NCBI RefSeq assembly: GCF_902859645.1 | Contig: NZ_CADIJR010000002.1 | Span: 62,001-126,000 of the forward strand | DNA: 64,000 nucleotides | Reading direction: 5' to 3' | DNA from: Achromobacter insuavis | Lineage (GTDB): Bacteria > Pseudomonadota > Gammaproteobacteria > Burkholderiales > Burkholderiaceae_B | Shown: piece by piece, positions 1-64,000 of the stretch | Layout of the letters: each line of letters begins with the position of its first letter | Position numbering within the stretch: the stretch's first letter is position 1 | Position numbers and translations under genes: made by a program | Notes under the pieces: model-generated | Told to the model about the DNA's origin: nothing | The model's input: the letters and a program-made list of their open reading frames with translations, nothing else | Databases searched by the model: none

Positions 1-513
1 ATGCAGCATCGAAAGCGCATCACCGTCAATGAGGTGGTGCCGGAATCCGAGTTGCATCATTTGCGGGAACGAGAGCATGCGCTCTGAATCGCAGTAGAAG
101 AACGGATCATTCGCCCACGACCGCCAGTTTGCTTCCACCGCCTGGCCGAACTCGTCCGCCCAGCGGTGATCGAACGCCTTGATGCCGGTCACCGTCCGCA
201 GCCAGCGATAGTCCGGCTTGGAGATCGGTCGAAAATCCGGCCCGATGACGTTGTCGACGGTTCGCATCACCGCAGCTGTCGCCCAGCCATCATTGCGGAT
301 CAGGTCTCGTGCCCGCGCCGCCAGGCGGTCGCGGTACATATTGACCTCACCGTCCGGCGAGGATAGATAAGGATGCCAATCGCGAACGTGGCCACCGTGC
401 TGGTCAGCCGCGTCATATGGCGCGTTGCCACCTGGCGCCAACATGGTCCCAAGGCGGCGAACCGCGGGCAACGGCTTACCGTGCCTGTCCAGGATAGAAA
501 TTGAGTTTTCCAT
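1..513 (-). CDS. Phage portal protein, lambda gpB type (partial, N-terminal 171 residues)
   Basis: Forms the dodecameric portal ring through which DNA enters the capsid. The minus frame from ATG at 513 is open to the window edge, so the C-terminus is missing. Residues about 55-105 show the typical N-terminal pattern of lambda-like portals (YRDRLAARARDLIRND, then a TVDNVIGPDF stretch). Its ATG overlaps the gpW stop in a TGATG junction, so the two are translationally coupled. The order TerS-TerL-gpW-portal is exactly that of lambda Nu1-A-W-B, which supports the call. Prophage A late genes must continue to the left of this window. Confidence 0.9.
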   Translation of the reverse strand, partial: MENSISILDRHGKPLPAVRRLGTMLAPGGNAPYDAADQHGGHVRDWHPYLSSPDGEVNMYRDRLAARARDLIRNDGWATAAVMRTVDNVIGPDFRPISKPDYRWLRTVTGIKAFDHRWADEFGQAVEANWRSWANDPFFYCDSERMLSFPQMMQLGFRHHLIDGDALSMLH

Positions 514-761
514 CAGCGCATCACGAAGTTAATCTGCCGGCGCGCCCGAGGGACGATGCCGAGCAATTTCTGCAGGAGGGCGATTTCACCCTGGAGACGG
601 CTCAAGTCGGTGGCCCTGTACGTGACCGACTTCGAGCCATCGGATTGCGCGTAGCTGGCGGCGGCCACCTGCTTGCCCATCAGGAGTTCAAAATAGGCGG
701 CCTTCAGGGCGGTCAGCCGCGCCTGCATATCCTCCCTGCTCATTCCGTCATAAACGCTCAT
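513..761 (-). CDS. gpW-like head-tail joining protein
   Basis: 82 residues, close to lambda gpW (68). The family pattern is visible: an N-terminal helix that ends in a LLMGKQVAAAS stretch, then SVTYRATDLSRL and a second helix. gpW sits under the portal, closes the filled head and allows tail joining. It lies 11 bp downstream of the large terminase stop and overlaps the portal start, all in one late transcript. The gene order strengthens an otherwise short-protein call. Confidence 0.82.
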   Translation of the reverse strand: MSVYDGMSREDMQARLTALKAAYFELLMGKQVAAASYAQSDGSKSVTYRATDLSRLQGEIALLQKLLGIVPRARRQINFVMR

Positions 762-772
762 GGCGTACCTCG

Positions 773-2941
773 TTATGCAAGTTTGCTCACCCGCGAGCGC
801 CCGGAGCCTGCCGACTTGACCCGTACCGTAGGACCGCTATGGCCCGAGCCATTCGCGGGCGTCGGCGCGACCGACACCTCGCCGTCCGGCAAGGGCGGCG
901 CCCCGTGTAGAACTTCCGCCAGATCCTCGACGGTTCGATTTAGCTTGAGGCCGAAGTGGATCAATGCGCAGAGCGCGGCATATGCATAAACGCGACAGTC
1001 CAACGCCTCGTTGGCTCGACCCGACGGCAGTTCCCAAACGCGGAACTTATGCCCGCTCGCTTCCTTGACCACGATCCGCTCGGATGTGAGCTGCGCGTAG
1101 TAGTTCAGATCGCGGTCCGCCGGGAAGTGCATGAATCCAGGCCCTGGGGTGTCCTTGTTCAACCGGTTCCGAATCGTGTCTTTCGCCGTGTTGACGCCGA
1201 TGATGGTTGGGCGATACGTGGCCTTGTTTCGTCGGCTGGGCACCTTCGTGGGCCAAACCGGCGAGCGCTGCCCGTTCCGGGCGGATTCCCCCTTGATGGC
1301 GTAAATCCGTCTCCCCAATCGGGCCTTGGCGAATTCATACACGCGCTGCGTGTTGTGGCCACCGGAGTCGATACATGCTGCCGAAACGTTGTATGGCCGA
1401 CCATCGTGGCGATACCACGTCTTCAACAGGTAGGCGTCGACGCGTGCCCACAGTTCAGGCGTTTCCGGGTCGCCCTCGAATACCTCATAGTCGATAGACC
1501 AGCTTTCCTCATCCCGGCCCCAGCCAACCGTCTCGCACTCGACACGGTCGGGCTGGACGTCCAGTCCGGCGGTCATAATCCCAACACCAAAGGGCACTTG
1601 CGCGGCCCACAGTTCGCCGCGAGCGGCCAGCGTCTCCAGATCGAGATCCTTGCCGCTGTGCGCACGGTAGGGCAGCCCCATCTGCGTGTTCCACCAAGCC
1701 TGCTTCAGATCCTCGTCATCCTTAGCTGCAAGCCACTTTGCCGCAATGTCCGCCGGCTTATCCTTGGTCCAAGGGGAATACAGCTTGCCGGCCTGGAAAC
1801 CGGCATGCTGGTTATCAACGGCCCAGGTCCCGCACTCCGGGCACTTCACCCTGTACACAGCATGGCGATCGCTGGCCCACCAATCCCACACCGCATCCAC
1901 CGCGGCGATGCCGCCACTGCCAGGATCGGCGGCTTCAGCATCGCGCCAGGCTCGGTCGTAAATTTCGAGCGGGACATGACGGTGACCGCAGCAGCTGAAT
2001 GGCCGCGTCTGGTGCCACCGGACAGTCTGCAAAGTCCGCAGCCGATCGCCTTCCGACCAGCCCATTCCGCACGCCTCACAGAAAATTCGCGCTGTCTTGG
2101 GGAAATGTTCCTGGACGACGCCCTTTTCGTCCTTGCGCTTCTTCCAGTCGACGTGTCGGAAAAAGTCCAAGAACTGGCGATGCCCGCAGCCGGGGCAGCA
2201 CACCGAGGCGCGCCGCTGGTCCGACGCCAAATAGCTTTTCTCGATGCGGCTTTCGTCCTGCACAGTCGGCGAGCAAGCCCGCACCGACAACCAGTTGGCG
2301 CCAAAGCTCGCGGTACGCTCTTCCGCCAAGGAAATCGGGTCCCCCTCTCGGGTGACCGGGTACTTGTCCACTTCGTCAGCGAGAATCACCCGCACCGGAC
2401 GGCGAGCCAGGTTGTCGGGGCTGCCGGCGCCTGCCAGCGCCAAGAACCCGCCCGGGAAGGACTTGAATAGCAGCGTCTCGTCGGCGGTCCGCGTCTTGCT
2501 GGACCCGACCAGTTCGCGCAGCACGGGCGTCACCCGTACCATCGGATTGATCCGCTCTTTGCTGAACTGCTCCGCAGCATCTTCTTTCGGCTGCAACAGC
2601 AGCATCGGGCATGGATCCAGGTGCGCGAAGTACCCGAAGATGTTCTCCAGCAGCGCTGTCTTCAGCATCTGCGTACTGACCATGGCCGTGATGACATGCA
2701 CGCCGGGTTCGGTGGGCGCGAGCATCGGACCTCGCGCGACCTCTACCGTGCTGGTCGACCAGTTCCCCGAGGTACTGCCAGCCTCTTTCGCCAGCTTTCG
2801 ATAGCGGTCTGCCCAGTCCGGCACGCTGATCCGCGGTGGCGGCGTCCAGCCTTGGCGAGCAGCCCGCAGCAAGGCGGCCCGCTTATCCTGTGCTGAAGTC
2901 GGCGGCGGGTTCGCCAAGTTGTGAGATTTGTTTGTGGACAT
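773..2941 (-). CDS. terL: Terminase large subunit, lambda gpA type
   Basis: 722 residues, slightly longer than lambda gpA (641). It is the ATPase/nuclease that cuts cos DNA and drives packaging. Visible are an N-terminal ATPase region with a P-loop-like VSTQMLKTALLEN segment (about residue 87), a Walker-B-like VILADEVDKYP (about 184), Cys pairs (CPGCGH about 250, CEACG about 290) and a nuclease-domain stretch starting GLDVQPDRVECETVGWG (about 463). Its start lies inside the end of the small terminase gene (59-nt overlap). gpW follows after 11 bp. The start codon has only a weak ribosome site, so the exact N-terminus is less certain. Confidence 0.93.
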   Translation of the reverse strand: MSTNKSHNLANPPPTSAQDKRAALLRAARQGWTPPPRISVPDWADRYRKLAKEAGSTSGNWSTSTVEVARGPMLAPTEPGVHVITAMVSTQMLKTALLENIFGYFAHLDPCPMLLLQPKEDAAEQFSKERINPMVRVTPVLRELVGSSKTRTADETLLFKSFPGGFLALAGAGSPDNLARRPVRVILADEVDKYPVTREGDPISLAEERTASFGANWLSVRACSPTVQDESRIEKSYLASDQRRASVCCPGCGHRQFLDFFRHVDWKKRKDEKGVVQEHFPKTARIFCEACGMGWSEGDRLRTLQTVRWHQTRPFSCCGHRHVPLEIYDRAWRDAEAADPGSGGIAAVDAVWDWWASDRHAVYRVKCPECGTWAVDNQHAGFQAGKLYSPWTKDKPADIAAKWLAAKDDEDLKQAWWNTQMGLPYRAHSGKDLDLETLAARGELWAAQVPFGVGIMTAGLDVQPDRVECETVGWGRDEESWSIDYEVFEGDPETPELWARVDAYLLKTWYRHDGRPYNVSAACIDSGGHNTQRVYEFAKARLGRRIYAIKGESARNGQRSPVWPTKVPSRRNKATYRPTIIGVNTAKDTIRNRLNKDTPGPGFMHFPADRDLNYYAQLTSERIVVKEASGHKFRVWELPSGRANEALDCRVYAYAALCALIHFGLKLNRTVEDLAEVLHGAPPLPDGEVSVAPTPANGSGHSGPTVRVKSAGSGRSRVSKLA

Positions 2942-3488
2942 GCGCAGTCAAAGCCTCGGTGACCCGGTCGGCCTCTTCCAGCCCTAGTTCGGCGGCCAGC
3001 AGCGGACCAATCTTCGCGGGCCAGTTCAGCCACGCATCGCGCTGCCCCCGAGAGGCTTCGAAAAGTACGGCCTGGGCCACGGCAAGCTCCACCAGCGCCC
3101 CGGATTTCTGTTCGTATTCCAGCTGCCGCAGTAGCGCCAGCCAGTTCTCCTTTCGTCGCAGGGCTTCGGCGTAGTCGACCCCCTCACCCTCGCTCAACAT
3201 CCGGGCGGCTTCGGCCTCCAGCGAATTGCTGTCGTCAGCCGTTCCGTCGGCCCCCACCTCGGGTTCGCTCGGCCGTCGATTCGCCGACGGCCGCGCCGGC
3301 TTCGCGGCGGCCTTCGAAGCCGTCGCATTGGCCTGGCGCCATGGAGAGCCGATCAGAGCCGGATCAAGGGTTCCATCCTTCTTCGCTTTCAGGCGCCCCT
3401 GCGTGATCGCTCGCCGCACCAGTGTGTCGGAACAGCCTTCCCGTCGGGCGAACTCCCGGATCGACAGACCCTTTTCCGCTTTTGCCAC
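2883..3488 (-). CDS. terS: Terminase small subunit, Nu1-like
   Basis: 201 residues. It begins with a winged-helix/HTH-like segment (LSIREFARREGCSDTLVRRA, residues about 8-27) as in lambda Nu1, then a Pro/Ala/Ser-rich linker (about 60-80) and a long acidic and helical C-terminal half that should bind the large subunit. The HTH would read the cos-type DNA site. The array of TGCGAACA repeats directly upstream (3491-3726) is the obvious candidate. First gene of the packaging cluster and overlapped by terL. Confidence 0.85.
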   Translation of the reverse strand: MAKAEKGLSIREFARREGCSDTLVRRAITQGRLKAKKDGTLDPALIGSPWRQANATASKAAAKPARPSANRRPSEPEVGADGTADDSNSLEAEAARMLSEGEGVDYAEALRRKENWLALLRQLEYEQKSGALVELAVAQAVLFEASRGQRDAWLNWPAKIGPLLAAELGLEEADRVTEALTAHVHKQISQLGEPAADFSTG

Positions 3489-3490
3489 GG

Positions 3491-3726
3491 TGCGAACACC
3501 TCCTGTTGATCTGTTCGCGCCCCAATTTCAGACGCAATTTCTACGGCCAAACTCACCGCAAGCCCGCATGGTTATTGCGTCTCGGCCGCCTGCGCGAACA
3601 GGACGGCGCGAACAAAATGCGAACACCAGTGCAAACAGGTGTTCGCACTCCGAAAATGCGCCACAGCCGCATAGATACGCGCTCCAGGCCTGTTTTATGC
3701 TGTGGTGCGAACAGGGTGCGAACACC
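3491..3726. repeat. Array of nine TGCGAACA-type sites, cos/TerS-binding candidate
   Basis: Read by eye. Forward copies of TGCGAACAcc or close variants start at 3491, 3592 (GCGCGAACA), 3606 (GCGCGAACA), 3618, 3630 (TGCAAACAGG), 3706 and 3717. Inverted copies lie at 3512 (TGTTCGCGC) and 3640 (TGTTCGCA). The array fills the untranslated gap between terS (start 3488) and the next upstream gene. In lambda the cos region with its Nu1-binding R sites lies next to Nu1, so this is best read as cosB. A nicking site was not identified. Confidence 0.65.
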
Positions 3727-3777
3727 TTTAACACCCCAGCGCTGGGCACAAAACGCAGCGCGCAATGCCCGCGGTGC

Positions 3778-3984
3778 TTACCCCTCCAGAGGGGACCCGT
3801 CGGGGTTGAAGCGGGCGGCGTATCCGAGGATCGCCGTCACGACGCCGTCCACCTGCTCCGCAAGCGGGAGTGCCCGGGCCTCGCTGTCCTGCACGAATGC
3901 GTCGCGATCGGCGCGCACGTCCAGCTCCCAAGCATTCACGGCAGCGCGCAACTGGGCGGTCGTGATCGAGGTCATACCTTCCAT
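3778..3984 (-). CDS. Hypothetical phage protein, 68 aa
   Basis: Starts at ATG 3984; a second in-frame ATG at 3975 follows a purine-rich GGAAGG. The product is short, acidic and helical (TTAQLRAAVNAWELDVRADRD), with no motif I recognise. It lies 8 bp downstream of the Z-like gene and upstream of the repeat array, so it is probably co-transcribed with the Z-like gene. A longer reading of the frame, back to 4242, would overlap the Z-like gene and looks spurious. Confidence 0.6.
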   Translation of the reverse strand: MEGMTSITTAQLRAAVNAWELDVRADRDAFVQDSEARALPLAEQVDGVVTAILGYAARFNPDGSPLEG

Positions 3985-3992
3985 GTGGTTTC

Positions 3993-4682
3993 TCACTTCG
4001 CAGTTTTCAGAGCCTGCGCCAAAGCGGCGTCGAAGTCCCCAGGGAAATGCCGCTCGACCACTTCGCGCGCGGTCGTGCCGAAGTTCAGCTGCTTCTTGAT
4101 GGGCAAGGCGTCGCCGAACCGGATCAGGAGCTTCAAACGGCCGCCGCGGTTCTGCTGGCTTGCCAGCTGACCGGTCGTCACCGCCTGGCGCCGCCCACCT
4201 GCCTTCACGCCACGCGCCCGCTTGGGCGCAACGCGCTGCCATACCCCATTCACGGCCTGGCCGTTGCGCGTGCGTATCGAGCCTACATAGACGTCCGGCC
4301 TTGCCTTCAGGCGCCCCATAGCGGCGCGAGGCAGGTTGCCGTAGCTATTCAGCTTCACTCCTTTGGGATTCAGCAGCGCCCGGCTGTTCAGCTTGTGGAC
4401 GCCGCCGGTCTCGTAGGGCAGCAGGTAGGCGGCCGCGATCTTCTTGATGTAGACCACTGCCACCGGTGACGACTTGCGAGCCTTGCTGACCCCGACCGAC
4501 TTCTGCGTGAATGGCGTCGGGTTGTCGAAGGTCGACTTGATGTTGGCCTGCTCGGCGGCCTGGACGCGAGCCGCGGTCGCGTTGATGGCCTGCGCCATCG
4601 CAAACGGCAGCTGCTTGGTCGTGAATGCATCCATGCGCCGCAGGACGTCTTTCAGGTTGGACGTGATCTTTATCTCGAGCAT
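3993..4682 (-). CDS. Minor tail protein Z-like
   Basis: 229 residues, basic. The N-terminus (FTTKQLPFAMAQAINATAARVQ, split here for length) resembles the start of lambda minor tail protein Z (Pfam Minor_tail_Z): a short beta segment, then a helix with an FA.AQA.NATA.RVQ pattern. Z acts in tail completion in lambda. In this phage the gene lies upstream of terS instead of among tail genes, which is unusual. Family assignment is from pattern recognition only. Confidence 0.6.
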   Translation of the reverse strand: MLEIKITSNLKDVLRRMDAFTTKQLPFAMAQAINATAARVQAAEQANIKSTFDNPTPFTQKSVGVSKARKSSPVAVVYIKKIAAAYLLPYETGGVHKLNSRALLNPKGVKLNSYGNLPRAAMGRLKARPDVYVGSIRTRNGQAVNGVWQRVAPKRARGVKAGGRRQAVTTGQLASQQNRGGRLKLLIRFGDALPIKKQLNFGTTAREVVERHFPGDFDAALAQALKTAK

Positions 4683-4770
4683 CTCTCACCTCACCCACAC
4701 CCATCACTTACAAGTCTGTAAGAATTCTTTGCTACGGTTGCCTAGCGTCCCCACTTCTTGGAGAGCCAAT

Positions 4771-5055
4771 ATGGGTGAATACGAGATCGCGCATATCAAT
4801 CAACAGGGACAAGACATGATCATTGTTCCGCTTGACCCAGCCTTCGGCACTAAGCCGCCAAGCATCCAACAAGACATCATCGAGCAACTTCAGCTTTGCG
4901 CTCAGTCAGCAGGATTAGCCGGCACAGTCGTCCCGGTTTGGCGATACGGAAATGGATTCAAGTTCATTGCCCCCACGCCATGGAAGGCCTTCTTCCAGAG
5001 CCTGCACTGGAACGACATCATCCGTAACCTCAACAAGACCCTGACTTGTCACTGA
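4771..5055 (+). CDS. Hypothetical protein, 94 aa
   Basis: ATG at 4771 is preceded by GGAGAG at 4760-4765, a good ribosome site, so this start is preferred over upstream in-frame codons that overlap the Z-like gene. The product is soluble with no signal peptide or membrane segment. I do not recognise it. It is the first of three plus-strand genes between packaging genes and tRNA genes, all against the direction of the late operon. This pattern is typical of independently expressed cargo (morons). The DNA looks more AT-rich than its neighbours. Confidence 0.6.
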   Translation: MGEYEIAHINQQGQDMIIVPLDPAFGTKPPSIQQDIIEQLQLCAQSAGLAGTVVPVWRYGNGFKFIAPTPWKAFFQSLHWNDIIRNLNKTLTCH

Positions 5056-5187
5056 GGGACTGTGCCCTCGTCGCATCATTCGCTGCAGATTGGCCCAGTT
5101 GTCTCGAGCGACACGGTCACCATCAAGAACTGGGGCGACCAGTGGTTGTACATGAGCTTTCACTTTCACCTCACTTTGGAATTTCGC

Positions 5188-5487
5188 ATGGCACATTTCA
5201 TCGTCACTTTCAGATTCAAGAACGACTCGACCTATCAAGATCGCTACGACTCTTTCGTCGACAAGGTCAAGGAAATTGCGGAGCTCTCGCCCTGGGATGA
5301 AACCTCTTCTTTCTTCGCATTCCAAGCCGACGACAATGCCGTCGGCCTGTGCACCACTCTATATGTGGAAACGAAGTTTGACTCCACTAAAGACCGTATG
5401 GTGGTAATTGATATAGATCGGAGAGAAAAAGCTACCAAGGGGAATTTTGACTATCTCCCCCTACTCAACTACGGTCTTGGCTTCTGA
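5188..5487 (+). CDS. Hypothetical protein, 99 aa, possible Cas2/VapD-like fold
   Basis: The start at 5188 (MAHFIVTFRFKND) has GGAA 6 nt upstream; an upstream start at 5062 is less likely. The opening beta strand, a long helix (YDSFVDKVKEIAEL), then two strands (SSFFAFQAD; DRMVVIDID) give a ferredoxin-like alternation seen in small Cas2/VapD/SinR-type proteins. This is a fold guess, not a family match. Second plus-strand cargo gene of prophage A. Confidence 0.55.
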   Translation: MAHFIVTFRFKNDSTYQDRYDSFVDKVKEIAELSPWDETSSFFAFQADDNAVGLCTTLYVETKFDSTKDRMVVIDIDRREKATKGNFDYLPLLNYGLGF

Positions 5488-5790
5488 GCAAGGAGCGACG
5501 CGACGCGGCCTTGATTATTTTTTCGGTCTACGTAAAAAGGTGCCGGGTGCCCCCCCCCAACTGCACACCGCCCGGCGCGATGATCCCTATCCCGCGCGCC
5601 ATGCCCAGCGCGCGGACCCTTGATAGCGAAAGGGCGGATTTTTTGGTTATTGCGAACGACAACAATGGATGTGTCGCCAGATAGTAAGACCTTTGCACAT
5701 TCTCGGTAGCGACCGGATGTCAAGGTTGTTTATCGCCAAGTTAAGCGCTTGGGCATAAACTGCCGACTTCCAACTCTATCGGACGAATAC
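5488..5790. other. Gap without gene, about 300 bp
   Basis: No open frame with coding character was found on either strand. It contains a run of ten C at about 5551-5560 and AT-rich patches (near 5515 and 5640-5650) that could hold the promoter of the next plus-strand gene. No confident promoter or terminator could be picked. Confidence 0.4.
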
Positions 5791-6486
5791 ATGCCGGCCC
5801 CGAATCCCGAGAAAGTCCTGATAAAAGCGTTTGGCGATGATATCGACGACGCATTACAGCGCTACTGTGTCGCGGACCAGCCGCCCGCGATTCGACGAGC
5901 CGCACTCGACCATATCTACTCTAGAAAATTGGTCCAGGTGGGTCGCCTGCGTTTCGCGTTTCACGCGGATCCTTCAACTTGCCCTTTTCGTGAACACGAT
6001 TTCCGTCGTGCACGCGCATTGTTGGTAATGCGGTCCGACACAGCTGGTCGATTCGAAGAGCAGGCCCTTCAGGGGAATGTGGCCTTCTACGGCGAATACG
6101 ATGCGGCCAGGCACTATGGCAAGCCCCTCACGGCCGGCATGCTCCTAGATTGGACGCGCTACGCACAAGACGCTTTCCTAAAACTCAGCGAGCGAGTCGG
6201 GGTACGAGACTACCAAATCCGCTACCGCAACCGAGAGAGCCAAGATGGGCGGCCAGCCCACACGGGCGTTACTGCAAGCGCAGCCCTGTCTAACCCTGAC
6301 GAACTTGTCCATCTTGTCCGCGCCTACGCTCCCGCGAGTGCGGACCTTGATGCGCTAGCAACAGAGTTTTCGAGCGGTATCAAGGCGGATTCTGTAGATG
6401 CTGAGCTGGTGATACTTGGTCGTGACGGGAAAGACGTCGTCATCGCCAACATCGGCGATGGCGCGCGCCTATTTGGAAATCGCTAA
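5791..6486 (+). CDS. Hypothetical protein, 231 aa
   Basis: Open from a TTG at 5749; ATG at 5791 is the more conventional start, though neither has a strong ribosome site. The product is soluble, mixed alpha/beta, without signal peptide or membrane segments. The last third carries an ELVILGRDGKDVVIANIGDG stretch that looks like two adjacent strands. No family recognised. It ends 40 bp before a convergent tRNA-like gene. Third member of the plus-strand cargo block, possibly a lysogen-expressed gene. Confidence 0.6.
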   Translation: MPAPNPEKVLIKAFGDDIDDALQRYCVADQPPAIRRAALDHIYSRKLVQVGRLRFAFHADPSTCPFREHDFRRARALLVMRSDTAGRFEEQALQGNVAFYGEYDAARHYGKPLTAGMLLDWTRYAQDAFLKLSERVGVRDYQIRYRNRESQDGRPAHTGVTASAALSNPDELVHLVRAYAPASADLDALATEFSSGIKADSVDAELVILGRDGKDVVIANIGDGARLFGNR

Positions 6487-6528
6487 ACTCCAATTGAGGC
6501 CGCACACATGAACGCAGGCTAGTTCGGA

Positions 6529-6599
6529 TGGCGCGGTAGGAATCGAACCTGCGACAACCGGGGTATGAACCCGACGCTCTGCCACTGAGCTACACCGCG
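6529..6599 (-). tRNA. tRNA-like gene, CAT anticodon, shortened
   Basis: On the minus strand a D arm (GCTC/GAGC), an anticodon arm TCGGG-TTCATAC-CCCGG (anticodon CAT) and a TTCGATT T-loop are clear, and a CCA is encoded at 6531-6529. The 5' end CGCGGTG pairs well only with TACCGCG. That leaves the T-stem/acceptor junction about 3 nt short and no normal discriminator base. It is either a degenerate tRNA-fMet-like gene or an atypical phage tRNA. Anticodon is certain, functionality is not. Confidence 0.6.
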
Positions 6600-6600
6600 A

Positions 6601-6630
6601 AAAGAAAACCCCGCCGGCATTCCCGGCGGG
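6601..6630 (-). terminator. Rho-independent terminator, minus strand
   Basis: Stem CCCGCCGG/CCGGCGGG (6610-6617 with 6623-6630), 5-nt loop, followed on the minus strand by TTTTCTTT. It ends the transcript of the 64-aa gene at 6655-6849 just before the tRNA-like gene. Confidence 0.8.
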
Positions 6631-6654
6631 CTTGAATTTATGCATGTGAATTGA

Positions 6655-6849
6655 CTACTCGCTTACAAAGTCATTAGTAGCCAAACGCTTGGATCCGAAG
6701 CGAATCTCGTAACCCGCACCTTTCTCTGGCAATAGCTCACGAGCCTGCGCCTCGGTGGGAAAGAATCCAGCAAGATCCCAAGGGGAGTTCCGAAGCACCG
6801 CCCACCCCTTCACCCATCCGGGGTTGTCTTCGTCAAGCTCATAGTCCAT
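6655..6849 (-). CDS. Hypothetical protein, 64 aa
   Basis: Small soluble protein (starts MDYELDEDNPGWVKGWAV) with aromatic-rich beta-like segments. No family recognised. It is followed by a strong terminator, which supports a real transcription unit. Upstream on the same strand are the 74-aa gene and a tRNA-Gly. Confidence 0.55.
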   Translation of the reverse strand: MDYELDEDNPGWVKGWAVLRNSPWDLAGFFPTEAQARELLPEKGAGYEIRFGSKRLATNDFVSE

Positions 6850-6894
6850 TTTGGCCTCCAGTGTTAAGGGAGTCCAAATAGTAGCCCTGCGAGC

Positions 6895-7119
6895 CTAGTC
6901 TCTGACCAGCGCAACATCAACCTTCGCGCCAGGCTCAGCACGATAAGCCAGTTCAAATCCCGACACTTGCTCGAAATCCTCGGCCACCGAAACCGAAATC
7001 ACCCGGTCGTAGCTCGAATCACTGAGGTATCCGCCAATCGGCTCGCTATGCACCCTCCGGCGCTTCCCGCCGAGCCCTATGGCGTCAACATGTACGTACA
7101 AAGGAAGTTTCCGACCCAC
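6895..7119 (-). CDS. Hypothetical protein, 74 aa
   Basis: Soluble small protein (MGRKLPLYVHVDAIGLGG start), probably beta-rich, no motif recognised. Sits between tRNA-Gly and the 64-aa gene on the same strand and may share their transcript. An alternative minus frame at 7085-7267 runs through the tRNA and is not credible. Confidence 0.5.
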   Translation of the reverse strand: MGRKLPLYVHVDAIGLGGKRRRVHSEPIGGYLSDSSYDRVISVSVAEDFEQVSGFELAYRAEPGAKVDVALVRD

Positions 7120-7207
7120 CAGGGCCGAGCAGCTTTTTAAGGCGTAGCGTAACGCGGTGCGCAGCCTGATGTGTGTCGCTCATCGGGGACCCTATGGGGG
7201 GAAGGGA

Positions 7208-7281
7208 TGGAGCGGGCTGCGGGGATCGAACCCGCGTTGGCGGCTTGGAAGGCCGCAGCCTGACCACTCGGCCAAGCCCGC
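7208..7281 (-). tRNA. tRNA-Gly (TCC)
   Basis: Cloverleaf by eye on the minus strand: acceptor GCGGGCT/AGCCCGC, D arm GCC..GGC, anticodon arm GCGGC-CTTCCAA-GCCGC (anticodon TCC), T arm GCGGG-TTCGATC-CCCGC, discriminator T and an encoded CCA (7210-7208). A complete phage-borne tRNA. It may supply a glycine codon or once have served as an integration remnant. Confidence 0.9.
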
Positions 7282-7285
7282 CAAT

Positions 7286-7313
7286 GAAAAAGCCCTAGCG
7301 CGTGGCTAGGGCT
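7286..7313 (-). terminator. Rho-independent terminator, minus strand
   Basis: Stem AGCCCTAGC/GCTAGGGCT (7291-7299, 7305-7313) with a 5-nt loop, followed on the minus strand by TTTTTC. It closes the RelA/SpoT-domain gene that ends at 7337. Confidence 0.85.
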
Positions 7314-7336
7314 GATGGGGTATGAGGACGGTCGGC

Positions 7337-8353
7337 TTAGGCGATCAACGCAGGCCGAATCATCTCGACGAAATCCACAGCATCACGGAAGTAGTTTCTG
7401 AAGGCATCAGCTACAGCTCGTGGGGAAGACGCACTGACATACACGATATCGTCTTCGGGATTAGCGCCTTCCATCGAATCTCGAAAGGAAATCGCATCCT
7501 TAGGATTGGTAAATCCAGTCGCAACCAACTCTCCATCGTGGAATCGAAGAACCACATGTTTTTGCTGAGGTATGTCGATTTGACTTCGGCGCGCCGCGTC
7601 AAGCGTGCGAATGACGTTCAGTTCATCTTCAAGCTCTCGCATCTCTCGGCGCAAGTCTGCATCTGAAAGTTGCGAGGCACACCCATTCATACCCTCGCGA
7701 TCTCTTGCGATGAACTCACTTGCGAGTACAAAAAGTCGTTCCCTTTTTGGATTTGCACCTTCGTCAAACTTGATTCTTGCTCCGTCTAGCAAATCGCTAA
7801 TCTCAACAGCTGTGGCCCATGCGTGCTGCGCCTTCGTCCTGTATTGGATCTCGACTTTCAGGCCGTTATAGACGCTACCACTGGAGCCCTCGGGCACGTT
7901 GTACTGGAACACATCGTGGATGCCCCGGTATCCCGTTCGCTTAGGACTGGCGAGGTAGTCAAACTTGTCGTTATCTACACGCTTATGCTTTGCGCGTGTC
8001 TGGTGGAACCTAGCGCGAAATTGCCGTAGATGGTCGATATCATCGAAGATCAATCTGCAGCCGGCAAGGTCGTGCATTGTTGAAAGATCCCTGGCCCGCC
8101 CGGAACTAAGCTTGTCGAGAATTGTATTCAGTCGCTTTAGCCGTTGAGCAAAGACGACGTTGAACCTATCCTCGGTCTTGATATAGCGCCTCAACGTGTT
8201 TTGAAACGTGGTCAGCACAAAGGCATGCGAATTTCGCCAGTTCCGTACTATTTCTTTATCTTCGGGCGTTCCGCCCCTCAACGCCACGTTATCCCCCGCG
8301 CGCCTCACCGCGCTTTTGGAGTGTTTGCTAGGATCCCCATACGAATACGGCAT
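7337..8353 (-). CDS. RelA/SpoT-domain protein (phage small alarmone synthetase / toxSAS candidate)
   Basis: 338 residues from ATG 8353, chosen because GAGAGG lies 6 nt upstream and the start then matches related proteins (xxYSKSxVxRAG). Upstream ATGs at 8392 and 8446 are possible. Synthetase hallmarks are intact: HDLAGCRLIFDD (Mg-binding Asp), DYLASPKRTGYRGIHDVFQY (nucleotide-binding) and VEIQYRTKAQHAWA (catalytic Glu). No HD hydrolase domain is visible. It would make (p)ppGpp or a related pyrophosphorylated product. Prophage proteins of this class (for example PhRel) block superinfecting phages. It has its own terminator and a tRNA gene on each side downstream, so it looks like autonomous cargo. 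Function here is inferred. Confidence 0.85.
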   Translation of the reverse strand: MPYSYGDPSKHSKSAVRRAGDNVALRGGTPEDKEIVRNWRNSHAFVLTTFQNTLRRYIKTEDRFNVVFAQRLKRLNTILDKLSSGRARDLSTMHDLAGCRLIFDDIDHLRQFRARFHQTRAKHKRVDNDKFDYLASPKRTGYRGIHDVFQYNVPEGSSGSVYNGLKVEIQYRTKAQHAWATAVEISDLLDGARIKFDEGANPKRERLFVLASEFIARDREGMNGCASQLSDADLRREMRELEDELNVIRTLDAARRSQIDIPQQKHVVLRFHDGELVATGFTNPKDAISFRDSMEGANPEDDIVYVSASSPRAVADAFRNYFRDAVDFVEMIRPALIA

Positions 8354-8493
8354 CTTCGGCCTCTCGCGAGTGCGATAGTTCACATTGGCCATTTGTAACA
8401 GATTTCCAAGCTGGATGTGCGCCGATATAGGAGTCGACCGTGTCACCGTCGATCAGATGCAACATACTCCGCAGGACAGGGTGAGCAGAAATG

Positions 8494-8525
8494 CAAAAAC
8501 CCGCCGGCTTTCGCGGGGCGGGTTT
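8494..8525 (-). terminator. Rho-independent terminator of the replication operon, minus strand
   Basis: Inverted repeat AAACCCGCC/GGCGGGTTT (8497-8505, 8517-8525), followed on the minus strand by TTTTTGCATT. It lies 70 bp beyond the last gene of the minus-strand replication operon (8594-9184). It might be antiterminated by a Q-like factor for late expression. Confidence 0.8.
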
Positions 8526-8593
8526 CATTGGGCGGACTTCTGAGGAAATCCGTTATCGCTGATTATGGCGGTCGTTTTCGCACAAGTCAACGA

Positions 8594-9184
8594 TCAAGGA
8601 ATGAAGCCGCCGTCCTGTAGCAGTTTTTCAGCCGCGGCATGGGCGGCCTGCTCGACTCCATAGATCGGCTCGGCACCCTTCTTTTCGCGCGTACCGCGCA
8701 GCCAGTCTCCCGCCCTGGCGCTGGCGCGCTCGACGCTGCGCACCTTGCACCCGTACTCGTCGGCCAGATATTGCAGCGTCCGAGTGTTTCCGGTGTCGTA
8801 GTGACGCCGCACCAGGGCCAGCAGAAGCTCGCTATGCGCGGTCCGCATTGAGAGATAGGCACCCAGCGCCACCGAGACACGATGCAGCGCCCCCGACCAT
8901 TCGGGGTGTTCCCCCTCGCTGCCGCAGCATTTGCAGTGTGTCTTGCGCTGGCCGTAGCGGGCGTACAGCACCGCCAAGTGCAGCGGCTCCAATCCGCGCT
9001 CCAGGAACTGCCTGAGCTTGGCAATCTCGGCCGCGCCGTCGATACCCGCCAGCGGACCAGGCTCGCCCAGCCGGGCGTCAGCGGCGCGCGCCATGGCCGG
9101 CCGGTTGGTGGTGTGCCGCTCGTCGCTGAAAGCGTAGGCCAGGGCTACCGCAAGGCGGGGGAAAGGTGTCGTCCGTTCAGTCAT
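8594..9184 (-). CDS. Hypothetical phage protein in the Q position, 196 aa
   Basis: Last gene of the minus-strand early operon, directly before a terminator, where lambdoid phages place the late antiterminator Q. It has a Cys cluster THCKCCGSEG (about residue 82) and a C-terminal helix-turn-helix-like stretch (TLQYLADEYGCKVRSVERA, about 136-154). These features fit a nucleic-acid-binding regulator, but I recognise no specific family, so the Q-like role is inference from place and motifs. It overlaps the upstream gene by 8 nt. Confidence 0.6.
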   Translation of the reverse strand: MTERTTPFPRLAVALAYAFSDERHTTNRPAMARAADARLGEPGPLAGIDGAAEIAKLRQFLERGLEPLHLAVLYARYGQRKTHCKCCGSEGEHPEWSGALHRVSVALGAYLSMRTAHSELLLALVRRHYDTGNTRTLQYLADEYGCKVRSVERASARAGDWLRGTREKKGAEPIYGVEQAAHAAAEKLLQDGGFIP

Positions 9185-9554
9185 GCCGCCCCCGGCCCAC
9201 GTGGTCCGGATACGCCGGCGCCGGCTCGCCGCTGCCGCTCACGATGCGCAGCCAGGCGTTCAGCTGGGCCTGATCCTCCAGGCGGTGCTTGGGCTGCGCC
9301 GCCCAATCCACAAGCCACTCGCCGCGGGCGGACTCGCTCATCCGCATCAGGTGCTTGGCGAGGATCTTGTCCAGAATCGGACGATCAGCCAGGGCAATCC
9401 AGCCACCTTGGCACCGCCAGCACTGGCACCCGTATGCAGCGGGACGAGCGCCGTCAATCGTGCGCGGGCGTTCGAAATGCGTGATTGCCTGGGCGACAGC
9501 GGGCTGCTGGTGGGCCAATTCGATCCAGGCTTCTTCGATTTGTTGATCGAGCAT
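9177..9554 (-). CDS. Hypothetical phage protein, 125 aa
   Basis: Soluble helical protein with a CQCWRCQ cysteine motif near residue 43 that could bind zinc. It overlaps the next gene (8594-9184) by 8 nt, so translation is coupled. No family recognised. Part of the replication operon of prophage A. Confidence 0.6.
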   Translation of the reverse strand: MLDQQIEEAWIELAHQQPAVAQAITHFERPRTIDGARPAAYGCQCWRCQGGWIALADRPILDKILAKHLMRMSESARGEWLVDWAAQPKHRLEDQAQLNAWLRIVSGSGEPAPAYPDHVGRGRHD

Positions 9555-9564
9555 GATCTATCCT

Positions 9565-9742
9565 TCAAACGATTCCAGGGTTGTAGGGAGGGACGCGCAG
9601 CAGCCGCGCCACAAGCTCAACCGCGGAACCGTCCAGGACGGCCCCCTCGGTAAAGCGCAACACCTTCCAAGCCCGCGAGGGTGGCGGCGTTGTACTTCGG
9701 TAGGCCTTTCACCACTTCGGCAAAGGCCTGAAAAATGCTTCG
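9565..9742 (-). pseudogene. Possible frameshifted small gene
   Basis: Between two minus-strand genes, one frame reads QAFAEVVKGLPKYNAATLAGLE and then stops soon after. The next frame takes over with KVLRFTEGAVLDGSAVELVARLL and ends IV-stop at 9565. Both parts look protein-like and join near 9660-9670, which suggests one gene of about 60 codons broken by a single-base change. No ATG is seen; ATT or GTG (9712) would be the start. Low confidence. Confidence 0.3.
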
Positions 9743-9745
9743 AAC

Positions 9746-9976
9746 TTACGCGCCGTTCTGTTCTCGTCGGATCTGCGCCCGCGCGACCATGATTTGGTCT
9801 AGCCGTTCTGCCTCAGCATCGACTTCTTGCTCGGTGCCCACGAAAATCGGCACCCAGTCATTCGGCGCCGAATTCGCAAGGAAATGGCGGCGCCAGCCGT
9901 CGATCGAGCGTTTCAGCTCCTGAACGTGGAACGTGTTGGCCTCATGGGACCATTCCAGCACCCATAGGTCTTTCAT
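9746..9976 (-). CDS. Hypothetical phage protein, 76 aa
   Basis: Starts at 9976 in a 4-nt overlap with the primase-helicase stop (9973). Soluble, Trp-rich start (MKDLWVLEWSHE) and a helical, charged C-terminus. No family recognised. Co-translated with the replication genes. Confidence 0.6.
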   Translation of the reverse strand: MKDLWVLEWSHEANTFHVQELKRSIDGWRRHFLANSAPNDWVPIFVGTEQEVDAEAERLDQIMVARAQIRREQNGA

Positions 9977-11751
9977 CGTGCCTCCTGGCTGAACTTGAGG
10001 TATTGGTATGAGCGGCGGGCATCATCCAGCGTGTACTGGCCCGTGCTGCGGTTGAAGTACAGGCTGATCTTGCGGCGGCCGACATCATCCCGATCCTTGA
10101 GCACTTCCAGCCGCGCATCGGGCGTATCGGTGTCTTCGCCGGGAGGCTTCTGGGCGGACCAGACCGAGAACACGTTATCGGCGCCGTTCGTGATGTGGCC
10201 ACTGCCGGCGACGTCCAGCTTGCCCGGCGCCTTGGTTTCGTCGCTCGCCTTGCGCGGGTGAGCGACGAGGTGGACGTGGCTCTGGGTGGCGTGTGCGAAG
10301 GACACGATCTTGCGCATCGCCGTCTTCTGCGCCGTCATGGAGCCCGGGCCGTCCTCAGGTACGTCGAGCATCATCAGGCTGTCGATGACGAAGTGGCCGC
10401 AGCCGTAGCGACTCGCGGCGTAGGCAAAAACCTCCAGCAGCCGGTCCAGGCCGGCGATGCCGACCACGTTGAAGATCCACATGCGGCCCTGCAACCAGTT
10501 CTGGACGGCACTCAGGTACGCCGGTGTGGGCCGGTCGATGCCCGTGATCTGCTTGGCCAGGCGCTTGAGCTGCTGAGCCGGCGTCAGCTCGCCCGAAAAC
10601 ATGCACACCGGGACGTCGCCCTGCATCACGGGAATCAGGGCCTGGCTGAGCATCAGGCTCTTGCCGTGGCCGTTGATGCCGGTCCACACGCTGACGCGCG
10701 CCGGCAGCCATTCCCACCAGTCCATGGCCCGGCCACAGAATGAAAGCTGGGGGTAAGCCGGCGCGTCGTGAGCTGGCCAGAACATCGCCTGCGTGGCAGG
10801 CATGAAGTCGGCCAGTTGCTGGAGTTCATCCGGGTCCAGCCCTCGCGCCTGCTTGATGCAATGTTCGAAGTCTTCGCCGCTGGCCTTGTACTCGGTCAGG
10901 TACTCATTGGCGTCCTTGGCCTTGCCGAAGGTGGCGATGCGACAGCGCTCCAGACCCAGTCTCATGGCCACCTCACGCGCGCCCTTGTGCCCAGCCTCGT
11001 CGTTGTCGTAGCACAGCACGATGTCGCTAAACTGCTGCAGGCGCTCCCAGTCGTTTTCGATCCACTGGTGATTGCCCGCTCCCGCGTTGACCGACAGAGA
11101 CGGAATGCCGACCTGGTGACCTGTCATGGCGTCGATCTCGCCTTCGAAGATCGCGACCATTCGCGCGTTCAGGTCAATCAGGTGCCAGCCAAACAGGCAG
11201 GGCTCGGCGCCGCCGGCCTGCAGCATGTCCTTCTTCTCGTCCGGGTTGCGGGATTTCGTGTTGACCAGCTCGCCGTCGCGCAGGTACGGAAAAATCGCGT
11301 AGACCTTGTCGCGCCGCTCCTGTTCGCCGATCCGGAATGCGGTGATGGTTTCCTCGGTCAAGCCGCGGCCCATCAGCCATTCGCGCACGCGCGCCTTCGG
11401 CGTCCGACATTGGGGCTTGGCCGGAAGCTTGTACGGCTCGCGCTTGGGCGGTTTCAGCGGAACGTCGTCGCGCACGCCCAGGTATTGCTTGGCTTCCCGC
11501 ATTGCCTCGGGCAGGTCACAACGCCGCACCGCCATCCACAGGTCCAACAGATCGCCGCCGATGCCTGCCGAGAAATCGGACCAGACTCCCGCCTTTGCAC
11601 CGCTGATGCTAACGGACAGCGAATCGCCAGCATCTCCCGACACGTTGCCGATCTTCCATTCCCGTCCGTGCTTCTTGCCGCCGGGCAACAGGTACGCGGC
11701 GACGGTTGCGGCCGAGTCCGCCAGCCGGCGGGACAGTTCCTGCGCGTTCAT
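9973..11751 (-). CDS. Phage primase-helicase (TOPRIM + DnaB-type ATPase)
   Basis: 592 residues from ATG 11751, whose ATGA overlaps the stop of the O-like initiator; the longer frame start at 11799 is less likely. TOPRIM motifs are VAIFEGEIDAMTG and VLCYDNDEAGHKGA (about residues 205-265). The C-terminal RecA-type domain has Walker A TGINGHGKSLML (about 370) and Walker B HFVIDSLMML (about 460). Domain order is that of T7 gp4-like proteins. No N-terminal zinc finger is seen, so primer synthesis is uncertain. It should unwind the fork at the prophage A origin, loaded by the product of the preceding gene. Confidence 0.9.
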   Translation of the reverse strand: MNAQELSRRLADSAATVAAYLLPGGKKHGREWKIGNVSGDAGDSLSVSISGAKAGVWSDFSAGIGGDLLDLWMAVRRCDLPEAMREAKQYLGVRDDVPLKPPKREPYKLPAKPQCRTPKARVREWLMGRGLTEETITAFRIGEQERRDKVYAIFPYLRDGELVNTKSRNPDEKKDMLQAGGAEPCLFGWHLIDLNARMVAIFEGEIDAMTGHQVGIPSLSVNAGAGNHQWIENDWERLQQFSDIVLCYDNDEAGHKGAREVAMRLGLERCRIATFGKAKDANEYLTEYKASGEDFEHCIKQARGLDPDELQQLADFMPATQAMFWPAHDAPAYPQLSFCGRAMDWWEWLPARVSVWTGINGHGKSLMLSQALIPVMQGDVPVCMFSGELTPAQQLKRLAKQITGIDRPTPAYLSAVQNWLQGRMWIFNVVGIAGLDRLLEVFAYAASRYGCGHFVIDSLMMLDVPEDGPGSMTAQKTAMRKIVSFAHATQSHVHLVAHPRKASDETKAPGKLDVAGSGHITNGADNVFSVWSAQKPPGEDTDTPDARLEVLKDRDDVGRRKISLYFNRSTGQYTLDDARRSYQYLKFSQEAR

Positions 11752-12836
11752 TCGGACGCCCCCCGTGCAGCAGCCTGGCTGGCCTTCCAAGCGGGCCAAT
11801 CCTGCTCAGTGCGCACCCGCTGCCGGTTTTCCCACATCCAGCGGTTGCCCTCGGTGCAGCCGGCATTCTCCGCTTCCCACTGGTTGGAAAACCCGACCAC
11901 GGCGTACCACGGCTTAACCCCACCAGGTGCGTTTGCGGCCGTGTCAGACGTCGACGGCAACCATTCGCGCCAGTGTTCACCAGGGCCGTAGAACGTGCTG
12001 GCCATGAGCACGAATTGAGTGCCGGTCTTGTTCCCGGTATCGCAAAACTTGGCATAGCCGCGAGTTGCCTCGACCAGTTCCTGCGCCGTAGCGTCGCCGG
12101 CACGAACCCGAGCCTTCCATGCCGTCCATGCCGCTTTACGCGGGTTTCCACCTTCGCGCTTGGGGTAGGCTGACCACGCCGTCATGAACTCCGGCGAAGG
12201 CTCATCTGCCCCACCGCTTTGACGTGCCGGCACGGCTTGATCACACGTGCCATCCGACAGGATGGTACGAGAGTGTTTTCTTTCTTTTGTTTTATATCCT
12301 TTTGTGGTGACCAAATCGGTCACCCCTAAAAAACCAATTTGGTCACTGTGACCGATTTGGTCACCCCCGTGACTGTTTTGGTCACCCCCAGTGACCGATT
12401 TGGTCACCCCGCTAGTAGTGACCGATTCGGTCACTGGGGTGACTGTTTTGGTCACTGTATTGGGGGTGACTGATTCAGTCACTCCGGTGACCATTTTGGT
12501 CACCCCTGATAAGGCAGCGAGTTGCCATTGGCCATATCGCTTGTTGACGCCCAAGCGGTAGCCATGGACGCCGGTGTCGCGGCGCAATACGCCGGCGGCG
12601 CACAGTTCGCGGACGGTCTTTCCTACGTGGGTCTTTGCGATTCCAGTCATCTGTTCCAACTGAGTAAGGCCGATCTCGTCGCTCTTCTTTCCGTAGCCAT
12701 AGGTCTTGCGCACCACGGCCATCACGACGGCCCACTGGCGCGCTGAGAAGCCGGCACGGCACATTGCCTCCAGCAACTCATTTGCGAGGCGTGTGTGGCC
12801 CTCTTCGACCTGCGGCGATGCGTTGTCGTGTGTCAA
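11748..12836 (-). CDS. Replication initiator, lambda O-like, winged-helix N-terminus
   Basis: TTG at 12836 is preferred as start because GAGG lies 6 nt upstream; the frame is open to 12875. Residues about 10-95 form a replication-protein-O-type winged helix (GHTRLANELLEAMCRAGFSARQ, then a TYGYGKKSDEIGLTQLEQMTG stretch). A Val-Thr-rich middle part (about 110-180) is encoded by the nine iterons at 12307-12503, so the origin lies inside the gene as in lambda. The C-terminal region carries a DUF-like helical segment that should contact the helicase. It overlaps the primase-helicase gene by 4 nt. Confidence 0.82.
   Translation of the reverse strand: MTHDNASPQVEEGHTRLANELLEAMCRAGFSARQWAVVMAVVRKTYGYGKKSDEIGLTQLEQMTGIAKTHVGKTVRELCAAGVLRRDTGVHGYRLGVNKRYGQWQLAALSGVTKMVTGVTESVTPNTVTKTVTPVTESVTTSGVTKSVTGGDQNSHGGDQIGHSDQIGFLGVTDLVTTKGYKTKERKHSRTILSDGTCDQAVPARQSGGADEPSPEFMTAWSAYPKREGGNPRKAAWTAWKARVRAGDATAQELVEATRGYAKFCDTGNKTGTQFVLMASTFYGPGEHWREWLPSTSDTAANAPGGVKPWYAVVGFSNQWEAENAGCTEGNRWMWENRQRVRTEQDWPAWKASQAAARGASE
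12307..12503. repeat. Replication origin iterons: nine 17-bp imperfect palindromes
   Basis: Units of the type GTGACCGATTTGGTCAC start at 12307, 12330 (5' end degenerate), 12348, 12369, 12391, 12418, 12439, 12466 and 12487. Both GTGAC and GTCAC arms are kept while the 5-7 central bases vary (GATTT, GTTTT, GATTC, ATTTT). Spacing is 21-27 bp. They lie inside the initiator gene and are translated as repeated VTxxVT motifs. An AT-rich stretch at 12270-12306 on one side fits a melting region. Confidence 0.85.
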
Positions 12837-12844
12837 TGCGCGCC

Positions 12845-13186
12845 TCAGAACGGCAGCCCGTCGTCCGGAACCCACACCACGCGAAAACGCCCCGCCGTGG
12901 GCGGCAGCGCTCGCAGGGCCAATTCGGCTGCGTCGCGTACTCGTTCGGCCGGCAGTTCCGCATACTCCGGCCCATCGCCGATCGCCTGGCGGATCGGACC
13001 ATCACGAAGCGAGATATCGAACAGCGCGCCCAGCGACACGTCCACGCCCTGCCGTGTCGTGCCGTCGCAACGGCTGGACACGATGCGCGGCGGCTGGTCG
13101 TGCTGTGCCTGGATCAACGTCACTTCATGCTCTTTGCCCTGCGCGTCCGTGTAGCGCAGCAGCGGGACAATCATGCGGGGGGTCAT
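12845..13186 (-). CDS. Hypothetical phage protein, 113 aa
   Basis: ATG 13186 has GGAGG 5 nt upstream. A soluble beta-rich protein (MIVPLLRYTDAQGKEHEV start). No family recognised. Directly upstream of the initiator gene in the minus-strand early operon. Confidence 0.65.
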   Translation of the reverse strand: MTPRMIVPLLRYTDAQGKEHEVTLIQAQHDQPPRIVSSRCDGTTRQGVDVSLGALFDISLRDGPIRQAIGDGPEYAELPAERVRDAAELALRALPPTAGRFRVVWVPDDGLPF

Positions 13187-13286
13187 AGAACCTCCATCGC
13201 TCCACTGGGGAAGGCACGGCGGCAGGATGGGTGGAGGAGTCCATCTTTTCGGGAGCTACCCTAGCCGTGTGCACACCGTTATCCGC

Positions 13287-13547
13287 CTACGACCTGAACC
13301 GGTGGCGGCGTTGAAGGGCGGCCCGGATGCGCTCTTCGCGCTCCAGACCCAGATCGAAGTCGGCGATCCACTTGCGCAGCCCGCGGCGGTGCCACAGCAG
13401 CCATAGACCAACGACAATGCCAACCATGAGCGCCACAAGCCACGTCGACGCGGCGATCCAAAGAAGGATCAATAAAACAGGACTTACGTCATGAATGGCC
13501 GGATGGGATGTGACCAAGGCTAGAGACATCTCGTTGAAATGGCTCAT
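13287..13547 (-). CDS. Small membrane protein, 86 aa
   Basis: One long hydrophobic segment (VLLILLWIAASTWLVALMV then IVVGLWLL, residues about 24-52) followed by a basic, charged C-terminus (WHRRGLRKW). Probably N-out/C-in with the tail in the cytoplasm. Overlaps the preceding gene by 4 nt (ATGA type). No family recognised; early phage membrane proteins of this kind may alter host physiology or exclude other phages. Confidence 0.6.
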   Translation of the reverse strand: MSHFNEMSLALVTSHPAIHDVSPVLLILLWIAASTWLVALMVGIVVGLWLLWHRRGLRKWIADFDLGLEREERIRAALQRRHRFRS

Positions 13548-13750
13548 CGGCTGCCCTCCTCGATATTTGAAAGGCGCATGCGAATCTCAGCCATACACAG
13601 ACGCGCAATCAGGGCAGCAACAAATGCGTCTTGGCCCTGACCCGATATCCGATAGCGTTCAAACAACAGCGGTGCAGCGGCCCCGCGTGAGGCAGTTAGA
13701 ATCTGCACGATTGCCAAATCTTGGACCACGATATCCTTGGAGTTATTCAT
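13544..13750 (-). CDS. Hypothetical phage protein, 68 aa
   Basis: ATG 13750 (MNNSKDIVVQDLAIVQIL); longer frame reading to 13789 is unlikely. Helical soluble protein, no family recognised. Its start codon and the start codon of the divergent DUF4145 gene share the same four bases CATG (13748-13751). Confidence 0.55.
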   Translation of the reverse strand: MNNSKDIVVQDLAIVQILTASRGAAAPLLFERYRISGQGQDAFVAALIARLCMAEIRMRLSNIEEGSR

Positions 13751-14399
13751 GGCCGCCACCCTGTCCTTTGATTGCCCACACTGCTTCACTGTGAAATCCG
13801 GCTTTACTTTGGTCGGGGAGATTGCGCTGCCACAATCCCTGTACCGATTTCACGCGTTCTTCATGTGCAACAACTGCCATCTGCCGGTAATCGCGATGCT
13901 CGAGTCCAACAAAGGCACACCACCACACAAACTGCATGGCGACCTCAGATTGATGTCCGAAGCCACAGGAGTGAGACTGAAGCGGGTAATTCCTGAATCG
14001 GAGACTTCTGAAGCCCCGCCCCACTGCCCGGAATCCGTAGCTCGCGCATTTGTTCAAGCCAGCAATGCCATCAAACGGAGCGATTGGGATGCCGCCGGAG
14101 CAATGACTAGACGGGCGCTCGAGCTCACTACGAAAGACTTGGCGCCACAGCATGCGGGCAAGAATTTGGCAGCACGTATTGACGCGCTCGCGGCGGAAGG
14201 ACTGCTTACGCCCAACCTGAAGGACTGGGCGCATAGCCTCCGCTTCCTGGGTAACGACGCCGTACACGAAGTCGACGGCATTCCCGAAGAAGAGGCCGTC
14301 CAAGGTTATGAATTGGCTCGATTCACTCTGACGTACGTCTATACCCTGCCGACGCAAGTTGCCACAGCGCGCGAAATGCGAGCCGAACGACACGGCTAA
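13749..14399 (+). CDS. DUF4145-domain protein
   Basis: 216 residues. N-terminal zinc knuckle CPHC...CNNC (residues about 9 and 41), then a helical DUF4145 domain at about 95-190 (RAFVQASNAIKRSDWDAAG, a LAARIDALAAEGLLTPNLKDWA-type stretch and RFLGNDAVHEVDG). DUF4145 occurs alone in prophages and next to restriction and defence genes; its function is unknown. It runs against the surrounding minus-strand operon, so it is probably cargo with its own promoter inside the divergent neighbour. Confidence 0.75.
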   Translation: MAATLSFDCPHCFTVKSGFTLVGEIALPQSLYRFHAFFMCNNCHLPVIAMLESNKGTPPHKLHGDLRLMSEATGVRLKRVIPESETSEAPPHCPESVARAFVQASNAIKRSDWDAAGAMTRRALELTTKDLAPQHAGKNLAARIDALAAEGLLTPNLKDWAHSLRFLGNDAVHEVDGIPEEEAVQGYELARFTLTYVYTLPTQVATAREMRAERHG

Positions 14400-14422
14400 G
14401 CCCAGATTGACCATTGCAATAG

Positions 14423-14860
14423 TCACGCATCCCCCGAGCCGATCCAGACGGCACCAGGCGCCGGAGGCGTCCGGGTGTCGCCGGGAATGTGGCGGTAAGA
14501 AATGAGGCGGCCAACCCCAGCCGGATATGATTGGCGTTCCTCAACATCCATCAATTCCGAAAGGGGCTGACCATGAGCGACACGATTACCCTGTCCTGCG
14601 CGAAGTGTGGAAGCAAGGAATTCGACTACCCGGGCGGTGTCCAGGCAAATCTCAAGACCACCGACACCATCATCTGCAAGGGATGCGGAGCTGCCGGCAC
14701 GTATGGCTCCGCTATCGAGAGCGCAAAGAAGCAGATCGCTGACCAACTCAAGCGAAGCCTGGGGAAATTCTTCAAGTAGACGGCGCATCAAAGTGCCCAG
14801 GGCTTGGTCAGCCTGGGCACTGTCAAAGCGCAGCACAAGGGTGGTGTCGGCGTTAGGCAT
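14423..14860 (-). CDS. Doubtful ORF, 145 aa, antisense to a zinc-protein gene
   Basis: ATG 14860 overlaps the KilA-N stop by 8 nt, as for coupled genes, and starts with the same ATGCCTAACGCC as the KilA-N gene. However 14573-14779 is fully antisense to a well-supported plus-strand gene, and an apparent terminator hairpin lies inside it. The protein has no motif I recognise. Either it is spurious or this is a true antisense overlap. Confidence 0.3.
   Translation of the reverse strand: MPNADTTLVLRFDSAQADQALGTLMRRLLEEFPQASLELVSDLLLCALDSGAIRAGSSASLADDGVGGLEICLDTARVVEFLASTLRAGQGNRVAHGQPLSELMDVEERQSYPAGVGRLISYRHIPGDTRTPPAPGAVWIGSGDA
14573..14779 (+). CDS. Small zinc-binding protein (ECs_2282-like)
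   Basis: 68 residues from ATG 14573 with AAAGGGG 7 nt upstream. Two CxxC knuckles, CAKC (about residue 9) and CKGC (about 36), as in small phage zinc-ribbon proteins of the ECs_2282 type; role unknown. It is followed by a perfect 10-bp hairpin. Plus-strand cargo within the minus-strand early operon. Confidence 0.75.
   Translation: MSDTITLSCAKCGSKEFDYPGGVQANLKTTDTIICKGCGAAGTYGSAIESAKKQIADQLKRSLGKFFK
14792..14821 (+). terminator. Hairpin after the zinc-protein gene
   Basis: Perfect stem AGTGCCCAGG/CCTGGGCACT (14792-14801, 14812-14821) with a 10-nt loop, 12 bp after the zinc-protein stop. There is no clear U-tract, so termination may be factor-assisted. Confidence 0.55.
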
Positions 14861-15533
14861 GGGCCGCCTCACGGGCACGATAAGACCCGAGCACCAGCGG
14901 CCCGAGGTCGAGTTTGGATTGGGAGGGATGGCCGGTGATGGCGATGCGGTTGGATTCGAGCTGGCGCCATTGCGCCCCCGAGTCCGTACCGGCCAGGATT
15001 GCACCGCCGAAGCCGCCGGCCTGGGCGATGTGACCCAGCAGCATCGCCTTGAACGACTCGACGCCGGCGAAGTGGGCCAGCGCCCGGTAGATCACCGGCA
15101 ACGACAGGCCATGCTTGACCATGATCTGGATCGCCAGCAGGTACAGTGGCTCGCGGTCGGCGACCGTGCTTAGGGCGTTGGGGTCGGGCTGGGCACTCCC
15201 TCCGCGCGCGATGGCGTCGATCTTCAGGTCACACCACACGGCGAAGTCATCCGACAGCCAGCGGGCAAATGGCACGGCCAGCTTCGGGTGCAGCCACGTT
15301 CCGGCCTGGCCGCGCACCTTGGATGTGCGGATCAGTTTGATGTCGGGAAATCCGACCTCAAAGCCGAGGGCCTTACCAAGCGCCGCCATGTAGCTTTTGG
15401 TGCCGGGCAGCGCGAGCCAGTGCGCGGGCTTCTTGCCGTGCCGCTTTGCCGGGCCGGTGGCGTTGAACCAGCCATCGCCCATGAATTGCACGGGCAGGCC
15501 CTCGTACTGTTCGATGATTAGGGCGTTAGGCAT
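14853..15533 (-). CDS. KilA-N domain protein
   Basis: 226 residues from ATG 15533, which overlaps the stop of the Cro-like gene. The first about 90 residues match the KilA-N pattern (IIEQYEGLPVQFMGDGWFNAT, then HWLALPGTKSYMAAL and a WLHPKLAVPFARWLSDDFAVW stretch). KilA-N proteins bind DNA and act as phage antirepressors or kill functions. Second gene of the minus-strand early operon, so it is expressed soon after induction. The C-terminal part is helical and unassigned. Confidence 0.85.
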   Translation of the reverse strand: MPNALIIEQYEGLPVQFMGDGWFNATGPAKRHGKKPAHWLALPGTKSYMAALGKALGFEVGFPDIKLIRTSKVRGQAGTWLHPKLAVPFARWLSDDFAVWCDLKIDAIARGGSAQPDPNALSTVADREPLYLLAIQIMVKHGLSLPVIYRALAHFAGVESFKAMLLGHIAQAGGFGGAILAGTDSGAQWRQLESNRIAITGHPSQSKLDLGPLVLGSYRAREAAHA

Positions 15534-15762
15534 GGGCTGGCGCTCCCCCGGCATCGCAAGGTCTGGCCTCCAGCATGGACAGCAGCGCCACGCCCGTCGC
15601 GTATGAGGGCATCCATGGCCTATCGCTCGGCTTAGCGGCATCCGATATGCATGCGCGAGATACGCCAAGTTTTCGGGCGATCTCAGCTTGCCGAACTCCT
15701 GCGGCGAGGATTGCAAGCAGTACGGGGCGCATGTCGCGCTCCGGAGTCAAATTTCTTTCCAT
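15526..15762 (-). CDS. Cro-like HTH regulator
   Basis: 78 residues from ATG 15762. HTH: AGVRQAEIARKLGVSRACISDAA (split: AGVRQAEIARKLG then VSRACISDAA, residues about 21-43). It is divergent from the CI-like gene at 15833 with 70 bp of operator/promoter DNA between them. First gene of the minus-strand early operon, which is where Cro sits. It should repress its own promoter and the CI promoter. Confidence 0.82.
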   Translation of the reverse strand: MERNLTPERDMRPVLLAILAAGVRQAEIARKLGVSRACISDAAKPSDRPWMPSYATGVALLSMLEARPCDAGGAPAHA

Positions 15763-15832
15763 GCGTAATGTTAGACGCACCTTGCACTAGAATGCAAGCC
15801 TCATCTTACATTTGTTAGGATAAATTGACACC
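15763..15832. promoter_or_regulatory. Immunity operator/promoter region of prophage A
   Basis: Divergent start region. It holds an inverted repeat CTTGCA..TGCAAG (15781-15798 area), a GTTAGACGCAC half-site just upstream of the Cro start and CTTACATTTGTTAGG near the CI start. CGTCTAAC-type half-sites recur at 18381-18389 next to a second promoter, which suggests two operator regions for the same repressor. Confidence 0.55.
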
Positions 15833-16240
15833 ATGACCAATCTTCCTGATCGCATTAACCTCCTGCTCTCCGAGAATCACTGGAGCGCCGCTGAGCTAGC
15901 CAGACAGGCTGGCGTGAGTCGGGCGGCCGTCTCAGATTGGCGGAATGGGAGCGTCAAGACATTGACAGCGGAAGTCGCGTCCAGATTGGCTGCTGCTTGC
16001 AACGTGGACGCGATATGGGTGGCCACCGGCCGTGGCGAGCCGCGGCAAGGGGATCTAACCCAAAAAGATCCGGGTACTCAGTCGCCTGCGGAGTGGCCGT
16101 TTTTGGCGATAGACCCTGCGCGGTATAGCCAACTGCCAGATGCCGTAAAAAGAATGATTGAAGGGCGTGCCCTCGCATTGATTGATGAGTGGGAGGCATC
16201 GTCGCGCGTGGATACGACTAGAAATCCAAAAGCGGCTTGA
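15833..16240 (+). CDS. CI-type repressor, short form
   Basis: 135 residues. N-terminal HTH (WSAAELARQAGVSRAAVSDW, about residues 17-36). Only a short helical C-terminal part, without the S24/LexA peptidase motif, so induction cannot be by RecA-stimulated autocleavage as in lambda. An antirepressor such as the KilA-N protein, or the ImmA-like protease at 19220, may inactivate it. Divergent from cro. Confidence 0.8.
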   Translation: MTNLPDRINLLLSENHWSAAELARQAGVSRAAVSDWRNGSVKTLTAEVASRLAAACNVDAIWVATGRGEPRQGDLTQKDPGTQSPAEWPFLAIDPARYSQLPDAVKRMIEGRALALIDEWEASSRVDTTRNPKAA

Positions 16241-16344
16241 TCAGACATTTTTTTGCCAGCGCCTAACTCGACGGGGCGAAAAGCCGGAACGTCCACCGGC
16301 CTGGTGCTGGCTCCTATTCCTTGGGCGGCGCCGGACGAGTGCTA

Positions 16345-17067
16345 ATGAGTGGATACGACACAAAGAGCTGCAATGCCCTGGAAAAGCCTTACTACCGGCC
16401 AATAGAAGCAGCGTTACGCTGGTGCGGATTGATCGAGCAAGAAGCGCTCATCCTGACCACCGTAGGCAATGACCTTGTTCCCGGTCCGGCCATGTTCCCT
16501 CGATGGCCCTGCCTGCGTGCAAACGCAGAGCGGATACTGGAGGCCACTTTGAATAACGAGCTTCCTTATGGACGCGATGGAAGAACCGTTAGCGCGGGCG
16601 ATCAAGTGGCTAAGCATCGCATCACGATCCGACACTCGGACTTGAAATCCTGGATGGAGAGCTTCTATCCGGGCCAGAAGCCCGCGTTCCTCTTTGATGA
16701 AATCGAGCGCACGACTCATACGGCTATCAACGCGGACAGCTTTCGGGCGCTACAGGTGGAGCGCGACGCGCTGAAAGCACGGATTGAAAAAGCTGAAACA
16801 GCCTGGAAGGAACAGGCCGCACCTGCAATCAAGGAGTTGGAGGCCTTGAAAAAGAACGCCTCGCAATTGGCGACGACCGAGCGCAATACGCTACTCATTA
16901 TCATCGCGTCACTCTGCAAGTATTCTGAAATCGACCTTAACGAACGCAGCGCGACCACCAATGTCGCGCAACGGACACACGATATCGGAACGCCAGTTTC
17001 GGATGACACTGTGCGAAAGGTCTTAAGTCAGATCCCAGATGCCTTGGCAACCAGGAAGAAAGCATGA
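16345..17067 (+). CDS. Unknown protein 1 of a two-gene cassette
   Basis: 240 residues from ATG 16345. N-terminal part is mixed (YRPIEAALRWCGLIEQEALI); a coiled coil covers about 125-175 (ERDALKARIEKAETAWKE). The C-terminus (TERNTLLIIIASLCKYSEIDL, then SDDTVRKVLSQIPDAL) is a winged-helix-like domain shared with the next gene. No enzyme motif seen. It overlaps the next gene by 4 nt and directly follows the repressor, the usual place for lysogen-expressed defence or exclusion cargo. Function unknown. Confidence 0.65.
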   Translation: MSGYDTKSCNALEKPYYRPIEAALRWCGLIEQEALILTTVGNDLVPGPAMFPRWPCLRANAERILEATLNNELPYGRDGRTVSAGDQVAKHRITIRHSDLKSWMESFYPGQKPAFLFDEIERTTHTAINADSFRALQVERDALKARIEKAETAWKEQAAPAIKELEALKKNASQLATTERNTLLIIIASLCKYSEIDLNERSATTNVAQRTHDIGTPVSDDTVRKVLSQIPDALATRKKA

Positions 17068-17909
17068 GCAAGCTGTTTACCTTGAAGCAATGGGTGACGC
17101 TGGCCGATGCTGCTAAGTACCTTTCCGTCTCTTTTGGTGAGCACGTCACTGAGGCCGATGTAATTCAATTGGCGCTAGACAGTCATCTACGACTATCTCT
17201 CCGCCTGTTAGCAAGCCACGTCTATGCGCTCCGGTGGTACAAAAAATTGGAAAGCCAAATCGAGTACGAGGAAGTCGCATACCCCTTGAATGAAGGGGTG
17301 AACACGGGACTGCCGACCTTCACGAGGCGAGAACCAGTTGGGGGAAAGGTAATGCACCTACCGGAATTTTGCGAAAAGGGGGAAGTGCTGCAATTGGGAA
17401 CGTGTGCGATTGGGTATCCACGAGACCAACCGGGGCGTGAGATCGTGGACCTGCCCATTACTCGCGATTCGCGGGCGTTTCTACTGCAGTGTTTAGATGA
17501 ATTGAGCGGACTTGCAGAACCTGCTCAGTACGATATAGACAGACTGCTCATCCAAGAGGAAAGCGGCGATCTTTGGCAGATTGAATCGTATGGTGATTGC
17601 CTGTCGATGGATATCGAGATTGTCGTACGGACCAGAGCATTGCGTTGCCTAGAGCAAGCATTAGCACCCCCTCCCACGACGAACGAAGCCCCCCTGTCCT
17701 CACGCGAAAAAAACAACCTCCTAAAGATCATTGCCGGGATAACCGCCGCGAACTATAAGTCCTACACCGGAGAAAAAGGAACGTCGACGGTGTCCGAATT
17801 GCTGCGAGACTTTCAAACCATAGGCATAGATGATGTAAAAGAGGACACAATACGCAAGCGGCTACAGGAAGCGGCCGAGCATCTTCCAAAAAAGCCTGAA
17901 AAATCATAG
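17064..17909 (+). CDS. Unknown protein 2 of a two-gene cassette
   Basis: 281 residues. The N-terminal HTH-like segment (WVTLADAAKYLSVSFGEHVTEADVI, cut here) could be DNA binding. The C-terminal about 70 residues (REKNNLLKIIAGITAANYKS, then KEDTIRKRLQEAAEHLP) resemble the C-terminus of protein 1, so both may share a dimerisation or DNA-end domain. AT-richer than flanking phage genes, which suggests recent acquisition. No family name known to me. Confidence 0.65.
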   Translation: MSKLFTLKQWVTLADAAKYLSVSFGEHVTEADVIQLALDSHLRLSLRLLASHVYALRWYKKLESQIEYEEVAYPLNEGVNTGLPTFTRREPVGGKVMHLPEFCEKGEVLQLGTCAIGYPRDQPGREIVDLPITRDSRAFLLQCLDELSGLAEPAQYDIDRLLIQEESGDLWQIESYGDCLSMDIEIVVRTRALRCLEQALAPPPTTNEAPLSSREKNNLLKIIAGITAANYKSYTGEKGTSTVSELLRDFQTIGIDDVKEDTIRKRLQEAAEHLPKKPEKS

Positions 17910-17915
17910 AGCAGC

Positions 17916-17948
17916 ACCCGAATTAGGTTTTGCCAAACCCGAATTAGG
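17916..17948. repeat. Two 12-bp direct repeats, ACCCGAATTAGG
   Basis: Copies at 17916-17927 and 17937-17948, a 21-bp period (two helical turns). They lie between the two-gene cassette and the AlpA-like gene and could be an operator for the latter. Confidence 0.5.
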
Positions 17949-18010
17949 CCCAGACCGCTCCCCTCATCGCCAGACTGCACCTGTAGACACTTCACAGGAG
18001 CACAGCAGCG

Positions 18011-18302
18011 ATGCAAGCCGCCATTCTCAAATCGGGTCGTACCGCACCCTCTGCCGAGCCAGGACACACCTTAACCCCCGCATTGCCCGCCGCTGGCTAT
18101 TTGCGACTGCCTGTCGCGTCGGCGGTCTGCGGTGTCGCCGCCAAGTCCACCATTTGCGCCTGGGCCGCCCAGGGCCGTTCCCCCAAGCCCGTCAAGCTAT
18201 CACCGCGTACAGCGCCTGGCCTATGGCCGCGTGCGCGCATGGCTGGCTGATCCTGTTGCATGGCAGGCCGCCAACAAGGTTGGACGCCAAACCCTGATCT
18301 AA
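18011..18302 (+). pseudogene. AlpA-like regulator, frameshifted
   Basis: The frame from ATG 18011 (AGGAG upstream) shows the AlpA/excisionase-type pattern GYLRLPVASAVCGVAAKSTI then AWAAQGRSPKPVKLSPRTA, but ends early at 18250. The expected wing and C-terminus continue in another frame (GRVRAWLADPVAWQAANKVG) to TAA 18302. The switch lies near 18205-18215. Either the gene is broken, or the base call is wrong, or there is a programmed shift; no classic slippery heptamer is seen. Confidence 0.5.
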
Positions 18303-18337
18303 ACACAACCCGCAGGCGCGGCACAACTGACACCCAA

Positions 18338-18395
18338 ATCGTAAGACGTAATTGACTACTTAAGAATCGAAACGTAAGATACGTCTAACTTTTTG
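18338..18395 (+). promoter_or_regulatory. Early promoter of the plus-strand operon, with operator-like sites
   Basis: TTGACT at 18352-18357 and TAAGAT at 18375-18380 with a 17-bp spacer form a near-consensus sigma-70 promoter. Flanking CGTAAGACG (18340-18348) and CGTCTAAC (18382-18389) echo half-sites of the CI/Cro intergenic region. This is the likely second promoter-operator of prophage A, driving genes 18512 to the integrase. Confidence 0.75.
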
Positions 18396-18454
18396 CCAGT
18401 ACGAGACGTCCCAAAAAGTTTGGCCCCGACCTGGATTGCAGCCAGGAAGGGGCC
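18387..18454 (+). other. Structured leader: two successive hairpins
   Basis: Inverted repeat AACTTTTTG/CAAAAAGTT (18387-18395, 18412-18420), then a longer hairpin with outer stem GGCCCC/GGGGCC (18422-18427, 18449-18454) and inner stem CCTGG/CCAGG. It lies directly after the early promoter and before the first gene (18512). It could be an attenuator, an antitermination site or an mRNA stabiliser. Confidence 0.5.
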
Positions 18455-18511
18455 GTGTGAGCAAACGGCGACACAGTCGCCACCGAAAACCTAAGGCACA
18501 GGAGTCACGCC

Positions 18512-18775
18512 ATGCCCCAGAAGACTAGCTCGATGCTCTCGAGCAATAGTAGCGCACCCGCACATGTGATACCAACAGGAGAATGCCCGCCCGTCGCCGA
18601 GGGCTTGAACACCATCGCCATCAAAGCGCAGTCTCTCCACGCGCTTCTCCAATTCATGGGTCTCGAACGCCAGAGCTTTCAAACCCTGAGCGATTCGCTG
18701 CAAGACGCCTACGTCCACCAAGCCAAAGATCTCGCGCGCGAAATCGCTGCTCTCGCCGAAGGGGTGTCGCAATGA
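18512..18775 (+). CDS. Hypothetical phage protein, 87 aa
   Basis: First gene after the early promoter. A helical protein (LNTIAIKAQSLHALLQFMGL; LSDSLQDAYVHQAKDLAREI). The C-terminal DxLQxAYxHQ pattern recurs in the next gene, so the two are paralogues. Stop and next start overlap (ATGA). No known function. Confidence 0.6.
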   Translation: MPQKTSSMLSSNSSAPAHVIPTGECPPVAEGLNTIAIKAQSLHALLQFMGLERQSFQTLSDSLQDAYVHQAKDLAREIAALAEGVSQ

Positions 18776-19017
18776 CCCCCTCCTTTACCCCCGCCCAACA
18801 GTCGACCGCCGCAAATGCCGTTCTGAGCGACATCCGCGAAACTTCGCAGCGGTGCCGTGCGATGCTCGAGACCGTCACCGGCGACGGGTTCGCCTACTTT
18901 TCGCTGCTCGATGACGAATTGCAGGAGGCGTATCTCCATCAAGTTTTCATGCTCATGGTCGAAGTCAACCACATGGCCGGGACCACGCTGGCAGCGCAGG
19001 ACGGAGGTGCTGAATGA
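18772..19017 (+). CDS. Hypothetical phage protein, 81 aa, paralogue of the preceding gene
   Basis: ATG 18772 overlaps the upstream stop. Its LLDDELQEAYLHQVFMLMVEV segment matches the DSLQDAYVHQ segment of the 87-aa protein. All-helical. Next start overlaps its stop by 4 nt. Function unknown. Confidence 0.6.
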   Translation: MTPSFTPAQQSTAANAVLSDIRETSQRCRAMLETVTGDGFAYFSLLDDELQEAYLHQVFMLMVEVNHMAGTTLAAQDGGAE

Positions 19018-19223
19018 GCGCCCCCAACGCAATCGCCCCCTTGCAGTCCGCGCGGCTTGGTCTGCTGCACGTACTCGCCATCCTGGATGCGGCCAACAAC
19101 TTGCCCGTGAACGACATCGCCGACCTGGACATTCTCGTTGGTGCTGCACGCGATCTGTGCGGCCGGCACCTGGAAGAAGTCGACGGCGCCATCGACGCCC
19201 TGAAGGCTGGAGGTGCCGCATGA
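19014..19223 (+). CDS. Hypothetical phage protein, 69 aa
   Basis: Small helical acidic protein (LGLLHVLAILDAANNLPVND). Overlaps both neighbours by 4 nt in the plus-strand early operon. Not recognised. Confidence 0.55.
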   Translation: MSAPNAIAPLQSARLGLLHVLAILDAANNLPVNDIADLDILVGAARDLCGRHLEEVDGAIDALKAGGAA

Positions 19224-20029
19224 GCAAGCGCACCGATACCGTCCTGCATATCACCCCGGCCCAATACCGGGAATATGCGGAAATCGCCAAGGCCAACGGC
19301 ATGGTGCTGCGCCTGTTTGAGCAGCCGGCTCGCATCATCGGATTGGTCGGTGGCCTCGACCCCGCTGCGATCGACGCAACATCCAGCAGCGAGATCGGAT
19401 CGCTTGTCGAGGCCCCCTTCCTGCTTCTCTGCTCGAGCGTCAATGCTGGCGAGGTCCGTCGGCGCGGGCGAAATCGCTATGAGTGCGATCTGAGCAAGCT
19501 GACCGATGCCGAGATGTATCGCTTCTGGCTGTTCCACGAGATCGGACACAAGGCGAACAACTACAACACGCTGTCCTATCAGTTCAAGCATTTCGGGAAA
19601 GATCCGCTCTATGCCGATACGTTGCGCCGCATGGAATATGCCAACGAAGTGCTGGCGGATAGGTGGGCTTGGTCGCAGGTATGCGACCGGCCAATGCCCC
19701 TCACTGCGCGCGGCCAGGAGCACCAGGAGGCACTGGCGGCGGAACTCGCGTACCTGGACGGGATCACCGGAGGGCCGCGCAACCACGCCAACCCCTGGCC
19801 CCATGTACAGCCGGGCCGATATCACGCGGTGCCGCTCCGCATGCTCGCACGCAGCGACGCGGCTCTCTGGATCGGGCCTGATGTCTCGCCGGCAGTAACA
19901 CGGCGGGCGCAGGAATACGAGGCAAAGGTTAAGCGGAACCCCGGACACTACCTGCCCGAATCCCTCCTTTTGAGAGACGGCGGCGGCGCAGTGCCTACCT
20001 TCGCCGCCCTGGAGGTGGACGATGAGTAA
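19220..20029 (+). CDS. HExxH metalloprotease, ImmA/IrrE-like
   Basis: 269 residues from ATG 19220, which overlaps the upstream stop. The zinc site HEIGHKANN (about residue 106) and a downstream Glu in YANEVLADRWAW (about 142) match the HExxH..E(x)AxxFA pattern of ImmA/IrrE peptidases. In ICEBs1 ImmA cleaves the repressor ImmR. Prophage A has a short repressor without its own peptidase domain, so this protease is a candidate inducer. That link is inference. No signal peptide, so it is cytoplasmic. Confidence 0.65.
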   Translation: MSKRTDTVLHITPAQYREYAEIAKANGMVLRLFEQPARIIGLVGGLDPAAIDATSSSEIGSLVEAPFLLLCSSVNAGEVRRRGRNRYECDLSKLTDAEMYRFWLFHEIGHKANNYNTLSYQFKHFGKDPLYADTLRRMEYANEVLADRWAWSQVCDRPMPLTARGQEHQEALAAELAYLDGITGGPRNHANPWPHVQPGRYHAVPLRMLARSDAALWIGPDVSPAVTRRAQEYEAKVKRNPGHYLPESLLLRDGGGAVPTFAALEVDDE

Positions 20030-20300
20030 GGTCCGCACCCCGACCGAGCAATTGGCGGCGGCCGTGCGCGGCCGCGCGCTGTATACGCGCCTGTACGACA
20101 AGGCCACAGCAGAACTCTCCGAAGCCAAAGCGGAGGCAGCTGCCATGCGTGAACGCTGCGCCACACTGGCAAGCGCGCTCGAGATCACGACGCGCATTCT
20201 GGACGCTTCGGCGGACCCGCAACTGAAGGCCGGTGCCGCCGCGGCGCGAAGCCTGCTCGACACGGCTGGGCGTCCGCCTGCAACGGAGAGGACTACATGA
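20022..20300 (+). CDS. Hypothetical coiled-coil protein, 92 aa
   Basis: Predicted helical throughout, with heptad-like spacing in LYDKATAELSEAKAEAAAMR. Overlaps both neighbours. Similar small proteins occur in lambdoid early operons; no function known. Confidence 0.55.
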   Translation: MSKVRTPTEQLAAAVRGRALYTRLYDKATAELSEAKAEAAAMRERCATLASALEITTRILDASADPQLKAGAAAARSLLDTAGRPPATERTT

Positions 20301-20680
20301 TCACAATCATCGAACTCCTCAACCAACGCCGGCGCCCCCTACTCATCCAGGAACTCGAGCGCCAGTGGCCAGGTTGCGGCGCCCACACGAAGCGCAACCA
20401 GCTCACGAAGCAGGACGATGTGGTCTGGAGCCTGTTGCTGCCTAAGCACGTAGACGCAGAAATTCGGGTCTACGTGCGCGGTTGGAATGCGGCCATGGAC
20501 GACGCACGGCGAGTCGTGGCTGCTGCAAGCCCTCTGGAGGGCAGCGACGTCCCGGTCGCTGCGGCAAATAGCGGGCACGGCCCACGGACCGCCCGCCCAC
20601 CTGGCCGGCGTGACCCGGTGGCCGCACGGGCAGCGAGAGCCGGTCTGGAAAGCCTCTTCAATAAGGCAGATGAGGCATGA
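20297..20680 (+). CDS. Hypothetical phage protein, 127 aa
   Basis: Folded-looking N-terminal 75 residues (IELLNQRRRPLLIQELERQW) and an Arg/Ala/Pro-rich C-terminal tail. 4-nt overlaps on both sides. Not recognised. Confidence 0.5.
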   Translation: MITIIELLNQRRRPLLIQELERQWPGCGAHTKRNQLTKQDDVVWSLLLPKHVDAEIRVYVRGWNAAMDDARRVVAAASPLEGSDVPVAAANSGHGPRTARPPGRRDPVAARAARAGLESLFNKADEA

Positions 20681-21012
20681 CCGAAGAAATCGCCATTTCC
20701 CTACGGGAGGCGGCGAAGCGGTTGGGACTGTCCTACCAAACCGTGTTCGCCCGCCGAAAACAGATCGGCTTCAGACTGCCGGGCGGTCGCGCCTGGCGCG
20801 TCTGGCCATCCCAACTTGCCCTGCTGGGGCAGAAAAGCAACAATGTGACCCGGCTATCGCTGCAGGTCGACGGAGATTCACCATGTCAATCCGCAGAGAC
20901 AAAGCATCCGGGGTTTGGCAGATCGACATCTGCTCGCCAGGCATCCCGAGAATTAGATGCTCTTCTGGCACCACAGAAAAAAAGGCCGCGCAGGAATACC
21001 ACGACCGACTGA
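20677..21012 (+). CDS. Excisionase-like HTH protein
   Basis: 111 residues; residues about 6-45 form an HTH_17/excisionase-type winged helix (ISLREAAKRLGLSYQTVFAR, then RLPGGRAWRVWPSQL). It directly precedes the integrase and its tail overlaps the integrase start by 130 nt, unusually long. The C-terminal 60 residues look unstructured, so the functional part may end near 20,830. Expected role: direct the integrase to excision. Confidence 0.7.
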   Translation: MTEEIAISLREAAKRLGLSYQTVFARRKQIGFRLPGGRAWRVWPSQLALLGQKSNNVTRLSLQVDGDSPCQSAETKHPGFGRSTSARQASRELDALLAPQKKRPRRNTTTD

Positions 21013-21968
21013 AAGCTGAAGCATGGCGAAAGGTGAAGTTTGGGGAGGAACCGACCCACACTTTCGACGAAGCCGCGCTGCAGATGCTCCGGCTTTCGGA
21101 AGGTCAACGGGACTACGACACCAAGGTGCGCCACGTCAAATATTGGCGTGGCGCCCTGGGTGGCAGCACTGCAGTCAGTTCTTTAACAAGCGGGGCCATC
21201 CTACAAGCCCTGCCGACACACACGAGCCACGCTCACCGCAAGGCAAAACCTCTCACTGCGGCAGCAAAGAATCGCTATCTTGCCACCATCCAGCGCGTGT
21301 TGTCGCTGTGTGTCGAATGGGGCTGGCTCAACCGCGCCCCCAAGCTCCGCAAATTCGTCGAACCGGATGTACGCGTTCGCTGGGAGCCTCCGGCCGTGAT
21401 CGTGCAGCTGATTCAAGCCATGTCCACGGACTGGATGCGCGAAGTCAGCCTATTTGCTGTGGCCACCGGGATGCGGGCAACAGAAGTGCTGTCCCTATCG
21501 TGGTCGCAGGTCGATATGGGCAAACGTCACGCCTGGATCACGCACGGCCGTGCCAAGAACAAGCGGGCGCGTGCCGTCCCGCTCAACTCCGACGCGATGG
21601 CTGTGCTGCAACGCCGGCACGGAACTCACCCCATCCTCGTCTTCAGCCGGCGCCCGCGGCCTGGACGTGAACCCGCCCAGATCAGCCAGATCGATTCGTC
21701 GATCCTGGCCAGCGCTTGCAAGCAGGTCGGAATCACCGGCTTTCGCTTCCATGACTTCCGACACACCTGGGCGTCGTGGCATGTGCAGGCTGGCACGCCG
21801 TTGATGGTCTTGAAAGAACTGGGGGGCTGGGAACGTATCGAGATGGTGCAGAAGTACGCCCACCTTGCCCCGACGCACCTCGCGCACCACGCCGAGAACG
21901 TCAAGATTACGTCAATGTCGGAGCTGGAAACGAAACAGCCGCCATTGCTGGCGGCTGTAAATACCTGA
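20883..21968 (+). CDS. int: Tyrosine recombinase, phage integrase
   Basis: 361 residues from ATG 20883. Core-binding region about 55-150, catalytic domain about 175-335. Catalytic residues are visible: Arg in ATGMRATEVLSLSW, the HDFRHTWAS box (His, Arg) and the nucleophile Tyr in MVQKYAHL after ELGGWERIE. It ends 17 bp before the tRNA-derived attachment site at 21985, the usual int-att arrangement. Integrates prophage A at the 3' end of a CAT-anticodon tRNA gene. Confidence 0.95.
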   Translation: MSIRRDKASGVWQIDICSPGIPRIRCSSGTTEKKAAQEYHDRLKAEAWRKVKFGEEPTHTFDEAALQMLRLSEGQRDYDTKVRHVKYWRGALGGSTAVSSLTSGAILQALPTHTSHAHRKAKPLTAAAKNRYLATIQRVLSLCVEWGWLNRAPKLRKFVEPDVRVRWEPPAVIVQLIQAMSTDWMREVSLFAVATGMRATEVLSLSWSQVDMGKRHAWITHGRAKNKRARAVPLNSDAMAVLQRRHGTHPILVFSRRPRPGREPAQISQIDSSILASACKQVGITGFRFHDFRHTWASWHVQAGTPLMVLKELGGWERIEMVQKYAHLAPTHLAHHAENVKITSMSELETKQPPLLAAVNT

Positions 21969-21984
21969 TTTACCGGGTATTTTT

Positions 21985-22031
21985 TGGTAGGCCCCCCGAG
22001 AGTCGAACTCGGCACCAACGGATTATGAGTC
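21985..22031 (-). other. Attachment site: 3' part of a CAT-anticodon tRNA gene
   Basis: On the minus strand the sequence runs from a CTCATAA anticodon loop through a T arm CCGAG-TTCGACT-CTCGG to GGGGCCT-A-CCA. The 5' half of a tRNA (acceptor AGGCCCC, D arm) is absent, and the anticodon stem pairs with one mismatch, which shows the join of tRNA 3' core and phage DNA. It is a hybrid att between prophages A and B. The intact tRNA (Met or Ile2) should lie beyond the right end of prophage B. Confidence 0.8.
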
Positions 22032-22167
22032 TGCCGAGGAATCTAGGTTTTATGCGGGTTCCGGGCTGGTATCCATTCCGCAATCATAATGGCGTACCGC
22101 CGAAAAATCCCTTTAGAATCAAACACCGATTTTCCATTGCGGAACGGTTTTTTGGGGGGGAAGGCGT

Positions 22168-22386
22168 ATGGACGACAACGGAATCCTGGAGCAGGTGCCC
22201 GGCCAGTACGTGGCCCAGGCCCAGCAAACCCTACCGCCGGCGGCCACCGCCGAGGACCGCGATTACCCGGTCGAGATCGACGCCGGGCACGCCGGCCGGG
22301 TGCGCGTCACCTTCCAGCGCCAGAAGACCAGGCGCGCCAAGACGACGCATTGGTTCTGGCGGGCGCAGCGCGCGGACGCGGTTTAG
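22168..22386 (+). CDS. Hypothetical protein, 72 aa, left end of prophage B
   Basis: The only plus-strand gene at this end. Basic C-terminus (QRQKTRRAKTTHWFW) after a beta-like stretch (VEIDAGHAGRVRVTFQ). Converges on Rz1 with a 4-nt overlap. The 137 bp between the att site and this gene hold an AT-rich patch (22100-22150) that could carry its promoter. Not recognised. Confidence 0.5.
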   Translation: MDDNGILEQVPGQYVAQAQQTLPPAATAEDRDYPVEIDAGHAGRVRVTFQRQKTRRAKTTHWFWRAQRADAV

Positions 22387-22628
22387 GGCTTCGGCCAGGC
22401 GTCAACCGTGGCCCGGTGGCGCGCCGCACATTGTCCGTACTGCACCGCCAGCGCCATGTAGCTGCGCGCGAAGTCGTCCCAGCTATCGCTGGTCACCTCG
22501 AGCACCCGAGGGCACGGCTGGGCCAGGTTGGCCGGCAGTATTGGCCAGGCGGCCGGCTTCGTTGATGTGCTGCAGCCGGCCAGCGTCAATACGGCAGCCA
22601 GCAGGCAAAGGGCTTTGGACTTCGACAC
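22383..22628 (-). CDS. Rz1-like outer-membrane spanin lipoprotein
   Basis: 81 residues from GTG 22628. Signal sequence with a lipobox LTLAGC (Cys about residue 17), then a Pro-containing mature part. The gene starts inside Rz in another frame and extends 100 bp past it, the classical nested Rz/Rz1 layout. With Rz it spans the periplasm and fuses the membranes in the last step of lysis. Confidence 0.8.
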   Translation of the reverse strand: MSKSKALCLLAAVLTLAGCSTSTKPAAWPILPANLAQPCPRVLEVTSDSWDDFARSYMALAVQYGQCAARHRATVDAWPKP

Positions 22629-22884
22629 GGGTGTACCTCTCGATGATCTTGGGCTCGGCGTCGCGCAGCGCAGCCACGTTCGCCTCGAAGCTCGTAGCGA
22701 TACCAGCCAGGCGACCGGTCTGGGCCTTGAACTCGTTGAGCTCGGCCAGCGCGTGGTCGGCGTTGGCCTTGGCCACCCCATCGCTGTAGCGGCTGGCGCC
22801 GTACAGCACCACGCCCGCTCCCAGCACCAGCACCACCAGCGCGCCGCCGACCCAGGGCGCGGCCATGCGCCAAAACGGGTTCAC
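22483..22884 (-). CDS. Rz-like inner-membrane spanin
   Basis: 133 residues from GTG 22884, which overlaps the endolysin stop (GTGA). N-terminal membrane anchor (WVGGALVVLVLGAGVVLYG, about 8-26), then a helical periplasmic part (HALAELNEFKAQTGRL). Partner of the nested lipoprotein. End of the lysis cassette. Confidence 0.8.
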   Translation of the reverse strand: MNPFWRMAAPWVGGALVVLVLGAGVVLYGASRYSDGVAKANADHALAELNEFKAQTGRLAGIATSFEANVAALRDAEPKIIERYTRVEVQSPLPAGCRIDAGRLQHINEAGRLANTAGQPGPAVPSGARGDQR

Positions 22885-23375
22885 GGCTGCACCTGTGCGG
22901 CCGCCTGGCGGTAGAGGTCCGGCCAGGTTTGCGGATGCGGCTTGCCGGGCCGCCAGGTGCGCAGGTACAGCTCCCAGCCGGCGCTGGCGTCGCCCACGGG
23001 CGGTAGCGCCTTGGGATCGGTCCACAGCAGCAGCCGCGCGACGCCGGCGGCCAGCACGTCGTCATACTCGAGCGCGGCATAGATGGCGTCAGGGTCGCAG
23101 GCCACGCTGCGGGCCTTACACAGCGCCGCCAGGCGGTCCTTGCTCGCCGCGTGCAGGAACACGCCCCACACGCCGCCGCGGCTTGCGCGCGTGCCCTTCT
23201 CGAACTGCCAGAATCCTCGCGCCGGGCCGACGATCTGGCGCCTGTGCACGAAGCGGCTTTCTTGCAGGCCGATGGCCAGCAGCATGACGCGCGCCGCCGG
23301 CGTGTCCATGCGCGCCGGCAGCAGCGCCAATGCGGGCGCGATCGCGCTCGTTATGATCGTCTTCAATTCCATCAT
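22881..23375 (-). CDS. Endolysin, lytic transglycosylase-like
   Basis: 164 residues from ATG 23375. The catalytic-Glu motif LLAIGLQESRF (Glu about residue 37) and the following GPARGFWQFEKGT stretch fit phage lysozyme/transglycosylase folds. The first 20 residues are moderately hydrophobic (IITSAIAPALALLPA) and could act as a weak signal-arrest segment. Overlaps the holin stop. Confidence 0.75.
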   Translation of the reverse strand: MMELKTIITSAIAPALALLPARMDTPAARVMLLAIGLQESRFVHRRQIVGPARGFWQFEKGTRASRGGVWGVFLHAASKDRLAALCKARSVACDPDAIYAALEYDDVLAAGVARLLLWTDPKALPPVGDASAGWELYLRTWRPGKPHPQTWPDLYRQAAAQVQP

Positions 23376-23671
23376 TGCCTCACGTTCACGATGCACGCGA
23401 CATTGCCTTGCGCGCGATAGACGAGGACCGCCAGCAGTAGCGCCCCCACGGCCTGCCACACAGTCACCTGTTCATGCTGTACAAGCACATCCAGCGCTTG
23501 CCCGCCGGTGCAGACGATCAGCAGGTAGGCCACCCACGACATACCGCGCCGGAACCGCGCGCCGTTGCGCCGGTAGAGAAGCAGGCGAACAGCCGAGGCA
23601 ACATTCGCCACGACAAAAAGAAAGGCCACCAACAGGTGGTGGCCCGAATCGATCACTGCTGCGGCTTGCAT
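23372..23671 (-). CDS. Holin-like membrane protein, 99 aa
   Basis: Three hydrophobic segments (LLVAFLFVVANVASAVRLLL; MSWVAYLLIVCTG; AVGALLLAVLVY) with basic loops. Placed between another holin-like gene and the endolysin with 4-nt overlap. Two membrane genes may form a holin/antiholin pair. Confidence 0.7.
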   Translation of the reverse strand: MQAAAVIDSGHHLLVAFLFVVANVASAVRLLLYRRNGARFRRGMSWVAYLLIVCTGGQALDVLVQHEQVTVWQAVGALLLAVLVYRAQGNVACIVNVRQ

Positions 23672-23672
23672 A

Positions 23673-24017
23673 TCAGCTCCCCTTCCTGAACACCGAGAAG
23701 TCCAACGCCTTGACCTTCTCGATCGCGGTCAGCGCCACGGTGACGACAAGCGCGGCGGCGGCAAACGCCGCAATCGCGGTTTCTTTGATCGGCGTCAGCC
23801 CCACCACATCGGGCGCCGCCAAGTAGCCGATCACGACCGAGATTGCCCAATAAGCCAGGCGCGACAGTGCGCCGCCCTCCTTGCGCGAAACCACGAACAG
23901 CGACGCGCCGGCGAAGGCTCCGATCAGCGCATTTCCATCGATTCCCGGCAACAGCCCCGCGAGCGTCACGCCCGCGGCAGCTACCGCCACTACCCCCGTG
24001 CTTGCCGGTTCTGCCAT
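23673..24017 (-). CDS. Holin, phage holin family, 114 aa
   Basis: Three hydrophobic segments with the pattern GNALIGAFAGASLFVVS (about 28-44), LAYWAISVVIGYLAAP and AAFAAAALVVTVAL, as in holins of betaproteobacterial phages. First gene of the lysis cassette, after a terminator hairpin. Confidence 0.75.
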   Translation of the reverse strand: MAEPASTGVVAVAAAGVTLAGLLPGIDGNALIGAFAGASLFVVSRKEGGALSRLAYWAISVVIGYLAAPDVVGLTPIKETAIAAFAAAALVVTVALTAIEKVKALDFSVFRKGS

Positions 24018-24034
24018 TTCCCCTCCAGTACAAA

Positions 24035-24059
24035 AAAGAAAGGCCCGCGATAGCGGGCC
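24035..24059 (-). terminator. Terminator hairpin between tail and lysis genes, minus strand
   Basis: Stem GGCCCGC/GCGGGCC with a GATA loop (24042-24059), followed on the minus strand by TTTCTTTTTT. It may lower lysis-gene expression relative to tail genes. Confidence 0.75.
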
Positions 24060-24071
24060 GATGATGAATCG

Positions 24072-24272
24072 TCAAGGAATCGGCACAGGATCGGGCGGGG
24101 GGGCCATGATCAAGACGCCTGCTGCCGTCACGCCAGCAATCTCTCCTCCGGTTTCGCACCAACCTTCGTAAACACCTTCAGCCAGCTTGACTGCATCGGT
24201 TGGCATGCCCTTCTCTCCGTGAACCCCCCGGGAAAAAAAGCCTTTTCTTTCCTCGCTGTAGTGCATATCCAT
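24072..24272 (-). CDS. Small tail-fibre-assembly-like protein, 66 aa
   Basis: Starts MDMHYSEERKGFF and contains a GEKGMPTDAVKLAE segment. This resembles the N-terminal pattern of phage tail fibre assembly proteins (YSxxxGxFY...IPxDAVExxD). Much shorter than usual (about 150-200), so it is either a minimal version or only related. Directly downstream of the tail fibre gene. Confidence 0.55.
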   Translation of the reverse strand: MDMHYSEERKGFFSRGVHGEKGMPTDAVKLAEGVYEGWCETGGEIAGVTAAGVLIMAPPPDPVPIP

Positions 24273-24281
24273 ATCCTTCCC

Positions 24282-25229
24282 CTATCGACCGATAACTCGA
24301 TACCTAACCACAACATTCCAAGGAGTCGACGTGGACGAGTTCCCTCTCCTTAGTGTCACCCCGGTGGCGGTCAAAGTATCAGTCATCACAGAGCAGCTAA
24401 CCTGCGTCGGAGCAGGCGTTTCCACGGATACAGCGATACTCAGCGCATTGGCCGCGAATGCCATGGGAAACGTGACAACGGCGTCTGACGTGCTGTTCGC
24501 TGGCAACGTGACGAGCGGAACAACTCCCCATTGTTCAATGATGCCGCTCGGCAGAACCTGATATCCATTGAACGTCGCCGAATAGTTGGTACCCTGAAAC
24601 GCAGCGCGAAGCGACGCGGGGCTGAGCGTCGTGTCACTACTGGTGAGCCCCTGAGCCTCCGGCGTCGTAGCGCGCCGAGAGATCCCAGAAACCAATGTTG
24701 TTGCCGGAACCGCGGCAACGCCAGCGACGACGGATTGCACAAACGCTGTGGTCGCAAGCTTCGTCGAGTTGTCCGCTACGACAGGCGTTGGCGCGGTCGG
24801 TGTCCCAAGGAAGGCGGGGGAAGTCAGAGAGGCCAGAGCTTTCCAAGCCGCCGACACCCCCGCATTGGGATCAACTGCATTGTTGTCGGCTTGGCTAACC
24901 CAAACTGTCACCCCATCATTACCAAGAATCAACGCGCCCTTCGGATAGCCGCCGATAGCGGTTGCAAATGGCGCATCGTATGTATATCCCCCCCCCGCAT
25001 TGGCCCACCGCTGACCTTCGCTAAGAAAGTTCAAGATGCCATTGAAATCGGCACCATATGGCGGCACGCCACCGGCGGCTAGAGGCGTCATCGTCAAAGG
25101 CGGAAATCCATCCGTAAACGATGCCGCCCCAGGCGTAATGCCGATTTGCGAATTCACCGGGATGGTGTTCTTGGTGCCACTTTCCGCAAAGGGAACTGGA
25201 GACTTGCTGGGTGCATTACTGGCTTGCAT
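24282..25229 (-). CDS. Tail fibre protein
   Basis: 315 residues. The N-terminus has the conserved attachment-type pattern NSQIGITPGAASFTDGFPP then YGADFNGILNFLS. The middle is Ser/Thr/Ala-rich and the C-terminus is a beta-rich gp53-like tip (GYQVLPSGIIEQWGVV). It should bind the host surface. No copy of the DGR variable repeat is present here, so this fibre is not a DGR target. Overlaps the DUF2612 gene by 14 nt. Confidence 0.8.
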   Translation of the reverse strand: MQASNAPSKSPVPFAESGTKNTIPVNSQIGITPGAASFTDGFPPLTMTPLAAGGVPPYGADFNGILNFLSEGQRWANAGGGYTYDAPFATAIGGYPKGALILGNDGVTVWVSQADNNAVDPNAGVSAAWKALASLTSPAFLGTPTAPTPVVADNSTKLATTAFVQSVVAGVAAVPATTLVSGISRRATTPEAQGLTSSDTTLSPASLRAAFQGTNYSATFNGYQVLPSGIIEQWGVVPLVTLPANSTSDAVVTFPMAFAANALSIAVSVETPAPTQVSCSVMTDTLTATGVTLRRGNSSTSTPWNVVVRYRVIGR

Positions 25230-25893
25230 TTATAAGCCCCGAAGATGTGAAGAAAACGCCAGATCCGAATGGCTGCATAAGCCCTTCGTGGAAACCGAAA
25301 GTGGTGGAGCGATCGACCTGTAGAACATTTGCCAATACCGCCGCCGGTTTCGGAATAGCACCGGACTGAGTCAAGATGGCGATCTCGAAGGGCTCGAGCG
25401 CAAACTCAAACACGTACCGAAACTCCATGTTTCCGGTATCAGACACGTAACAGCGACCACGGCCTTCGAACAGGTTTGACAGCAAACGATTAAGGCTCGG
25501 TGAAGTGCAGTCGCTGATATTTGCGAGGGCCTTCACCAGAATCAAGCGTCGATATGCATCGTCAGCCAACCGATAGGTCTGGGTGGCCTGCTCGCCTGCG
25601 AAGAACGGAGCCTGGTTGAAGGGCTGCCAACTGATGGCCTCTTCGTAACCCAGATAGCTGGCATCGCCCGGAACGGTCAGCATTCTCCCGATATCGACAA
25701 TCCTTCCCCAGATATCCAGCCCGAACCCCTGAGCCGTCTCCACATTCCAGACGAAGCTGTAGAACGCATCAAAATCGGCGTCCGGATTGATGTATTCGTC
25801 CATGTTGTTGATCAACTGGACGAGCGTCGGGCTGTTGGCGTACTGGCTGATGATGGTCCGCGCCACCAGACCAGGCTTCGGTTGCACGTTCAT
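25216..25893 (-). CDS. DUF2612 baseplate protein
   Basis: 225 residues with the DUF2612-type start (IISQYANSPTLVQLINNMDE, FYSFVWNVETAQGFGLDIWG). Lies between the J-like protein and the fibre, so it likely links the baseplate to the fibre, like P2 gpI. 4-nt overlap with baseplate J. Confidence 0.8.
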   Translation of the reverse strand: MNVQPKPGLVARTIISQYANSPTLVQLINNMDEYINPDADFDAFYSFVWNVETAQGFGLDIWGRIVDIGRMLTVPGDASYLGYEEAISWQPFNQAPFFAGEQATQTYRLADDAYRRLILVKALANISDCTSPSLNRLLSNLFEGRGRCYVSDTGNMEFRYVFEFALEPFEIAILTQSGAIPKPAAVLANVLQVDRSTTFGFHEGLMQPFGSGVFFTSSGLINASQ

Positions 25894-27098
25894 ACCAAGG
25901 TCACCGAGATATCAGCAGCCGACACAGTCGGGCGCCGATTGATGGGCACGGTCAGGCTCGCCGCCGTCGGGGTGGCATCACCCAGCAACAATGAAAGGAT
26001 TGACACCGAAGCGCCCAGCATCGACACGGGCGCGTAAAAGCGGCTTGCATAGATGGTTGAGCCTATGCGCGCGCGCTGACCTCCGTCGGAGCCGTTGAAA
26101 GCGTCGACGATGGCCTGCTTCGTCAATTCCACAATGTTCGATGGCAGCGAGGGATTGTTGGCCAACTGAACCGCAAATTCCACGGGCAGTGCGACGGGCG
26201 TTTCCCACTTCACGACGTAGGATGGGTACGGGTAGGCATAGCCGTCCCTGTCCTCAACCGTATAAGACGTGTTGCCGTTGTAGTCAGCCCCGTTGCTCTT
26301 CTTTCGCCAGATGGCCATGGCGATATCCGCCGCCTCGCCTCCTACGACGGCCACCCAGATGGAGTGCGGAACGAGCGAGACACCGCCGATGGTCTGGGCG
26401 ATGGACAGGTTGTTTTCCGTCACGTAGACGTCAATCACCCCGTCCAGGTTTGCAACCGCAGCGTAGATGGACTGCAGCGAGCTACGGGCATTGATCGCCA
26501 CCGACTGGCGGCGGCGCTCTTCGAACTCAGCGCGCGACTCGACATTGCTGCCCACGGTACCCGCGTCAGCGTTCAAGACCGAGTCCCACCCGGGGATGGC
26601 TTGGTAGATCTGGTTCAGCGTGCCCGCCGCGCAGCTGATCGGTCCGTTGACCGAGCAGGAGAACGGCAGATCAATGCTGCCCGAGGCTGGGATCGTGCCG
26701 GCCTGCGTGCACAGGTAGATATTTCCGTCGACCGCCTGCGCGCGCGCGCCCGCCGGGATCGTGACGCCCATCAGGCCCATGCAGGTGCCGATCACGGTGG
26801 TGGCCGTGCCGGGCTTGCGGTCCAGGAAATAAATGCGGCCGATGGCGTCCTGCATCCGCCCAGCGGCAAAGGCCGGGTCCACCTGGTTCACGTACGAGGC
26901 GAACTCGCTGTTCTTGTCGCCTATGATGGCCGTGGTGGTGCTGGCCAGCTGGCCCTGGGGCGTCTCCAGATTCTTGTTCAGGCCGCCGCCGAAGGCGCTA
27001 TCCATGTCCGCCAGCACGCCATCCAGGATCTCGGATTCTTGAGGCAATACGAGGCCTTCCGGCGTGAATTTCACGCGCGGTACTTGGGAGGTAGCCAT
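25890..27098 (-). CDS. Baseplate J-like protein
   Basis: 402 residues, typical length. Family pattern visible at ILDGVLADMDSAFGGGLNKN (N-terminus) and VNAxAGTVGSNVESRAEFEERRRQS region (about 170-195). Forms the wedge ring of contractile tails. Order gp25-like, J-like, DUF2612, fibre is typical of myoviruses. Confidence 0.88.
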   Translation of the reverse strand: MATSQVPRVKFTPEGLVLPQESEILDGVLADMDSAFGGGLNKNLETPQGQLASTTTAIIGDKNSEFASYVNQVDPAFAAGRMQDAIGRIYFLDRKPGTATTVIGTCMGLMGVTIPAGARAQAVDGNIYLCTQAGTIPASGSIDLPFSCSVNGPISCAAGTLNQIYQAIPGWDSVLNADAGTVGSNVESRAEFEERRRQSVAINARSSLQSIYAAVANLDGVIDVYVTENNLSIAQTIGGVSLVPHSIWVAVVGGEAADIAMAIWRKKSNGADYNGNTSYTVEDRDGYAYPYPSYVVKWETPVALPVEFAVQLANNPSLPSNIVELTKQAIVDAFNGSDGGQRARIGSTIYASRFYAPVSMLGASVSILSLLLGDATPTAASLTVPINRRPTVSAADISVTLV

Positions 27099-27105
27099 GG
27101 GGTCC

Positions 27106-27456
27106 CTAGAAAGTGATAGTCGACGTCGTGCCGTTGGTCAGCGTGACTTCGACATAGCCGCTCAGGCGGCGATTCTCGAAAGCGGTGATAGTCGGTACGG
27201 CGTCGGCAACGTCCGGCACGGTCAAGGCCGCGGCGCGCAGCCGCTCGCGCACCAGTGCCAGCGGCGGCAACTGGCCAAGCACCTCGGTCCAGTACGGTAT
27301 GCCTTTTCCCGTGTCATAGAACAGCTCGCCACGAAAGAGCTTGATGGCGCTGGCCACGTCCTGAGCCACGGCGTAGGGATTCGACGCCATCGCGATGTTC
27401 CCGGCCGCATTCAGGACAAGATCCCACACGGTCCGGTCCAACAAAAGGGTATTCAT
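27106..27456 (-). CDS. Baseplate gp25/W-like protein
   Basis: 116 residues from ATG 27456, which overlaps the spike-protein stop. Helical N-terminus followed by a strand-rich C-terminus (GYVEVTLTNGTTSTITF). The segment DVASAIKLFRGELFYDTGKG is typical of the T4 gp25-like sheath-initiator family. Precedes baseplate J. Confidence 0.75.
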   Translation of the reverse strand: MNTLLLDRTVWDLVLNAAGNIAMASNPYAVAQDVASAIKLFRGELFYDTGKGIPYWTEVLGQLPPLALVRERLRAAALTVPDVADAVPTITAFENRRLSGYVEVTLTNGTTSTITF

Positions 27457-28190
27457 CAGTTCGGTGTCCCGGTGTTCGCGGGGCCCGTCTGCACCCCAGG
27501 ATGGGTGTGCGTCGAGCCGACGTCCTTGCCGTTGTTGCGGAGCGTGCCGAGTGTTTCCATGTCGCCCTTCCAGGTCGAGGTGCCGCCGTAGGAGCCGGAT
27601 CCCTGTTGCACAGTGCCATTCAGCACGATCTGCGGCGAATTCAGCGCGCACCGCTCGCTGGCGTTCACTTCGACGTTGGGCGCCACCACTGTCACCTTGG
27701 AAGGCGATACCACGTTGATCCCGCCCTCGGTGAACTGCACATACTGCGCTGGCGCGCCGTTGAGCAGGCCGCCAAAGTAGAGGCCATCCGCCATGTCGTG
27801 GGTCCGCCAGGATCCAGGATTCGCTTGCTGCTTGCTGGCCTTGACCGCCGACAAGTCCCGGCTCGCGAACGCCGCCATGCCGATGTCCCCCACCTTGGGG
27901 TCGAGGATCACGGCGTCGGCTCCGCCCTGCAGTCGGAAATACGGCAGCTGGAACAACTGTCCATGCGGCACCGCATTCCCATTTCCGTCGAGCTGGTTCA
28001 CCAGCGGCTGCACGTCAACAAAGCCCACCGGAGAAACGCCGCCGCTGTTCGTCACCGCGATCACGCGAACCAGCGTGCAGGTGTTCAGGCGGTTCAGCAT
28101 CTGCGTCACCAGGAAGCTGATAGCGCCGAAGTCCTGGGAGCCATCAGCGACCGTCGCCTGTCCGCTATATCCGAATTGAGGATCAGCCAT
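27456..28190 (-). CDS. Gp138-type membrane-puncturing spike
   Basis: 244 residues. N-terminal OB-like part (LVRVIAVTNSGGVSPVGFVDV), then a beta-helix-like region and a C-terminal HTHPGVQTG tip whose His residues could hold an iron ion, as in phi92 gp138. Sits at the baseplate centre and pierces the outer membrane. Confidence 0.82.
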   Translation of the reverse strand: MADPQFGYSGQATVADGSQDFGAISFLVTQMLNRLNTCTLVRVIAVTNSGGVSPVGFVDVQPLVNQLDGNGNAVPHGQLFQLPYFRLQGGADAVILDPKVGDIGMAAFASRDLSAVKASKQQANPGSWRTHDMADGLYFGGLLNGAPAQYVQFTEGGINVVSPSKVTVVAPNVEVNASERCALNSPQIVLNGTVQQGSGSYGGTSTWKGDMETLGTLRNNGKDVGSTHTHPGVQTGPANTGTPN

Positions 28191-29046
28191 TTACCGGCCT
28201 CTGACACACGATTCTCGACACCCAGGCGCCGCCCGGGACCTCCGCCTCAAGCTGATGCACGAGGCTCACTACCGTCCATTCTCCGTGAGCCGCCTCGATG
28301 ACCGAAATCACCTGTACGCGGTATCCGAGACCCAATTGTGGGGTGTACAGGACGGTAAACTCCACGCCCCAACCGGTGAAACTCGGGTAGCCCACCAGGT
28401 TGTCGCCAGCCTGAATCAGAACAGGCTCATCAGCGCGCGCACCGGATTTCGGCCAAATTGCCAGAATCCCACGGTCGACCGTGTAGTTGAACCGTGCCGC
28501 CCGAGCGCAAGCTTTCATCTGGTCCCACGCAGTTCCAGGGAAGTACGGGTTCGACAGCGTCACATCCACGCCGTTGTTCTGGAAGGCAAGGTTCATTTCC
28601 TTGGCCAGGTCCTGCGCAACGACTGCCGCCTGTATTGCTCCCCTGTAACTGCGGGCATTCGTAGGCTTCACCGCCTCGAATGCCGCCGCAAGCGCCACGA
28701 CGTTAAAGACCACCTCGGGCGCCTGGTTGTAGTCGGCCCAGGCCTGTGAGATGGTGCCCTCATAAACCACCGTCAGGGCATCGCCGCCGACGTCCCCGGC
28801 TGCGACCAGAATGCGATTGTTCCGCCTCTCGGTCGGGATGGGCCCGATCACTGTCAGCTTGTTGATCATGTCCTGCGACAGGCCGAAGATGCGCAACTGC
28901 AGCTGGGCCTGCGAGTCCCCGTTGTAGGCCACGACGGCCGCCTGAACGCGGTAGCCGGACAGCGTGACAGCGGGCCCAGCGTTGTCGCCGAACTGCCCCT
29001 CGGCCAGGTTGATCGTGACGTCGATCCGGCGTTTGACGAAGCTCAT
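28183..29046 (-). CDS. Baseplate hub protein
   Basis: 287 residues, beta-rich (VKRRIDVTINLAEGQFG start). Size, position directly upstream of the spike and 8-nt overlap fit the hub (gp27/gp44-like) to which the spike attaches. Family name not certain. Confidence 0.7.
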   Translation of the reverse strand: MSFVKRRIDVTINLAEGQFGDNAGPAVTLSGYRVQAAVVAYNGDSQAQLQLRIFGLSQDMINKLTVIGPIPTERRNNRILVAAGDVGGDALTVVYEGTISQAWADYNQAPEVVFNVVALAAAFEAVKPTNARSYRGAIQAAVVAQDLAKEMNLAFQNNGVDVTLSNPYFPGTAWDQMKACARAARFNYTVDRGILAIWPKSGARADEPVLIQAGDNLVGYPSFTGWGVEFTVLYTPQLGLGYRVQVISVIEAAHGEWTVVSLVHQLEAEVPGGAWVSRIVCQRPVNG

Positions 29047-29342
29047 AGATCTGTGCTTTCCCGGTATATCAATTGGAAGCGGCCGCCGAAACCGGTGTAG
29101 ACAGGGTCATCGCGCCCTTGGGTGTCGATGAAGGTCAGGTCGCCCACGAAGCCGCTGTAGGTCTCGCGAATGAGCCGTACGCGGTCATGGCAAAGCACCG
29201 CGATGGCGATAGGCTCGTGATTCACCTGCAGGTCAAGGAATACCCCCGTGGCCTTCTGGTAGACGCTGACCTGGCAATTCTGGCCGCCCAGCACAACGCT
29301 GCAGGCCTGCGCCGGCACGGCGCGCAGCGGAATCTGCCTCAT
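29043..29342 (-). CDS. Baseplate plug protein, 99 aa
   Basis: Small beta-rich protein (RQIPLRAVPAQACSVVLGG, then VLCHDRVRLIRETYSGFVGD). Matches the pattern of the short conserved protein between Dit-like and hub genes in this class of myoviruses. 4-nt overlaps on both sides. Confidence 0.7.
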   Translation of the reverse strand: MRQIPLRAVPAQACSVVLGGQNCQVSVYQKATGVFLDLQVNHEPIAIAVLCHDRVRLIRETYSGFVGDLTFIDTQGRDDPVYTGFGGRFQLIYRESTDL

Positions 29343-29980
29343 TGGATACTCCCATTGAGAGGCGCGGCGTCGATCGCGGCGGGCTCGGGCACCGGGAAGG
29401 TTTGAACCTGCCCATTGTTCTGCTCGCCAGCGCCGTCCGGCTCCGCAGTATTGCTGAAGACCGCCTGCGCCTTCTCCCGCACTTCCTCGACGTACAGGTC
29501 CACAATCAGCTGGCTGGGCCCCGAACGAGAATTCCGCTCGTAGGAATAGGCCACGACGTTGGCCGACGGATAGACGATCTCCGGCGTCACCACCGAGAAC
29601 AGGTCGACGCTCCCTTTCAACGCCTCCAGAGTGTTCAGCAGCGTGCCGCGCGACACCGTATCACCGCTAAGGGCGAACCGCAGCATGGCGTCGAACGGCG
29701 TGTCCACCTTGTTGAACGACGAGAACGAGCCCTGCTCCACCGGAAAGCTCGATATCCGCGACCCGTTGCGAAAGCGGATGCCCAGGAACGTCTCGAACAG
29801 AAGCACCTGCTGGCCGTCCTGGTCATACAGTCCCCAGCGCGGGATGCCAAAGATCAACGCGGCGATGGCGCCGAGGCCGAGATTGGCCAGCTCACCCAGC
29901 GATGGGATTGTCGTCTCGCGCAGAATCGCTGGGACACCAGGCACCTGCGGCACATTTGGGAAAGGAATGAGCGGCATCAA
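29339..29980 (-). CDS. Baseplate protein, Dit-like N-terminus
   Basis: 213 residues. The central SSFPVEQGSFSSFNKVDTPF segment is typical of distal-tail/Dit-like phage baseplate proteins that ring the end of the tube. Follows the tape measure directly (4-nt overlap), the standard order. C-terminal tail is Pro/Gln-rich. Confidence 0.7.
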   Translation of the reverse strand: MMPLIPFPNVPQVPGVPAILRETTIPSLGELANLGLGAIAALIFGIPRWGLYDQDGQQVLLFETFLGIRFRNGSRISSFPVEQGSFSSFNKVDTPFDAMLRFALSGDTVSRGTLLNTLEALKGSVDLFSVVTPEIVYPSANVVAYSYERNSRSGPSQLIVDLYVEEVREKAQAVFSNTAEPDGAGEQNNGQVQTFPVPEPAAIDAAPLNGSIQ

Positions 29981-31662
29981 AACGCTCCTGTATTGGCTTG
30001 GCTCACCAAGTTCTGGCTTCCGCCAAGCGCGCCCAATTCTCTCGCGATACCGCGGCCGTCTGTCGCCGGCGTGTGAACATTGACGTCACCATGAATATTG
30101 ATTTCGTGGTTGTTCTCGGTATTGAGGGGGAAAGGCTTGGCGCTGGCCTGGGCAGCAAGAGGGGCGGCCTGCGCGGCCTGGGCCATGTTCACGGCCCCCA
30201 AGGCGCTGTTCTTCAACGCATCGGCCTGAGCAAGCCGTGCCAGCTCGGTCGCAACGGCGGCACGCTCATCCGCCCTCATCTCCTTTTTCGCCGGGATCTC
30301 GAAATCGGTGGTCACGATGCGGCTTGCGTCCTCCACCGACTTGGATGCGCGCAGGCGGTCACCGGCTCCCTTGTGGGTATTCCGCAGTTCCCAGTCAGCA
30401 AATGCATACTGCTGATCGCGCGTGGAGTTCATGATGTCCACGCCCATAATGCGCTTGAACATCTCCACTCGCTCGTTGCGCCATTGCGCAACCCCGAACG
30501 CCGTACCGTTGTCGCCAATGGCACGGTGGTCGAGCCTGCCACCGCTCTCGGCCTGCAGGTTGTTCACGATGCCGATAGCCTGGTTCCTCGACCAGCCCAT
30601 CTTCTCGAATTTCTCGATCGCGTCTTTAGCATCGGGGGTCAGGTCGGCTTTGGGCTTTCTCTTCAGCCACTCCGGGGTAATCGCATCCTTAGCCGCGTCC
30701 ATTGATGCTTTGACGGGATCGCTCGAACTGTTGATCTTGTCTCGAACCTCCTTCGGCACCAGCTTCTCGATGAGCGACGTCAGCGCCTTGAGCAATTGTT
30801 CGAAGCCGGAAATGAAGCTCTTGATCCCGTCGTTGATGGCGCCACGGTTGCGGATGATCCAATCGCCCAGCTCAATGAGCTTTTCAACGAGGAAATCGAA
30901 CGCCGGCATCATCGCCGTCAGCACGTTCACGCCAATGCTAGAGAGCTTGTTCATGGCGGTGTCGTACCGTTGGCGGAGCTGCTCCGCACGATCCGACGCC
31001 GCGGCCAGCTCTCCGGCGGCTCCCGACTGCTCGCGGCGGCGCCGAGCGATCCCTTCAGGTCCCTCCTTGTACAGGTTGAACTGCTGGGGATCCAAGCCCA
31101 TCATGTTTGCCGCCAACGCGGCGCGGGCCCGATCGGTCTTGTAGAGGTCAGCGACGATGCGGGCCCGAGCCTGCAAGTAGGTATTGCCGTCCTTCAGATC
31201 CTCGGTCTTGCCGCCGAACTGGAAGAACGCCGGCAGCGTCTCCGCCGACATGCCGCGCTTGAACTTCGCGACCTGGTCGGCAGATTCCTTGAGTTGGTTC
31301 GTGATCCCTTCGACCGAGCCCCCTGCGTTCTTTGCCGCCAGCTGCCATTCGGCAAGGTCCTTGGCGCTCATGTTCAGATTGCCAGACAGGCGCGCGAGGC
31401 TGGCCGTGGATTCCACCGTGCTGGACACGAAGTTCTTGATGCCCATGCCGGCGGTAAACACCGCCAGCAGCGCCAGCGCCTCGTTGCGCACCTTGCTGAA
31501 GAACATGGCAGCCTGCTTGCCGCGGGCTTCCATGTCGCGAGCGGTACGGGCAGTTTCCTCCCTGGTGTTCTTCAGGGATTGGTCGGCCTCGGCCGAGCCG
31601 CGTTTGAACGCCTTGGCATCCAGACCGAGCGTGACGACTAGGGCGTCGATTACGGTGGCCAT
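29977..31662 (-). CDS. Tail tape measure protein with lysozyme domain
   Basis: 561 residues, short for a tape measure, so a short tail is expected. Coiled-coil N-terminus (about 20-45), hydrophobic stretch NEALALLAVFTAGMGIKNFV (about 60-80), and at about 345-460 a Phage_lysozyme2-type domain (QAIGIVNNLQAESGGRLD with catalytic Glu, FGVAQWRNERVEMF). It sets tail length and locally opens the cell wall during injection. Confidence 0.85.
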   Translation of the reverse strand: MATVIDALVVTLGLDAKAFKRGSAEADQSLKNTREETARTARDMEARGKQAAMFFSKVRNEALALLAVFTAGMGIKNFVSSTVESTASLARLSGNLNMSAKDLAEWQLAAKNAGGSVEGITNQLKESADQVAKFKRGMSAETLPAFFQFGGKTEDLKDGNTYLQARARIVADLYKTDRARAALAANMMGLDPQQFNLYKEGPEGIARRRREQSGAAGELAAASDRAEQLRQRYDTAMNKLSSIGVNVLTAMMPAFDFLVEKLIELGDWIIRNRGAINDGIKSFISGFEQLLKALTSLIEKLVPKEVRDKINSSSDPVKASMDAAKDAITPEWLKRKPKADLTPDAKDAIEKFEKMGWSRNQAIGIVNNLQAESGGRLDHRAIGDNGTAFGVAQWRNERVEMFKRIMGVDIMNSTRDQQYAFADWELRNTHKGAGDRLRASKSVEDASRIVTTDFEIPAKKEMRADERAAVATELARLAQADALKNSALGAVNMAQAAQAAPLAAQASAKPFPLNTENNHEINIHGDVNVHTPATDGRGIARELGALGGSQNLVSQANTGAF

Positions 31663-31663
31663 G

Positions 31664-31894
31664 CTATTTTCTCGCGTTCGCTATCGCTTCTTGGTTGTGC
31701 GCGTCGACCGCGAACACCTCAAGCAGGTTGTAAAGATCCTCGGCACCGTAGACCGTTTGCAAATCATGCAATAGGCTCGGGTGCCGAGAAATGACTGCGC
31801 CGATGTTGGGTGGAATATTCCCGTACCGAATCAACCGCGGGCCGCCGCCGTGCCAGGCTTGGAGGCCGAAGTCGATTTGGCGGCGGCCATAGAA
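31664..31894 (-). CDS. Frameshift extension of the tail assembly chaperone (GT-type)
   Basis: The -1 frame relative to the chaperone gene stays open from the ATTTTTC at 31898-31892 to TAG 31666-31664. It encodes about 76 residues of protein-like sequence (QAWHGGGPRLIRYGNIPPN; YGAEDLYNLLEVFAVDAHN) with no start codon of its own. In lambda and many contractile phages the chaperone is made as G and as a -1 frameshifted G-T fusion. It ends 2 bp before the tape measure start. Confidence 0.65.
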   Translation of the reverse strand, partial: FYGRRQIDFGLQAWHGGGPRLIRYGNIPPNIGAVISRHPSLLHDLQTVYGAEDLYNLLEVFAVDAHNQEAIANARK

Positions 31895-32268
31895 AAATCC
31901 ATGTGCAGCCCCAGCACGTGCTTGCGCAGCGTCAGAAGCGTGGCGACTTCCTCGATGTCATCGGGGATAAGCCGTCGCGTGACGTTGGCGCTGGGCTGGA
32001 TTTCCACGCACTCCATCATCTTGTCCAGCAACGGCTTGGCGCTGTCATAGGGCAGTTTGGTCAGCGCAGTCATGCCCAACGCGGCTACGCCTGCCAGGCC
32101 GGCCTCGGCGATGTTGTCCGGGATCTGAACCCCGGCGTTCATCAGGGCGAAAAGGGCTCGTCCGGCCCAGTCCTCGGCCTCGTAGGCCGAGAGCTCGGTC
32201 AGCACGAACACCTTGCCCTTGTCGCGCCCCTCGGCGCTGATGGTCACGGTTTCCTGTTTTCGCGCCAT
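31831..32268 (-). CDS. Tail assembly chaperone (G-type)
   Basis: 145 residues, N-terminal beta part (TVTISAEGRDKGKVFVLTEL) and helical C-terminus. Position between tail tube and tape measure and the downstream -1 open frame identify it. Coats the tape measure during tail assembly; not in the virion. Confidence 0.75.
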   Translation of the reverse strand: MARKQETVTISAEGRDKGKVFVLTELSAYEAEDWAGRALFALMNAGVQIPDNIAEAGLAGVAALGMTALTKLPYDSAKPLLDKMMECVEIQPSANVTRRLIPDDIEEVATLLTLRKHVLGLHMDFSMAAAKSTSASKPGTAAARG

Positions 32269-32269
32269 G

Positions 32270-32701
32270 TCACACCAGAGCCGGAGAGACGTCTTGCCAG
32301 GTGATCTGGAACGTCCGGGGTTGCAGGATGGTCCGGGCAGTCGGCGCCGGCGAAATCTGGGTGAGCACGCCGCGGGTCATGGCGTATTTACGGCTGGTCG
32401 AGGGGATGCCCAGGGTTCCGTTGCAATAGAAGACCTCGCGCGCGGTCTTCATAGCAGCCAGATACGCCTCGAACACGATGAGCGAAGGCGAATCCGCCTG
32501 AATGGAAATGGTCTGGATGCTCATGAACGGCGTGTAGCCGGCCGACATCCGCCCATCGACGCCCATCACTGCCTGAGCGGGCTGAACCGCCTCGAACGCG
32601 AAGGCGTCGTCCGTGGCGTACCCCTCGATTTTCTGGGCGACGGGGAACACACCGGCCACCGCCAGATAGAGGACGGAGTTTGCACTGGTGAGAGTAGACA
32701 T
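32270..32701 (-). CDS. Tail tube protein, DUF3277 family
   Basis: 143 residues with the pattern FAFEAVQPAQAVMGVDGRMS and QTISIQADSPSLIVFE of DUF3277 tube proteins. Length is right for the inner tube of a contractile tail. Follows the sheath gene by 12 bp. Confidence 0.82.
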   Translation of the reverse strand: MSTLTSANSVLYLAVAGVFPVAQKIEGYATDDAFAFEAVQPAQAVMGVDGRMSAGYTPFMSIQTISIQADSPSLIVFEAYLAAMKTAREVFYCNGTLGIPSTSRKYAMTRGVLTQISPAPTARTILQPRTFQITWQDVSPALV

Positions 32702-32713
32702 GTCATTGGGTCC

Positions 32714-34192
32714 TTACAGGACGGCCAGCGAGGCCAGGGTGATCTGTTGGACGGAACCGCCGTCCATGTACCAGAACGTCATCGGCGGCGTGCCGCGCGC
32801 CTCGCGCACCTGCGGGGTGGCGTCCTTGATCTGCAAGTACCAGCCACGGGTCTGGAGCGTCTCCGAGATATCCACGCCCGCCTGGTTGTTCACCTGGGCC
32901 TTCTGCTGCGCGGACAGCGTCACGCCGGCGCGGATGGAGCCGAAGTTCACGCCCGCGTTGATGGGGTCCAGGCAGGCAGCATCGATCAGCGTGTAGCCGT
33001 CCAGGTTGTAGGGGATGGAGTTCACCTGCGTGAGCAGCGTCATCAGCGCTTGCTGGAAGGCAGCGTTGAGCCAGATCTGGTTCACATAGGTGTCGATCCA
33101 CTTCCAGTTGCCGCTGATCTGCCCGGGGTAGAAGAAGCGGAATTGGTCGTTGCTGGTGGCGTAGTCGCCGTAGAAGTTGTAGCCGTTGTCGATCAGCGTC
33201 TGCGCGGTCGTGGCGTCCGTCACCGAGAACGTCAGCCCGGACTGGCCCTTGAACGCCAGTGTGATCCGGCCGTTCGTGCGCGCGAAGTCGATCGACGCCA
33301 CCGTGCCAAGCACAAAGGCCGCATGCTGGATGTCCTGGTAGATGGGCACCGACCCCGAATATTCGTTCGCCGCGATGCGAGCAGCCCAGCTCGTGGTGCT
33401 GCCCTGCGTGGTGGCCTGCACATCGGTGTCCCAGCCGACGTAGACGTAGCGGTTGCCCTGGCTGTTCGTCCAGTCCGAAAACGCCACCTTGCCGTCCGTG
33501 TCGGGTTCGAACGTGGTCATGAACGACGCCCAGTTCTGGGTGATGTCGGTGATAGCGCTCATGTTCGTGGCCGGCACGCCGGCGACCGCGCCCTGAGACA
33601 ACACCGCGCCCGTGGCCTGCGTCAGCTTCAGGCCCGCGGCAATCGTGCCGCTGCCGTAGGTGATGGTGCTGGCGGCGCCGTCGGTGCCCGAGGTGATCAT
33701 GAAAGCCGCGCGCTGGGCGTCATAGGTGCACGAGGCACCGAAGGTCGTGAAGGCGGCCTGGATGATCGACGCGGCATTCGAGAAGCTGGTGGCGCCAGAC
33801 AGGTCGATGGCGCTGGAAGTCTTCGGCGTGCCATCGACGGAGACGGTCAATACGCCGCTCAGCGCTTGCAGCTGCTCCAGCGTCATCGAAGCCATCGAGC
33901 CGCCGCGCACGTACGCCGCCACCGCAGCGGTGGGGTATTGCGAGAACAGCAGATTCCCGGGCTTGCGCGTCGAGTTGTCGAAGCCGTTGAAGTAGATGCC
34001 GGCCAACGTCGCTTCAGTGGACGTGGGGCCGAAAAAGCGCTGCACGTCGCGCGCGGTGGCGAAGCTTTGGACGGTGCCGACCGGCACGGCAGTATCGGAG
34101 GTCAGGATCAGGCCGTTCAGGTCGAGCGCCGATCCGCCGGCGCCGATCACGCCAGGGACCACCTGGACGATTTCACTGGCGGGAATGGACAT
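32714..34192 (-). CDS. Tail sheath protein, DUF3383 family
   Basis: 492 residues. N-terminus [14 protein letters not shown]-type and [20 protein letters not shown] pattern of DUF3383 sheath proteins. The C-terminal half carries the conserved core ([40 protein letters not shown]). Shows that prophage B is a contractile-tailed myovirus. Confidence 0.87.
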
Positions 34193-34196
34193 AGCT

Positions 34197-34730
34197 TTAA
34201 GCTCCCGGAGGGTAGGTAGTGTCGACCTCGGTGAGGTCTACGTGGAGTTGGTCCGCAAACTGCTGCGGCACGGTGATGGATGGGTTGAACTGCAGGACCG
34301 CGTCGACTGACCAGCGTTCCAGGTATTGATCCTCGCCGGTGATGAACGGCAGTTGCCGCGGATCACCGGTATAGAGCGGCTGGGCGCCGCTCGACTTCAA
34401 TGCATCGCAGCCGTAGGAGCTGCGCAGCGCGATGCAGATGGCCAGGGCCATGTCTTGCGCACTGTCGCCGTAGCAGTCGACCTGCGCAGTCCACTGGGTC
34501 GGCCGCGTCAGGGTCATGGTGCCGGCGTTCGTCACGTCGGCGTAGGTTGTGTGCGGCAGCGAAAGCGCGGGCGCCAGAATAGGCGTGATGTACACGTAGC
34601 GGCCGGCGGGCGGCGGCACGCGGTTCTGCTGCCCGCGCACCACCGTGACCTGGTCGCCGACGATTACCTGGACGAACGCACCCAGCGCATCGACCAGCGC
34701 GTCCTCGGTGAGGGAAACAGGAATGCTCAT
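34197..34730 (-). CDS. Neck/tail terminator protein, LIC_12616-like
   Basis: 177 residues from ATG 34730 that overlaps the upstream stop. [19 protein letters not shown] and [20 protein letters not shown] fit the LIC_12616/tail-terminator pattern found beside DUF3383 sheath genes. Confidence 0.7.
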
Positions 34731-35104
34731 GGCGACGCGTCCATCTGAAGGGTCACACCGACCTTGCACCAGTCGGGCCAGGTCTCGAAGACCACCTCCA
34801 CGAGCCACACCTGGCCGCCGAAAACCAGCAGATCGCCACCCTTGGCCAGTGGACGGACGACACCCTGGGTGTCGCCGTACATATACACGCTGCGCTGCAC
34901 GCCCTGGATGTTCTGCGCCTCCAGGTGAGCCACGTCCTTGCCACTCAGCGGCTGCACCTGGAGCCGCGCGGCGGCATCCGGCTTGTACTTCGGCACCTGC
35001 TTGCGGCCGGCGCCGATCTCATAGCCGTCGCTGGCGCGCAGCGTGCCGTCGATCATCGGGTTCACCGCGGCGATGATCGGGGATGCCAAGCCGTGAAGAT
35101 TCAT
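34727..35104 (-). CDS. Head-tail connector protein, 125 aa
   Basis: Beta-rich small protein (VYMYGDTQGVVRPLAKGGDL; VWLVEVVFETWPDW). Location between the virion-morphogenesis gene and the tail terminator fits a connector or stopper. Family not named with confidence. Confidence 0.6.
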   Translation of the reverse strand: MNLHGLASPIIAAVNPMIDGTLRASDGYEIGAGRKQVPKYKPDAAARLQVQPLSGKDVAHLEAQNIQGVQRSVYMYGDTQGVVRPLAKGGDLLVFGGQVWLVEVVFETWPDWCKVGVTLQMDASP

Positions 35105-35106
35105 CG

Positions 35107-35715
35107 TTATCCCCTGGCAAGCGCGGCGTCGGCGGACGCACCCAAGCGGATACGCGACCGAACGCGGTCATAATTCACCGAGAGCGCCGAACAAGCATCC
35201 TTCAGGCACATTTCGATTCCAGCGACTGTCACACGTACTGTGCGCCGCGTGTTTCTGCACTGTTCCGCCTGAGTTTCCCATCGACAGTTGGCCGGCTCAT
35301 AGTGGCCATCATTGTCAATGCGCCCAAGCGTCTTGCCGGCTGGACACTCTCCCATGTCGGCCAAGAATGCCTCGAAGCTGCACCTCCAGCGCGGGTCTAC
35401 GGTGATCCCGCGGTCTCGGTAACATTCGATAGAAATCTGATCAACTCCACGCACTCGCGCGCGCATCGCGATCCAAGCCCGGTAGGTTCGGGTCTTCCAC
35501 ATCCCATGCTTGGCGCGCGATCGGCTTTGCTCATCTTTGTGGCACCCACAACTCACTACTCGGCCCGATCGAATCGGCGTTGCGACTCGGTCGATCTCCC
35601 TCCCGCAGTCGCAACGCCAAAGCCAAAGGCGCACACCATTCTTGTCCGTTCCGCGCAGTTTCAGCGCCACGAGGCGACCATAGCGCTCGCCCGTAATGTC
35701 TATCGGCTTCGGCAT
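35107..35715 (-). CDS. Free-standing homing-endonuclease-like protein
   Basis: 202 residues from ATG 35715. Zinc pair CDCGREI / SCGCHKDE (about 32-56) and a core LGRIDNDGHYEPANCRWET then EQCRNTRR, the pattern of phage HNH-type endonucleases related to AP2/HNH homing enzymes. It sits between two structural genes with 2-bp and 1-bp gaps. Such genes are selfish insertions in late operons. No intron borders seen. Confidence 0.75.
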   Translation of the reverse strand: MPKPIDITGERYGRLVALKLRGTDKNGVRLWLWRCDCGREIDRVATPIRSGRVVSCGCHKDEQSRSRAKHGMWKTRTYRAWIAMRARVRGVDQISIECYRDRGITVDPRWRCSFEAFLADMGECPAGKTLGRIDNDGHYEPANCRWETQAEQCRNTRRTVRVTVAGIEMCLKDACSALSVNYDRVRSRIRLGASADAALARG

Positions 35716-35716
35716 G

Positions 35717-36169
35717 TCAGGTATCCGTTTCATAATCGACCGACGCTATGAGATGTCCCGAATCGATCAACGGCTTGGCGAAACCTTTCCGCGCCACCGT
35801 CACCGGAGCAAGCGGCGGACTATCCAGGCTTCGGATAGATTCCTGCAGCTGCCCCTTGATGCCTTCGCCCATCTGGCCCAGCGTCTTGTCGATGTCGTAG
35901 TCGTTGTTCTTGGCCACAGCGCCCAGCGCGCGCGGCCAGTCCTTTTGCTTTTCGGCGATCATCGATCGGAAAAACGGCCGCGGCGGCTGGTTGCGTTCCG
36001 GCCGGCCAAACTCATTGACAGCGGCCACCAGCGCGACCGGAGTGCCGTCCGGATAGGTGGCGCCTTCCAGGAACCCCACCCGCAGCGTGCCGCCGTCGCC
36101 CGCCTTGTCGGCGATCTCCTTCAGCCTCGCCATCAGGGCGTCGCCGCCCTTGAACGTCATGGCCGCCAT
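35717..36169 (-). CDS. Virion morphogenesis / tail completion protein
   Basis: 150 residues from ATG 36169, overlapping the DUF4054 gene by 13 nt. TLRVGFLEGATYPDGTPVAL then PPRPFFRSMIAEKQKDW is the typical pattern of HK97-gp10/morphogenesis-type proteins. Role: joins head and tail. Confidence 0.75.
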   Translation of the reverse strand: MAAMTFKGGDALMARLKEIADKAGDGGTLRVGFLEGATYPDGTPVALVAAVNEFGRPERNQPPRPFFRSMIAEKQKDWPRALGAVAKNNDYDIDKTLGQMGEGIKGQLQESIRSLDSPPLAPVTVARKGFAKPLIDSGHLIASVDYETDT

Positions 36170-36588
36170 GGGGCCACCACAGGGACAGCAAATCCGGTCG
36201 GCGCGGGCCGGTAGCGGCCCACCCGGTACTTGGCCGTGGCTTCCCAATACTGGGCGCCATAGCCGGTCTGCGCGTACCACTGCGCCGAGCCCGGCGCGAC
36301 GTTGTACTCCGCCGAGACCGAAACCGAGCCCTGGGTGGCGCTACTGATCCGGCCCACCAGCGGCCTCGGGCCCTTGCCGTTCTCGCCATAGGTCAGCGCC
36401 GCGACGTGGGCCGTCAGCAGGTATAGGAGCACCTTGCGCTCGTCGACGTCACAGACCGCGCTGGTGTCCTTGTTGCTCAGGTACAGCGTGGCCATGCTGA
36501 AGGCGTGGTTGAGCTGCTCATTCGAGAGCGACGCGAAGGACGGATAGATCAGCCGGAACTCAGCGGGATCAAAGACGACGACAGCCAT
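36157..36588 (-). CDS. DUF4054 head-tail adaptor
   Basis: 143 residues with the DUF4054 pattern: FRLIYPSFASLSNEQLNHAF, then LLYLLTAHVAALTYGENGKG and SAQWYAQTGYGAQYW. Connector that binds under the portal. Confidence 0.82.
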   Translation of the reverse strand: MAVVVFDPAEFRLIYPSFASLSNEQLNHAFSMATLYLSNKDTSAVCDVDERKVLLYLLTAHVAALTYGENGKGPRPLVGRISSATQGSVSVSAEYNVAPGSAQWYAQTGYGAQYWEATAKYRVGRYRPAPTGFAVPVVAPWRP

Positions 36589-36597
36589 GGGCCGCTC

Positions 36598-36936
36598 CTA
36601 TTTCTTCTTGCCTTCGTAGTTCTCGGGCTTGATGCCGGGCGCGGGCGCCTCGGGGTCCAGGCCTTCCAGTCCGGATTTCTCGTCCTTGCGCTCCTTGGCC
36701 TTCGAGACGGCGCTGCGCTCGCTGCCCTGGGCGAAGATCAGTTCCTTCTTGAGCGGCTGGAAGTCGGGGTACAGCTTCGTCCAGGCTTCCCAGAAGTCGG
36801 CGGGCACTTCGGTGAGGCCATGGCCTGCGATGGCGTCCGGGTGATTGGCGCCGTTCAGCAGCACCGGCTCTTTGGCGCCCGGGATGTCCAGGATCAGCCC
36901 ATTGGGCAATTTGCACGCGACGGTAACGGTCGACAT
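36598..36936 (-). CDS. Hypothetical structural-region protein, 112 aa
   Basis: Starts with a beta-rich part (VTVACKLPNGLILDIPG) and ends in a charged Lys/Glu tail. Common unnamed gene next to DUF2184 capsids. Follows a terminator hairpin. Confidence 0.6.
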   Translation of the reverse strand: MSTVTVACKLPNGLILDIPGAKEPVLLNGANHPDAIAGHGLTEVPADFWEAWTKLYPDFQPLKKELIFAQGSERSAVSKAKERKDEKSGLEGLDPEAPAPGIKPENYEGKKK

Positions 36937-36950
36937 TTCTCTTCCTCGAA

Positions 36951-36978
36951 TAAAAAAGGGGCGCCGATTGGGCGCCCC
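36951..36978 (-). terminator. Terminator hairpin after the capsid gene, minus strand
   Basis: Stem GGGGCGCC/GGCGCCCC (36958-36965, 36971-36978) with GATTG loop and TTTTTTATT after it on the minus strand. It would boost capsid over downstream genes. Confidence 0.8.
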
Positions 36979-37000
36979 TGTTTGTTACTGACGATTTGGC

Positions 37001-38026
37001 TTACACGCCGATCATGCTGGCAATGGCCATCGGGACCTTGATGACGGCGCCCCAGGTGCCCTGCGACTTCTTCTGCTTGAAGCTGGAGGTGTCGCGGACG
37101 ATGGCATGGGCGCGCATCTTCTCGGTGAAGGCGGCGGTGCCCACGTTCTGGCCTTCGATCGAGTCGGCGATGAGCTGCACCAGCTGGCCCGAGCCCGTGG
37201 CGTACTGCACGGCGGTCTCGACGGTCAGGTTGGGGAAGTTCTTGGCCAGCATGTCGCTGACGTTGACGTTGTACTGGTTCGTCTTCGTCAGGTTGACTTC
37301 GATCTCGGGCGACATGCACAGCTTCAGCTTGTCGCGCCGCGTGACCAGGCCGCGCGTCTGCGCCACCAGCTGGCCGTAGATCTTCACGATGTCGTCGTAG
37401 ACCGCCTGGCCGTCCTTGCCGGACCAGAGGGTCACGCCGCCGACCGAGATCGGGGCCACCGGCGCCGACAGGTTCGGATCGTTCAGCAGGCCGTAGTTCT
37501 GCAGGCCGGCGATGCCGAAGAAGTAGCTGTTGTCCTGGAACTTGTTCAGCACCAGGGCGGACGCGATGTTCAGTTCCGACGCCCAGTTGATCTTCGCCTG
37601 GCCGGCCATGTCCAGCTCGCGCTCACCCCATTCCGTCATGGTCTGGTAGTGGTACGACTGGCGCTGCGGGAAGTTGGTGTTCGCGCCGGCGCGGCCGTTG
37701 TTGTTGAAGTCGCCATAGGACGACACTTCACCCGTGGATTCCACCACCAGGAAGGTGGCCGTCAGGGTGGTCCAGTCGCCTTTCTTCGACTCGCCCAGGA
37801 TCACGGCGCCCTGCATCGGCGTCGTGAGCACGCGGGTCAGCTCGGGGTCGATGTAGTTCAGCAGGTAGCCCGGGATACCCGAGTTGCTGACCGTCACCAG
37901 GGGGCCCGCGGCGTCCATGGCCAGGCCGTAGTCAGCGCGGAAGCCGTCGGGCAGGTAATCCTGAGCGCCCGGGAACACGATGCCGAAGCGCTTCTCCAGC
38001 ATCGCGAGGTCTTGATGTCGTTTCAT
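37001..38026 (-). CDS. Major capsid protein, DUF2184 family
   Basis: 341 residues, the expected length. N-terminus [19 protein letters not shown]-like and central [20 protein letters not shown] fit DUF2184 capsids. It carries the linked DUF2213, decoration and DUF1073-portal genes on its upstream side, and DUF4054 downstream, a well-known set. Own terminator downstream. Confidence 0.88.
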
Positions 38027-38030
38027 GTCA

Positions 38031-38516
38031 TTACCCCAGGTTGGTGGAGGTGATCTTGATCAGCGCGCCGACGCCCCCCGCGCTGGCAACGAACCAGTCG
38101 GTTTCGGTGCTACCGGCGATGGTGGCGCCAGCGGCACCGGTGGAGATGGTGCCGTCCGTGTTGGAGGCGAATACCTTCTGGCCGATCGTGGCCACGGTCT
38201 TGGTGGCGGCCCAGAAATCGCCCAGGTTGTGCAGGGTGACGCCGAGCCCGGCCGGGATGACCATGGTGGCCTCGGCCAGCCAGATGGTGATGACGCCCTG
38301 CTGCTCACGGTGCACGAAGCCCGTGGGCACGCCGGAGCCAGCATTCGTGACCTTGCCGTTGGCGTCAGCCCAGGCGAAGCGGCCGACGGTCACGCCGGCG
38401 GTGTCCGCCACCAGCGCGCCGGGGCCGGCCAGGACGGTCGAGCGCGGGTTCGAGCTGGCGAAGTCGCCCGCCACCGCGGCGGCGGGTTCGATGTAGACCT
38501 GTTTCTGGAAGCCCAT
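38031..38516 (-). CDS. Head decoration / structural cement protein
   Basis: 161 residues, Gly/Ala/Thr-rich beta protein ([20 protein letters not shown]). 4 bp before the capsid gene. Size, composition and place fit a capsid-stabilising protein. Confidence 0.75.
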
Positions 38517-39887
38517 TTAGATCACCTTCGGCTGATGGGGGTAGCGTTGGTTGAAACTCTGCACCGAAGCCGAGTCCATCGCCACATGCGGGGTTTGGGG
38601 AGCCTGGTCTTGTGCCAGGGCCATCTTGACCAGCGCGCGGTACGCCGAGGGCGGCGTATCGGTCAGGTCGACGCCCTTGGCGTCCAGGGCCATTTTGTAG
38701 ACCGCCTCGGCCGAGTCCTGGGCGACGATTTCGCCGAGGATGGGCCGGCATTCCTGCTCGGCGGTGCGGATCGCGGTCATACGCGCGATGGCGCCTTCCT
38801 CGCCGGCCTTCTGGGCCTTGGCCAGCGCCTGGTCCATGGCCTGCTTGGTCACCGGCGCCGGCGGCGTGTTGGGCGTGGGCGGCGGCTCGTCGGATGCGCC
38901 GGCGGCGGGCTCGCCCAGGGCGGCCATGACGCGCGCGGCTTCTTCCGGGCCCAGCTTCTCGCCGAGCATTTCGCGCATCTTGCCCATCAGCTCGTCGTCC
39001 AGGGCGACCGGCTTGGGTTCGGCGGTGTCGTCGTCCTCGTCTTCGCCGATCGGCGCGACGGTCGGGTCGGTGAACACCTCGATGACCTCTTTCAGGTCTT
39101 CCAGGTCGGCGTCCTGCGCCAGCTTGCCCTTGAAGTGGTTCTGCATGGCGCGGATGATGCGCGGCTGCTCGGACTTCAGGTTCTTGCGGCTGACGCCCTT
39201 CAGGAAGGGGGTCAGGTCGCCCAGTGCCGCGTCCTGGGCCAGCCGGGGCCGGATATGCGCCCCGAGTGCCCCGGCGACGACGGCGGCGGTTTTGCTCAGT
39301 TTCATTTTCGGGATCTCCGAAGGGTTGAGGGTACTGCTGTCGCCTACGACGACGTCCGGGCCTGCACGGCCCACTTCGACAAGCGCGACGTGATTGCCGC
39401 GAATGTCTCGCATCACCCCGTCGTGTGCGACGCCTTCATAGACGCCGGCCGTCATGTCAGCCCGGTAGCGATAGGCGCTCGAAAGCTCCTTTTGCTCTTC
39501 GGATTCGATGAGCGCGATCGCGACGGCGTCCCACACGACGAGGGAATTCTTGAGGTACGGCGCCTGGTAGGTGGCGTTCGAACCCGTGGCCCCGACCACA
39601 AACTCTTTCTGCGGCTCGGCGGCCGAGACGGGGATGTGCTTGGACAGCAGCGGGATGTTGTTGAAGGTCGGCGCCGCCTTTTCCAGTTCCTGCGGGTCAC
39701 GCAGGAGGAAATAGATGCGGTTGGCGTCGAGCCCCAGGGTCTCCCAGTCCGGGATTTCGTTGCCGCGGTAAGGGTTGACCGTGGCCTTGCTGATGTTGCT
39801 GATCTCGACGTGCATCCGGCCGTCCACGTCGATCTTGCGGACGGTGGCGCGATCGAAAGCCAGGCCGTGGGGTGTCTTCTGGTTCAT
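38517..39887 (-). CDS. DUF2213 head-maturation protein
   Basis: 456 residues from ATG 39887, overlapping the HNH gene stop. The DUF2213 pattern covers about 1-190 ([35 protein letters not shown]). The acidic, helical C-terminal half (about 290-400) looks like a scaffold region. In related phages this protein acts as prohead protease/scaffold. The last base touches the decoration gene. Confidence 0.8.
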
Positions 39888-40534
39888 GGCATATCCGGCC
39901 ATTGCCGGTTTGATTTCGACAGGTTCTCCGCGCCGGGCAGCACCTGGAGGTTTGATTCGACGTGCAGACCGCACACTATCTTTCCGCGCAAAGGAACGAT
40001 GTGGTCTACGTGGTGTGGCATGCCAGTTCGTTGAGTAGCCTCGCGCGCTAGTTCGTAGAAACTGCTGATCAAGGCTTGGTTTGCCCATGCCGGGGTCGCT
40101 TTGGTTTCTGCCGCCCTACGCCTTGCCTGCTTAGCTGCAATTTTGTGCAGATTCGCGCTGCGCCATGCCTTTTGAGAAGCTGAAACCACATCCTTATTGG
40201 CCTCATACCATTCGGCCATCTTCGCGGAGCGATGCTCCCGGTTGGCACGATAGTGCGCCCGGGACAGATCGCCGTGCCGCTCTTTGTTGGCCAGGTAGTG
40301 CGCGCGCGACGCCTCAGCTACACGGTCCTTATCGGCTTCGTAATGAGCCTTCCTGCATGTTTTGCAGCGAGCATGCCGGCCGTCTTTCCTGGACCGATCT
40401 ATGCTGAAGCTTTCAAGCGGCTTGGATTCTCCGCACTTGAAGCATCTCTTCTGGTCAGCCCTCGAATCCGGGGATGATGCTGATCGACACGCATCGGCAG
40501 TTCGGCTCGGTTCCCGGAAATACCCACTTTCCAT
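39884..40534 (-). CDS. Free-standing HNH endonuclease
   Basis: 216 residues if ATG 40534 is the start, which overlaps the head-protein gene by 80 nt; the start is uncertain. [13 protein letters not shown]...CKTCR zinc pairs at the N-terminus, then repeats of an AxxRAHYxANxE unit, then an HNH core [20 protein letters not shown] with [16 protein letters not shown]. Second mobile-type nuclease in this late operon. Its stop overlaps the DUF2213 start (ATGA), a tight fit that spares expression of that gene. Confidence 0.8.
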
Positions 40535-41258
40535 CGAGATACATTCCCTTTTCGATGTCATAAGTTTTCCCACTGGCAGCGACATGGGATGGCCTTGGAT
40601 GCTTTCCGCCAGAGCTATGAAGCCAGCGCGCTTTGGTGATGCCGAGGCCTTTTTGCCTGACCCTTGTAATGGTGGCGGTCGCTTTATTCGACTGGTCGCG
40701 GGCGATGAACGCCGCGCGCCGCTTGGTGACCCCGTAGCGCTTCTGCAAATCCTCGACCAGCCCTTCCAGGTCTCGACCCTGGGTAACCGACCGCATAACC
40801 ATGCCCTGCACGTCCTGCAGATGCTCGGCGGCGATCGACTTGATGAGTCCGACGTTCTCCTGCACGGTGGCCTGGAATACGTCGTTGGCCGCTCGGGTCA
40901 GCTGGAACTGCACGCTGAACCCTTTCTGCCGCAGGGCATTGCGCAGCGAGATATCCGCCGCGCTCATCGAGGTTTCGGCGAACTCGCTGGCCACCGGCTG
41001 GGCTGCCTCGTCGAAGCGGCGCTGCCACTGTCTGGCCAACCGGCGCATCATCTTGGTCAGCGCCATGGCCGGGCTTTCGTCCTGGGCTATCTCAGGCACA
41101 TTGCGCCGATAGGCCGCCGTCAGCCAGTACACCAGGGACCCCTGCATCTCATCGATCAGGCGGTCCAGGCGCTTGCGGTAGGCCGCCTCGATCCCCTGGT
41201 TGGCGTGCACGGGGCGCAGCGGCACCTCGCGGCCGGTAGGGGAAACGAGGTCAGGCAT
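40455..41258 (-). CDS. Minor head protein, Mu F-like
   Basis: 267 residues from ATG 41258, overlapping the portal stop. Mu F/SPP1 gp7-type C-terminal core: TRVRQKGLGITKARWLHSSG, KHPRPSH and [12 protein letters not shown]. Associates with the portal and helps head assembly and DNA ejection. Confidence 0.85.
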   Translation of the reverse strand: MPDLVSPTGREVPLRPVHANQGIEAAYRKRLDRLIDEMQGSLVYWLTAAYRRNVPEIAQDESPAMALTKMMRRLARQWQRRFDEAAQPVASEFAETSMSAADISLRNALRQKGFSVQFQLTRAANDVFQATVQENVGLIKSIAAEHLQDVQGMVMRSVTQGRDLEGLVEDLQKRYGVTKRRAAFIARDQSNKATATITRVRQKGLGITKARWLHSSGGKHPRPSHVAASGKTYDIEKGMYLDGKWVFPGTEPNCRCVSISIIPGFEG

Positions 41259-42801
41259 TGGCGTTTTCCTCCGGTTCGTCGTCCAGGGGTGGCGGCGCGG
41301 CGGGCACCGGGTCGGGCACACCATCGCCGTCGTCATCGGCCAGGTCCAGCGAGTGATAGCCGTTCGTCTCGTCCGCCGCCACGCGCTCGCGCTCTTCCTG
41401 CGGGCTGATGGCGCCGGACTCGATCAGCACCGCGCCGGTGTCCGCGTCCAGCTTGCGCACCTCGGCCAGCTCCTTCTCGCTCATCTGCCACAGAGGCACG
41501 AAGCTGAATGTGATGTCGGGGTCGACCTCGCCGAACTCGCTCAGCTGGATCACCTCCAGGCACTGCTGCAGCGGGTCGCGGAATACAGCCTCCTGGGCGG
41601 ACAGCATTTCGTCGTAGAAGACGCGGATTTCGCCCTCGGCCGTGGCGTTCAGGCCGCTAGGCGTGATGCCCGTGTACTTCACTAGCGGGATGCCAGGCAC
41701 CACGCACAGCTGCTCCAGCGACTGGTTCTGCAGGGCGTCGAGGCCCGACAGAGGCACGTTCTCGAACCCGAATTCCTCGTCATCCTTGTTGACGGCGAAG
41801 ACCCCGCGATTCGTCCGCGTCCGGTTGAACACGTCGATGCGCGCGAATACGTCGTCGCCTGGGTCACCCGAAAGTATCGACTGCAGATTGGTCTTGAAGA
41901 CCCCCACCGAGAACCCGTCGATGAGGTTGGCCACCGCCTGGCGCGTCTTCAGCCAGTTGTTGACGTAGGGAATCGTCAGCTGCGTCAGCGACATGCCGCC
42001 GAAGTTATAGGACGGCTTCAGCAGGTCCGGCACCTCGCGCGACACGATGTTCAGCAGCCGGCTGCTGTGCACCTGGCGCCCCAACACAAACCAGGAGGTC
42101 GGCTTGTAGAAGTCCGGGCGCATCGGGTTGTCGCTGTTGTACAGGTACGGCGTGGTCCAGACCGGGTCGATGACCTTGAAGCCCGCCAGGGCGCCCTTGG
42201 TGATCTTCGCCGGGCTTTTGACCAGGATCGACTGCAGTTCGTCAGGGTCAGCCCAGGCCAGCGTGCCGCTGGGCGTCTTCACGTCGATGTAGATCTGCGA
42301 CCGGCCGAACAGACCGTCCTGCAGCGCAGCGAGGCGGAACTTGGCGCGCAGGCGATGCCGGCGCATGGCCTTCTCGATGACCTCGAGCTTGTCGCTCTTG
42401 TCGTCTTCGCCCTTGACTTCCAGCTTGATCCACTTCCGGGTCATCTCCTTGGCAATGACGTCGGACATCTTGCGGTATTCGGGGCGCTGGGACAGCTCGG
42501 CCAGGTAGGGGTAGCCGATGAAGCCCATCCCGGCGTAGGCCTCGCTCACGTAGGCGTAGACCGGCTCCATGGCCGAGTCCTGGGCCATCATGGCCTTTGT
42601 CATCGTGGTGGGGACTACGCCGGGAGCGACCGCGGGGCGCTTGAACTCGCCCACCGGCGCGGGTACAGGCTCGGCCGGCGCGATGTTCGCTTTCCCCAGA
42701 GCTTCCAGGCTGATCTTCATCCCAGGCTCGCGGCGCGCGGCCGGGGCCGGCGCAGGTGCCGCGGGGGCATTCCTGCGCAGGATCCAGTCGAGTAATTTCA
42801 T
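41251..42801 (-). CDS. Portal protein, DUF1073 type
   Basis: 516 residues, matching DUF1073 portals (now also labelled Acb1-like N-terminal in databases). GMGFIGYPYLAELSQRPEYRK, RQVHSSRLLNIVSREVPDLL and GLNATAEGEIRVFYDEMLSA are characteristic. An Ala/Pro-rich N-terminal leader precedes the fold. Unlike the prophage A portal (lambda type), showing that the two phages are unrelated in their head module. 4-nt overlap with terL. Confidence 0.85.
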   Translation of the reverse strand: MKLLDWILRRNAPAAPAPAPAARREPGMKISLEALGKANIAPAEPVPAPVGEFKRPAVAPGVVPTTMTKAMMAQDSAMEPVYAYVSEAYAGMGFIGYPYLAELSQRPEYRKMSDVIAKEMTRKWIKLEVKGEDDKSDKLEVIEKAMRRHRLRAKFRLAALQDGLFGRSQIYIDVKTPSGTLAWADPDELQSILVKSPAKITKGALAGFKVIDPVWTTPYLYNSDNPMRPDFYKPTSWFVLGRQVHSSRLLNIVSREVPDLLKPSYNFGGMSLTQLTIPYVNNWLKTRQAVANLIDGFSVGVFKTNLQSILSGDPGDDVFARIDVFNRTRTNRGVFAVNKDDEEFGFENVPLSGLDALQNQSLEQLCVVPGIPLVKYTGITPSGLNATAEGEIRVFYDEMLSAQEAVFRDPLQQCLEVIQLSEFGEVDPDITFSFVPLWQMSEKELAEVRKLDADTGAVLIESGAISPQEERERVAADETNGYHSLDLADDDGDGVPDPVPAAPPPLDDEPEENANA

Positions 42802-44066
42802 GCACGCCTCATAGCTTCGGGGTTGATCTTCATCGGCCGCTTACCCTTAATGAGCGGTCCCAGCGCGTAGCGGGTCGCATCCATGTAGTGGTTATTGGCG
42901 TCCACAATGTCGGTGAGCACATCGCCACTCAGGCGATCGACCTTGTAGCTGTAGAGCCTTGCTTCGCGTAGGGTTTGCGTACAGCGGGGGTGGATGACTA
43001 TTTCCTTGTAGGAGCGCAGGTGGGCGATGCCGTCCTCCACGCTCCCTTTCCACTTATCTACGCCGACGATCCGGGGAAGATTGGCTCGCGCGCTGTTTCC
43101 GCTGCTCTTGACGTGGCTGATCGTCTCCGGCCTGGCCGAGTCCGCACGCACAACGTGCCTCTCGATGCCTGGCAGGCGTTCGATCATGAAATCCGCAATA
43201 TCGTCGTTCTCAAGGCCTACCTTGCCAGCCTCGTACTCAATCCATAGCCGGCTGTCGTGCACCCATAGCTTGACGCCGGCCGTTGGGTCTTGACTGAAAC
43301 CCCAGTCCAGACCGTAGTACGGGCCATCCCACCCAGCCGCGGGCTCGAACTCTGCGACCCGGTACTTGTTGGCCAGAATCTGGGCTTCGCTGTTCTCGCG
43401 ATAGGCGCCATCCCAGATCCAGGCATATGTTTGGTCGTCCAACCGCTCCCGGTCCGCCAGACGCTCTTGCTCGAGCACGTCCGGGAACCACGGGTTGTCC
43501 GTATAGTTCAGCTCGACAATCTTGGCGCCGGCTGGCGGGCTCTTCACGAATCGCTGATCCGTCGGGCTGCCGTCCACCTCAGGGTTCCAGGTCAGCCAAA
43601 CTTCGGAGTCGCTTTCCCGGACAGTCGGCAACAGCTTCTGGTATGCAACCTCGCTGATGTTCTCGGCTTCGTCGAGCCACGCGATCAGAATCCGAGCCTT
43701 CGACTTGATGCTGTCCAGGTTGTGGCGCAGACCAGCGAAGGTGTAAGACACCCTGCGGTTGCGGGTACGGATGAACCGCTCGCCGATATCGAAATAGGCA
43801 TCCAGCCAGGGCTCGGCGCGAATGGCCTGCTTGACCTCCTCCATCGAGGAGTCTTCCAGGCTGTTCATGTACTCCCGGCCGCAAAGGATCACGCCGGAGA
43901 CGCCAGCCTCGGCGAACATGTATGCCCGCACGGCAGTCATCTTGGCGAAAGTGCGTGTCTTTGCTGAACCACGGCCACCCTTAGCCCCCCGGTATCGCGC
44001 TGGCCCGGAGAACACCGGGATCAGCTTCGGGGGGATTTCGAGTCTAGCCGTCGTCACCTGGAGCAA
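42798..44066 (-). CDS. terL: Terminase large subunit, PBSX/P22-like
   Basis: 422 residues. Walker A GGRGSAKTRTFAKM (about 30), Walker B ARILIAWLDEAENI (about 127), nuclease Asp in YYGLDWGFSQDPTAGVKLW (about 248) and RADSARPETISHVKSSG (about 300) give the standard two-domain terminase. Overlaps terS by 23 nt. Confidence 0.92.
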   Translation of the reverse strand: MLQVTTARLEIPPKLIPVFSGPARYRGAKGGRGSAKTRTFAKMTAVRAYMFAEAGVSGVILCGREYMNSLEDSSMEEVKQAIRAEPWLDAYFDIGERFIRTRNRRVSYTFAGLRHNLDSIKSKARILIAWLDEAENISEVAYQKLLPTVRESDSEVWLTWNPEVDGSPTDQRFVKSPPAGAKIVELNYTDNPWFPDVLEQERLADRERLDDQTYAWIWDGAYRENSEAQILANKYRVAEFEPAAGWDGPYYGLDWGFSQDPTAGVKLWVHDSRLWIEYEAGKVGLENDDIADFMIERLPGIERHVVRADSARPETISHVKSSGNSARANLPRIVGVDKWKGSVEDGIAHLRSYKEIVIHPRCTQTLREARLYSYKVDRLSGDVLTDIVDANNHYMDATRYALGPLIKGKRPMKINPEAMRRA

Positions 44067-44610
44067 CCAATTGGATCGTGGTGGGCATCGTGGGAATCGG
44101 ACCGCCGTCAGGGCCGGAGTGTTCTACCCGATCCTTGAACATGCCAAGGTGGCGGCCGATGTCAACCAGCGCGCCCTTCTTGTCGTGCAACTTGACCTTC
44201 AGGCCTTCCCGCCCCTCCGAGATTTCGGAGATGGCCGCCGCGGTGTCGTCGTCGATGTCGTCGGCGCTGACCAGTGCAAGGCCGTGATAGGCCTCAGTCA
44301 CCTCACCCTCATCGTCGCCGGCGTCCGTAACCCGAAGCTCCGTCTTGCCCCAGCGCACGATCTTCCGGATGTCGCTAAAGCCGATCTTGGCCAACTCGCG
44401 CAGGACCATGTCCTGAGTGATCTCGGTCCGCCTTGCGCGAGCGGCTTGCGCTTCCTGAACCGCCGCAGCGATTTCAAGTTTCTTCAAGTTCTGCTCGCCA
44501 ATCTGGCCAGCAGTCTTCTGGCTATACCCCGCCCTTATCGCCGCTTGCGTGGCGTTGAGGTCAACGAGGTACTCATCCACGAAGCGGCGCTGTTTGTCTG
44601 TCAGCGCCAT
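44044..44610 (-). CDS. terS: Terminase small subunit, Terminase_2 family
   Basis: 188 residues from ATG 44610 with AAGGA upstream. MALTDKQRRFVDEYLVDLNA and TQAAIRAGYSQKTAGQIGEQ are the family signature with its HTH. Recognises the packaging site and feeds TerL. Confidence 0.9.
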   Translation of the reverse strand: MALTDKQRRFVDEYLVDLNATQAAIRAGYSQKTAGQIGEQNLKKLEIAAAVQEAQAARARRTEITQDMVLRELAKIGFSDIRKIVRWGKTELRVTDAGDDEGEVTEAYHGLALVSADDIDDDTAAAISEISEGREGLKVKLHDKKGALVDIGRHLGMFKDRVEHSGPDGGPIPTMPTTIQLVAPGDDG

Positions 44611-44770
44611 CGTCATTCCTTGCCCTGGGCAGCGGCCCAAGATTGTTCGTTTCATACTGTTGGCGCCAGCGCGCACGATCTTCGGCAGTTGTGTCCGAAG
44701 GCCACCCAAGTCCGGCATACGCCGGGCTGAAGCCCATTGGGCCGCGCGGGCGCTGAATCGGACGAACCAT
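44573..44770 (-). CDS. Small ORF upstream of terS, 65 aa
   Basis: ATG 44770 with AAAGGTG 5 nt upstream; ends 38 nt inside terS. Arg/Pro-rich start (MVRPIQRPRGPMGFSPAY), charged middle. No family known. The ribosome site supports it, the overlap weakens it. Confidence 0.42.
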   Translation of the reverse strand: MVRPIQRPRGPMGFSPAYAGLGWPSDTTAEDRARWRQQYETNNLGPLPRARNDDGADRQTAPLRG

Positions 44771-44935
44771 CTGTCACCTTTGGATCGGAAAGAGTTGCGC
44801 TCATCCGGCTACCCATCAGGGCTGGGCGCGGCGGTTCTCGTCGTGCTGGCCGCCGGCGACAAGACCGGAAGAAGTGTCCCGCGCATTTGCCCCTGCTCGG
44901 GCGCCAGGCCTGCTGAGGCGACTCATGGGGGGGTA

Positions 44936-45118
44936 TTACTTGGGCGGAAGGAAGCAATCCCAGTACCAGCCGTGGCCAGGAACATAGGTGAGCCGCCCCA
45001 TATCAATTCGGTCGCGGGCTTCCTGCCATGTGTCGCCCGGGACAGGAGAGGCGCTATGGCCTTCGATCTCGTCTGTCAGGACGGCTCGTCCGTCTGCATG
45101 GGTGCAGCGATAGAACAT
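44936..45118 (-). CDS. Hypothetical protein, 60 aa
   Basis: Starts MFYRCTHADGRAVLTDEIEG and ends GHGWYWDCFLPPK. Compact Trp/Cys-containing protein, unknown. 17 bp after a terminator hairpin, so it may be the first gene of the late transcript. The 165 bp between it and the next small ORF hold nothing clear. Confidence 0.55.
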   Translation of the reverse strand: MFYRCTHADGRAVLTDEIEGHSASPVPGDTWQEARDRIDMGRLTYVPGHGWYWDCFLPPK

Positions 45119-45135
45119 GGCAGCTCCAATGCAAA

Positions 45136-45158
45136 AGCCCCAGCGCATGGCCGGGGCT
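45136..45158 (-). terminator. Terminator hairpin between early and late genes, minus strand
   Basis: AGCCCC..GGGGCT stem (45136-45141, 45153-45158) followed by TTTTGC on the minus strand. Lies just after the early operon (45167 gene) and before the packaging genes, where a late antiterminator would act. Confidence 0.7.
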
Positions 45159-45166
45159 CCGTTTCC

Positions 45167-45469
45167 TCAAGACGCAAGAGGTCGGACGTAGTGTCTCATA
45201 TCCCGTCGCAATTCTGGCCGTGATTGCGACATTTGACTGGCTGGAAGGTGCCAGGAATACAACGCGGCCTTGGTTGATCCACCCAAGCGGACCACCTGTC
45301 CGGAATCTATGAGCTGGTCCAGCACCCGGAGAACGCCGCGACGCATTGCCATCTGCGCGGTTTCCGACTGCGCCATCCCTCTGCTGACGTGGCGCAAAAT
45401 CTCCGCCATCCGGAATTCGCGACCCGGGTAGCAGCCCAGTAGATCAATCACCTCGTGCGCGTACTTCAC
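45167..45469 (-). CDS. Winged-helix-like phage protein, 100 aa
   Basis: Helical with an HTH-like layout (IDLLGCYPGREFRMAEILRH; VLDQLIDSGQVVRLGG). The two-helix plus beta-hairpin pattern suggests a winged helix. Last gene of the early minus-strand operon. Overlaps the preceding gene by 4 nt. Confidence 0.6.
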   Translation of the reverse strand: MKYAHEVIDLLGCYPGREFRMAEILRHVSRGMAQSETAQMAMRRGVLRVLDQLIDSGQVVRLGGSTKAALYSWHLPASQMSQSRPELRRDMRHYVRPLAS

Positions 45470-45822
45470 GCCAGCCTCCTTTCGACCCGGCTACGGAAGA
45501 GCCCCAGATACAGCTTGTATTCGGTTTCGGTCAGCGCCACGCCGGTGGTGTTGGCGATCCATTCCCGCGCAGCCTTGACCCGGCCCCGGGCGTCAAGGTG
45601 GCCGAACATGGGGCGCTTCTGCGGGTATTCGGCGATGATCACCATGCGCTCATGCCACGGCAACGCCGCATGCATGCTATCCACTACCAGAGCGTGATCC
45701 ACCAAGATGGGGCGGTGGTCGTCCTCCCAGGACACATAGGGGGTCATGTTCCCGACCGTGGCGCCAGACCATACCCAGCGGCTCCAATTCCAAAGCAAGT
45801 CATCGCCAGTCAGGCTATTCAT
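45466..45822 (-). CDS. Late antiterminator Q-like protein
   Basis: 118 residues from ATG 45822. Trp-rich start (DDLLWNWSRWVWSGATVGNM), middle LPWHERMVIIAEYPQKRPMF and C-terminal TGVALTETEYKLYLGLFR helix, a pattern of small phage proteins in the antitermination-Q position. Placed after RusA and before the early/late terminator. Role inferred from place. Confidence 0.55.
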   Translation of the reverse strand: MNSLTGDDLLWNWSRWVWSGATVGNMTPYVSWEDDHRPILVDHALVVDSMHAALPWHERMVIIAEYPQKRPMFGHLDARGRVKAAREWIANTTGVALTETEYKLYLGLFRSRVERRLA

Positions 45823-46018
45823 CGGCCACCTCGTAGCGGTTGCATTTCTTCCCATAGGGCTTGCCCTTCAAGCAGCGCGTGATCGTGTCGCCGAAAGGCG
45901 TCTCTATCGTCTTGGCGTGCGCGCAGCCAGTACACGAGCGATTCAGTGCAGCCTGCTGCTTGCTCATCAGCACAAGCATCGGATCTCGGAATTGCCATTT
46001 GCACAGGTCGACTGTCAT
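45815..46018 (-). CDS. Hypothetical Cys-containing protein, 67 aa
   Basis: Four spaced cysteines (CTGC, then CLKGKPYGKKC) could bind a metal. Overlaps both neighbours by 4-8 nt. Function unknown; common beside RusA in phage nin-like regions. Confidence 0.6.
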   Translation of the reverse strand: MTVDLCKWQFRDPMLVLMSKQQAALNRSCTGCAHAKTIETPFGDTITRCLKGKPYGKKCNRYEVADE

Positions 46019-46389
46019 CGTCCGATCTCCACGAGCACGAAGCCCTTCTTCTCCACGTCCAAGGCGCCATCCAGCGTCATTGGTCTGAACTGGCTGTCAT
46101 CGATGCCCAGCGCCGCGGCAATGCCGTCCAGCCTGGGCTTCTCGGCATGCAGGAGGCCGTCCAGATCTCGGCGGATCCGGTTGGGCGCTACCCAGGTAAT
46201 CGACACCGGAAGCCGACCGGCAGAAGCCAGGCTGTTCCGGCCCAGTGCTTCCTTGGCGGCGAAGAATGCGGATTCGCGGGCGCGCACCTTCGCCGCATGA
46301 GTTGAGCCCCAGTGCTTCCCGCTCTTGCGGTTCGCCATCAGGCTGGTGTCTGGCCAAGGCAGGCGGATGGTCAGTCGGTCGAGGTTCAT
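46015..46389 (-). CDS. rusA: RusA-like Holliday junction resolvase
   Basis: 124 residues from ATG 46389. The catalytic pattern RRDLDGLLHAEKPRLDGIAA followed by LGIDDSQ gives the conserved Asp residues (D.DG...LD...DD) of RusA. Start LTIRLPWPDTSLMANRKSGK is also typical. Resolves recombination and replication branches before packaging. Confidence 0.85.
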   Translation of the reverse strand: MNLDRLTIRLPWPDTSLMANRKSGKHWGSTHAAKVRARESAFFAAKEALGRNSLASAGRLPVSITWVAPNRIRRDLDGLLHAEKPRLDGIAAALGIDDSQFRPMTLDGALDVEKKGFVLVEIGR

Positions 46390-46565
46390 GCAGCCGCCTT
46401 TGCGAGCAGCGCAAAGGCCCAGCCCGACATGGTGATGTTGAGCACGATATCCAAGATCGCGGTGAGCCTGCTGGGGCGACGCCATGAGTCGGTCGCCAGC
46501 AGCACCAGCTTGCAAAAGATCTCGATCACGGTGAAGGTGAGCACCACCCAAATGAAAGCGCTCAT
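46386..46565 (-). CDS. Small membrane protein, 59 aa
   Basis: Two membrane segments (FIWVVLTFTVIEIFCKLVLL; ILDIVLNITMSGWAFALLA) with a basic loop. 4-nt overlaps with RusA and the P-like gene. No family known. Confidence 0.6.
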   Translation of the reverse strand: MSAFIWVVLTFTVIEIFCKLVLLATDSWRRPSRLTAILDIVLNITMSGWAFALLAKAAA

Positions 46566-47245
46566 GCCGAAGCCTCGCTGGTTTCGCCCTTGGCGCGCTT
46601 CAGCATCGCCGCGATTGCGGGCGTGGGTTGCTCGCCCTTGGCGATGCGTTCGTCCCACTTTTCGATCCAGCGACGTGCGTTGCGGCCGGTCTGGTCCAGC
46701 GCCTTATCCGCGCCCATTTTCTTCAGGGCGGCGGCAGCTTCCGCCTTAGTGGCCAAGGTTTGGCCCGGCGCCGGCAGCGCCTGCCGCGGCTCGGGGATGT
46801 CCGGCCACGCGCCCTTCGCCAGCTCGTCGCTCAACGTCTTCTCCCAGCGCGCCTTGATCGAGCCGTACGTGCTAGAGAGCAGATCTACGGTACTGACGCC
46901 GACCGCGGCCCAGTACACGGCGGGATGCGACCAGATGCCGATCTCGCCGCGCTTGCGGGCGGACATGCCGCGCACCGCCTCGTGGTACGCCACCTCCGGC
47001 GCCATCCAGGGGCAGCACAGCTTCACGAACTCCGGCAGCGTGGGCGGCCATTCACGGGTCATGCAGGCAACCAGCCCGCGGCGCACCTGTGCCTCATCGA
47101 GGCCGGCCAGCTTCTGATTCCACGAGTCCTTGAGCTCGCGGGGCGTCAGTCCCTCCCACTGCTGGGCGAACTTGGCGCCGTACAGCAGGTGCATCTCGTT
47201 CACCACGAGGGCGCCCAAACCGGTCTGTGCGTTAGCTACTTGCAT
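46562..47245 (-). CDS. Replication protein P-like helicase loader
   Basis: 227 residues. The N-terminal half matches the phage P pattern (LLYGAKFAQQWEGLTPRELK, then RGLVACMTREWPPTLPEFVK with the FVKLCCPW box). It should recruit host DnaB to the origin bound by the O-like protein encoded just upstream (14-nt overlap). No ATPase motif seen. Confidence 0.7.
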   Translation of the reverse strand: MQVANAQTGLGALVVNEMHLLYGAKFAQQWEGLTPRELKDSWNQKLAGLDEAQVRRGLVACMTREWPPTLPEFVKLCCPWMAPEVAYHEAVRGMSARKRGEIGIWSHPAVYWAAVGVSTVDLLSSTYGSIKARWEKTLSDELAKGAWPDIPEPRQALPAPGQTLATKAEAAAALKKMGADKALDQTGRNARRWIEKWDERIAKGEQPTPAIAAMLKRAKGETSEASA

Positions 47246-48038
47246 CGATCACCCCCATGTCAATTTCCCTTCGTTCCTGGCCCTCAGCCAGCACATCCCG
47301 CAACTCAGATGACCACGCGGCCCGCCGCTGTGCCGCAGTAGGCGGGCTGGCGCGCGCCTGCGCCCTCGGCGGGAAAAGTCCCTGGTAGCCGCCGGCGATG
47401 CTGTGGGCAATCACGGCGCGCGGCTGATGGCCTTCGTCCAGGTAGCCAGCGAGCTGCTGCAGCTGGCGCTTGGCGCCCTCCTCAGTCACCGGCTTCTTGC
47501 GGGCCTTCCGATCGGCAACCCAGCTTTCCCAGTCCTCGCGGTCGAGCCAGTCGGGCAGCTCGATCGCCGAGGCGTCGAATCCTTGCCCCCGCTTGCGGGG
47601 GGTAGGGGGGATATCTTTCTCTTGGTTATGGTTCTGGTTCTGGTTAGTTGCACAGTCGTGGTTCGGCTGTTCAACAGGTTTTGAACGGCTGTTCAACGGT
47701 CGTTGCGTTTTCTGGGCTCTTTTTGCCGCACTTGCCTTCCCTGCAGCCGATTTCGCCTCGCGCTGGGCGTGGTACTTCTCAATTTCGGAATCGCAGCGCG
47801 AATGGCGCCAACCTTCGTCGGTTTCCGTAAAGAACTCGTTCAACACCTGTTCAACAGCTGTTCGTTCTTCGTTGGAACGGGCGATCAGCAGGCGGCACAG
47901 GACATCCTTATCCAGGGTCAGGGGCGCCTCTGTGTCGTAGTACAGGTCGAGCATGTCGCGGTACACAGACCGCTCGAGACGGGTCAGGTGGCGCGTGGCG
48001 CTGTTGAAGTCGCCGATGTGGTGCGGGTAGTAATTCAT
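47232..48038 (-). CDS. DUF1376 replication initiator, O-like
   Basis: 268 residues. DUF1376 covers about 1-95 (YPHHIGDFNSATRHLTRLER; YRDMLDLYYDTEAPLTLDKD). A Gln/Asn-rich linker lies at about 125-145 and a helical C-terminal domain at 160-210. Pairs with the P-like gene. The coding sequence carries GTTCAAC repeats that may be the origin. Confidence 0.75.
   Translation of the reverse strand: MNYYPHHIGDFNSATRHLTRLERSVYRDMLDLYYDTEAPLTLDKDVLCRLLIARSNEERTAVEQVLNEFFTETDEGWRHSRCDSEIEKYHAQREAKSAAGKASAAKRAQKTQRPLNSRSKPVEQPNHDCATNQNQNHNQEKDIPPTPRKRGQGFDASAIELPDWLDREDWESWVADRKARKKPVTEEGAKRQLQQLAGYLDEGHQPRAVIAHSIAGGYQGLFPPRAQARASPPTAAQRRAAWSSELRDVLAEGQERREIDMGVIDASS
47669..47866. repeat. Repeated TGTTCAAC motif inside the O-like gene, origin candidate
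   Basis: TGTTCAAC at 47669 and 47690 with an inverted GTTTTGAAC-type copy between them; further GTTCAACA copies at about 47838 and 47849 with partial copies beside them. Less regular than the prophage A iterons. Confidence 0.45.
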
Positions 48039-48394
48039 GCGTGCTCCAGCATCCCCGCCGCGCGCAACGCGCCATCAGGGACTTCAAATCCTTGTGCCTG
48101 CAGCTGCTCGATACACCAGACCAGCAGATCCCGTTGGCGGCCGTAGCGAGCCTCGAAGCGCGCCTTCCATGGGTGCACAGCAATGCGACCGGGCGCGCCC
48201 GTTCCATCCTGGTGGTTGCCGGCTGAGAGCGGCAGCACGAGCCAGTGCGCGTCCGGTTTCGTGCGCCCGTCGATGTGATGGATCGAACACTGGCTGTCGA
48301 AGAAGCCGTCCATGCGCGAGGCCACGCAGCCGATATTCGAGGCCAGCATGTCCCAGAATCGCTTCTGTTCGGCGGTCGGGTTGCGGCCTTTCAT
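48035..48394 (-). CDS. Ref-family recombination enhancement nuclease
   Basis: 119 residues from ATG 48394. The core SQCSIHHIDGRTKPDAHWLV then CxAGNHQ-like LSAGNHQDGTGAPG and VHPWKARFEARYG matches the C-terminal HNH-type nuclease of P1 Ref. P1 Ref needs RecA filaments to cut DNA. Here only the nuclease part is present, as in many lambdoid relatives. Confidence 0.8.
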   Translation of the reverse strand: MKGRNPTAEQKRFWDMLASNIGCVASRMDGFFDSQCSIHHIDGRTKPDAHWLVLPLSAGNHQDGTGAPGRIAVHPWKARFEARYGRQRDLLVWCIEQLQAQGFEVPDGALRAAGMLEHA

Positions 48395-48912
48395 TCGCCG
48401 AAGCCTCGCAAAACGATCTCCAGCATCTCGCTGGCGCGCGCGGGCGGCAGGTGCGGCCACATGGTCTTCTGCGCGTGCGCGGTGCGCAGGAACGTCACGG
48501 CGTCATCGTGGAACTGCTCCATGTCGGCCTGCTCCAGCTTCGCGTAACTGATCGAGCGCGGCACGGGGATCACCCCGCCCTTCGGACCCGGGTACCAATC
48601 CACGAAGCCACTGCCCGTCTTGAGCCAGGCGCGAAACGCCTCGAATTCCTCGAAGCGGTCCTGAGCCTCAAACAGGGCCGACTCCAGCGCCATGTGCTTG
48701 CGGTGGTACCAGCCCGTGCGCTCTTTGTGCGTGGTGATGGACAGCATCTCCCCCGGCTCCAGGCGGACCAGCTGATTCCAAAGCCGGCGCCATTGCTTGC
48801 GCCCGCGTTCACCCAGGCCATCGACCATGCCGAAGATCAATCGGCGCGCGGCTTCCTTTTCCTGCTCGGAGGCTTGGACGGGCTGCTGACGAACCAGGGT
48901 GATATCGGCCAT
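48391..48912 (-). CDS. DUF1367 protein
   Basis: 173 residues, DUF1367 pattern at HKERTGWYHRKHMALESALF and KTGSGFVDWYPGPKGGVIPV plus PRSISYAKLEQADMEQFHDD. A common lambdoid early gene of unknown role, next to Ref. Confidence 0.82.
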   Translation of the reverse strand: MADITLVRQQPVQASEQEKEAARRLIFGMVDGLGERGRKQWRRLWNQLVRLEPGEMLSITTHKERTGWYHRKHMALESALFEAQDRFEEFEAFRAWLKTGSGFVDWYPGPKGGVIPVPRSISYAKLEQADMEQFHDDAVTFLRTAHAQKTMWPHLPPARASEMLEIVLRGFGE

Positions 48913-48913
48913 G

Positions 48914-49231
48914 TCAGTGCCGCTCCTCAGATTCGATTTCAGCTTGCAGGTACTTGTAGGCCATGCGCTTCAACGCCTGCAGATCGTCACGGCTTACCAC
49001 CACGGCGTCCGCTGGCGCGACCTGCAGACCCACCGCCGCCAACAACTGGCAAGCGCGTTCCAGATGCTCGGCCTTGAAGCGGCTGAGCGTGCTGGCGTCC
49101 ATGCCCATGCAAGCTGCTGCACGGTCTTGCGTCGTCATCGCAAGGCGCTGCAAGACCTCGGCCAAATACCTTGCGCCGGTCTTGCGGGTGCTTTCCTGTC
49201 TATCGCCGGATACTGGTTGGGTGGTGCTCAT
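48914..49231 (-). CDS. CII-like regulator
   Basis: 105 residues from ATG 49231. HTH at about 35-60 (MTTQDRAAACMGMDASTLSR) and a helical tail, like lambda CII. Second gene after Cro, the CII position. It may activate the repressor promoter on infection. Confidence 0.72.
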   Translation of the reverse strand: MSTTQPVSGDRQESTRKTGARYLAEVLQRLAMTTQDRAAACMGMDASTLSRFKAEHLERACQLLAAVGLQVAPADAVVVSRDDLQALKRMAYKYLQAEIESEERH

Positions 49232-49269
49232 CGAGTACTTCCTTATGAACAAAGAGCGAGGTGTGTTTC

Positions 49270-49434
49270 GTGACCGAAACGGAGAAGTTGTTGATCAGCG
49301 CCCAGGACTTGGCCCGCCGGATCTTTGAAGAGCCGAGCGAAAAAGCAGTCATGGACTTGTTTCAGGAGCTGTGCGCCGAGCGTGACCGCATGGCGTGGGC
49401 GACCGAGGGGCGCGAGAGCGCGACAGTGCATTGA
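49270..49434 (+). CDS. Small ORF in the cro-cII interval, 54 aa
   Basis: GTG 49270 to TGA 49434, plus strand. Amphipathic acidic helices (EKLLISAQDLARRIFEEPSE; AVMDLFQELCAERDRMAWA) with good codon character. Converges on cro. It is antisense to the leader of the early minus-strand operon, where lambda has nutR/tR1. GAGCGAGG lies about 9 nt upstream. Unknown function. Confidence 0.48.
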   Translation: MTETEKLLISAQDLARRIFEEPSEKAVMDLFQELCAERDRMAWATEGRESATVH

Positions 49435-49436
49435 TG

Positions 49437-49700
49437 TCATGCGCCAGTGGCCTCTGCAGAACGCTTGCGCTTGGCCCGCGTAGTTCGCAGTACGTCCCAC
49501 CGGAAATTCGGAAACAACTCTTCACACACGACGAGCTTGCCTGTAGCCTCTTCAATGACCGGGCAATGCTCGGAAGGCAAAGGGCGGGATCCATTAACCC
49601 ACTGGCTCACCGATTGAGGGCTAACACCCAAAATCGCTGCCAGAGCTTTCTGGCTTCCTACAATCGAGATGGCCCTTTCGAGGCCGACATTTCGGTCCAT
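49437..49700 (-). CDS. Cro-like (YdaS-type) regulator
   Basis: 87 residues from ATG 49700. HTH: SQKALAAILGVSPQSVSQWV (about 15-34), the YdaS/Cro type. Divergent from the CI repressor with shared operators. Starts the minus-strand early operon. Confidence 0.85.
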   Translation of the reverse strand: MDRNVGLERAISIVGSQKALAAILGVSPQSVSQWVNGSRPLPSEHCPVIEEATGKLVVCEELFPNFRWDVLRTTRAKRKRSAEATGA

Positions 49701-49796
49701 GGTTGGTCCTAAAGCATCACTTGCCTCGATACTAAACCAATGCTTTATGCAAAGCAATCATTGCTTGCATACCTGCCACGCAAGCACAATCAAGCA
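49701..49796. promoter_or_regulatory. Operator region OR of prophage B
   Basis: At least five AAGCAAT/ATTGCTT-type half-sites lie in direct and inverted order at about 49738-49745, 49751-49758, 49759-49766, 49781-49786 and 49791-49798, between cro and cI. The same half-site forms a perfect inverted repeat at 53421-53454. Confidence 0.75.
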
Positions 49797-50876
49797 ATGC
49801 TTTCCTCTTCATTAATCCACGACCTCCTTTCCTCGCCTCCGGATGACCTCGCGGGCAAAGTCGCCGCGACCATCGGCCGTGGGCTCGTACCTGCGAAAGA
49901 CGTGGCTGAGGCATGCGGAGTGACCGTCCAGGCCATCAATGGATGGAAGACCAATGGGCGCGTTGGAAAGCAGCACATCAAGACACTCGCTCGTCTAACG
50001 GGCCTACCTGTTTCTTGGTGGCTCCCGGGCGATGGTCTAGAAGATGAGCCGAGTACTGTCGCGGCTACACCCTGGCCGTTTGCGTCCATTGACCCTCAAC
50101 GGATTGAGACACTCCCTCCCGAACGCCTAAAGCACCTAGAAGGTGTGATGTTGTTTGCTCTGCAGGGTTACGCGGAGGGAATGGCTACGATCAGCGTGCC
50201 GGCGCCGCGGGGAGTGCTCGGAGCTGGCCGCGGATCAGTCGTGGATATGGACGCAGCAGAAGACGCGTTTCCCATGCGAATCCAAGGCCTCCCCCCTGCC
50301 CCGTGGGAAGGCGGAAATACAACACACCAGGCAGAAGCCAATCCCAAGATCCGGATTAGCACCCAGACTGGAGTGGTGGCCAATGTCGGCCCTGGCGAGC
50401 CATATGCTGCGAACGACAAGTTCGAAAAGGTGCCGGAGATGGCCGACGTCCGCCTAGCTGCTGGCGACGGCATCGAGAACCACCTTGAGGAACAGACCGG
50501 CGTGATGCACTTCCGCCGCTCCTTCCTGCGCGCCGTGGGCGCGGATGCCGGGAAGGCTCGCGTCGTCTACGCCAAGGGCGACAGCATGGAACCCATCATT
50601 CGCGATGGAGCAGCTCTTCTAGTTGTGCCGAATGAGGATCTGACCGTACGCGACCTGGCCGCAGGCGGCGTCTACGCCATCAACTACGACGGCAAGATGA
50701 TCGTGAAAACGGTGACGCGGGATCGCCTGACGAAGCAATGGGTGGCGCGGTCATTCAATCCGGCTTACCCCGACATCCCGCTCGAGAATGGCACGCCTGT
50801 GCGCGTGCTGGGTCAGGTTGTCTGGGCCGGCGCCAGGCTGCGGGATGATGAGGCGGGGCAGTGGGTGCGGTCTTGA
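49797..50876 (+). CDS. CI repressor with S24 (LexA-type) peptidase domain
   Basis: 359 residues from ATG 49797. HTH at about 35-60 (VPAKDVAEACGVTVQAINGW), linker about 100-215, peptidase domain from about 250: catalytic Ser in YAKGDSMEPIIRDGAALLV and Lys in YAINYDGKMIVKTVTR. Induced by RecA-stimulated self-cleavage, so prophage B should respond to DNA damage. Longer than usual (about 230). Confidence 0.9.
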   Translation: MLSSSLIHDLLSSPPDDLAGKVAATIGRGLVPAKDVAEACGVTVQAINGWKTNGRVGKQHIKTLARLTGLPVSWWLPGDGLEDEPSTVAATPWPFASIDPQRIETLPPERLKHLEGVMLFALQGYAEGMATISVPAPRGVLGAGRGSVVDMDAAEDAFPMRIQGLPPAPWEGGNTTHQAEANPKIRISTQTGVVANVGPGEPYAANDKFEKVPEMADVRLAAGDGIENHLEEQTGVMHFRRSFLRAVGADAGKARVVYAKGDSMEPIIRDGAALLVVPNEDLTVRDLAAGGVYAINYDGKMIVKTVTRDRLTKQWVARSFNPAYPDIPLENGTPVRVLGQVVWAGARLRDDEAGQWVRS

Positions 50877-50943
50877 CCTCCCCTGCCTAGAAAGCCGGCC
50901 GCATGAGCTTGTTGTAATTCCGCCATGCACCGAACACCCAACA

Positions 50944-50992
50944 TTGCACGCATAAACTTGTTTTTTGCGTGCAACATGCCATAATGCACGCA
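50944..50992. promoter_or_regulatory. Inverted repeat upstream of the P63C gene
   Basis: TTGCACGCA (50944-50952) and TGCGTGCAA (50966-50974) form a perfect inverted repeat; a third half-site TGCACGCA is at 50985-50992. A CATAAT (-10-like) lies between sites two and three. Probable operator/promoter for the next gene. Confidence 0.6.
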
Positions 50993-51017
50993 CCTTATCA
51001 AAAAAACGGTGATGCAC

Positions 51018-52028
51018 ATGGCAGAGAAGAAAGTTACCGGGCGGGCGGCAGGTGGTGCAGCCAGAGCAAAGAGCCTAACTGCTGAACAGCGATCTGAGTC
51101 GGCGCGAAAAGCGGCCAAGGCAAAGGCCGCAAAAGCTAAGTTGCCTGTGGCCACGCATGGCTCAACCGACCACCCCCTTCGCCTTGGCGACATTGATATC
51201 CCCTGCTATGTCTTGGAAGACGGCACTCGTCTGCTGTCGCTGACGGGTCTCAATGGCGCTTTGAAAATTTCCTCTGGATCTACTCGGTCAGGTGACAGCC
51301 GCCTAGTGCAGTTTATTGAGTCGGATAGCATCCGACCGTACGCGAAGGGTCAGCTTGCTGAGGCGCTTCGAAACCCCATTGAGTTCATCCCACCGCACGG
51401 AGGTCGATCTGCGCACGGCTACCCAGCAACCGTACTCGCTGACATTTGCGAGGGAGTGTTGGCGGCTCGCGAAGCCGGCCCTTTAACTGCAACTCAGCAG
51501 GCCATTGCTAAACAATGTGAAATCCTTGTGCGAGGCTTTGCCCGCGTTGGGATTATCGCTCTGGTCGATGAGGCGACTGGTTACGAGAAAGACCGCGCCA
51601 AAAACGAGCTAGCCAAAATTCTCGAAGCGTTTGTCGCAAAAGAGTTGCAGCCGTACGTGAAAGCATTCCCGTCGGACTATTACGAGCAGATGTTCCGGCT
51701 GCGCGGCCTCAAGTACCCGCCCGACAATCCGCGCTTCCGTCCACAGTACTTTGGCGTACTGACGAACGATATTGTCTATTCTCGTGTAGCACCAGGCTTG
51801 CTTGAAGAGCTGAAAAAACAGGCGGCAAAGGATGAAAAGAAGGCCCATCTACACAGGCGCCTTACACAAGAAATTGGGCATCCAAAGCTACGCGAACACC
51901 TAGCATCAGTGGTAACCGCGATGAAGCTTTCATCGGATTATCCAGATTTCATTTCCAAGATGAACCGGCTTCATCCGCGATTCGAAGGACAAGCAGCCCT
52001 TGATCTAGAAGACGAAGACAAAGGCTAG
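51018..52028 (+). CDS. P63C-domain protein
   Basis: 336 residues; in-frame ATGs at 51012 and 51018, start not decided by a clear ribosome site. Ala/Lys-rich basic N-terminus (about 1-45), then a soluble domain and, at about 215-260, the P63C pattern (YYEQMFRLRGLKYPPDNPRF; QYFGVLTNDIVYSRVAPGLL). P63C proteins occur in prophages and islands; role unknown, possibly antirepressor or regulator. Has its own operator-like repeat and a terminator, and lies in the lysogenic region. Confidence 0.8.
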   Translation: MAEKKVTGRAAGGAARAKSLTAEQRSESARKAAKAKAAKAKLPVATHGSTDHPLRLGDIDIPCYVLEDGTRLLSLTGLNGALKISSGSTRSGDSRLVQFIESDSIRPYAKGQLAEALRNPIEFIPPHGGRSAHGYPATVLADICEGVLAAREAGPLTATQQAIAKQCEILVRGFARVGIIALVDEATGYEKDRAKNELAKILEAFVAKELQPYVKAFPSDYYEQMFRLRGLKYPPDNPRFRPQYFGVLTNDIVYSRVAPGLLEELKKQAAKDEKKAHLHRRLTQEIGHPKLREHLASVVTAMKLSSDYPDFISKMNRLHPRFEGQAALDLEDEDKG

Positions 52029-52041
52029 CCCCCTGCCCACC

Positions 52042-52066
52042 AAGCCACCTCCGGGTGGCTTTTTTA
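52042..52066 (+). terminator. Rho-independent terminator of the P63C gene
   Basis: GCCACC-TCCG-GGTGGC followed by TTTTTT. It also touches the end of the convergent 82-aa gene. Confidence 0.9.
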
Positions 52067-52312
52067 TTCCAGCGGCCTCTTCCCCGCCAGGCGCAGCAGC
52101 GCTTCGGCGGCAACACGCTCAGAATCGGTGTGCTGGCACCACCGCTGGTAGATCGCCGCGCCCACAGCCAACATCGAGTACAGCTCATCTTCTGTCAGCT
52201 TCGGGGCGATTCGCTCAAGACGGGTGGCGTACACCGTAAGCACCGACTCCCAGTCGCCGGGATCGCCCTTCTTCGCGGTGACCATCAGCGCCAGCATCGT
52301 GGCCTTGTCCAT
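52064..52312 (-). CDS. Hypothetical phage protein, 82 aa
   Basis: Helical soluble protein (LTVYATRLERIAPKLTEDEL; LYSMLAVGAAIYQRW). Pattern of a common small phage early protein of unknown role. Downstream of the LprI-like gene on the same strand; an inverted repeat CACCCGGAG/CTCCGGGTG (about 52338-52363) lies between them. Confidence 0.6.
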   Translation of the reverse strand: MDKATMLALMVTAKKGDPGDWESVLTVYATRLERIAPKLTEDELYSMLAVGAAIYQRWCQHTDSERVAAEALLRLAGKRPLE

Positions 52313-52387
52313 GGCGCCTCCTAGAAAACTGCAGCGTACACCCGGAGCATGACATCTCCGGGTGGATTTCTTGTTGCTTAGTAGGGC

Positions 52388-53314
52388 TTAATCACCCGGC
52401 CGGCACTCAACCCATTTCCGCTGATAGCCAGCTTCACCAGCATGGCCCCAGCACCAGCCCGCACGCTCAATCTGAGTCATCAGCAGGTCGCGATCGCTGC
52501 ACGCTTCGGATGTTCGAGGATTCGCAGGTAGTCCGCCGCGGCACTCTCCATTCAGTCGGTCAGCCTCGTTTAGCATACCTTCCATTTGGGCCCTCGGCCG
52601 GGCTGCCACCTTGCTGGCAGTTGCGCTCTGCTCACGGCAATCAAACACCGGCACGTCATAGTGCAACCCGAGCCCCACGCACGATGCAGCGAAATTCTGC
52701 CACTTCTTCAGTTTCGAGAGCTCGGGCTCTTGATTCGAAGAAAAAACCAGTTTGATGGCTCCGTAGCGATAGCCGCCCAACAAGGCGACGTACGGGTCGT
52801 CACCAACATCACGCCTGACTTCAATCACTACCCCAGCGATGCTGGAACGCTTGCCACGAAATCGTTCATCAGCCGCCAGGCCGTTCGCCTCATAAGCCGC
52901 AGCGACATTTACTGCCTGGACTTGGGGCGTGCGGTCGCTCTGTTTGGAGGGGATCTCATCCGCCGAAGGACGCGTCTTGGTCATCTTGGCATTCGCGGCA
53001 AATGCCAAGTACCGCGGGGTCACGTTCTCATACCACTCTTCCACGCAAATCGAATCACTGCAATTTGCGGCACGCCACTGCAAGTCGGATGCGGCCAACT
53101 TCATGAACTGATCGCGATCTTCGACACTGTCTCGGGCCGTTGTGTAGGCCTGCGCGTACTTGGTGTCCAGGTTCAGCAGCGGCTGGCTACCGCACACCAG
53201 CCTGTCAATTTTCGTCGAAGGCTTCTGGCAATCAACGCTATTCGCATGCGCAACTACCCAAGGCATCCCCACTAAGAGCGCGGTAACGACCCATCCCCTT
53301 CCGACTTTGACCAC
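52388..53314 (-). CDS. Secreted LprI-like protein with OB-fold-like domain
   Basis: 308 residues from GTG 53314, chosen because GGAG lies 5 nt upstream and a clean signal peptide follows (basic KVGR, hydrophobic WVVTALLVGMPWVV, AHA cleavage about residue 24). Mature residues about 27-100 fit the LprI-type lysozyme-inhibitor family (DCQKPSTKIDRLVCGSQPLL and paired Cys). About 150-250 resemble a tRNA_anti-like/OB domain (AAYEANGLAADERFRGKRSS; VIEVRRDVGDDPYVALLGG). Exported to the periplasm, it could protect the lysogen from lysozyme or from superinfecting endolysins. Function inferred. Confidence 0.68.
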   Translation of the reverse strand: MVKVGRGWVVTALLVGMPWVVAHANSVDCQKPSTKIDRLVCGSQPLLNLDTKYAQAYTTARDSVEDRDQFMKLAASDLQWRAANCSDSICVEEWYENVTPRYLAFAANAKMTKTRPSADEIPSKQSDRTPQVQAVNVAAAYEANGLAADERFRGKRSSIAGVVIEVRRDVGDDPYVALLGGYRYGAIKLVFSSNQEPELSKLKKWQNFAASCVGLGLHYDVPVFDCREQSATASKVAARPRAQMEGMLNEADRLNGECRGGLPANPRTSEACSDRDLLMTQIERAGWCWGHAGEAGYQRKWVECRPGD

Positions 53315-53420
53315 GTCGCTCTCCAAGTAACAAAACATTCTTGATGGTAGCTGATAGCTGGCGGTCGCGGCCACCTGCCCCACAGCCCGCCTTGAGCGGG
53401 CCATTTTGCGTTCCGACATA

Positions 53421-53454
53421 AACCATTGCTTGCTTTTAAACTAAAGCAATGGTT
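53421..53454. promoter_or_regulatory. Operator region OL of prophage B
   Basis: Perfect 11-bp inverted repeat AACCATTGCTT/AAGCAATGGTT with a 12-bp AT-rich spacer. It shares the AAGCAATG half-site with the cI-cro region 3.7 kb away. It lies between the leftward LprI-like gene and the rightward early operon, so it probably represses the early promoter. Confidence 0.75.
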
Positions 53455-53557
53455 TAATTCATTCACGGCAGACAAGTCTGCTGGCAAGACCTCCACGGAG
53501 CCGCACCCCTGGGACACCTCGGCGGCAGACGTTAGCCCACACACATAAAGAGTCGGC

Positions 53558-53752
53558 ATGGAGAAGAGGCAGCAGCACCAGAAGTACCGCTCTTTATCTG
53601 CCTGGCTCAACCAGGTGCATCACGTCGTTGGCGAGGACGCTAAATCGCAACGCAGCCACCCGGGCTGGATACGAATAGCGGGGAGCCGTGGAGGCCCGGA
53701 AACGGACAAGACGGGGCAGCGAATGAAAGCTCGCTGCGATGAAGGGTGGTAG
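53558..53752 (+). CDS. Possible small basic ORF in the N position, 64 aa
   Basis: First open frame after the early operator. Basic N-terminus (MEKRQQHQKYR) could be an Arg-rich RNA-binding motif as in lambda N. Codon character is poor and a boxA/boxB-like site lies inside it. Treated as doubtful. Confidence 0.25.
   Translation: MEKRQQHQKYRSLSAWLNQVHHVVGEDAKSQRSHPGWIRIAGSRGGPETDKTGQRMKARCDEGW
53588..53615 (+). promoter_or_regulatory. nut-like site (boxA and boxB)
   Basis: CGCTCTTTA (53588-53596; lambda boxA is CGCTCTTA) followed after 4 nt by a perfect hairpin CCTGG-CTCAA-CCAGG (53601-53615), the size of boxB (5-bp stem, 5-nt loop). It lies in the early leader about 130 bp after the operator, where nut sites occur. 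Confidence 0.5.
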
Positions 53753-53825
53753 CCCCACCCTTCCAGATTCATCTGAATGCCAGCCCATCCGGGTTCAGGC
53801 ATTTTCATGAACCTGGGAGGTCAAG

Positions 53826-54062
53826 ATGACCAAAGTGACCGTCGAGGTTGAGCTTGACCTCACAGACCTTGAAGACGGCGAAATGATCGGCGAGCTTGAA
53901 TCGCGCGGATATGAAGTGTCTAGCGATTTTGAGGTGGATCACCCATCCGTCGATTTAGATCTGATGGGACGCCTCCATGAGCTCATTCGCAGCGGGAGAG
54001 ACGAAGAGGCAATCCAACTCATACGCCCCTACCTGCTAGACATTCTAGGGAAGGCGCTATGA
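53826..54062 (+). CDS. Hypothetical acidic phage protein, 78 aa
   Basis: Clear ribosome site (GGGAGG) before ATG 53826. Strongly acidic (VEVELDLTDLEDGEMIGELE). No family recognised. First well-supported gene of the plus-strand early operon; 4-nt overlap with the next. Confidence 0.65.
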   Translation: MTKVTVEVELDLTDLEDGEMIGELESRGYEVSSDFEVDHPSVDLDLMGRLHELIRSGRDEEAIQLIRPYLLDILGKAL

Positions 54063-54322
54063 CTTTCTACGCGTTCGTCCATTCCCGCAGCGGGCTGACC
54101 CGCCCAGTTCTCGCGGGCGAGTTCAAAGGCCGCGACCAAAGCGACGCCTACAACAAGGCCATCGCCAGCCCAGCAGTCAAGAAAATCGTCGGGCACCAGC
54201 AGACGCAGGATTTGTACGTGCGGGTCTACGAGGCCCGTGATTACCGCAGCGCGGCAGATCAGGCAATGGCCGTGCACACACCCTGGCTGTCCCCTACCCC
54301 CGAAACAAACGCCCGAGCATGA
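54059..54322 (+). CDS. Hypothetical phage protein, 87 aa
   Basis: Soluble alpha/beta protein (MTFYAFVHSRSGLTRPVLAG). Overlaps the preceding gene by 4 nt and ends 29 bp before DGR target 1, so it shares a transcript with it. Not recognised. Confidence 0.6.
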   Translation: MTFYAFVHSRSGLTRPVLAGEFKGRDQSDAYNKAIASPAVKKIVGHQQTQDLYVRVYEARDYRSAADQAMAVHTPWLSPTPETNARA

Positions 54323-54351
54323 ATCGGGCCTCTCAAATACTTGGAGAAACC

Positions 54352-54804
54352 ATGAGCAATGCATTCGTAGTTGGCCAGTACGCCGAGGGCCAAGGCGGGA
54401 TCTACATCGGCCTGACCGCACAGGGGCGGCACCTGTTCGCCGCTGCGGCGCCGCTGGACGGCGATTTCGAATTCGGCGGCTATGGCGATGAATTGGACGG
54501 CTACTCCGACCTGGATGGCGCCGAGAACACCCGCAAGCTGCTGGAACGCGGCGGTCATCCCGCTGCCCAGGCCGCATCCGAGTACTCGGCCGATGGCCAC
54601 AAGGACTTCTACCTGCCAGCTCATCGTGAACTGCTGCAGGTGGTGGCGGTGGAAGGTCTCGACGAAACCGTTGGCGACGTGTGGACCTCGACGCCCCACG
54701 GCTCGTACGACGCCTGGGCGGTGGGTTTCGAGTACGGTGGCGTCTTCTACTGGGGCCGCAGCGACGAGTTCCGGGTGCGTCCCGTCCGCAGCATCATCGC
54801 TTGA
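54352..54804 (+). CDS. DGR target protein 1 (variable C-type-lectin-like protein)
   Basis: 150 residues from ATG 54352 with GGAG 7 nt upstream. The N-terminal strand pair (GQYAEGQGGIYIGLTAQ) and the SADGHKDFYLPAHRELLQVV segment resemble DUF1566/FGE-like C-type-lectin folds. The last about 33 residues (HGSYDAWAVGFEYGG to FRVRPVR) are the variable region, encoded by VR1. Residues at TR Asn sites are D, G, Y, G, F, Y, G, S, D. No signal peptide and no fibre domain. Lies 5.3 kb upstream of the other two targets in the same operon. Ligand unknown. Confidence 0.88.
   Translation: MSNAFVVGQYAEGQGGIYIGLTAQGRHLFAAAAPLDGDFEFGGYGDELDGYSDLDGAENTRKLLERGGHPAAQAASEYSADGHKDFYLPAHRELLQVVAVEGLDETVGDVWTSTPHGSYDAWAVGFEYGGVFYWGRSDEFRVRPVRSIIA
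54692..54790 (+). repeat. DGR variable repeat VR1
   Basis: 99 nt aligned with TR 61264-61362. In the core from CCCCACGG to GTCCGCA there are 13 differences, all at TR adenines (A to G, T); all C, G and T positions of the core are identical. At the extreme 3' side it continues GCATCATCGC, differing from the TR's AATCATGC as an IMH differs from IMH*. Confidence 0.95.
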
Positions 54805-54820
54805 TCAATTAACCCCTTTC

Positions 54821-54838
54821 GCCCCGGCTTGCCGGGGC
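54821..54838 (+). other. Hairpin/cruciform downstream of VR1
   Basis: GCCCCGGC-TT-GCCGGGGC, a perfect 8-bp inverted repeat (or 7 bp with a CTTG loop), 30 nt after VR1. Such DNA hairpins promote target recognition in the BPP-1 DGR. It might also act as a terminator, but has no U-tract. Confidence 0.8.
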
Positions 54839-55223
54839 TTGCAGCATCGAAAGCGGATGCACTATGCCGCGTCCGGTCTTCCTAGGTCTGAACCGGGGAA
54901 AACGTGGCCGCTGGTGTGTAGCGAGTAGAAATCGTCCGGGCCCAGCGCCGGAGCTGGAACCGTAACCAGCGGCACCCTCAACTGCTCAAGCCGGCGCATC
55001 CAGGCGCATCGCCTTAGCCGCGCTGCGATCCCTAACTCTCAACACGTGCGAAAAGCCAAAGCCCTGCTTTATGGGCACTTGGGTGCGCCGACTTGAGCAA
55101 GCTTACGCAGCCTTCCTCCCCTCCCTCAAGCTTCCTAGACACACCGGCATGTACGTTCATGACGTGGCGCTGGGCCGTCCGTGGGGAATCGGCTAGGGAG
55201 GCTGCACCTCATTAGGAACAACC
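54839..55223. other. 385-bp gap after DGR target 1, no gene found
   Basis: Only short frames (longest from ATG 54864 is about 34 codons). Contains a near-direct repeat GGCGCATC/AGGCGCATCG around 54993-55012 and several GC-rich stem-forming stretches (for example around 54935-54980). No tRNA, promoter or phage gene recognised in an otherwise tightly packed operon. Confidence 0.5.
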
Positions 55224-55556
55224 ATGGGGACTCGCCCTAAGTTCACCTTTGATACGCCCCAAGAAATCTACGACATGAAGTATGCAGAGGTCGTCAGGGA
55301 GATTGAGGCGGGTCTGCTCAAGTGGCGGCACCAGGTAATCGAGGCCTTCGAGAACGAATTCCCCGACGAGGACGCCCAGATGCTGTCCTTCATCGCTGGC
55401 AACGCTGACCGGCCGGAGAAGATCCTGGAACTGGCTGCTTCTGGAATCCTGGGGCCGGAATGCCGCGACCAGATGACCCTGGCTATCGCGCATCTTGCCG
55501 ACTACCACACCAAACAATACGTGCGCGGCTACTGGCCGGAATGGAGCAAGGGATGA
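55224..55556 (+). CDS. Hypothetical phage protein, 110 aa
   Basis: Helical acidic protein (YDMKYAEVVREIEAGLLKWR; RDQMTLAIAHLADYHTKQYV). Restarts the tightly overlapping gene series after the gap. Not recognised. Confidence 0.6.
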   Translation: MGTRPKFTFDTPQEIYDMKYAEVVREIEAGLLKWRHQVIEAFENEFPDEDAQMLSFIAGNADRPEKILELAASGILGPECRDQMTLAIAHLADYHTKQYVRGYWPEWSKG

Positions 55557-55651
55557 GCGTCGCCCTCTTCATCCTGTGCGGCCTGTGCGCCGCTTACCCC
55601 TTGGGCCTGATCGGCGACTTCGCCATGGCCTTTCTGAGGAAGTCAGCATGA
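55553..55651 (+). CDS. Tiny membrane protein, 32 aa
   Basis: ATG 55553 overlaps the upstream stop and its own stop overlaps the next start. Single hydrophobic helix (ALFILCGLCAAYPLGLIGDF). The tight coupling on both sides supports it. Confidence 0.55.
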   Translation: MSVALFILCGLCAAYPLGLIGDFAMAFLRKSA

Positions 55652-55986
55652 CCGATACCTATCAGCCCATCTATGACGCAGTGCGCAGCCGCATCGGCCA
55701 TGCCGACGTTGGTCAAGCCGTTGAAAGCGCCTTGCGCGAGGCCTTCGGCAACGCAGACCACATCATCCGGTGCGCCGTGCAGGAAACCGTCAACGAATTG
55801 CAGCGCCCGGCGGTTGTCTTCCGTCCGGCATTGAGTATCGACGGCGACCAGTGGTGTGCCCTCTACGGCGCCAATTTGCAGGATGGCGTGGCCGGATTTG
55901 GCGACACGCCCGCCGCTGCGATGCATGCGTTTGACCGCGCATGGTTGAACGACAAGACCCCGCTGGCCGCGCGAGGTGCCCAATGA
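55648..55986 (+). CDS. Hypothetical phage protein, 112 aa
   Basis: Helical N-terminus (YDAVRSRIGHADVGQAVESA) then a beta part (ALYGANLQDGVAGFGDTPAA) that looks like the RNase-H-like/HicB-type small phage domain. 4-nt overlaps at both ends. Unknown. Confidence 0.6.
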   Translation: MTDTYQPIYDAVRSRIGHADVGQAVESALREAFGNADHIIRCAVQETVNELQRPAVVFRPALSIDGDQWCALYGANLQDGVAGFGDTPAAAMHAFDRAWLNDKTPLAARGAQ

Positions 55987-56309
55987 CCGCCCACACGTTC
56001 GACTATCCGGCCGATTTCGACGGCCCGGCCGGCTGCCTCGCGGAAGGCCATCTGGTCATCGAATTCGACCATTCCAAAGCGGATCCATCCGTGGGTGCGG
56101 CCGCCAGCATCACGATCAATTCCATCGTGGTAGTCATCGGCGCCTACTCGGGCACGTTCGATGGCGACTACGGCGACGCCGACCTGATCGCGGCCTGCTG
56201 GCGCCACTTGGCCGACGAGAAAGAGCGCATCGAATGTGAGCGCGCCGATTGGATGCGCGAGGAAGCCGAAGACATCCAGGCGCTCATGGACCGGGACATG
56301 GGGGACTGA
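55983..56309 (+). CDS. Hypothetical phage protein, 108 aa
   Basis: Beta-rich N-terminal half (FDGPAGCLAEGHLVIEFDHS) and a charged helical C-terminus (EERIECERADWMREEAEDIQ type). Starts in the upstream stop. Unknown. Confidence 0.6.
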   Translation: MTAHTFDYPADFDGPAGCLAEGHLVIEFDHSKADPSVGAAASITINSIVVVIGAYSGTFDGDYGDADLIAACWRHLADEKERIECERADWMREEAEDIQALMDRDMGD

Positions 56310-56310
56310 G

Positions 56311-56466
56311 ATGCGCAACCTGATCCGAACCCACTGGGAAGGCGTCGTCATGGCCCTGCTGATGACCGTTGCCTTCTCCCTCGCCGGCATGTTGGACGAG
56401 CAAGCCCAATCCACCCTCACCGCCTGCGAAGGCTGCGGCAAGACCGCCGTCGCCGCCAAGGAATGA
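56311..56466 (+). CDS. Small membrane protein, 51 aa
   Basis: Hydrophobic segment VVMALLMTVAFSLAGML after a basic start, then a short Cys-containing tail (ACEGCGK). Either N-anchored or exported. One bp after the previous stop. Unknown. Confidence 0.5.
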   Translation: MRNLIRTHWEGVVMALLMTVAFSLAGMLDEQAQSTLTACEGCGKTAVAAKE

Positions 56467-56467
56467 C

Positions 56468-57565
56468 ATGACCGAAGCAACTGAAATCGCCAAATTGCCG
56501 CCGAAGGAAACCGCGCTGGAGGTGTACTCCAAGCCCAGCGGCCTGGAGCCGTGGCTGGAGAAGATCCGCGCCGAGGTGTCCGGGCATGTGCCTGACCTCA
56601 AGACGAAGAAAGGCCGTGACGCGATCGCCAGCTTGGCGTTCAAGGTTCGTAAGGTCAAAACCGCCCTGGACGGTATGGGCAAACAGTTGGTTGATGACCT
56701 GAAGGACGTGCCGAAGCGGATTGACGCCGAGCGCAAGCGCATGCGCGACACGCTGGACGCCCTGGCTGACGATGTGCGTCGACCGCTTACGGAGTGGGAG
56801 CAGGCCGAAGAAGATCGCGTACAGCGTCACAAAGATGCAGTCGAGGGAATTGCGTCTCTGGTCGTCAACTGCAATGAATCTGCGGAATCGCTGCGCGCCG
56901 CCCTCGCTGCCGTGGAAGCCATCGCCATCGGACCCGAATGGGAAGAATTCGAAGCGGAAGCCGCCCGAGCTAAGGACAAGGCGCTGTCAGGCCTTCGTGA
57001 CCGGCTGGTGGCGCGCGAGAAGTATGAGGCAGAGCAGGCCGAGCTTGCCCGCCTGCGTGCCGTGGAAGCGGCCCGCGAGCAGAAGGAGCGCGAAGAGCGC
57101 ATTGCCCGCGAAGCCGCCGAGCGCGCCCAGCGCGAAGCCGAGGCCCGCGCCCAGGCCGAGCGCGACGCCGCCGCGCGCCGCGAAGCTGAAGCCCTGGCCG
57201 CCGCCGAAACCGCCCGCCTGAATGCCCAACTGGCCGAGCAGCGCCGCATTGCCGCCGAGCAGCAGGCCGAACTCGACCGCCAGGCCGCCGCGGTGCGCGA
57301 GCGGGAAGCCGCGGCGCAGGCCGAGCAACGCGCGCGCCAGGCTGCCGAGCAGGCCGCCGCCGCCGAGCGCCAGCGCATCGCCGACGAACAGGCCGCTGCG
57401 GCTGCCGAAGCCGCGAGCCGCGAGGAAGACATGGCCCACAAGGCCACCATCAACCGCGCGGCCCTGGATGCGTTCGTCCACGGCGGCATGCCCGAGGACT
57501 GCGCCAAGCAGGCGGTCACGCTGATCGCCAAGGGCCTGATCCCCAACATTCGAATCACCTATTGA
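56468..57565 (+). CDS. Coiled-coil phage protein preceding the recombination genes
   Basis: 365 residues from ATG 56468. Helical domain about 1-170 (GRDAIASLAFKVRKVKTALD), then an extreme Glu/Arg/Ala/Gln coiled coil about 185-315, and a short conserved C-terminal domain (AFVHGGMPEDCAKQAVTLIA). This protein type often precedes annealing/exonuclease genes in phages. It may organise the recombination complex; function not known. Confidence 0.65.
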   Translation: MTEATEIAKLPPKETALEVYSKPSGLEPWLEKIRAEVSGHVPDLKTKKGRDAIASLAFKVRKVKTALDGMGKQLVDDLKDVPKRIDAERKRMRDTLDALADDVRRPLTEWEQAEEDRVQRHKDAVEGIASLVVNCNESAESLRAALAAVEAIAIGPEWEEFEAEAARAKDKALSGLRDRLVAREKYEAEQAELARLRAVEAAREQKEREERIAREAAERAQREAEARAQAERDAAARREAEALAAAETARLNAQLAEQRRIAAEQQAELDRQAAAVREREAAAQAEQRARQAAEQAAAAERQRIADEQAAAAAEAASREEDMAHKATINRAALDAFVHGGMPEDCAKQAVTLIAKGLIPNIRITY

Positions 57566-57572
57566 GGACGCC

Positions 57573-58406
57573 ATGAACGAAGTTATCGAAGCGCCTGCCC
57601 GGCAGTCGGGCATTGTCCCGCAGCAGGATGGCCGCAGCTCGGTCGCCGACGTCACCCGCCATGTGATCGCGGTCCAGGAAGTGATGCGTTCGGTGATGAA
57701 GCCGAACGTGCACTACGGAGCGATTCCCGGCGCGGGCGAGAAGCCGACGTTGTTGAAGCCCGGCGCCGAGGTGCTGTGCATGACCTTCCGCATCGCGGAC
57801 GAGTACGAAATCGTGGACCTCTCCACGGCCGGAGCCGTTCGCTATCGCGTGAAGTGCATCGGCCGGCACCAAGCCACGGGCGTAGCCCTCGGGTCTGGTC
57901 TGGGCGAGGCCTCCACCGACGAAGAGAAGTATCGCTGGCGCAAGGCGGTCTGCGATGCCGAATTCGAGGGCACGCCTGCCGAGATGAAGCGCACGAAGTA
58001 CGGGCGCAAGTCTGGCGGGCACTACACGGTCCAGCAGATTCGGACCGAGCCGGCCGACCTTGCGAACACCGTCCTGAAGATGGCCTGCAAGCGCGCCAAG
58101 ATCGCCATGGTTCTGAACGTCACGGCCGCCAGCGACATGTTCAGCCAGGACCTGGAAGACCTGGACGCCGAGCTCGTGCGGCACCTGGCCGAAGACGAGC
58201 GCGAAACGCACATGCTGGAGGTTCGCACCGAATGGGTCACCCGGGCGCAGGCCGCAGCGAACGAGGATGAACTGCGCGCAACCATGAAGGCCGGCGTGAA
58301 GGTGTTTCAGGCCGCGCGCGACCAGGATGGATACAAGCAATTCGCTGCGGCGGTACAGAAGCGCGGCGCAGAGATCAAGCAACCTCAAGGAGATAGAAAT
58401 GCGTGA
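57573..58406 (+). CDS. Candidate single-strand annealing recombinase
   Basis: 277 residues. HYGAIPGAGEKPTLLKPGAE and VLCMTFRIADEYEIVD in the N-terminal half, RKAVCDAEFEGTPAE in the middle and ANTVLKMACKRAKIAMVLNV later follow a pattern seen in phage genes next to YqaJ exonucleases. The exonuclease starts 8 nt before its stop and SSB follows, so a RecT/Red-beta-like role is likely. Assignment is from context and general pattern, not from a definite family match. Confidence 0.62.
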   Translation: MNEVIEAPARQSGIVPQQDGRSSVADVTRHVIAVQEVMRSVMKPNVHYGAIPGAGEKPTLLKPGAEVLCMTFRIADEYEIVDLSTAGAVRYRVKCIGRHQATGVALGSGLGEASTDEEKYRWRKAVCDAEFEGTPAEMKRTKYGRKSGGHYTVQQIRTEPADLANTVLKMACKRAKIAMVLNVTAASDMFSQDLEDLDAELVRHLAEDERETHMLEVRTEWVTRAQAAANEDELRATMKAGVKVFQAARDQDGYKQFAAAVQKRGAEIKQPQGDRNA

Positions 58407-59070
58407 TATCAAGTTCCGCTGCTCGAGCATCGGCAAGCTGATGGCCAACCCGACTGCCGCCGCCATCAAGGCTGGCGAAGTCCTTTCGGTCGGTGCCAAG
58501 ACCTACATCCGTGAACTAGCCCAACAGGAGATCCTGGGCATCGACTTCGAATTCTCCAGCAAGGAGACCCAGAAAGGCCTGGAGGTCGAGGATCAGTCCA
58601 TCGCCCTTCTGAACCGCGTGCGCGGCCTGTCCTTGGTGAAGAACGCCGAGCGCCGCACCAATGAATGGCTCACGGGCGAATGCGACCTCTATGACGCCGA
58701 GCGCCGGCGCGGCCATGACCTCAAGTCGTCGTGGTCGGCGAAGACATTCCCGGGCTGGCTGGTGGACGCGATCGACAGCGGGTACGAATGGCAGATGCGC
58801 GGCTACATGATGCTGTGGGACGCCGATCAGTGGGAGGTGAACTACGCCCTGGTCGACACGCCGGAGCGGCTGATTGGCTTCGAGCCGATCCAGATGCACC
58901 TGGTGTCTCACATCCCTGAACACCAGCGCCTCACGTCCTGGATCATCGAACGCGACTTCGAGAAAGAGCGCGAGATGATCGCCAAGGTCAAGGCAGCGCG
59001 CGAGTACTTCGCCGAAGTCATCCAAGACTTTGACCAGGTCCATCCCCAACTGTTCAAAGAGGCCGCATAA
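58399..59070 (+). CDS. YqaJ/lambda-exonuclease-like nuclease
   Basis: 223 residues from ATG 58399. PD-(D/E)XK core: [17 protein letters not shown] (Glu), [20 protein letters not shown] (Asp...DLK), and [20 protein letters not shown] (Gln and Arg of the YqaJ fold). Degrades one strand to feed the annealing protein. The ATG of ssb overlaps its stop. Confidence 0.82.
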
Positions 59071-59594
59071 TGGCCAGCGTTAACAAAGTCATCCTGGTTG
59101 GCAACCTGGGCCGCGACCCCGAGGTCCGCTACAGTCCGGACGGCATGGCCGTCTGCAACCTCTCCCTCGCAACGACGTCCAGCTGGAAAGACAAGGCCAG
59201 CGGCGAGAAGCGCGAGGAAACTGAATGGCATCGCGTCGTCATGTACAACCGCCTGGCTGAAATCGCCGGCGAATACCTGAAGAAGGGCCGCTCGGTCTAC
59301 ATCGAGGGCCGCCTGAAGACCCGCAAGTGGCAGGACAAGGAAACCGGCGCTGACCGCTACAGCACCGAAATCGTCGCCGACCAGATGCAGATGCTGGGCG
59401 GCCGCGAAGACGGCGGCGGCGGTGGCGGCAGCTACGGTGGCGGCGGTGGCTACGACGACGCCCCGGCGCGCCAGCCGCAGCAGCGCGCCCCGGCCCAGCG
59501 CCCGGCGCCGCAGCAGCGTCCCGCGCCCCAGGCCGCGCCCGCCGGCGGCGGCGCCAACCTGGCGGACATGGACGACGACATCCCTTTTGATTGA
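59070..59594 (+). CDS. ssb: Single-stranded DNA-binding protein
   Basis: 174 residues. OB fold about 1-110 ([60 protein letters not shown]), Gly- and Pro/Gln-rich linker and the acidic tip DMDDDIPFD that binds partner proteins. Full length. Last recombination gene before the DGR. Confidence 0.95.
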
Positions 59595-59681
59595 GGGCGC
59601 AGGAACTCGAACGCCGAAGGGCTTCCTGCGCCCATAAGCAAGCCCAACCGCCGCAATCGCGGCAAATTCCCAAGGAAGACC

Positions 59682-60251
59682 ATGAACAACATGATCCCGC
59701 TGGATCCGGGCGGCTTGCGCCTGGAAATTCCCGCATCTACCCTGCTCGGCGCATTGAGCAGCTATCTCGCTTCTCGCCCCGGGCAGCCTGTCCATCAGGC
59801 CAAGATCGGCCAGTACCTGCCGGGGCAGGGTGGTATCTACGCCGGCGACATCCTCGGCGACGATGGCGTGGTCTACGGCCTCGTCGTTGCCAGCGAGGAT
59901 CTGGATGGCACGTATACCTGGGGGCCGGACGATGGCGAACGTACCGCCAGCACCTGGGATGGCCTGGTCAACACAAACGACCTGCTGCGCCACGACAGTG
60001 CGCACCCAGCTGCGCGCGCGGCCAGGGCGTACAGCGCTGACGGACACGCTGACTTCTACCTGCCGGCCAAGCGTGAACTGCAGATCATTGCGGCCAACCT
60101 GCCGCACCTGTTCCAGCCGAAGCCGTACTGGACCTCGACGCCCCACGGCTCGTACACCGCCTGGGCGGTGAATTTCGAGTCCGGTGGCGTCACCAGCTGG
60201 CTCCGCGGCACCGAGTTCCGGGTGCGTCCCGTCCGCAGATTCACCTATTGA
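59682..60251 (+). CDS. DGR target protein 2
   Basis: 189 residues from ATG 59682 (AAGGAAG upstream). An extra N-terminal helix region about 1-40 (ASTLLGALSSYLASRPG) precedes the shared fold (GQYLPGQGGIYAGDILG; SADGHADFYLPAKRELQIIA). The C-terminal 33 residues are the VR2-coded variable face, with T, N, S, G, T, S, L, G, T at the TR Asn sites. No secretion signal. The N-terminal extension may mediate oligomerisation or partner binding. 87 bp after ssb. Confidence 0.9.
   Translation: MNNMIPLDPGGLRLEIPASTLLGALSSYLASRPGQPVHQAKIGQYLPGQGGIYAGDILGDDGVVYGLVVASEDLDGTYTWGPDDGERTASTWDGLVNTNDLLRHDSAHPAARAARAYSADGHADFYLPAKRELQIIAANLPHLFQPKPYWTSTPHGSYTAWAVNFESGGVTSWLRGTEFRVRPVRRFTY
60139..60237 (+). repeat. 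DGR variable repeat VR2
   Basis: 99 nt aligned with the TR; 12 core differences, all at TR adenines. The AAT codon at the second variable site is unchanged. Followed by GATTCACC where the TR has AATCATGC. Confidence 0.95.
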
Positions 60252-60268
60252 TCCATTTACCCCTTAAG

Positions 60269-60281
60269 CGGGCGAAGCCCG
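60269..60281 (+). other. Hairpin downstream of VR2
   Basis: CGGGC-GAA-GCCCG, 31 nt after VR2. Same distance and type as those after VR1 and VR3. Confidence 0.75.
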
Positions 60282-60293
60282 TAGGAGACTTGC

Positions 60294-60707
60294 ATGACCG
60301 CTATCGCAACTACCGCGCCCGTCATCGGGCAGGAATGGCCCGAACAGGGCGGTATCTACATCGGCTCCCGCCTCATCTACGGCGCCATGCATCACGTGGT
60401 CATCCCGGGCAGCAAGGAATTCGACCTGGTTGACGTGGAATTCAAGGATCTGGCCTCGGCTGTGACCGAGCGCGGCGAAGTGAACGGCCATGCCGATTGG
60501 CGCGCGCCCGACCAGGAAGACATGATGCTGGCCTACATCAACGTCCCGGATCTGTTCGAAAAGGGCGACTGGTACTGGACGAACAAGCCCCTCGGCTCGT
60601 ACCGCGCCTGGGCGGTGCTTTTCGAGTCCGGTGACGTCTACCGCTGGGGCCGCAGCCTCGAGTTCCGGGTGCGTCCCGTCCGCAGCATCATCGCTTCACC
60701 CCTTTAA
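60294..60707 (+). CDS. DGR target protein 3
   Basis: 137 residues from ATG 60294 with GGAG upstream. Shares the start GQEWPEQGGIYIGS and a shortened fold (DWRAPDQEDMMLAYINVPDL) that lacks the SADGHxDFYLP wording of the other two. C-terminal variable region coded by VR3, with R, L, S, D, Y, R, G, S, L at Asn sites and an extra His to Leu change. Lies 42 bp after target 2 and 28 bp before avd. Confidence 0.9.
   Translation: MTAIATTAPVIGQEWPEQGGIYIGSRLIYGAMHHVVIPGSKEFDLVDVEFKDLASAVTERGEVNGHADWRAPDQEDMMLAYINVPDLFEKGDWYWTNKPLGSYRAWAVLFESGDVYRWGRSLEFRVRPVRSIIASPL
60586..60684 (+). repeat. DGR variable repeat VR3
   Basis: 99 nt aligned with the TR; 16 differences in the core, all at TR adenines, including one at the 5'-most adenine (CAC to CTC). 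Upstream flank is diverged (AACAAG instead of TCGACG). 3' flank GCATCATCGC is identical to VR1. Confidence 0.95.
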
Positions 60708-60713
60708 CCCTTT

Positions 60714-60728
60714 GCGGGCGTAGCCCGC
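60714..60728 (+). other. Hairpin downstream of VR3
   Basis: GCGGGC-GTA-GCCCGC, 29 nt after VR3, directly before avd. Confidence 0.75.
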
Positions 60729-60735
60729 TGACGCC

Positions 60736-61122
60736 ATGGCCCTGCACACCGATACCAAGATATTCAAGGCAACCTACGACCTGAGCTTGTTGGTGGAAAA
60801 GCTTGTGGCCAACATGCCTCGGAACTACAAGGCTGTTTTCGGTAAGCGACTGCATGCACAAAGCTTCGATCTGGTGATGCAGGTGTATCGGGCAAACTCT
60901 GCGACGGACAGGCCACCTCTGATTCGGGCTCTCAGGGAAGGGGTCGAAGCGACAAACCTGTCTTTGCGCTTGGCGGTCGATCTACGGCTGATATCGCGGC
61001 CCCAGTACGGGCAGGCGATAGAACTCACCGATAGCATCGGCCGCCAGGCCACAGGATGGCTGAAACACTCCGAGAACGCGCTTGCCGCCCCGCCGTCACG
61101 GCGGCCGGGCCAACGCGCTTGA
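60736..61122 (+). CDS. avd: DGR accessory variability determinant Avd
   Basis: 128 residues, the length of BPP-1 Avd. All-helical and basic (YDLSLLVEKLVANMPRNYKA; NLSLRLAVDLRLISRPQYGQ), the four-helix-bundle pattern that forms a positively charged pentamer. It binds the reverse transcriptase and TR RNA and is needed for cDNA synthesis. Its position upstream of the TR matches BPP-1. Confidence 0.88.
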   Translation: MALHTDTKIFKATYDLSLLVEKLVANMPRNYKAVFGKRLHAQSFDLVMQVYRANSATDRPPLIRALREGVEATNLSLRLAVDLRLISRPQYGQAIELTDSIGRQATGWLKHSENALAAPPSRRPGQRA

Positions 61123-61263
61123 TGATCTGGTCACGCCGCTGGCCCACAAGGCCACCGATATGCGCACAAGAGGAAACCTCCGGCTCAGGCCGCCCAGGTC
61201 CCGCGCAGTTTCCCCGCTGATCCGGCAAGCCTTCGGCGGGGCGACGTGGATAGCGTGATATCT

Positions 61264-61362
61264 CGCCCCACGGCTCGTACAACGCCTGGGCGGTGAATTT
61301 CGAGAACGGTAACGTCAACAACTGGAACCGCAACAACGAGTTCCGGGTGCGTCCCGTCCGCA
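61264..61362 (+). repeat. DGR template repeat TR
   Basis: Lies between avd (ends 61122) and the RT start (61382). Nine Asn codons (eight AAC, one AAT) occupy the sites that vary in the targets. The 3' end is CCGCAAATCATGC, an IMH*-type sequence differing from all VRs, and no hairpin follows at +30. The TR RNA probably starts within avd or the 141 bp after it and runs into the RT gene. Non-coding template for mutagenic cDNA. Confidence 0.95.
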
Positions 61363-61381
61363 AATCATGCTCGGAGTTTTT

Positions 61382-62467
61382 ATGGATTCTTGCCATTCGT
61401 TCGCGGAGCTGGTGCAGGCATATTTCGACTGCCGCCGGCTCAAGAGAAACACGGCCAGCGCCCTGCGCTTTGAAATGAATCTGGAGCGCAACCTGGCCCA
61501 GCTGGACGAGGAGCTCCGGAGCGGCACCTACCGCCCCGGACGTTCAATCTGCTTTGTCATCACCCGCCCCAAGCCGCGCGAAGTCTGGGCGGCCGACTTC
61601 CGGGATCGGGTGGTTCACCATCTGCTCTACAACAAGATCGCCCCGCGCTTCCTGGCGGGGTTCATCGCCGATTCGTGCGCTTGCATTCCGGGGCGCGGCA
61701 CGCTGTACGCCGCGCAGAGACTTGAATCGAAGGTTCGCAGCGTGACGCAGAACTGGGCGCACCCGGCTATGTATCTCAAAGCCGACCTGGCCAACTTCTT
61801 TGTGAGCATCGACAAGCGCTATCTGTGGCTACGGGTTGGCCGCAAGATTCCGGAGCATTGGTGGCGCCGCCTGGCCGCGCAGATCTTGTTTCATGACCCG
61901 CGGGCCGATGTTGAGGTGCGGGGCGACCGCGCAACGTTGGCGCTTGTCCCCAGGCACAAGCGCCTAGCCGAGGCTCCGGACCACTGCGGTCTTCCCATCG
62001 GCAACCTGTCGTCCCAATTCTTCGCCAACATCTTGCTGGACGGCCTGGATAAGCACGTGAAGCACCACCTGCACGGCAAGCACTACGTGCGATACGTGGA
62101 CGACTTCGTCTTGCTGCACCCATCAGCGCAATGGCTAGGGCAGGCCCTGGACTCGGTCAACTCCTACCTGCCACGGCTGGGCTTGGAACTGAACCCGCGC
62201 AAAACCATCATCCAGCCTATCGATCGAGGCGTTGATTTTGCCGGTCATGTAATCAAGCCCTGGCGCCGTGAAGTGCGCCGCCGCTCCGTCCGCACGGCTG
62301 TGCGACGAATCGAAGATCTGCCACAAGAGAGGGTCTTCGAGACGGGCAATAGCTACCTAGGGATGCTTCGCCATGCAGACGGCCACCGTGACCGCGCCCT
62401 GATTGCCAATGCCATGCGCAAGCGCGGGTATGCCGTTCGATCCGATCTGAAAAAGGCCTATCGCTAA
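61382..62467 (+). CDS. DGR reverse transcriptase
   Basis: 361 residues from ATG 61382 with GGAG 6 nt upstream; ATG 61367 lies 5 codons earlier and is less likely. RT motifs: PKPREVWAADFRDRVVHHLL (about 57), motif A LKADLANFFVSID (about 132), motif B LPIGNLSSQFFANILLDGLD (about 206), motif C RYVDDFVLL (about 237) and GVDFAGHVI (about 284). The LPIGNLSSQ form of motif B separates it from group II intron and retron enzymes. No maturase or endonuclease domain. With Avd it copies the TR RNA with errors at adenines. Confidence 0.96.
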   Translation: MDSCHSFAELVQAYFDCRRLKRNTASALRFEMNLERNLAQLDEELRSGTYRPGRSICFVITRPKPREVWAADFRDRVVHHLLYNKIAPRFLAGFIADSCACIPGRGTLYAAQRLESKVRSVTQNWAHPAMYLKADLANFFVSIDKRYLWLRVGRKIPEHWWRRLAAQILFHDPRADVEVRGDRATLALVPRHKRLAEAPDHCGLPIGNLSSQFFANILLDGLDKHVKHHLHGKHYVRYVDDFVLLHPSAQWLGQALDSVNSYLPRLGLELNPRKTIIQPIDRGVDFAGHVIKPWRREVRRRSVRTAVRRIEDLPQERVFETGNSYLGMLRHADGHRDRALIANAMRKRGYAVRSDLKKAYR

Positions 62468-62506
62468 TCGCAAAGGCTCCCCTTTCCATTGCCCAGGAGA
62501 TTCCAA

Positions 62507-62650
62507 ATGAATTCGGATAGGCACATTCACACCGACCTAGACGACGAATCGTCGGACCGGCTCCTTGAATACGGGATCGTCGGGGCAATTTCTGGGCTAC
62601 TGATTCTCTGCGCCATCGCGAGCATGGCGTTCAACCAACTTCTGAGGTGA
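62507..62650 (+). CDS. Small membrane protein, 47 aa
   Basis: AGGAG 7 nt before ATG 62507. Acidic soluble start (RHIHTDLDDESSDRLLEYG) and one membrane helix (IVGAISGLLILCAIASMAF). First gene after the RT. Unknown; could be unrelated to the DGR. Confidence 0.55.
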   Translation: MNSDRHIHTDLDDESSDRLLEYGIVGAISGLLILCAIASMAFNQLLR

Positions 62651-62654
62651 CGAC

Positions 62655-63053
62655 ATGACCGAATTCGAAATCAAGCACGGCCTCTTCCAGGACGAGCCCG
62701 GGCCGCTGGAGCTGGCTGCATCCCCCGTATCCACGGTGGAGCAAGGGGATGCGGTGAAGCGGCTGCGCGATGCCATCGAGGGCGAATGCAGCGGCGTATG
62801 GATCAGCGAGAAGCAGGCCATCGCCGTGCTGGCCCACCTGAACCACCCCGCTCCCGCTGCTGGCGATGCGCGGGATGCGCATTTCGACCTGTTGCAAGAC
62901 GACATGGTGGTGGCGTCGGCCAGTGGCCCACGGGCGCAGGCCCTGCAAGAGATCCAGAACTATGCAGCCGTGTACGGCCAGGACGGCCCTGTGCAGATCG
63001 AGGAAGTCATCCGCATTCCGTTTAATGCCGCCCAGCGGCAGGGGGATGCGTGA
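62655..63053 (+). CDS. Hypothetical phage protein, 132 aa
   Basis: Soluble; SVTxEQGDAVKRLRDAIEGE-like helix in the middle, WISEKQAIAVLAHLNHPAP after it. Pattern seen in betaproteobacterial phages, function unknown. Its last base overlaps the next ATG. Confidence 0.6.
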   Translation: MTEFEIKHGLFQDEPGPLELAASPVSTVEQGDAVKRLRDAIEGECSGVWISEKQAIAVLAHLNHPAPAAGDARDAHFDLLQDDMVVASASGPRAQALQEIQNYAAVYGQDGPVQIEEVIRIPFNAAQRQGDA

Positions 63054-63295
63054 TGGAACTCACCTACTACGAAAAGAAGGTACTCGCCGCACTGAGCGGA
63101 CCGGGCGCGTTGCTAACTCGCGATGTGGCCGACAGGGTGCGCCCGCGTTTCGGCAACCAGCATCAGCACAGCGCCGCCATGCGGGTTTGTCTGGTGCGCC
63201 TGGAAAAGCTGGGCCTGGTTCGACGCCTGGACAACGAGAAACCCGTTTGCTGGCAGCTCGCCGCCCAGCCGTCACAACGTAAGGGGGATGCGTGA
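63053..63295 (+). CDS. Small winged-helix-like protein, 80 aa
   Basis: YYEKKVLAALSGPGALLTRD, then SAAMRVCLVRLEKLGLVRRL gives a HTH plus wing like MarR/DprA-type minimal domains. Overlaps both neighbours. May regulate or be a DNA-binding accessory. Confidence 0.6.
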   Translation: MELTYYEKKVLAALSGPGALLTRDVADRVRPRFGNQHQHSAAMRVCLVRLEKLGLVRRLDNEKPVCWQLAAQPSQRKGDA

Positions 63296-63498
63296 TGGCA
63301 CAAGACCGCCAACCCATGAAGCGCGAGACACCCGACCTTTACAAAATGAACCTGCCTGACGGCAAGACCTGCGGCGACTGCGCGCATTTCCGCCGCTGCA
63401 ATCTGATGTTCGGCCATATCGCGGGCGACGAGCAATGCGACTGGGCGCCGTCGCGCTTCATCGCCGCCCAGCCAGCACAACAGGGCGCGGGGAGGTGA
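63295..63498 (+). CDS. Small zinc-binding phage protein, 67 aa
   Basis: CGDCAHFRRCNLMFG then DEQCDWAPSRF: four cysteines of a common small phage zinc-finger type. Unknown role. Starts in the upstream stop. Confidence 0.65.
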   Translation: MAQDRQPMKRETPDLYKMNLPDGKTCGDCAHFRRCNLMFGHIAGDEQCDWAPSRFIAAQPAQQGAGR

Positions 63499-63500
63499 GC

Positions 63501-64000
63501 ATGGACGTTGCCGCTCTGTTCGTGGAAACGGACGGCGCCTATTTCGGCGTGCCTGGCGTGGACCCGTGGGACGAGCCGCGGGACGCACGCCGGTACGCCG
63601 GGCATCGTCCTGTCGTCGCCCACCCGCCCTGCCAGCGCTGGGGCCGGTACTGGCATGGGCCACCCAACAAGCCGCACCAGTTCCGGCTCGGCGAAGACGG
63701 CGGATGCTTCGGCGCCGCGCTGACCGCAGTGCGCAACTACGGCGGCGTGCTGGAGCATCCGGCCGACTCTCGCGCCTGGGGCTGGTTTGGACTGAAGAAG
63801 CCGCCGCGCGCCGGCCGGTGGGTGCGCGCCGATGAATTCGGCGGCTGGACCTGCTATGTCGAGCAAGGGCATTACGGCCACATGGCGCGCAAGGGGACGT
63901 GGCTCTACGCCGTCGGCACCGATCTTCCTGAACTGAAGTGGGGCCGGTCACCCCAGCGCATCCACCCGCGCGCCCTGGAACTGCACGGCTACGAGAAGGC
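63501..64000 (+). CDS. Hypothetical phage protein, partial, PPC motif
   Basis: GGAGG before ATG 63501; runs off the window after 166 codons. VVAHPPCQRWGRYWHGPPNK and VLEHPADSRAWGWF recall the PC motif and following strand of cytosine-C5-type methyltransferase-like phage proteins, but no SAM-binding motif is visible in the part seen. Class uncertain. Confidence 0.6.
   Translation, partial: MDVAALFVETDGAYFGVPGVDPWDEPRDARRYAGHRPVVAHPPCQRWGRYWHGPPNKPHQFRLGEDGGCFGAALTAVRNYGGVLEHPADSRAWGWFGLKKPPRAGRWVRADEFGGWTCYVEQGHYGHMARKGTWLYAVGTDLPELKWGRSPQRIHPRALELHGYEK

Follow-up and report, generated by a model that had tools for sequence, protein, structure and literature searches.

Among the closest described systems is the diversity-generating retroelement (DGR) of Bordetella phage BPP-1 (Rfam RF03022, Phage_DGR). 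In that element avd abuts the template repeat (TR), RF03022 matches a spacer of 144 nt on the 3′ side of the TR, and the cassette has a single annotated target, a tail gene. The accessible text of PMC3240598 describes a hairpin after the variable repeat (VR), with a rule for a 4-nt GRNA loop. The DiGReF and MetaCSST surveys report, in their accessible portions, two to four VRs per TR, DUF1566 as the commonest Pfam domain of the targets, and the overlap of the TR with the reverse transcriptase (RT) ORF as a described class; within those portions neither a structured leader nor the pairing of a leader with the TR flank is described for the multi-VR DGRs surveyed (PMC3521204, PMC6642488). DGRs with several VRs and DUF1566/Lcl_C targets are already published.

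The stretch of DNA analysed here, 64,000 nt from Achromobacter insuavis and hereafter called the window, contains an element that is like that of BPP-1 in the order avd–TR–RT, in its adenine substitutions, in the placement of its RT in the DGR clade and in the hairpin that follows the VR. It differs in that the TR is preceded by 141 nt of leader past the end of avd and followed, after just 19 nt, by the RT ATG, and in having three targets away from the tail genes. No BPP-1-type structured spacer was found in the 19 nt 3′ of the TR, and RF03022 gave no match at E ≤ 1 in window positions 50000–64000. We conclude that this is very probably the DGR of a temperate phage, in which an RT-15 leader 5′ of the TR would organize the template and one leader strand would pair with the TR 3′ flank.

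Template, variable repeats and target genes

The TR (61264–61362, 23 A in 99 nt) aligns without gaps over its 99 nt with VR1 (54692–54790), VR2 (60139–60237) and VR3 (60586–60684), just as an earlier note on this DNA had described; all four are on the plus strand. The three VRs differ from the TR at 13, 12 and 17 positions, 42 in all, of which 41 are TR adenines. The sole exception is a C>A change in VR3 at the first base of the interval (61264 of the TR), ahead of the sequence CCCC. The earlier tally of 13, 12 and 16 substitutions, all 41 at adenines, was made from CCCC onwards and is right as given; the full 99 nt include this forty-second difference. Substitutions at non-adenine positions, which the same note had named, for resequenced DNA, as evidence against the element, are absent from the interior of the three VRs of this sequence, and the VRs differ from one another, bearing out the view that each target has been rewritten differently. 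The next-best 99-nt site on either strand of the window has 34 non-A mismatches, compared with 0, 0 and 1 for the VRs. When 161 bases around the TR were searched against the organism's own genome, the TR itself and VR1–VR3 were the four sites recovered at E ≤ 0.001.

The same pattern extends to relatives. TR and VRs are present in 74 of 80 related genome loci, a widespread prophage lineage. The six loci excluded because no TR/VR pair was found (L021, L027, L041, L080, L082 and L084) comprise five of 3.8–15.3 kb and one, L084, of 19 kb; from L146–L149 no TR was recovered using that of the window as query. Ten close elements with 26 VRs were compared (L137 being set apart). Of the 158 non-A sites at which their TRs vary, all but one (157) show agreement between the VRs and the TR of the same element, whereas the adenine sites are scrambled. 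Orthologous VR2s differ in 573/1051 comparisons at TR adenines versus 52/3085 elsewhere, and VR3s in 612/1051 versus 43/3085; over the 105 nt that precede these repeats, the VR2 genes differ on average by 16% and the VR3 genes by 15%. Between the sister phages Cruim01 and Aurca01 the VRs differ at 15/31, 11/31 and 19/31 A-sites versus 0/67, 0/67 and 1/67 other sites. By comparison of sequences we have shown adenine-confined substitutions in three targets, and VRs that keep step with their own TR in this lineage. The variation among close elements and sister phages supports the earlier statement that the element is or was active, and shows a single template maintaining diversity in three phage genes that lie apart.

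The TR is flanked, as previously proposed, by genes for an Avd-like protein and a DGR-type RT. The avd gene (60736–61122, plus strand) encodes 128 aa that match PF22296 at 46.3 bits (cut-off 40, E = 6.8e-12) and phrog_3206, ‘Avd protein of DGR’, at 3.7e-27; the match to NF033474 lies below the cut-off (52.2 versus 80 bits), and the sequence found nothing in the PDB better than E = 0.32. The RT gene (61382–62467, plus strand, in an ORF open from 61367) encodes 361 aa when read from the ATG at 61382, which is preceded by an SD-like GGAG; there is an earlier in-frame ATG at 61367. The protein matches PF00078 (1.4e-16) and phrog_1423 (6.6e-112), and its best PDB match (3.9e-36) is the ‘Reverse transcriptase’ of 8ub7–8ube, which we take to be the RT of the BPP-1 DGR. 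In a phylogenetic tree it groups with known DGR RTs (support 98/97), and outside this clade lie the group-II-type (99/99) and retron-like (100/99) sequences; these two labels were assigned in this analysis, the retron-like rows having matched NF038233 below its cut-off, and long branches were flagged by the program.

Each of the three target genes, all on the plus strand, carries its VR at the C-terminal end, the ORFs ending 14, 14 and 23 nt past VR1, VR2 and VR3, respectively. The remote target 1 (54352–54804, 150 aa) is Lcl_C-like at 32.1 bits and matches phrog_4245 (1.5e-20), target 2 (59682–60251, 189 aa) matches Lcl_C (PF07603) at 40 bits, and target 3 (60294–60707, 137 aa) is Lcl_C-like at 34.5 bits; thus one exceeds the cut-off of 34.9 and the others fall below it by 2.8 and 0.4 bits. 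The C-lectin-type fold is taken from the model of target 2 alone (pLDDT 90.5). Its best PDB match is the C-terminal domain of Legionella Lcl (8q4e, E = 1.4e-6, TM 0.46/0.65), with C-type lectins among the weaker matches, and a sequence profile gave the same 8q4e chain (HbP1) at 2.2e-9. Against viral structures the model gave 17 matches at E ≤ 0.001, among them several DUF1566 proteins, single proteins named tail fiber protein and receptor binding protein, and another with a peptidase S74 domain.

The targets are placed between the repressor and integrase genes, and flank those of an exonuclease and SSB. As this is some way from the tail module, they may not fit the customary account of DGR targets as tail fibres, and may be small proteins of the lysogeny or early arm that act inside the cell; the occurrence of the target 2 fold in phage tail proteins counts against this. 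A coupling of the element to recombination genes was considered and dropped because few loci adjoin such genes (12/56 genome loci and 4/14 viral loci), in a survey of loci of at least 17 kb limited to the query proteins used; the same survey found an integrase in 29/56 and 8/14, respectively.

A hairpin on the plus strand follows each VR. These lie at 54821–54838 (31 nt past VR1, 7 bp, loop CTTG), 60269–60281 (32 nt past VR2, 5 bp, loop GAA) and 60714–60728 (30 nt past VR3, 6 bp, loop GTA), and the loops depart from the 4-nt GRNA rule as worded in the accessible text of PMC3240598. Over 75 loci, hairpins with a score of at least 15 follow 80/166 VRs versus 6/75 TRs, and 3.7% of shuffled sequences. 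A function as terminators was rejected; the terminator-like sites listed in 53500–63000 are all on the minus strand, and none coincides with the hairpin after VR1.

The RT-15 leader and its predicted clamp

The earlier description of this DGR as complete was right as to its parts, but it missed the VR hairpins, the placement of the targets off the tail genes, and an RNA leader at 61076–61265 (plus strand). The leader belongs to the family RT-15 (RF03018), with the family structure and a score of 157 bits against a gathering score of 82 (E = 2.9e-38). Its first part overlaps the avd ORF by 47 nt, and it ends at the 5′ edge of the TR. Rfam names RF03018 just RT-15, and not as a DGR RNA. The leader is directly 5′ of the TR in all 75 TR-bearing loci, the window included, and is kept even in two loci whose TR is detached from the RT gene, by about 1.16 kb in L038 and 0.85 kb in L044. 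In an alignment of 49 of these 75 leaders there are 47 pairs, with 95.4% of cells paired and double changes in 35 pairs, and 0 of 500 shuffles came as high. As the 5′ part overlaps avd, coding constraint also shapes the leader. Folding of the window's own RNA gave no significant fold (z = −1.18). A search for RT-15 in 369 genomes of the class returned one match, the organism's own genome, and so the census provided no independent test of co-occurrence.

One strand of the leader (61122–61129, plus strand, 8 nt, x8 to x1) covaries across relatives with the TR 3′ flank (61361–61368, plus strand, y1 to y8); in the window the two form seven of eight pairs, with one C•A mismatch. Of 65 distinct strand combinations, 61 pair at x7–y7 (29.6 in shuffles), as TA in 28, GC in 27, CG in 4 and TG and AT in 1 each. 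In its proper register the clamp shows 81% pairing, and slid registers reach no more than 44%. Coupling on the tree is 0.90 at x7 and 0.88 at x8, with an off-diagonal mean of 0.36. That of x10 (0.39) is no better than background, the off-diagonal cell of x9 with y3 reaches 1.00 with only 4 changes, and at x6 the fit is better to the flanks of the VRs (138/164 paired) than to those of the TRs (43/74). In tree sign tests on independent pairs, which were too few, the median fell short of 0.05. The first survey missed L009, L039 and L075, and that of 65 combinations missed L075. In a set of viral, phage and G025 sequences, partly overlapping the 65 combinations, the corresponding count is 50/58 versus 29; here the leader was found in 164/168 sequences, and the flank finder, which takes the first motif, missed L199 and misplaced some others (e.g. 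L010). The pairing was not predicted on folding the window's own RNA (summed pair probability 0.01). L038 and L044 pair at all 10 clamp positions, though the RT does not follow the TR. The same clamp may recur in distant Bacteroides phage DGRs, where UAUCUG occurs with CAGAUA, an occurrence that is not significant alone. From these comparisons we infer that the leader strand forms a clamp helix with the TR 3′ flank, one that is imperfect in the window.

By analogy with the known DGR pathway, a transcript through avd, leader and TR would be bound by RT–Avd, which would copy the template with errors at adenines, and the cDNA would then be exchanged for the 3′ part of each target gene, next to the hairpin. 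To this the covariation suggests adding two steps, whereby the folded RT-15 leader would organize the template RNA from its 5′ side and one leader strand would pair with the TR 3′ flank; that pairing would hold the end where cDNA starts next to the leader. On balance we favour the existence of two layouts of DGR RNA, in the second of which an unpaired strand of the RT-15 5′ leader clamps the TR 3′ end so that cDNA starts beside the 5′ structure and not at a 3′ spacer. This suggests a role for a family that Rfam calls only RT-15. As the pairing predicted is short and specific, the start of cDNA synthesis in DGRs that lack a spacer of the BPP-1 type becomes open to direct test.

Other readings of the locus

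Could a 3′ spacer like that of BPP-1 be hidden within the RT coding sequence, with RT-15 in an accessory or regulatory role? In 73/75 loci the RT frame (codon 11) lies 10–40 nt past the TR end, and synonymous sites at RT residues 50–54 are more conserved than expected (1.42–1.87), both of which would fit. But the synonymous identities of the first four RT windows (1.04, 1.11, 1.33 and 1.01) are not as a whole above the mean of 1.14, a comparison of limited power, RF03022 finds no match at E ≤ 1 in 50000–64000, and in L038 and L044 other sequence follows the TR while leader and clamp are kept. With the synonymous-site test negative overall, aside from the small unexplained peak at residues 50–54, we set the hidden spacer aside as unlikely. 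The same two loci, in which the clamp is fully paired with the RT gene elsewhere, also make it improbable that the leader–flank pairing controls RT translation. In favour of such control, the clamp strands of the window (61122–61129 and 61361–61368) reach the avd stop codon on one side and, on the other, the bases that precede the RT ribosome site, ahead of the ATG at 61382. Moreover 54 of the 73 adjacent loci have no start codon between the TR end and RT codon 11, so that translation of their RT begins within the TR or ahead of it; the window does have one there, as do 16 of the 73.

Decay of the element, leaving the VR patterns as relics of a DGR that no longer works here, is something that happens in this lineage. 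Aurca01 retains three VRs, but of the Cruim01 cassette it has just 91 bp, which correspond to the final part of the RT gene, and the TR of L137 itself bears VR-like changes, with 19 A. In the window, by contrast, avd and the RT gene keep open frames, neither TR nor leader is missing, and the three VRs are mutually different with no interior non-A change, making decay here quite unlikely. That the RT belongs to a retron or group II intron, with the repeats a coincidence, is improbable to the point of being negligible. Profile models of both kinds do match it, though all far under their cut-offs, while the tree places it with the DGR RTs and not in the groupings that the earlier note had named as contrary evidence, and from CCCC on the substitutions fall at A in 41/41.

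Comparison with known DGRs

A temperate-phage DGR with an RT-15 leader, as we read the window, has clear counterparts. Burkholderia phage Magia, Pseudomonas phages Cruim01, Haboob, LPPA56 and phPA-G, and Shewanella phage QDWS have RTs that are 57–63% identical, with 2–3 VRs each. Within the stretches examined, an integrase lies after the RT in all but phPA-G, and four of the six have a repressor ahead of the DGR. RT-15 is matched by Rfam in LPPA56, QDWS and phPA-G and annotated in Cruim01, and the leader profile finds it in all six. The annotation of Magia already carries the words ‘possible DGR target’. Judged on sequence, what seems to be new is the RNA, a folded RT-15 leader organizing the template from the 5′ side of the TR. 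Besides BPP-1 and BalMu-1, the long-gap DGRs scanned were L128–L131, for which the mirror layout is assigned by gap length, since no Rfam family scores over threshold 3′ of their TR. The layout in the window thus seems to be the mirror image of that of BPP-1, whose structured RNA lies 3′ of the TR.

The retroelement and its prophage

The element at 54352–62467 is a diversity-generating retroelement (DGR). The earlier note had proposed that three variable repeats (VR1–VR3) differ from the template repeat (TR, 61264–61362) only at TR adenines, and this is borne out exactly, bar a single edge exception at the first base of the interval. A sequence search of the window and the rest of its own genome brought up no further VR. 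The reverse transcriptase (RT, ATG at 61382) and Avd (60736–61122) proteins match their respective families. The assignment of the RT to the DGR type also holds, since in a 38-protein tree it falls within the DGR RTs, in a clade (support 98/97) with those of BPP-1, BalMu-1, VP58.5, ACA1, phiARM81mr, Lagaffe and Bacteroides F2. Outside this clade lie five RTs of group-II type and three of retron-like type from the same genus; the labels of these eight are our own, the retron-like ones having matched NF038233 below cut-off, and long branches were flagged among them and for L127, L128, L083 and BPP-1.

The DGR sits within a prophage. The window represents bases 62001–126000 of contig C2 in a genome of 6.82 Mb. 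Genes for tail sheath, baseplate, tape measure, capsid, portal and terminase occupy ~25–44 kb on the minus strand, and a repressor gene lies at 50148–50876. Exonuclease (58399–59070) and SSB (59070–59594) genes are on the plus strand, as is an integrase gene past the DGR, in the stretch adjoining the window. A second tyrosine integrase gene, to the left of the late genes at 20883–21968 (phrog_1, 4.9e-53), perhaps belongs to another element. Among named genomes the nearest RTs are those of Alcaligenaceae, including Bordetella genomosp. 4 and Achromobacter veterisilvae.

Variable repeats across the lineage

How general is this arrangement? A TR with VRs is present in 74 of 80 genome loci having related RTs, giving with the window 75 loci and 166 VRs, counted in flanks of 9 kb or less. 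There are two VRs in 45 loci, one in 8, three in 20 and four in 2, and thus three VRs are common in the lineage. Passages in PMC3521204 and PMC6642488 put multiple VRs at about a seventh and 28.6% of DGRs, respectively; targets with DUF1566 and TRs that overlap the RT reading frame have likewise been published. Roux et al. 2021 (PMC8144416) divide DGRs into six clades.

Between the first and last adenine substitution of the 166 VRs, 2327 of 4746 adenines are changed, compared with 134 of 8964 other bases; 124 of those 134 changes fall within 12 nt of either end, because the scan overran the repeat there. The corresponding values in a fixed core 25–85 nt before the TR end are 1934/4048 and 81/6060, and 140 of the 166 VRs have no non-adenine change in this core. 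Adenines with a 3′ G are seldom substituted (17/546), against 2037/3770 of those followed by A, C or T (75 loci including the window, TR core 25–92 nt from the 3′ end). The reduction is seen at each codon position (7/51, 6/463 and 4/29, versus 1029/1696, 940/1936 and 61/121), TAG being the exception with 5/5 substituted. For BPP-1, 3′-neighbour effects are reported in section 7 of PMC12875486.

Nine viral contigs carry RTs 89–92% identical to that of the window. Ten close elements were compared, i.e. the window, the related element G025 and eight of these contigs, with the ninth, L137, treated separately. All 45 pairs of orthologous VR2s and all 45 of VR3s show differences. TR-adenine positions differ in 55% (VR2) and 58% (VR3) of comparisons, against 1.7 and 1.4% for the remaining VR positions, while the 105 nt directly upstream in the same target genes differ by a mean of 16 and 15%. 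At 157 of 158 TR-variable non-adenine sites the VRs carry the base of their own TR. This pattern matches the prediction of repeated copying from TR to VR, and supports past activity of the DGR in the lineage. The Pseudomonas phages Cruim01 and Aurca01 show the same pattern over a shorter time scale. In two of their three target pairs the 240 nt upstream contain 6 and 7 differences, with 15/31 and 11/31 adenine sites changed in the VRs and 0/67 other sites in each; the third has 72 upstream differences (ungapped), with 19/31 adenine and 1/67 other sites changed. Relative to Cruim01, avd, the TR and most of the RT have been lost in Aurca01, which has kept all three VRs in its target genes. In L137 (TR at 8883) six former adenines are altered in the TR itself relative to the ten-TR consensus, leaving 19, and its VR2 agrees with the altered TR without non-adenine changes; this is likely a VR-to-TR conversion.

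A leader RNA and a predicted clamp helix

The Rfam family RT-15 (RF03018), reportedly described by Weinberg et al. 2017, matches 61076–61265 with 157 bits (gathering score 82), its 3′ end comprising the first bases of the TR. A limited search of the open-access literature found no account of RT-15 as a DGR RNA, and we do not claim the link as unpublished. An iterative profile seeded with the window leader and run over the 420 nt that precede each TR end detected the leader in all 75 TR-bearing loci, window included, ending 82–115 nt before the TR 3′ end, i.e. at the TR 5′ edge. At loci L038 and L044 the TR and RT are parted by other sequence and the leader remains beside the TR, which argues that it is part of the template RNA. 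The consensus structure has 47 pairs, with 95.4% of cells paired in 49 aligned leaders and 29–42% in slid versions, a comparison that favours the consensus structure as this was derived from the same alignment. Changes on both sides occur in 35 pairs, and none of 500 shuffles scored as high.

A conserved leader segment (…UUGAAUCUG) outside the RT-15 helices is complementary to the TR 3′ flank (CAGAUUCAA…). In the window the strands of this predicted clamp are 61122–61129 (x positions) and 61361–61368 (y positions). Over 74 loci including the window (65 distinct strand pairs), in-register pairing is 81%, compared with 44% or less for slides. Position x7 pairs with y7 in 61 of the 65 (chiefly TA 28, GC 27 and CG 4; shuffles 29.6). 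In a second set, drawn from viral contigs, phages and G025, the pair is formed in 50 of 58 distinct combinations, against 29.2 in shuffles. This set shares members with the first, and together they comprise 116 distinct combinations. Double changes occur in the 74 loci at x2, x3, x5 and x6–x10 and are absent at x1 and x4. The RT tree gives 10 changes at x7, 12 at y7 and 13 of the pair; coupling reaches 0.90 (x7) and 0.88 (x8), where off-diagonal cells average 0.36, and independent-pair sign tests have low power. Over positions 4–10 TR flanks outpair VR flanks (0.75 versus 0.57), with mixed exceptions at x6 and of the x4-to-x5 type; x6 is clearly opposite (43/74 TR flanks paired versus 138/164 VR flanks). 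Folding gives at least five clamp pairs in 31/74 loci versus 49/222 with swapped flanks, and predicts the full helix in L038. The window clamp has one mismatch, and folding of the window's own RNA yields no clamp. In distant DGRs whose TR is close to the RT, namely those of the Bacteroides phages F2 (L127) and Bacuni_F1 (L214) and that of L217, UAUCU(G) ahead of the TR pairs in a similar way with (C)AGAUA at the TR end; taken one by one these are not significant (23, 23 and 205 of 300 shuffles gave pairings no shorter).

At the level of sequence, the loci show adenine-only differences, VRs in step with their own TR and a conserved leader structure. In the mechanism we propose, RT–Avd would bind the leader, the clamp would present the TR 3′ end for priming, and mutagenised cDNA would enter the VRs beside VR hairpins. 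Hairpins scoring at least 15 follow 80/166 VRs versus 6/75 TRs (shuffles 3.7%), and in the 56 strongest the stem begins a median of 31 nt past the VR (5–95%: 27–39).

Targets and layout compared with known DGRs

The target proteins are short, at a median of 176 aa (n = 165), and 7/165 have a strongly hydrophobic stretch. The model of target 2 is confident (pLDDT 90.5), and in a structure search the solved structure that it matches best is the C-terminal domain of Legionella Lcl. Of six phage records of the window type, five have an integrase after the RT within the stretch shown (phPA-G is the exception), and four have a repressor gene ahead of the DGR. The DGR adjoins annotated tail, baseplate or virion genes in BPP-1, Lagaffe, ACA1, phiARM81mr and Dulem virus 37, and PBSX xkdQ-T homologues in BalMu-1. 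We lean to a putative role for the targets inside the cell or on the lysogen, rather than as tail fibres. Against this, the target 2 fold is also found in named phage tail proteins, and in Bacteroides F2 and Bacuni_F1, where the TR–RT gap is likewise short, the DGR is near a 'putative outer capsid protein'.

In the window lineage the gap from TR end to RT codon 11 has a median of 21 nt. Of the 73 loci where TR and RT are neighbours, 54 have no start codon after the TR, so that the RT frame begins within or ahead of it, and 3 more have TTG only; the window RT has a start codon 19 nt past the TR. The sole in-frame RT start codons lie inside the TR in L016, L034, L037, L046, L049, L053, L059 and others, and therefore template and RT N-terminus share sequence there. 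Synonymous identity is raised at RT residues 50–54 (window ~61514–61528), at 1.42–1.87 of expectation over 75 RT genes.

The distance from TR end to first aligned RT residue is 109–304 nt in seven DGRs of BPP-1-like layout (for BPP-1, to the annotated start) and 21–53 nt in four others. The BPP-1 TR directly adjoins avd and is separated from brt by a 144-nt spacer. This spacer is the match of Rfam RF03022, 'Bacteriophage Diversity-Generating Retroelement RNA', and is described in part of PMC12875486 as a structure that recruits bRT–Avd and primes cDNA. In BalMu-1, too, an RNA, RT-14, sits 3′ of the TR, whereas the RT-15 leader lies 5′, in mirror image.
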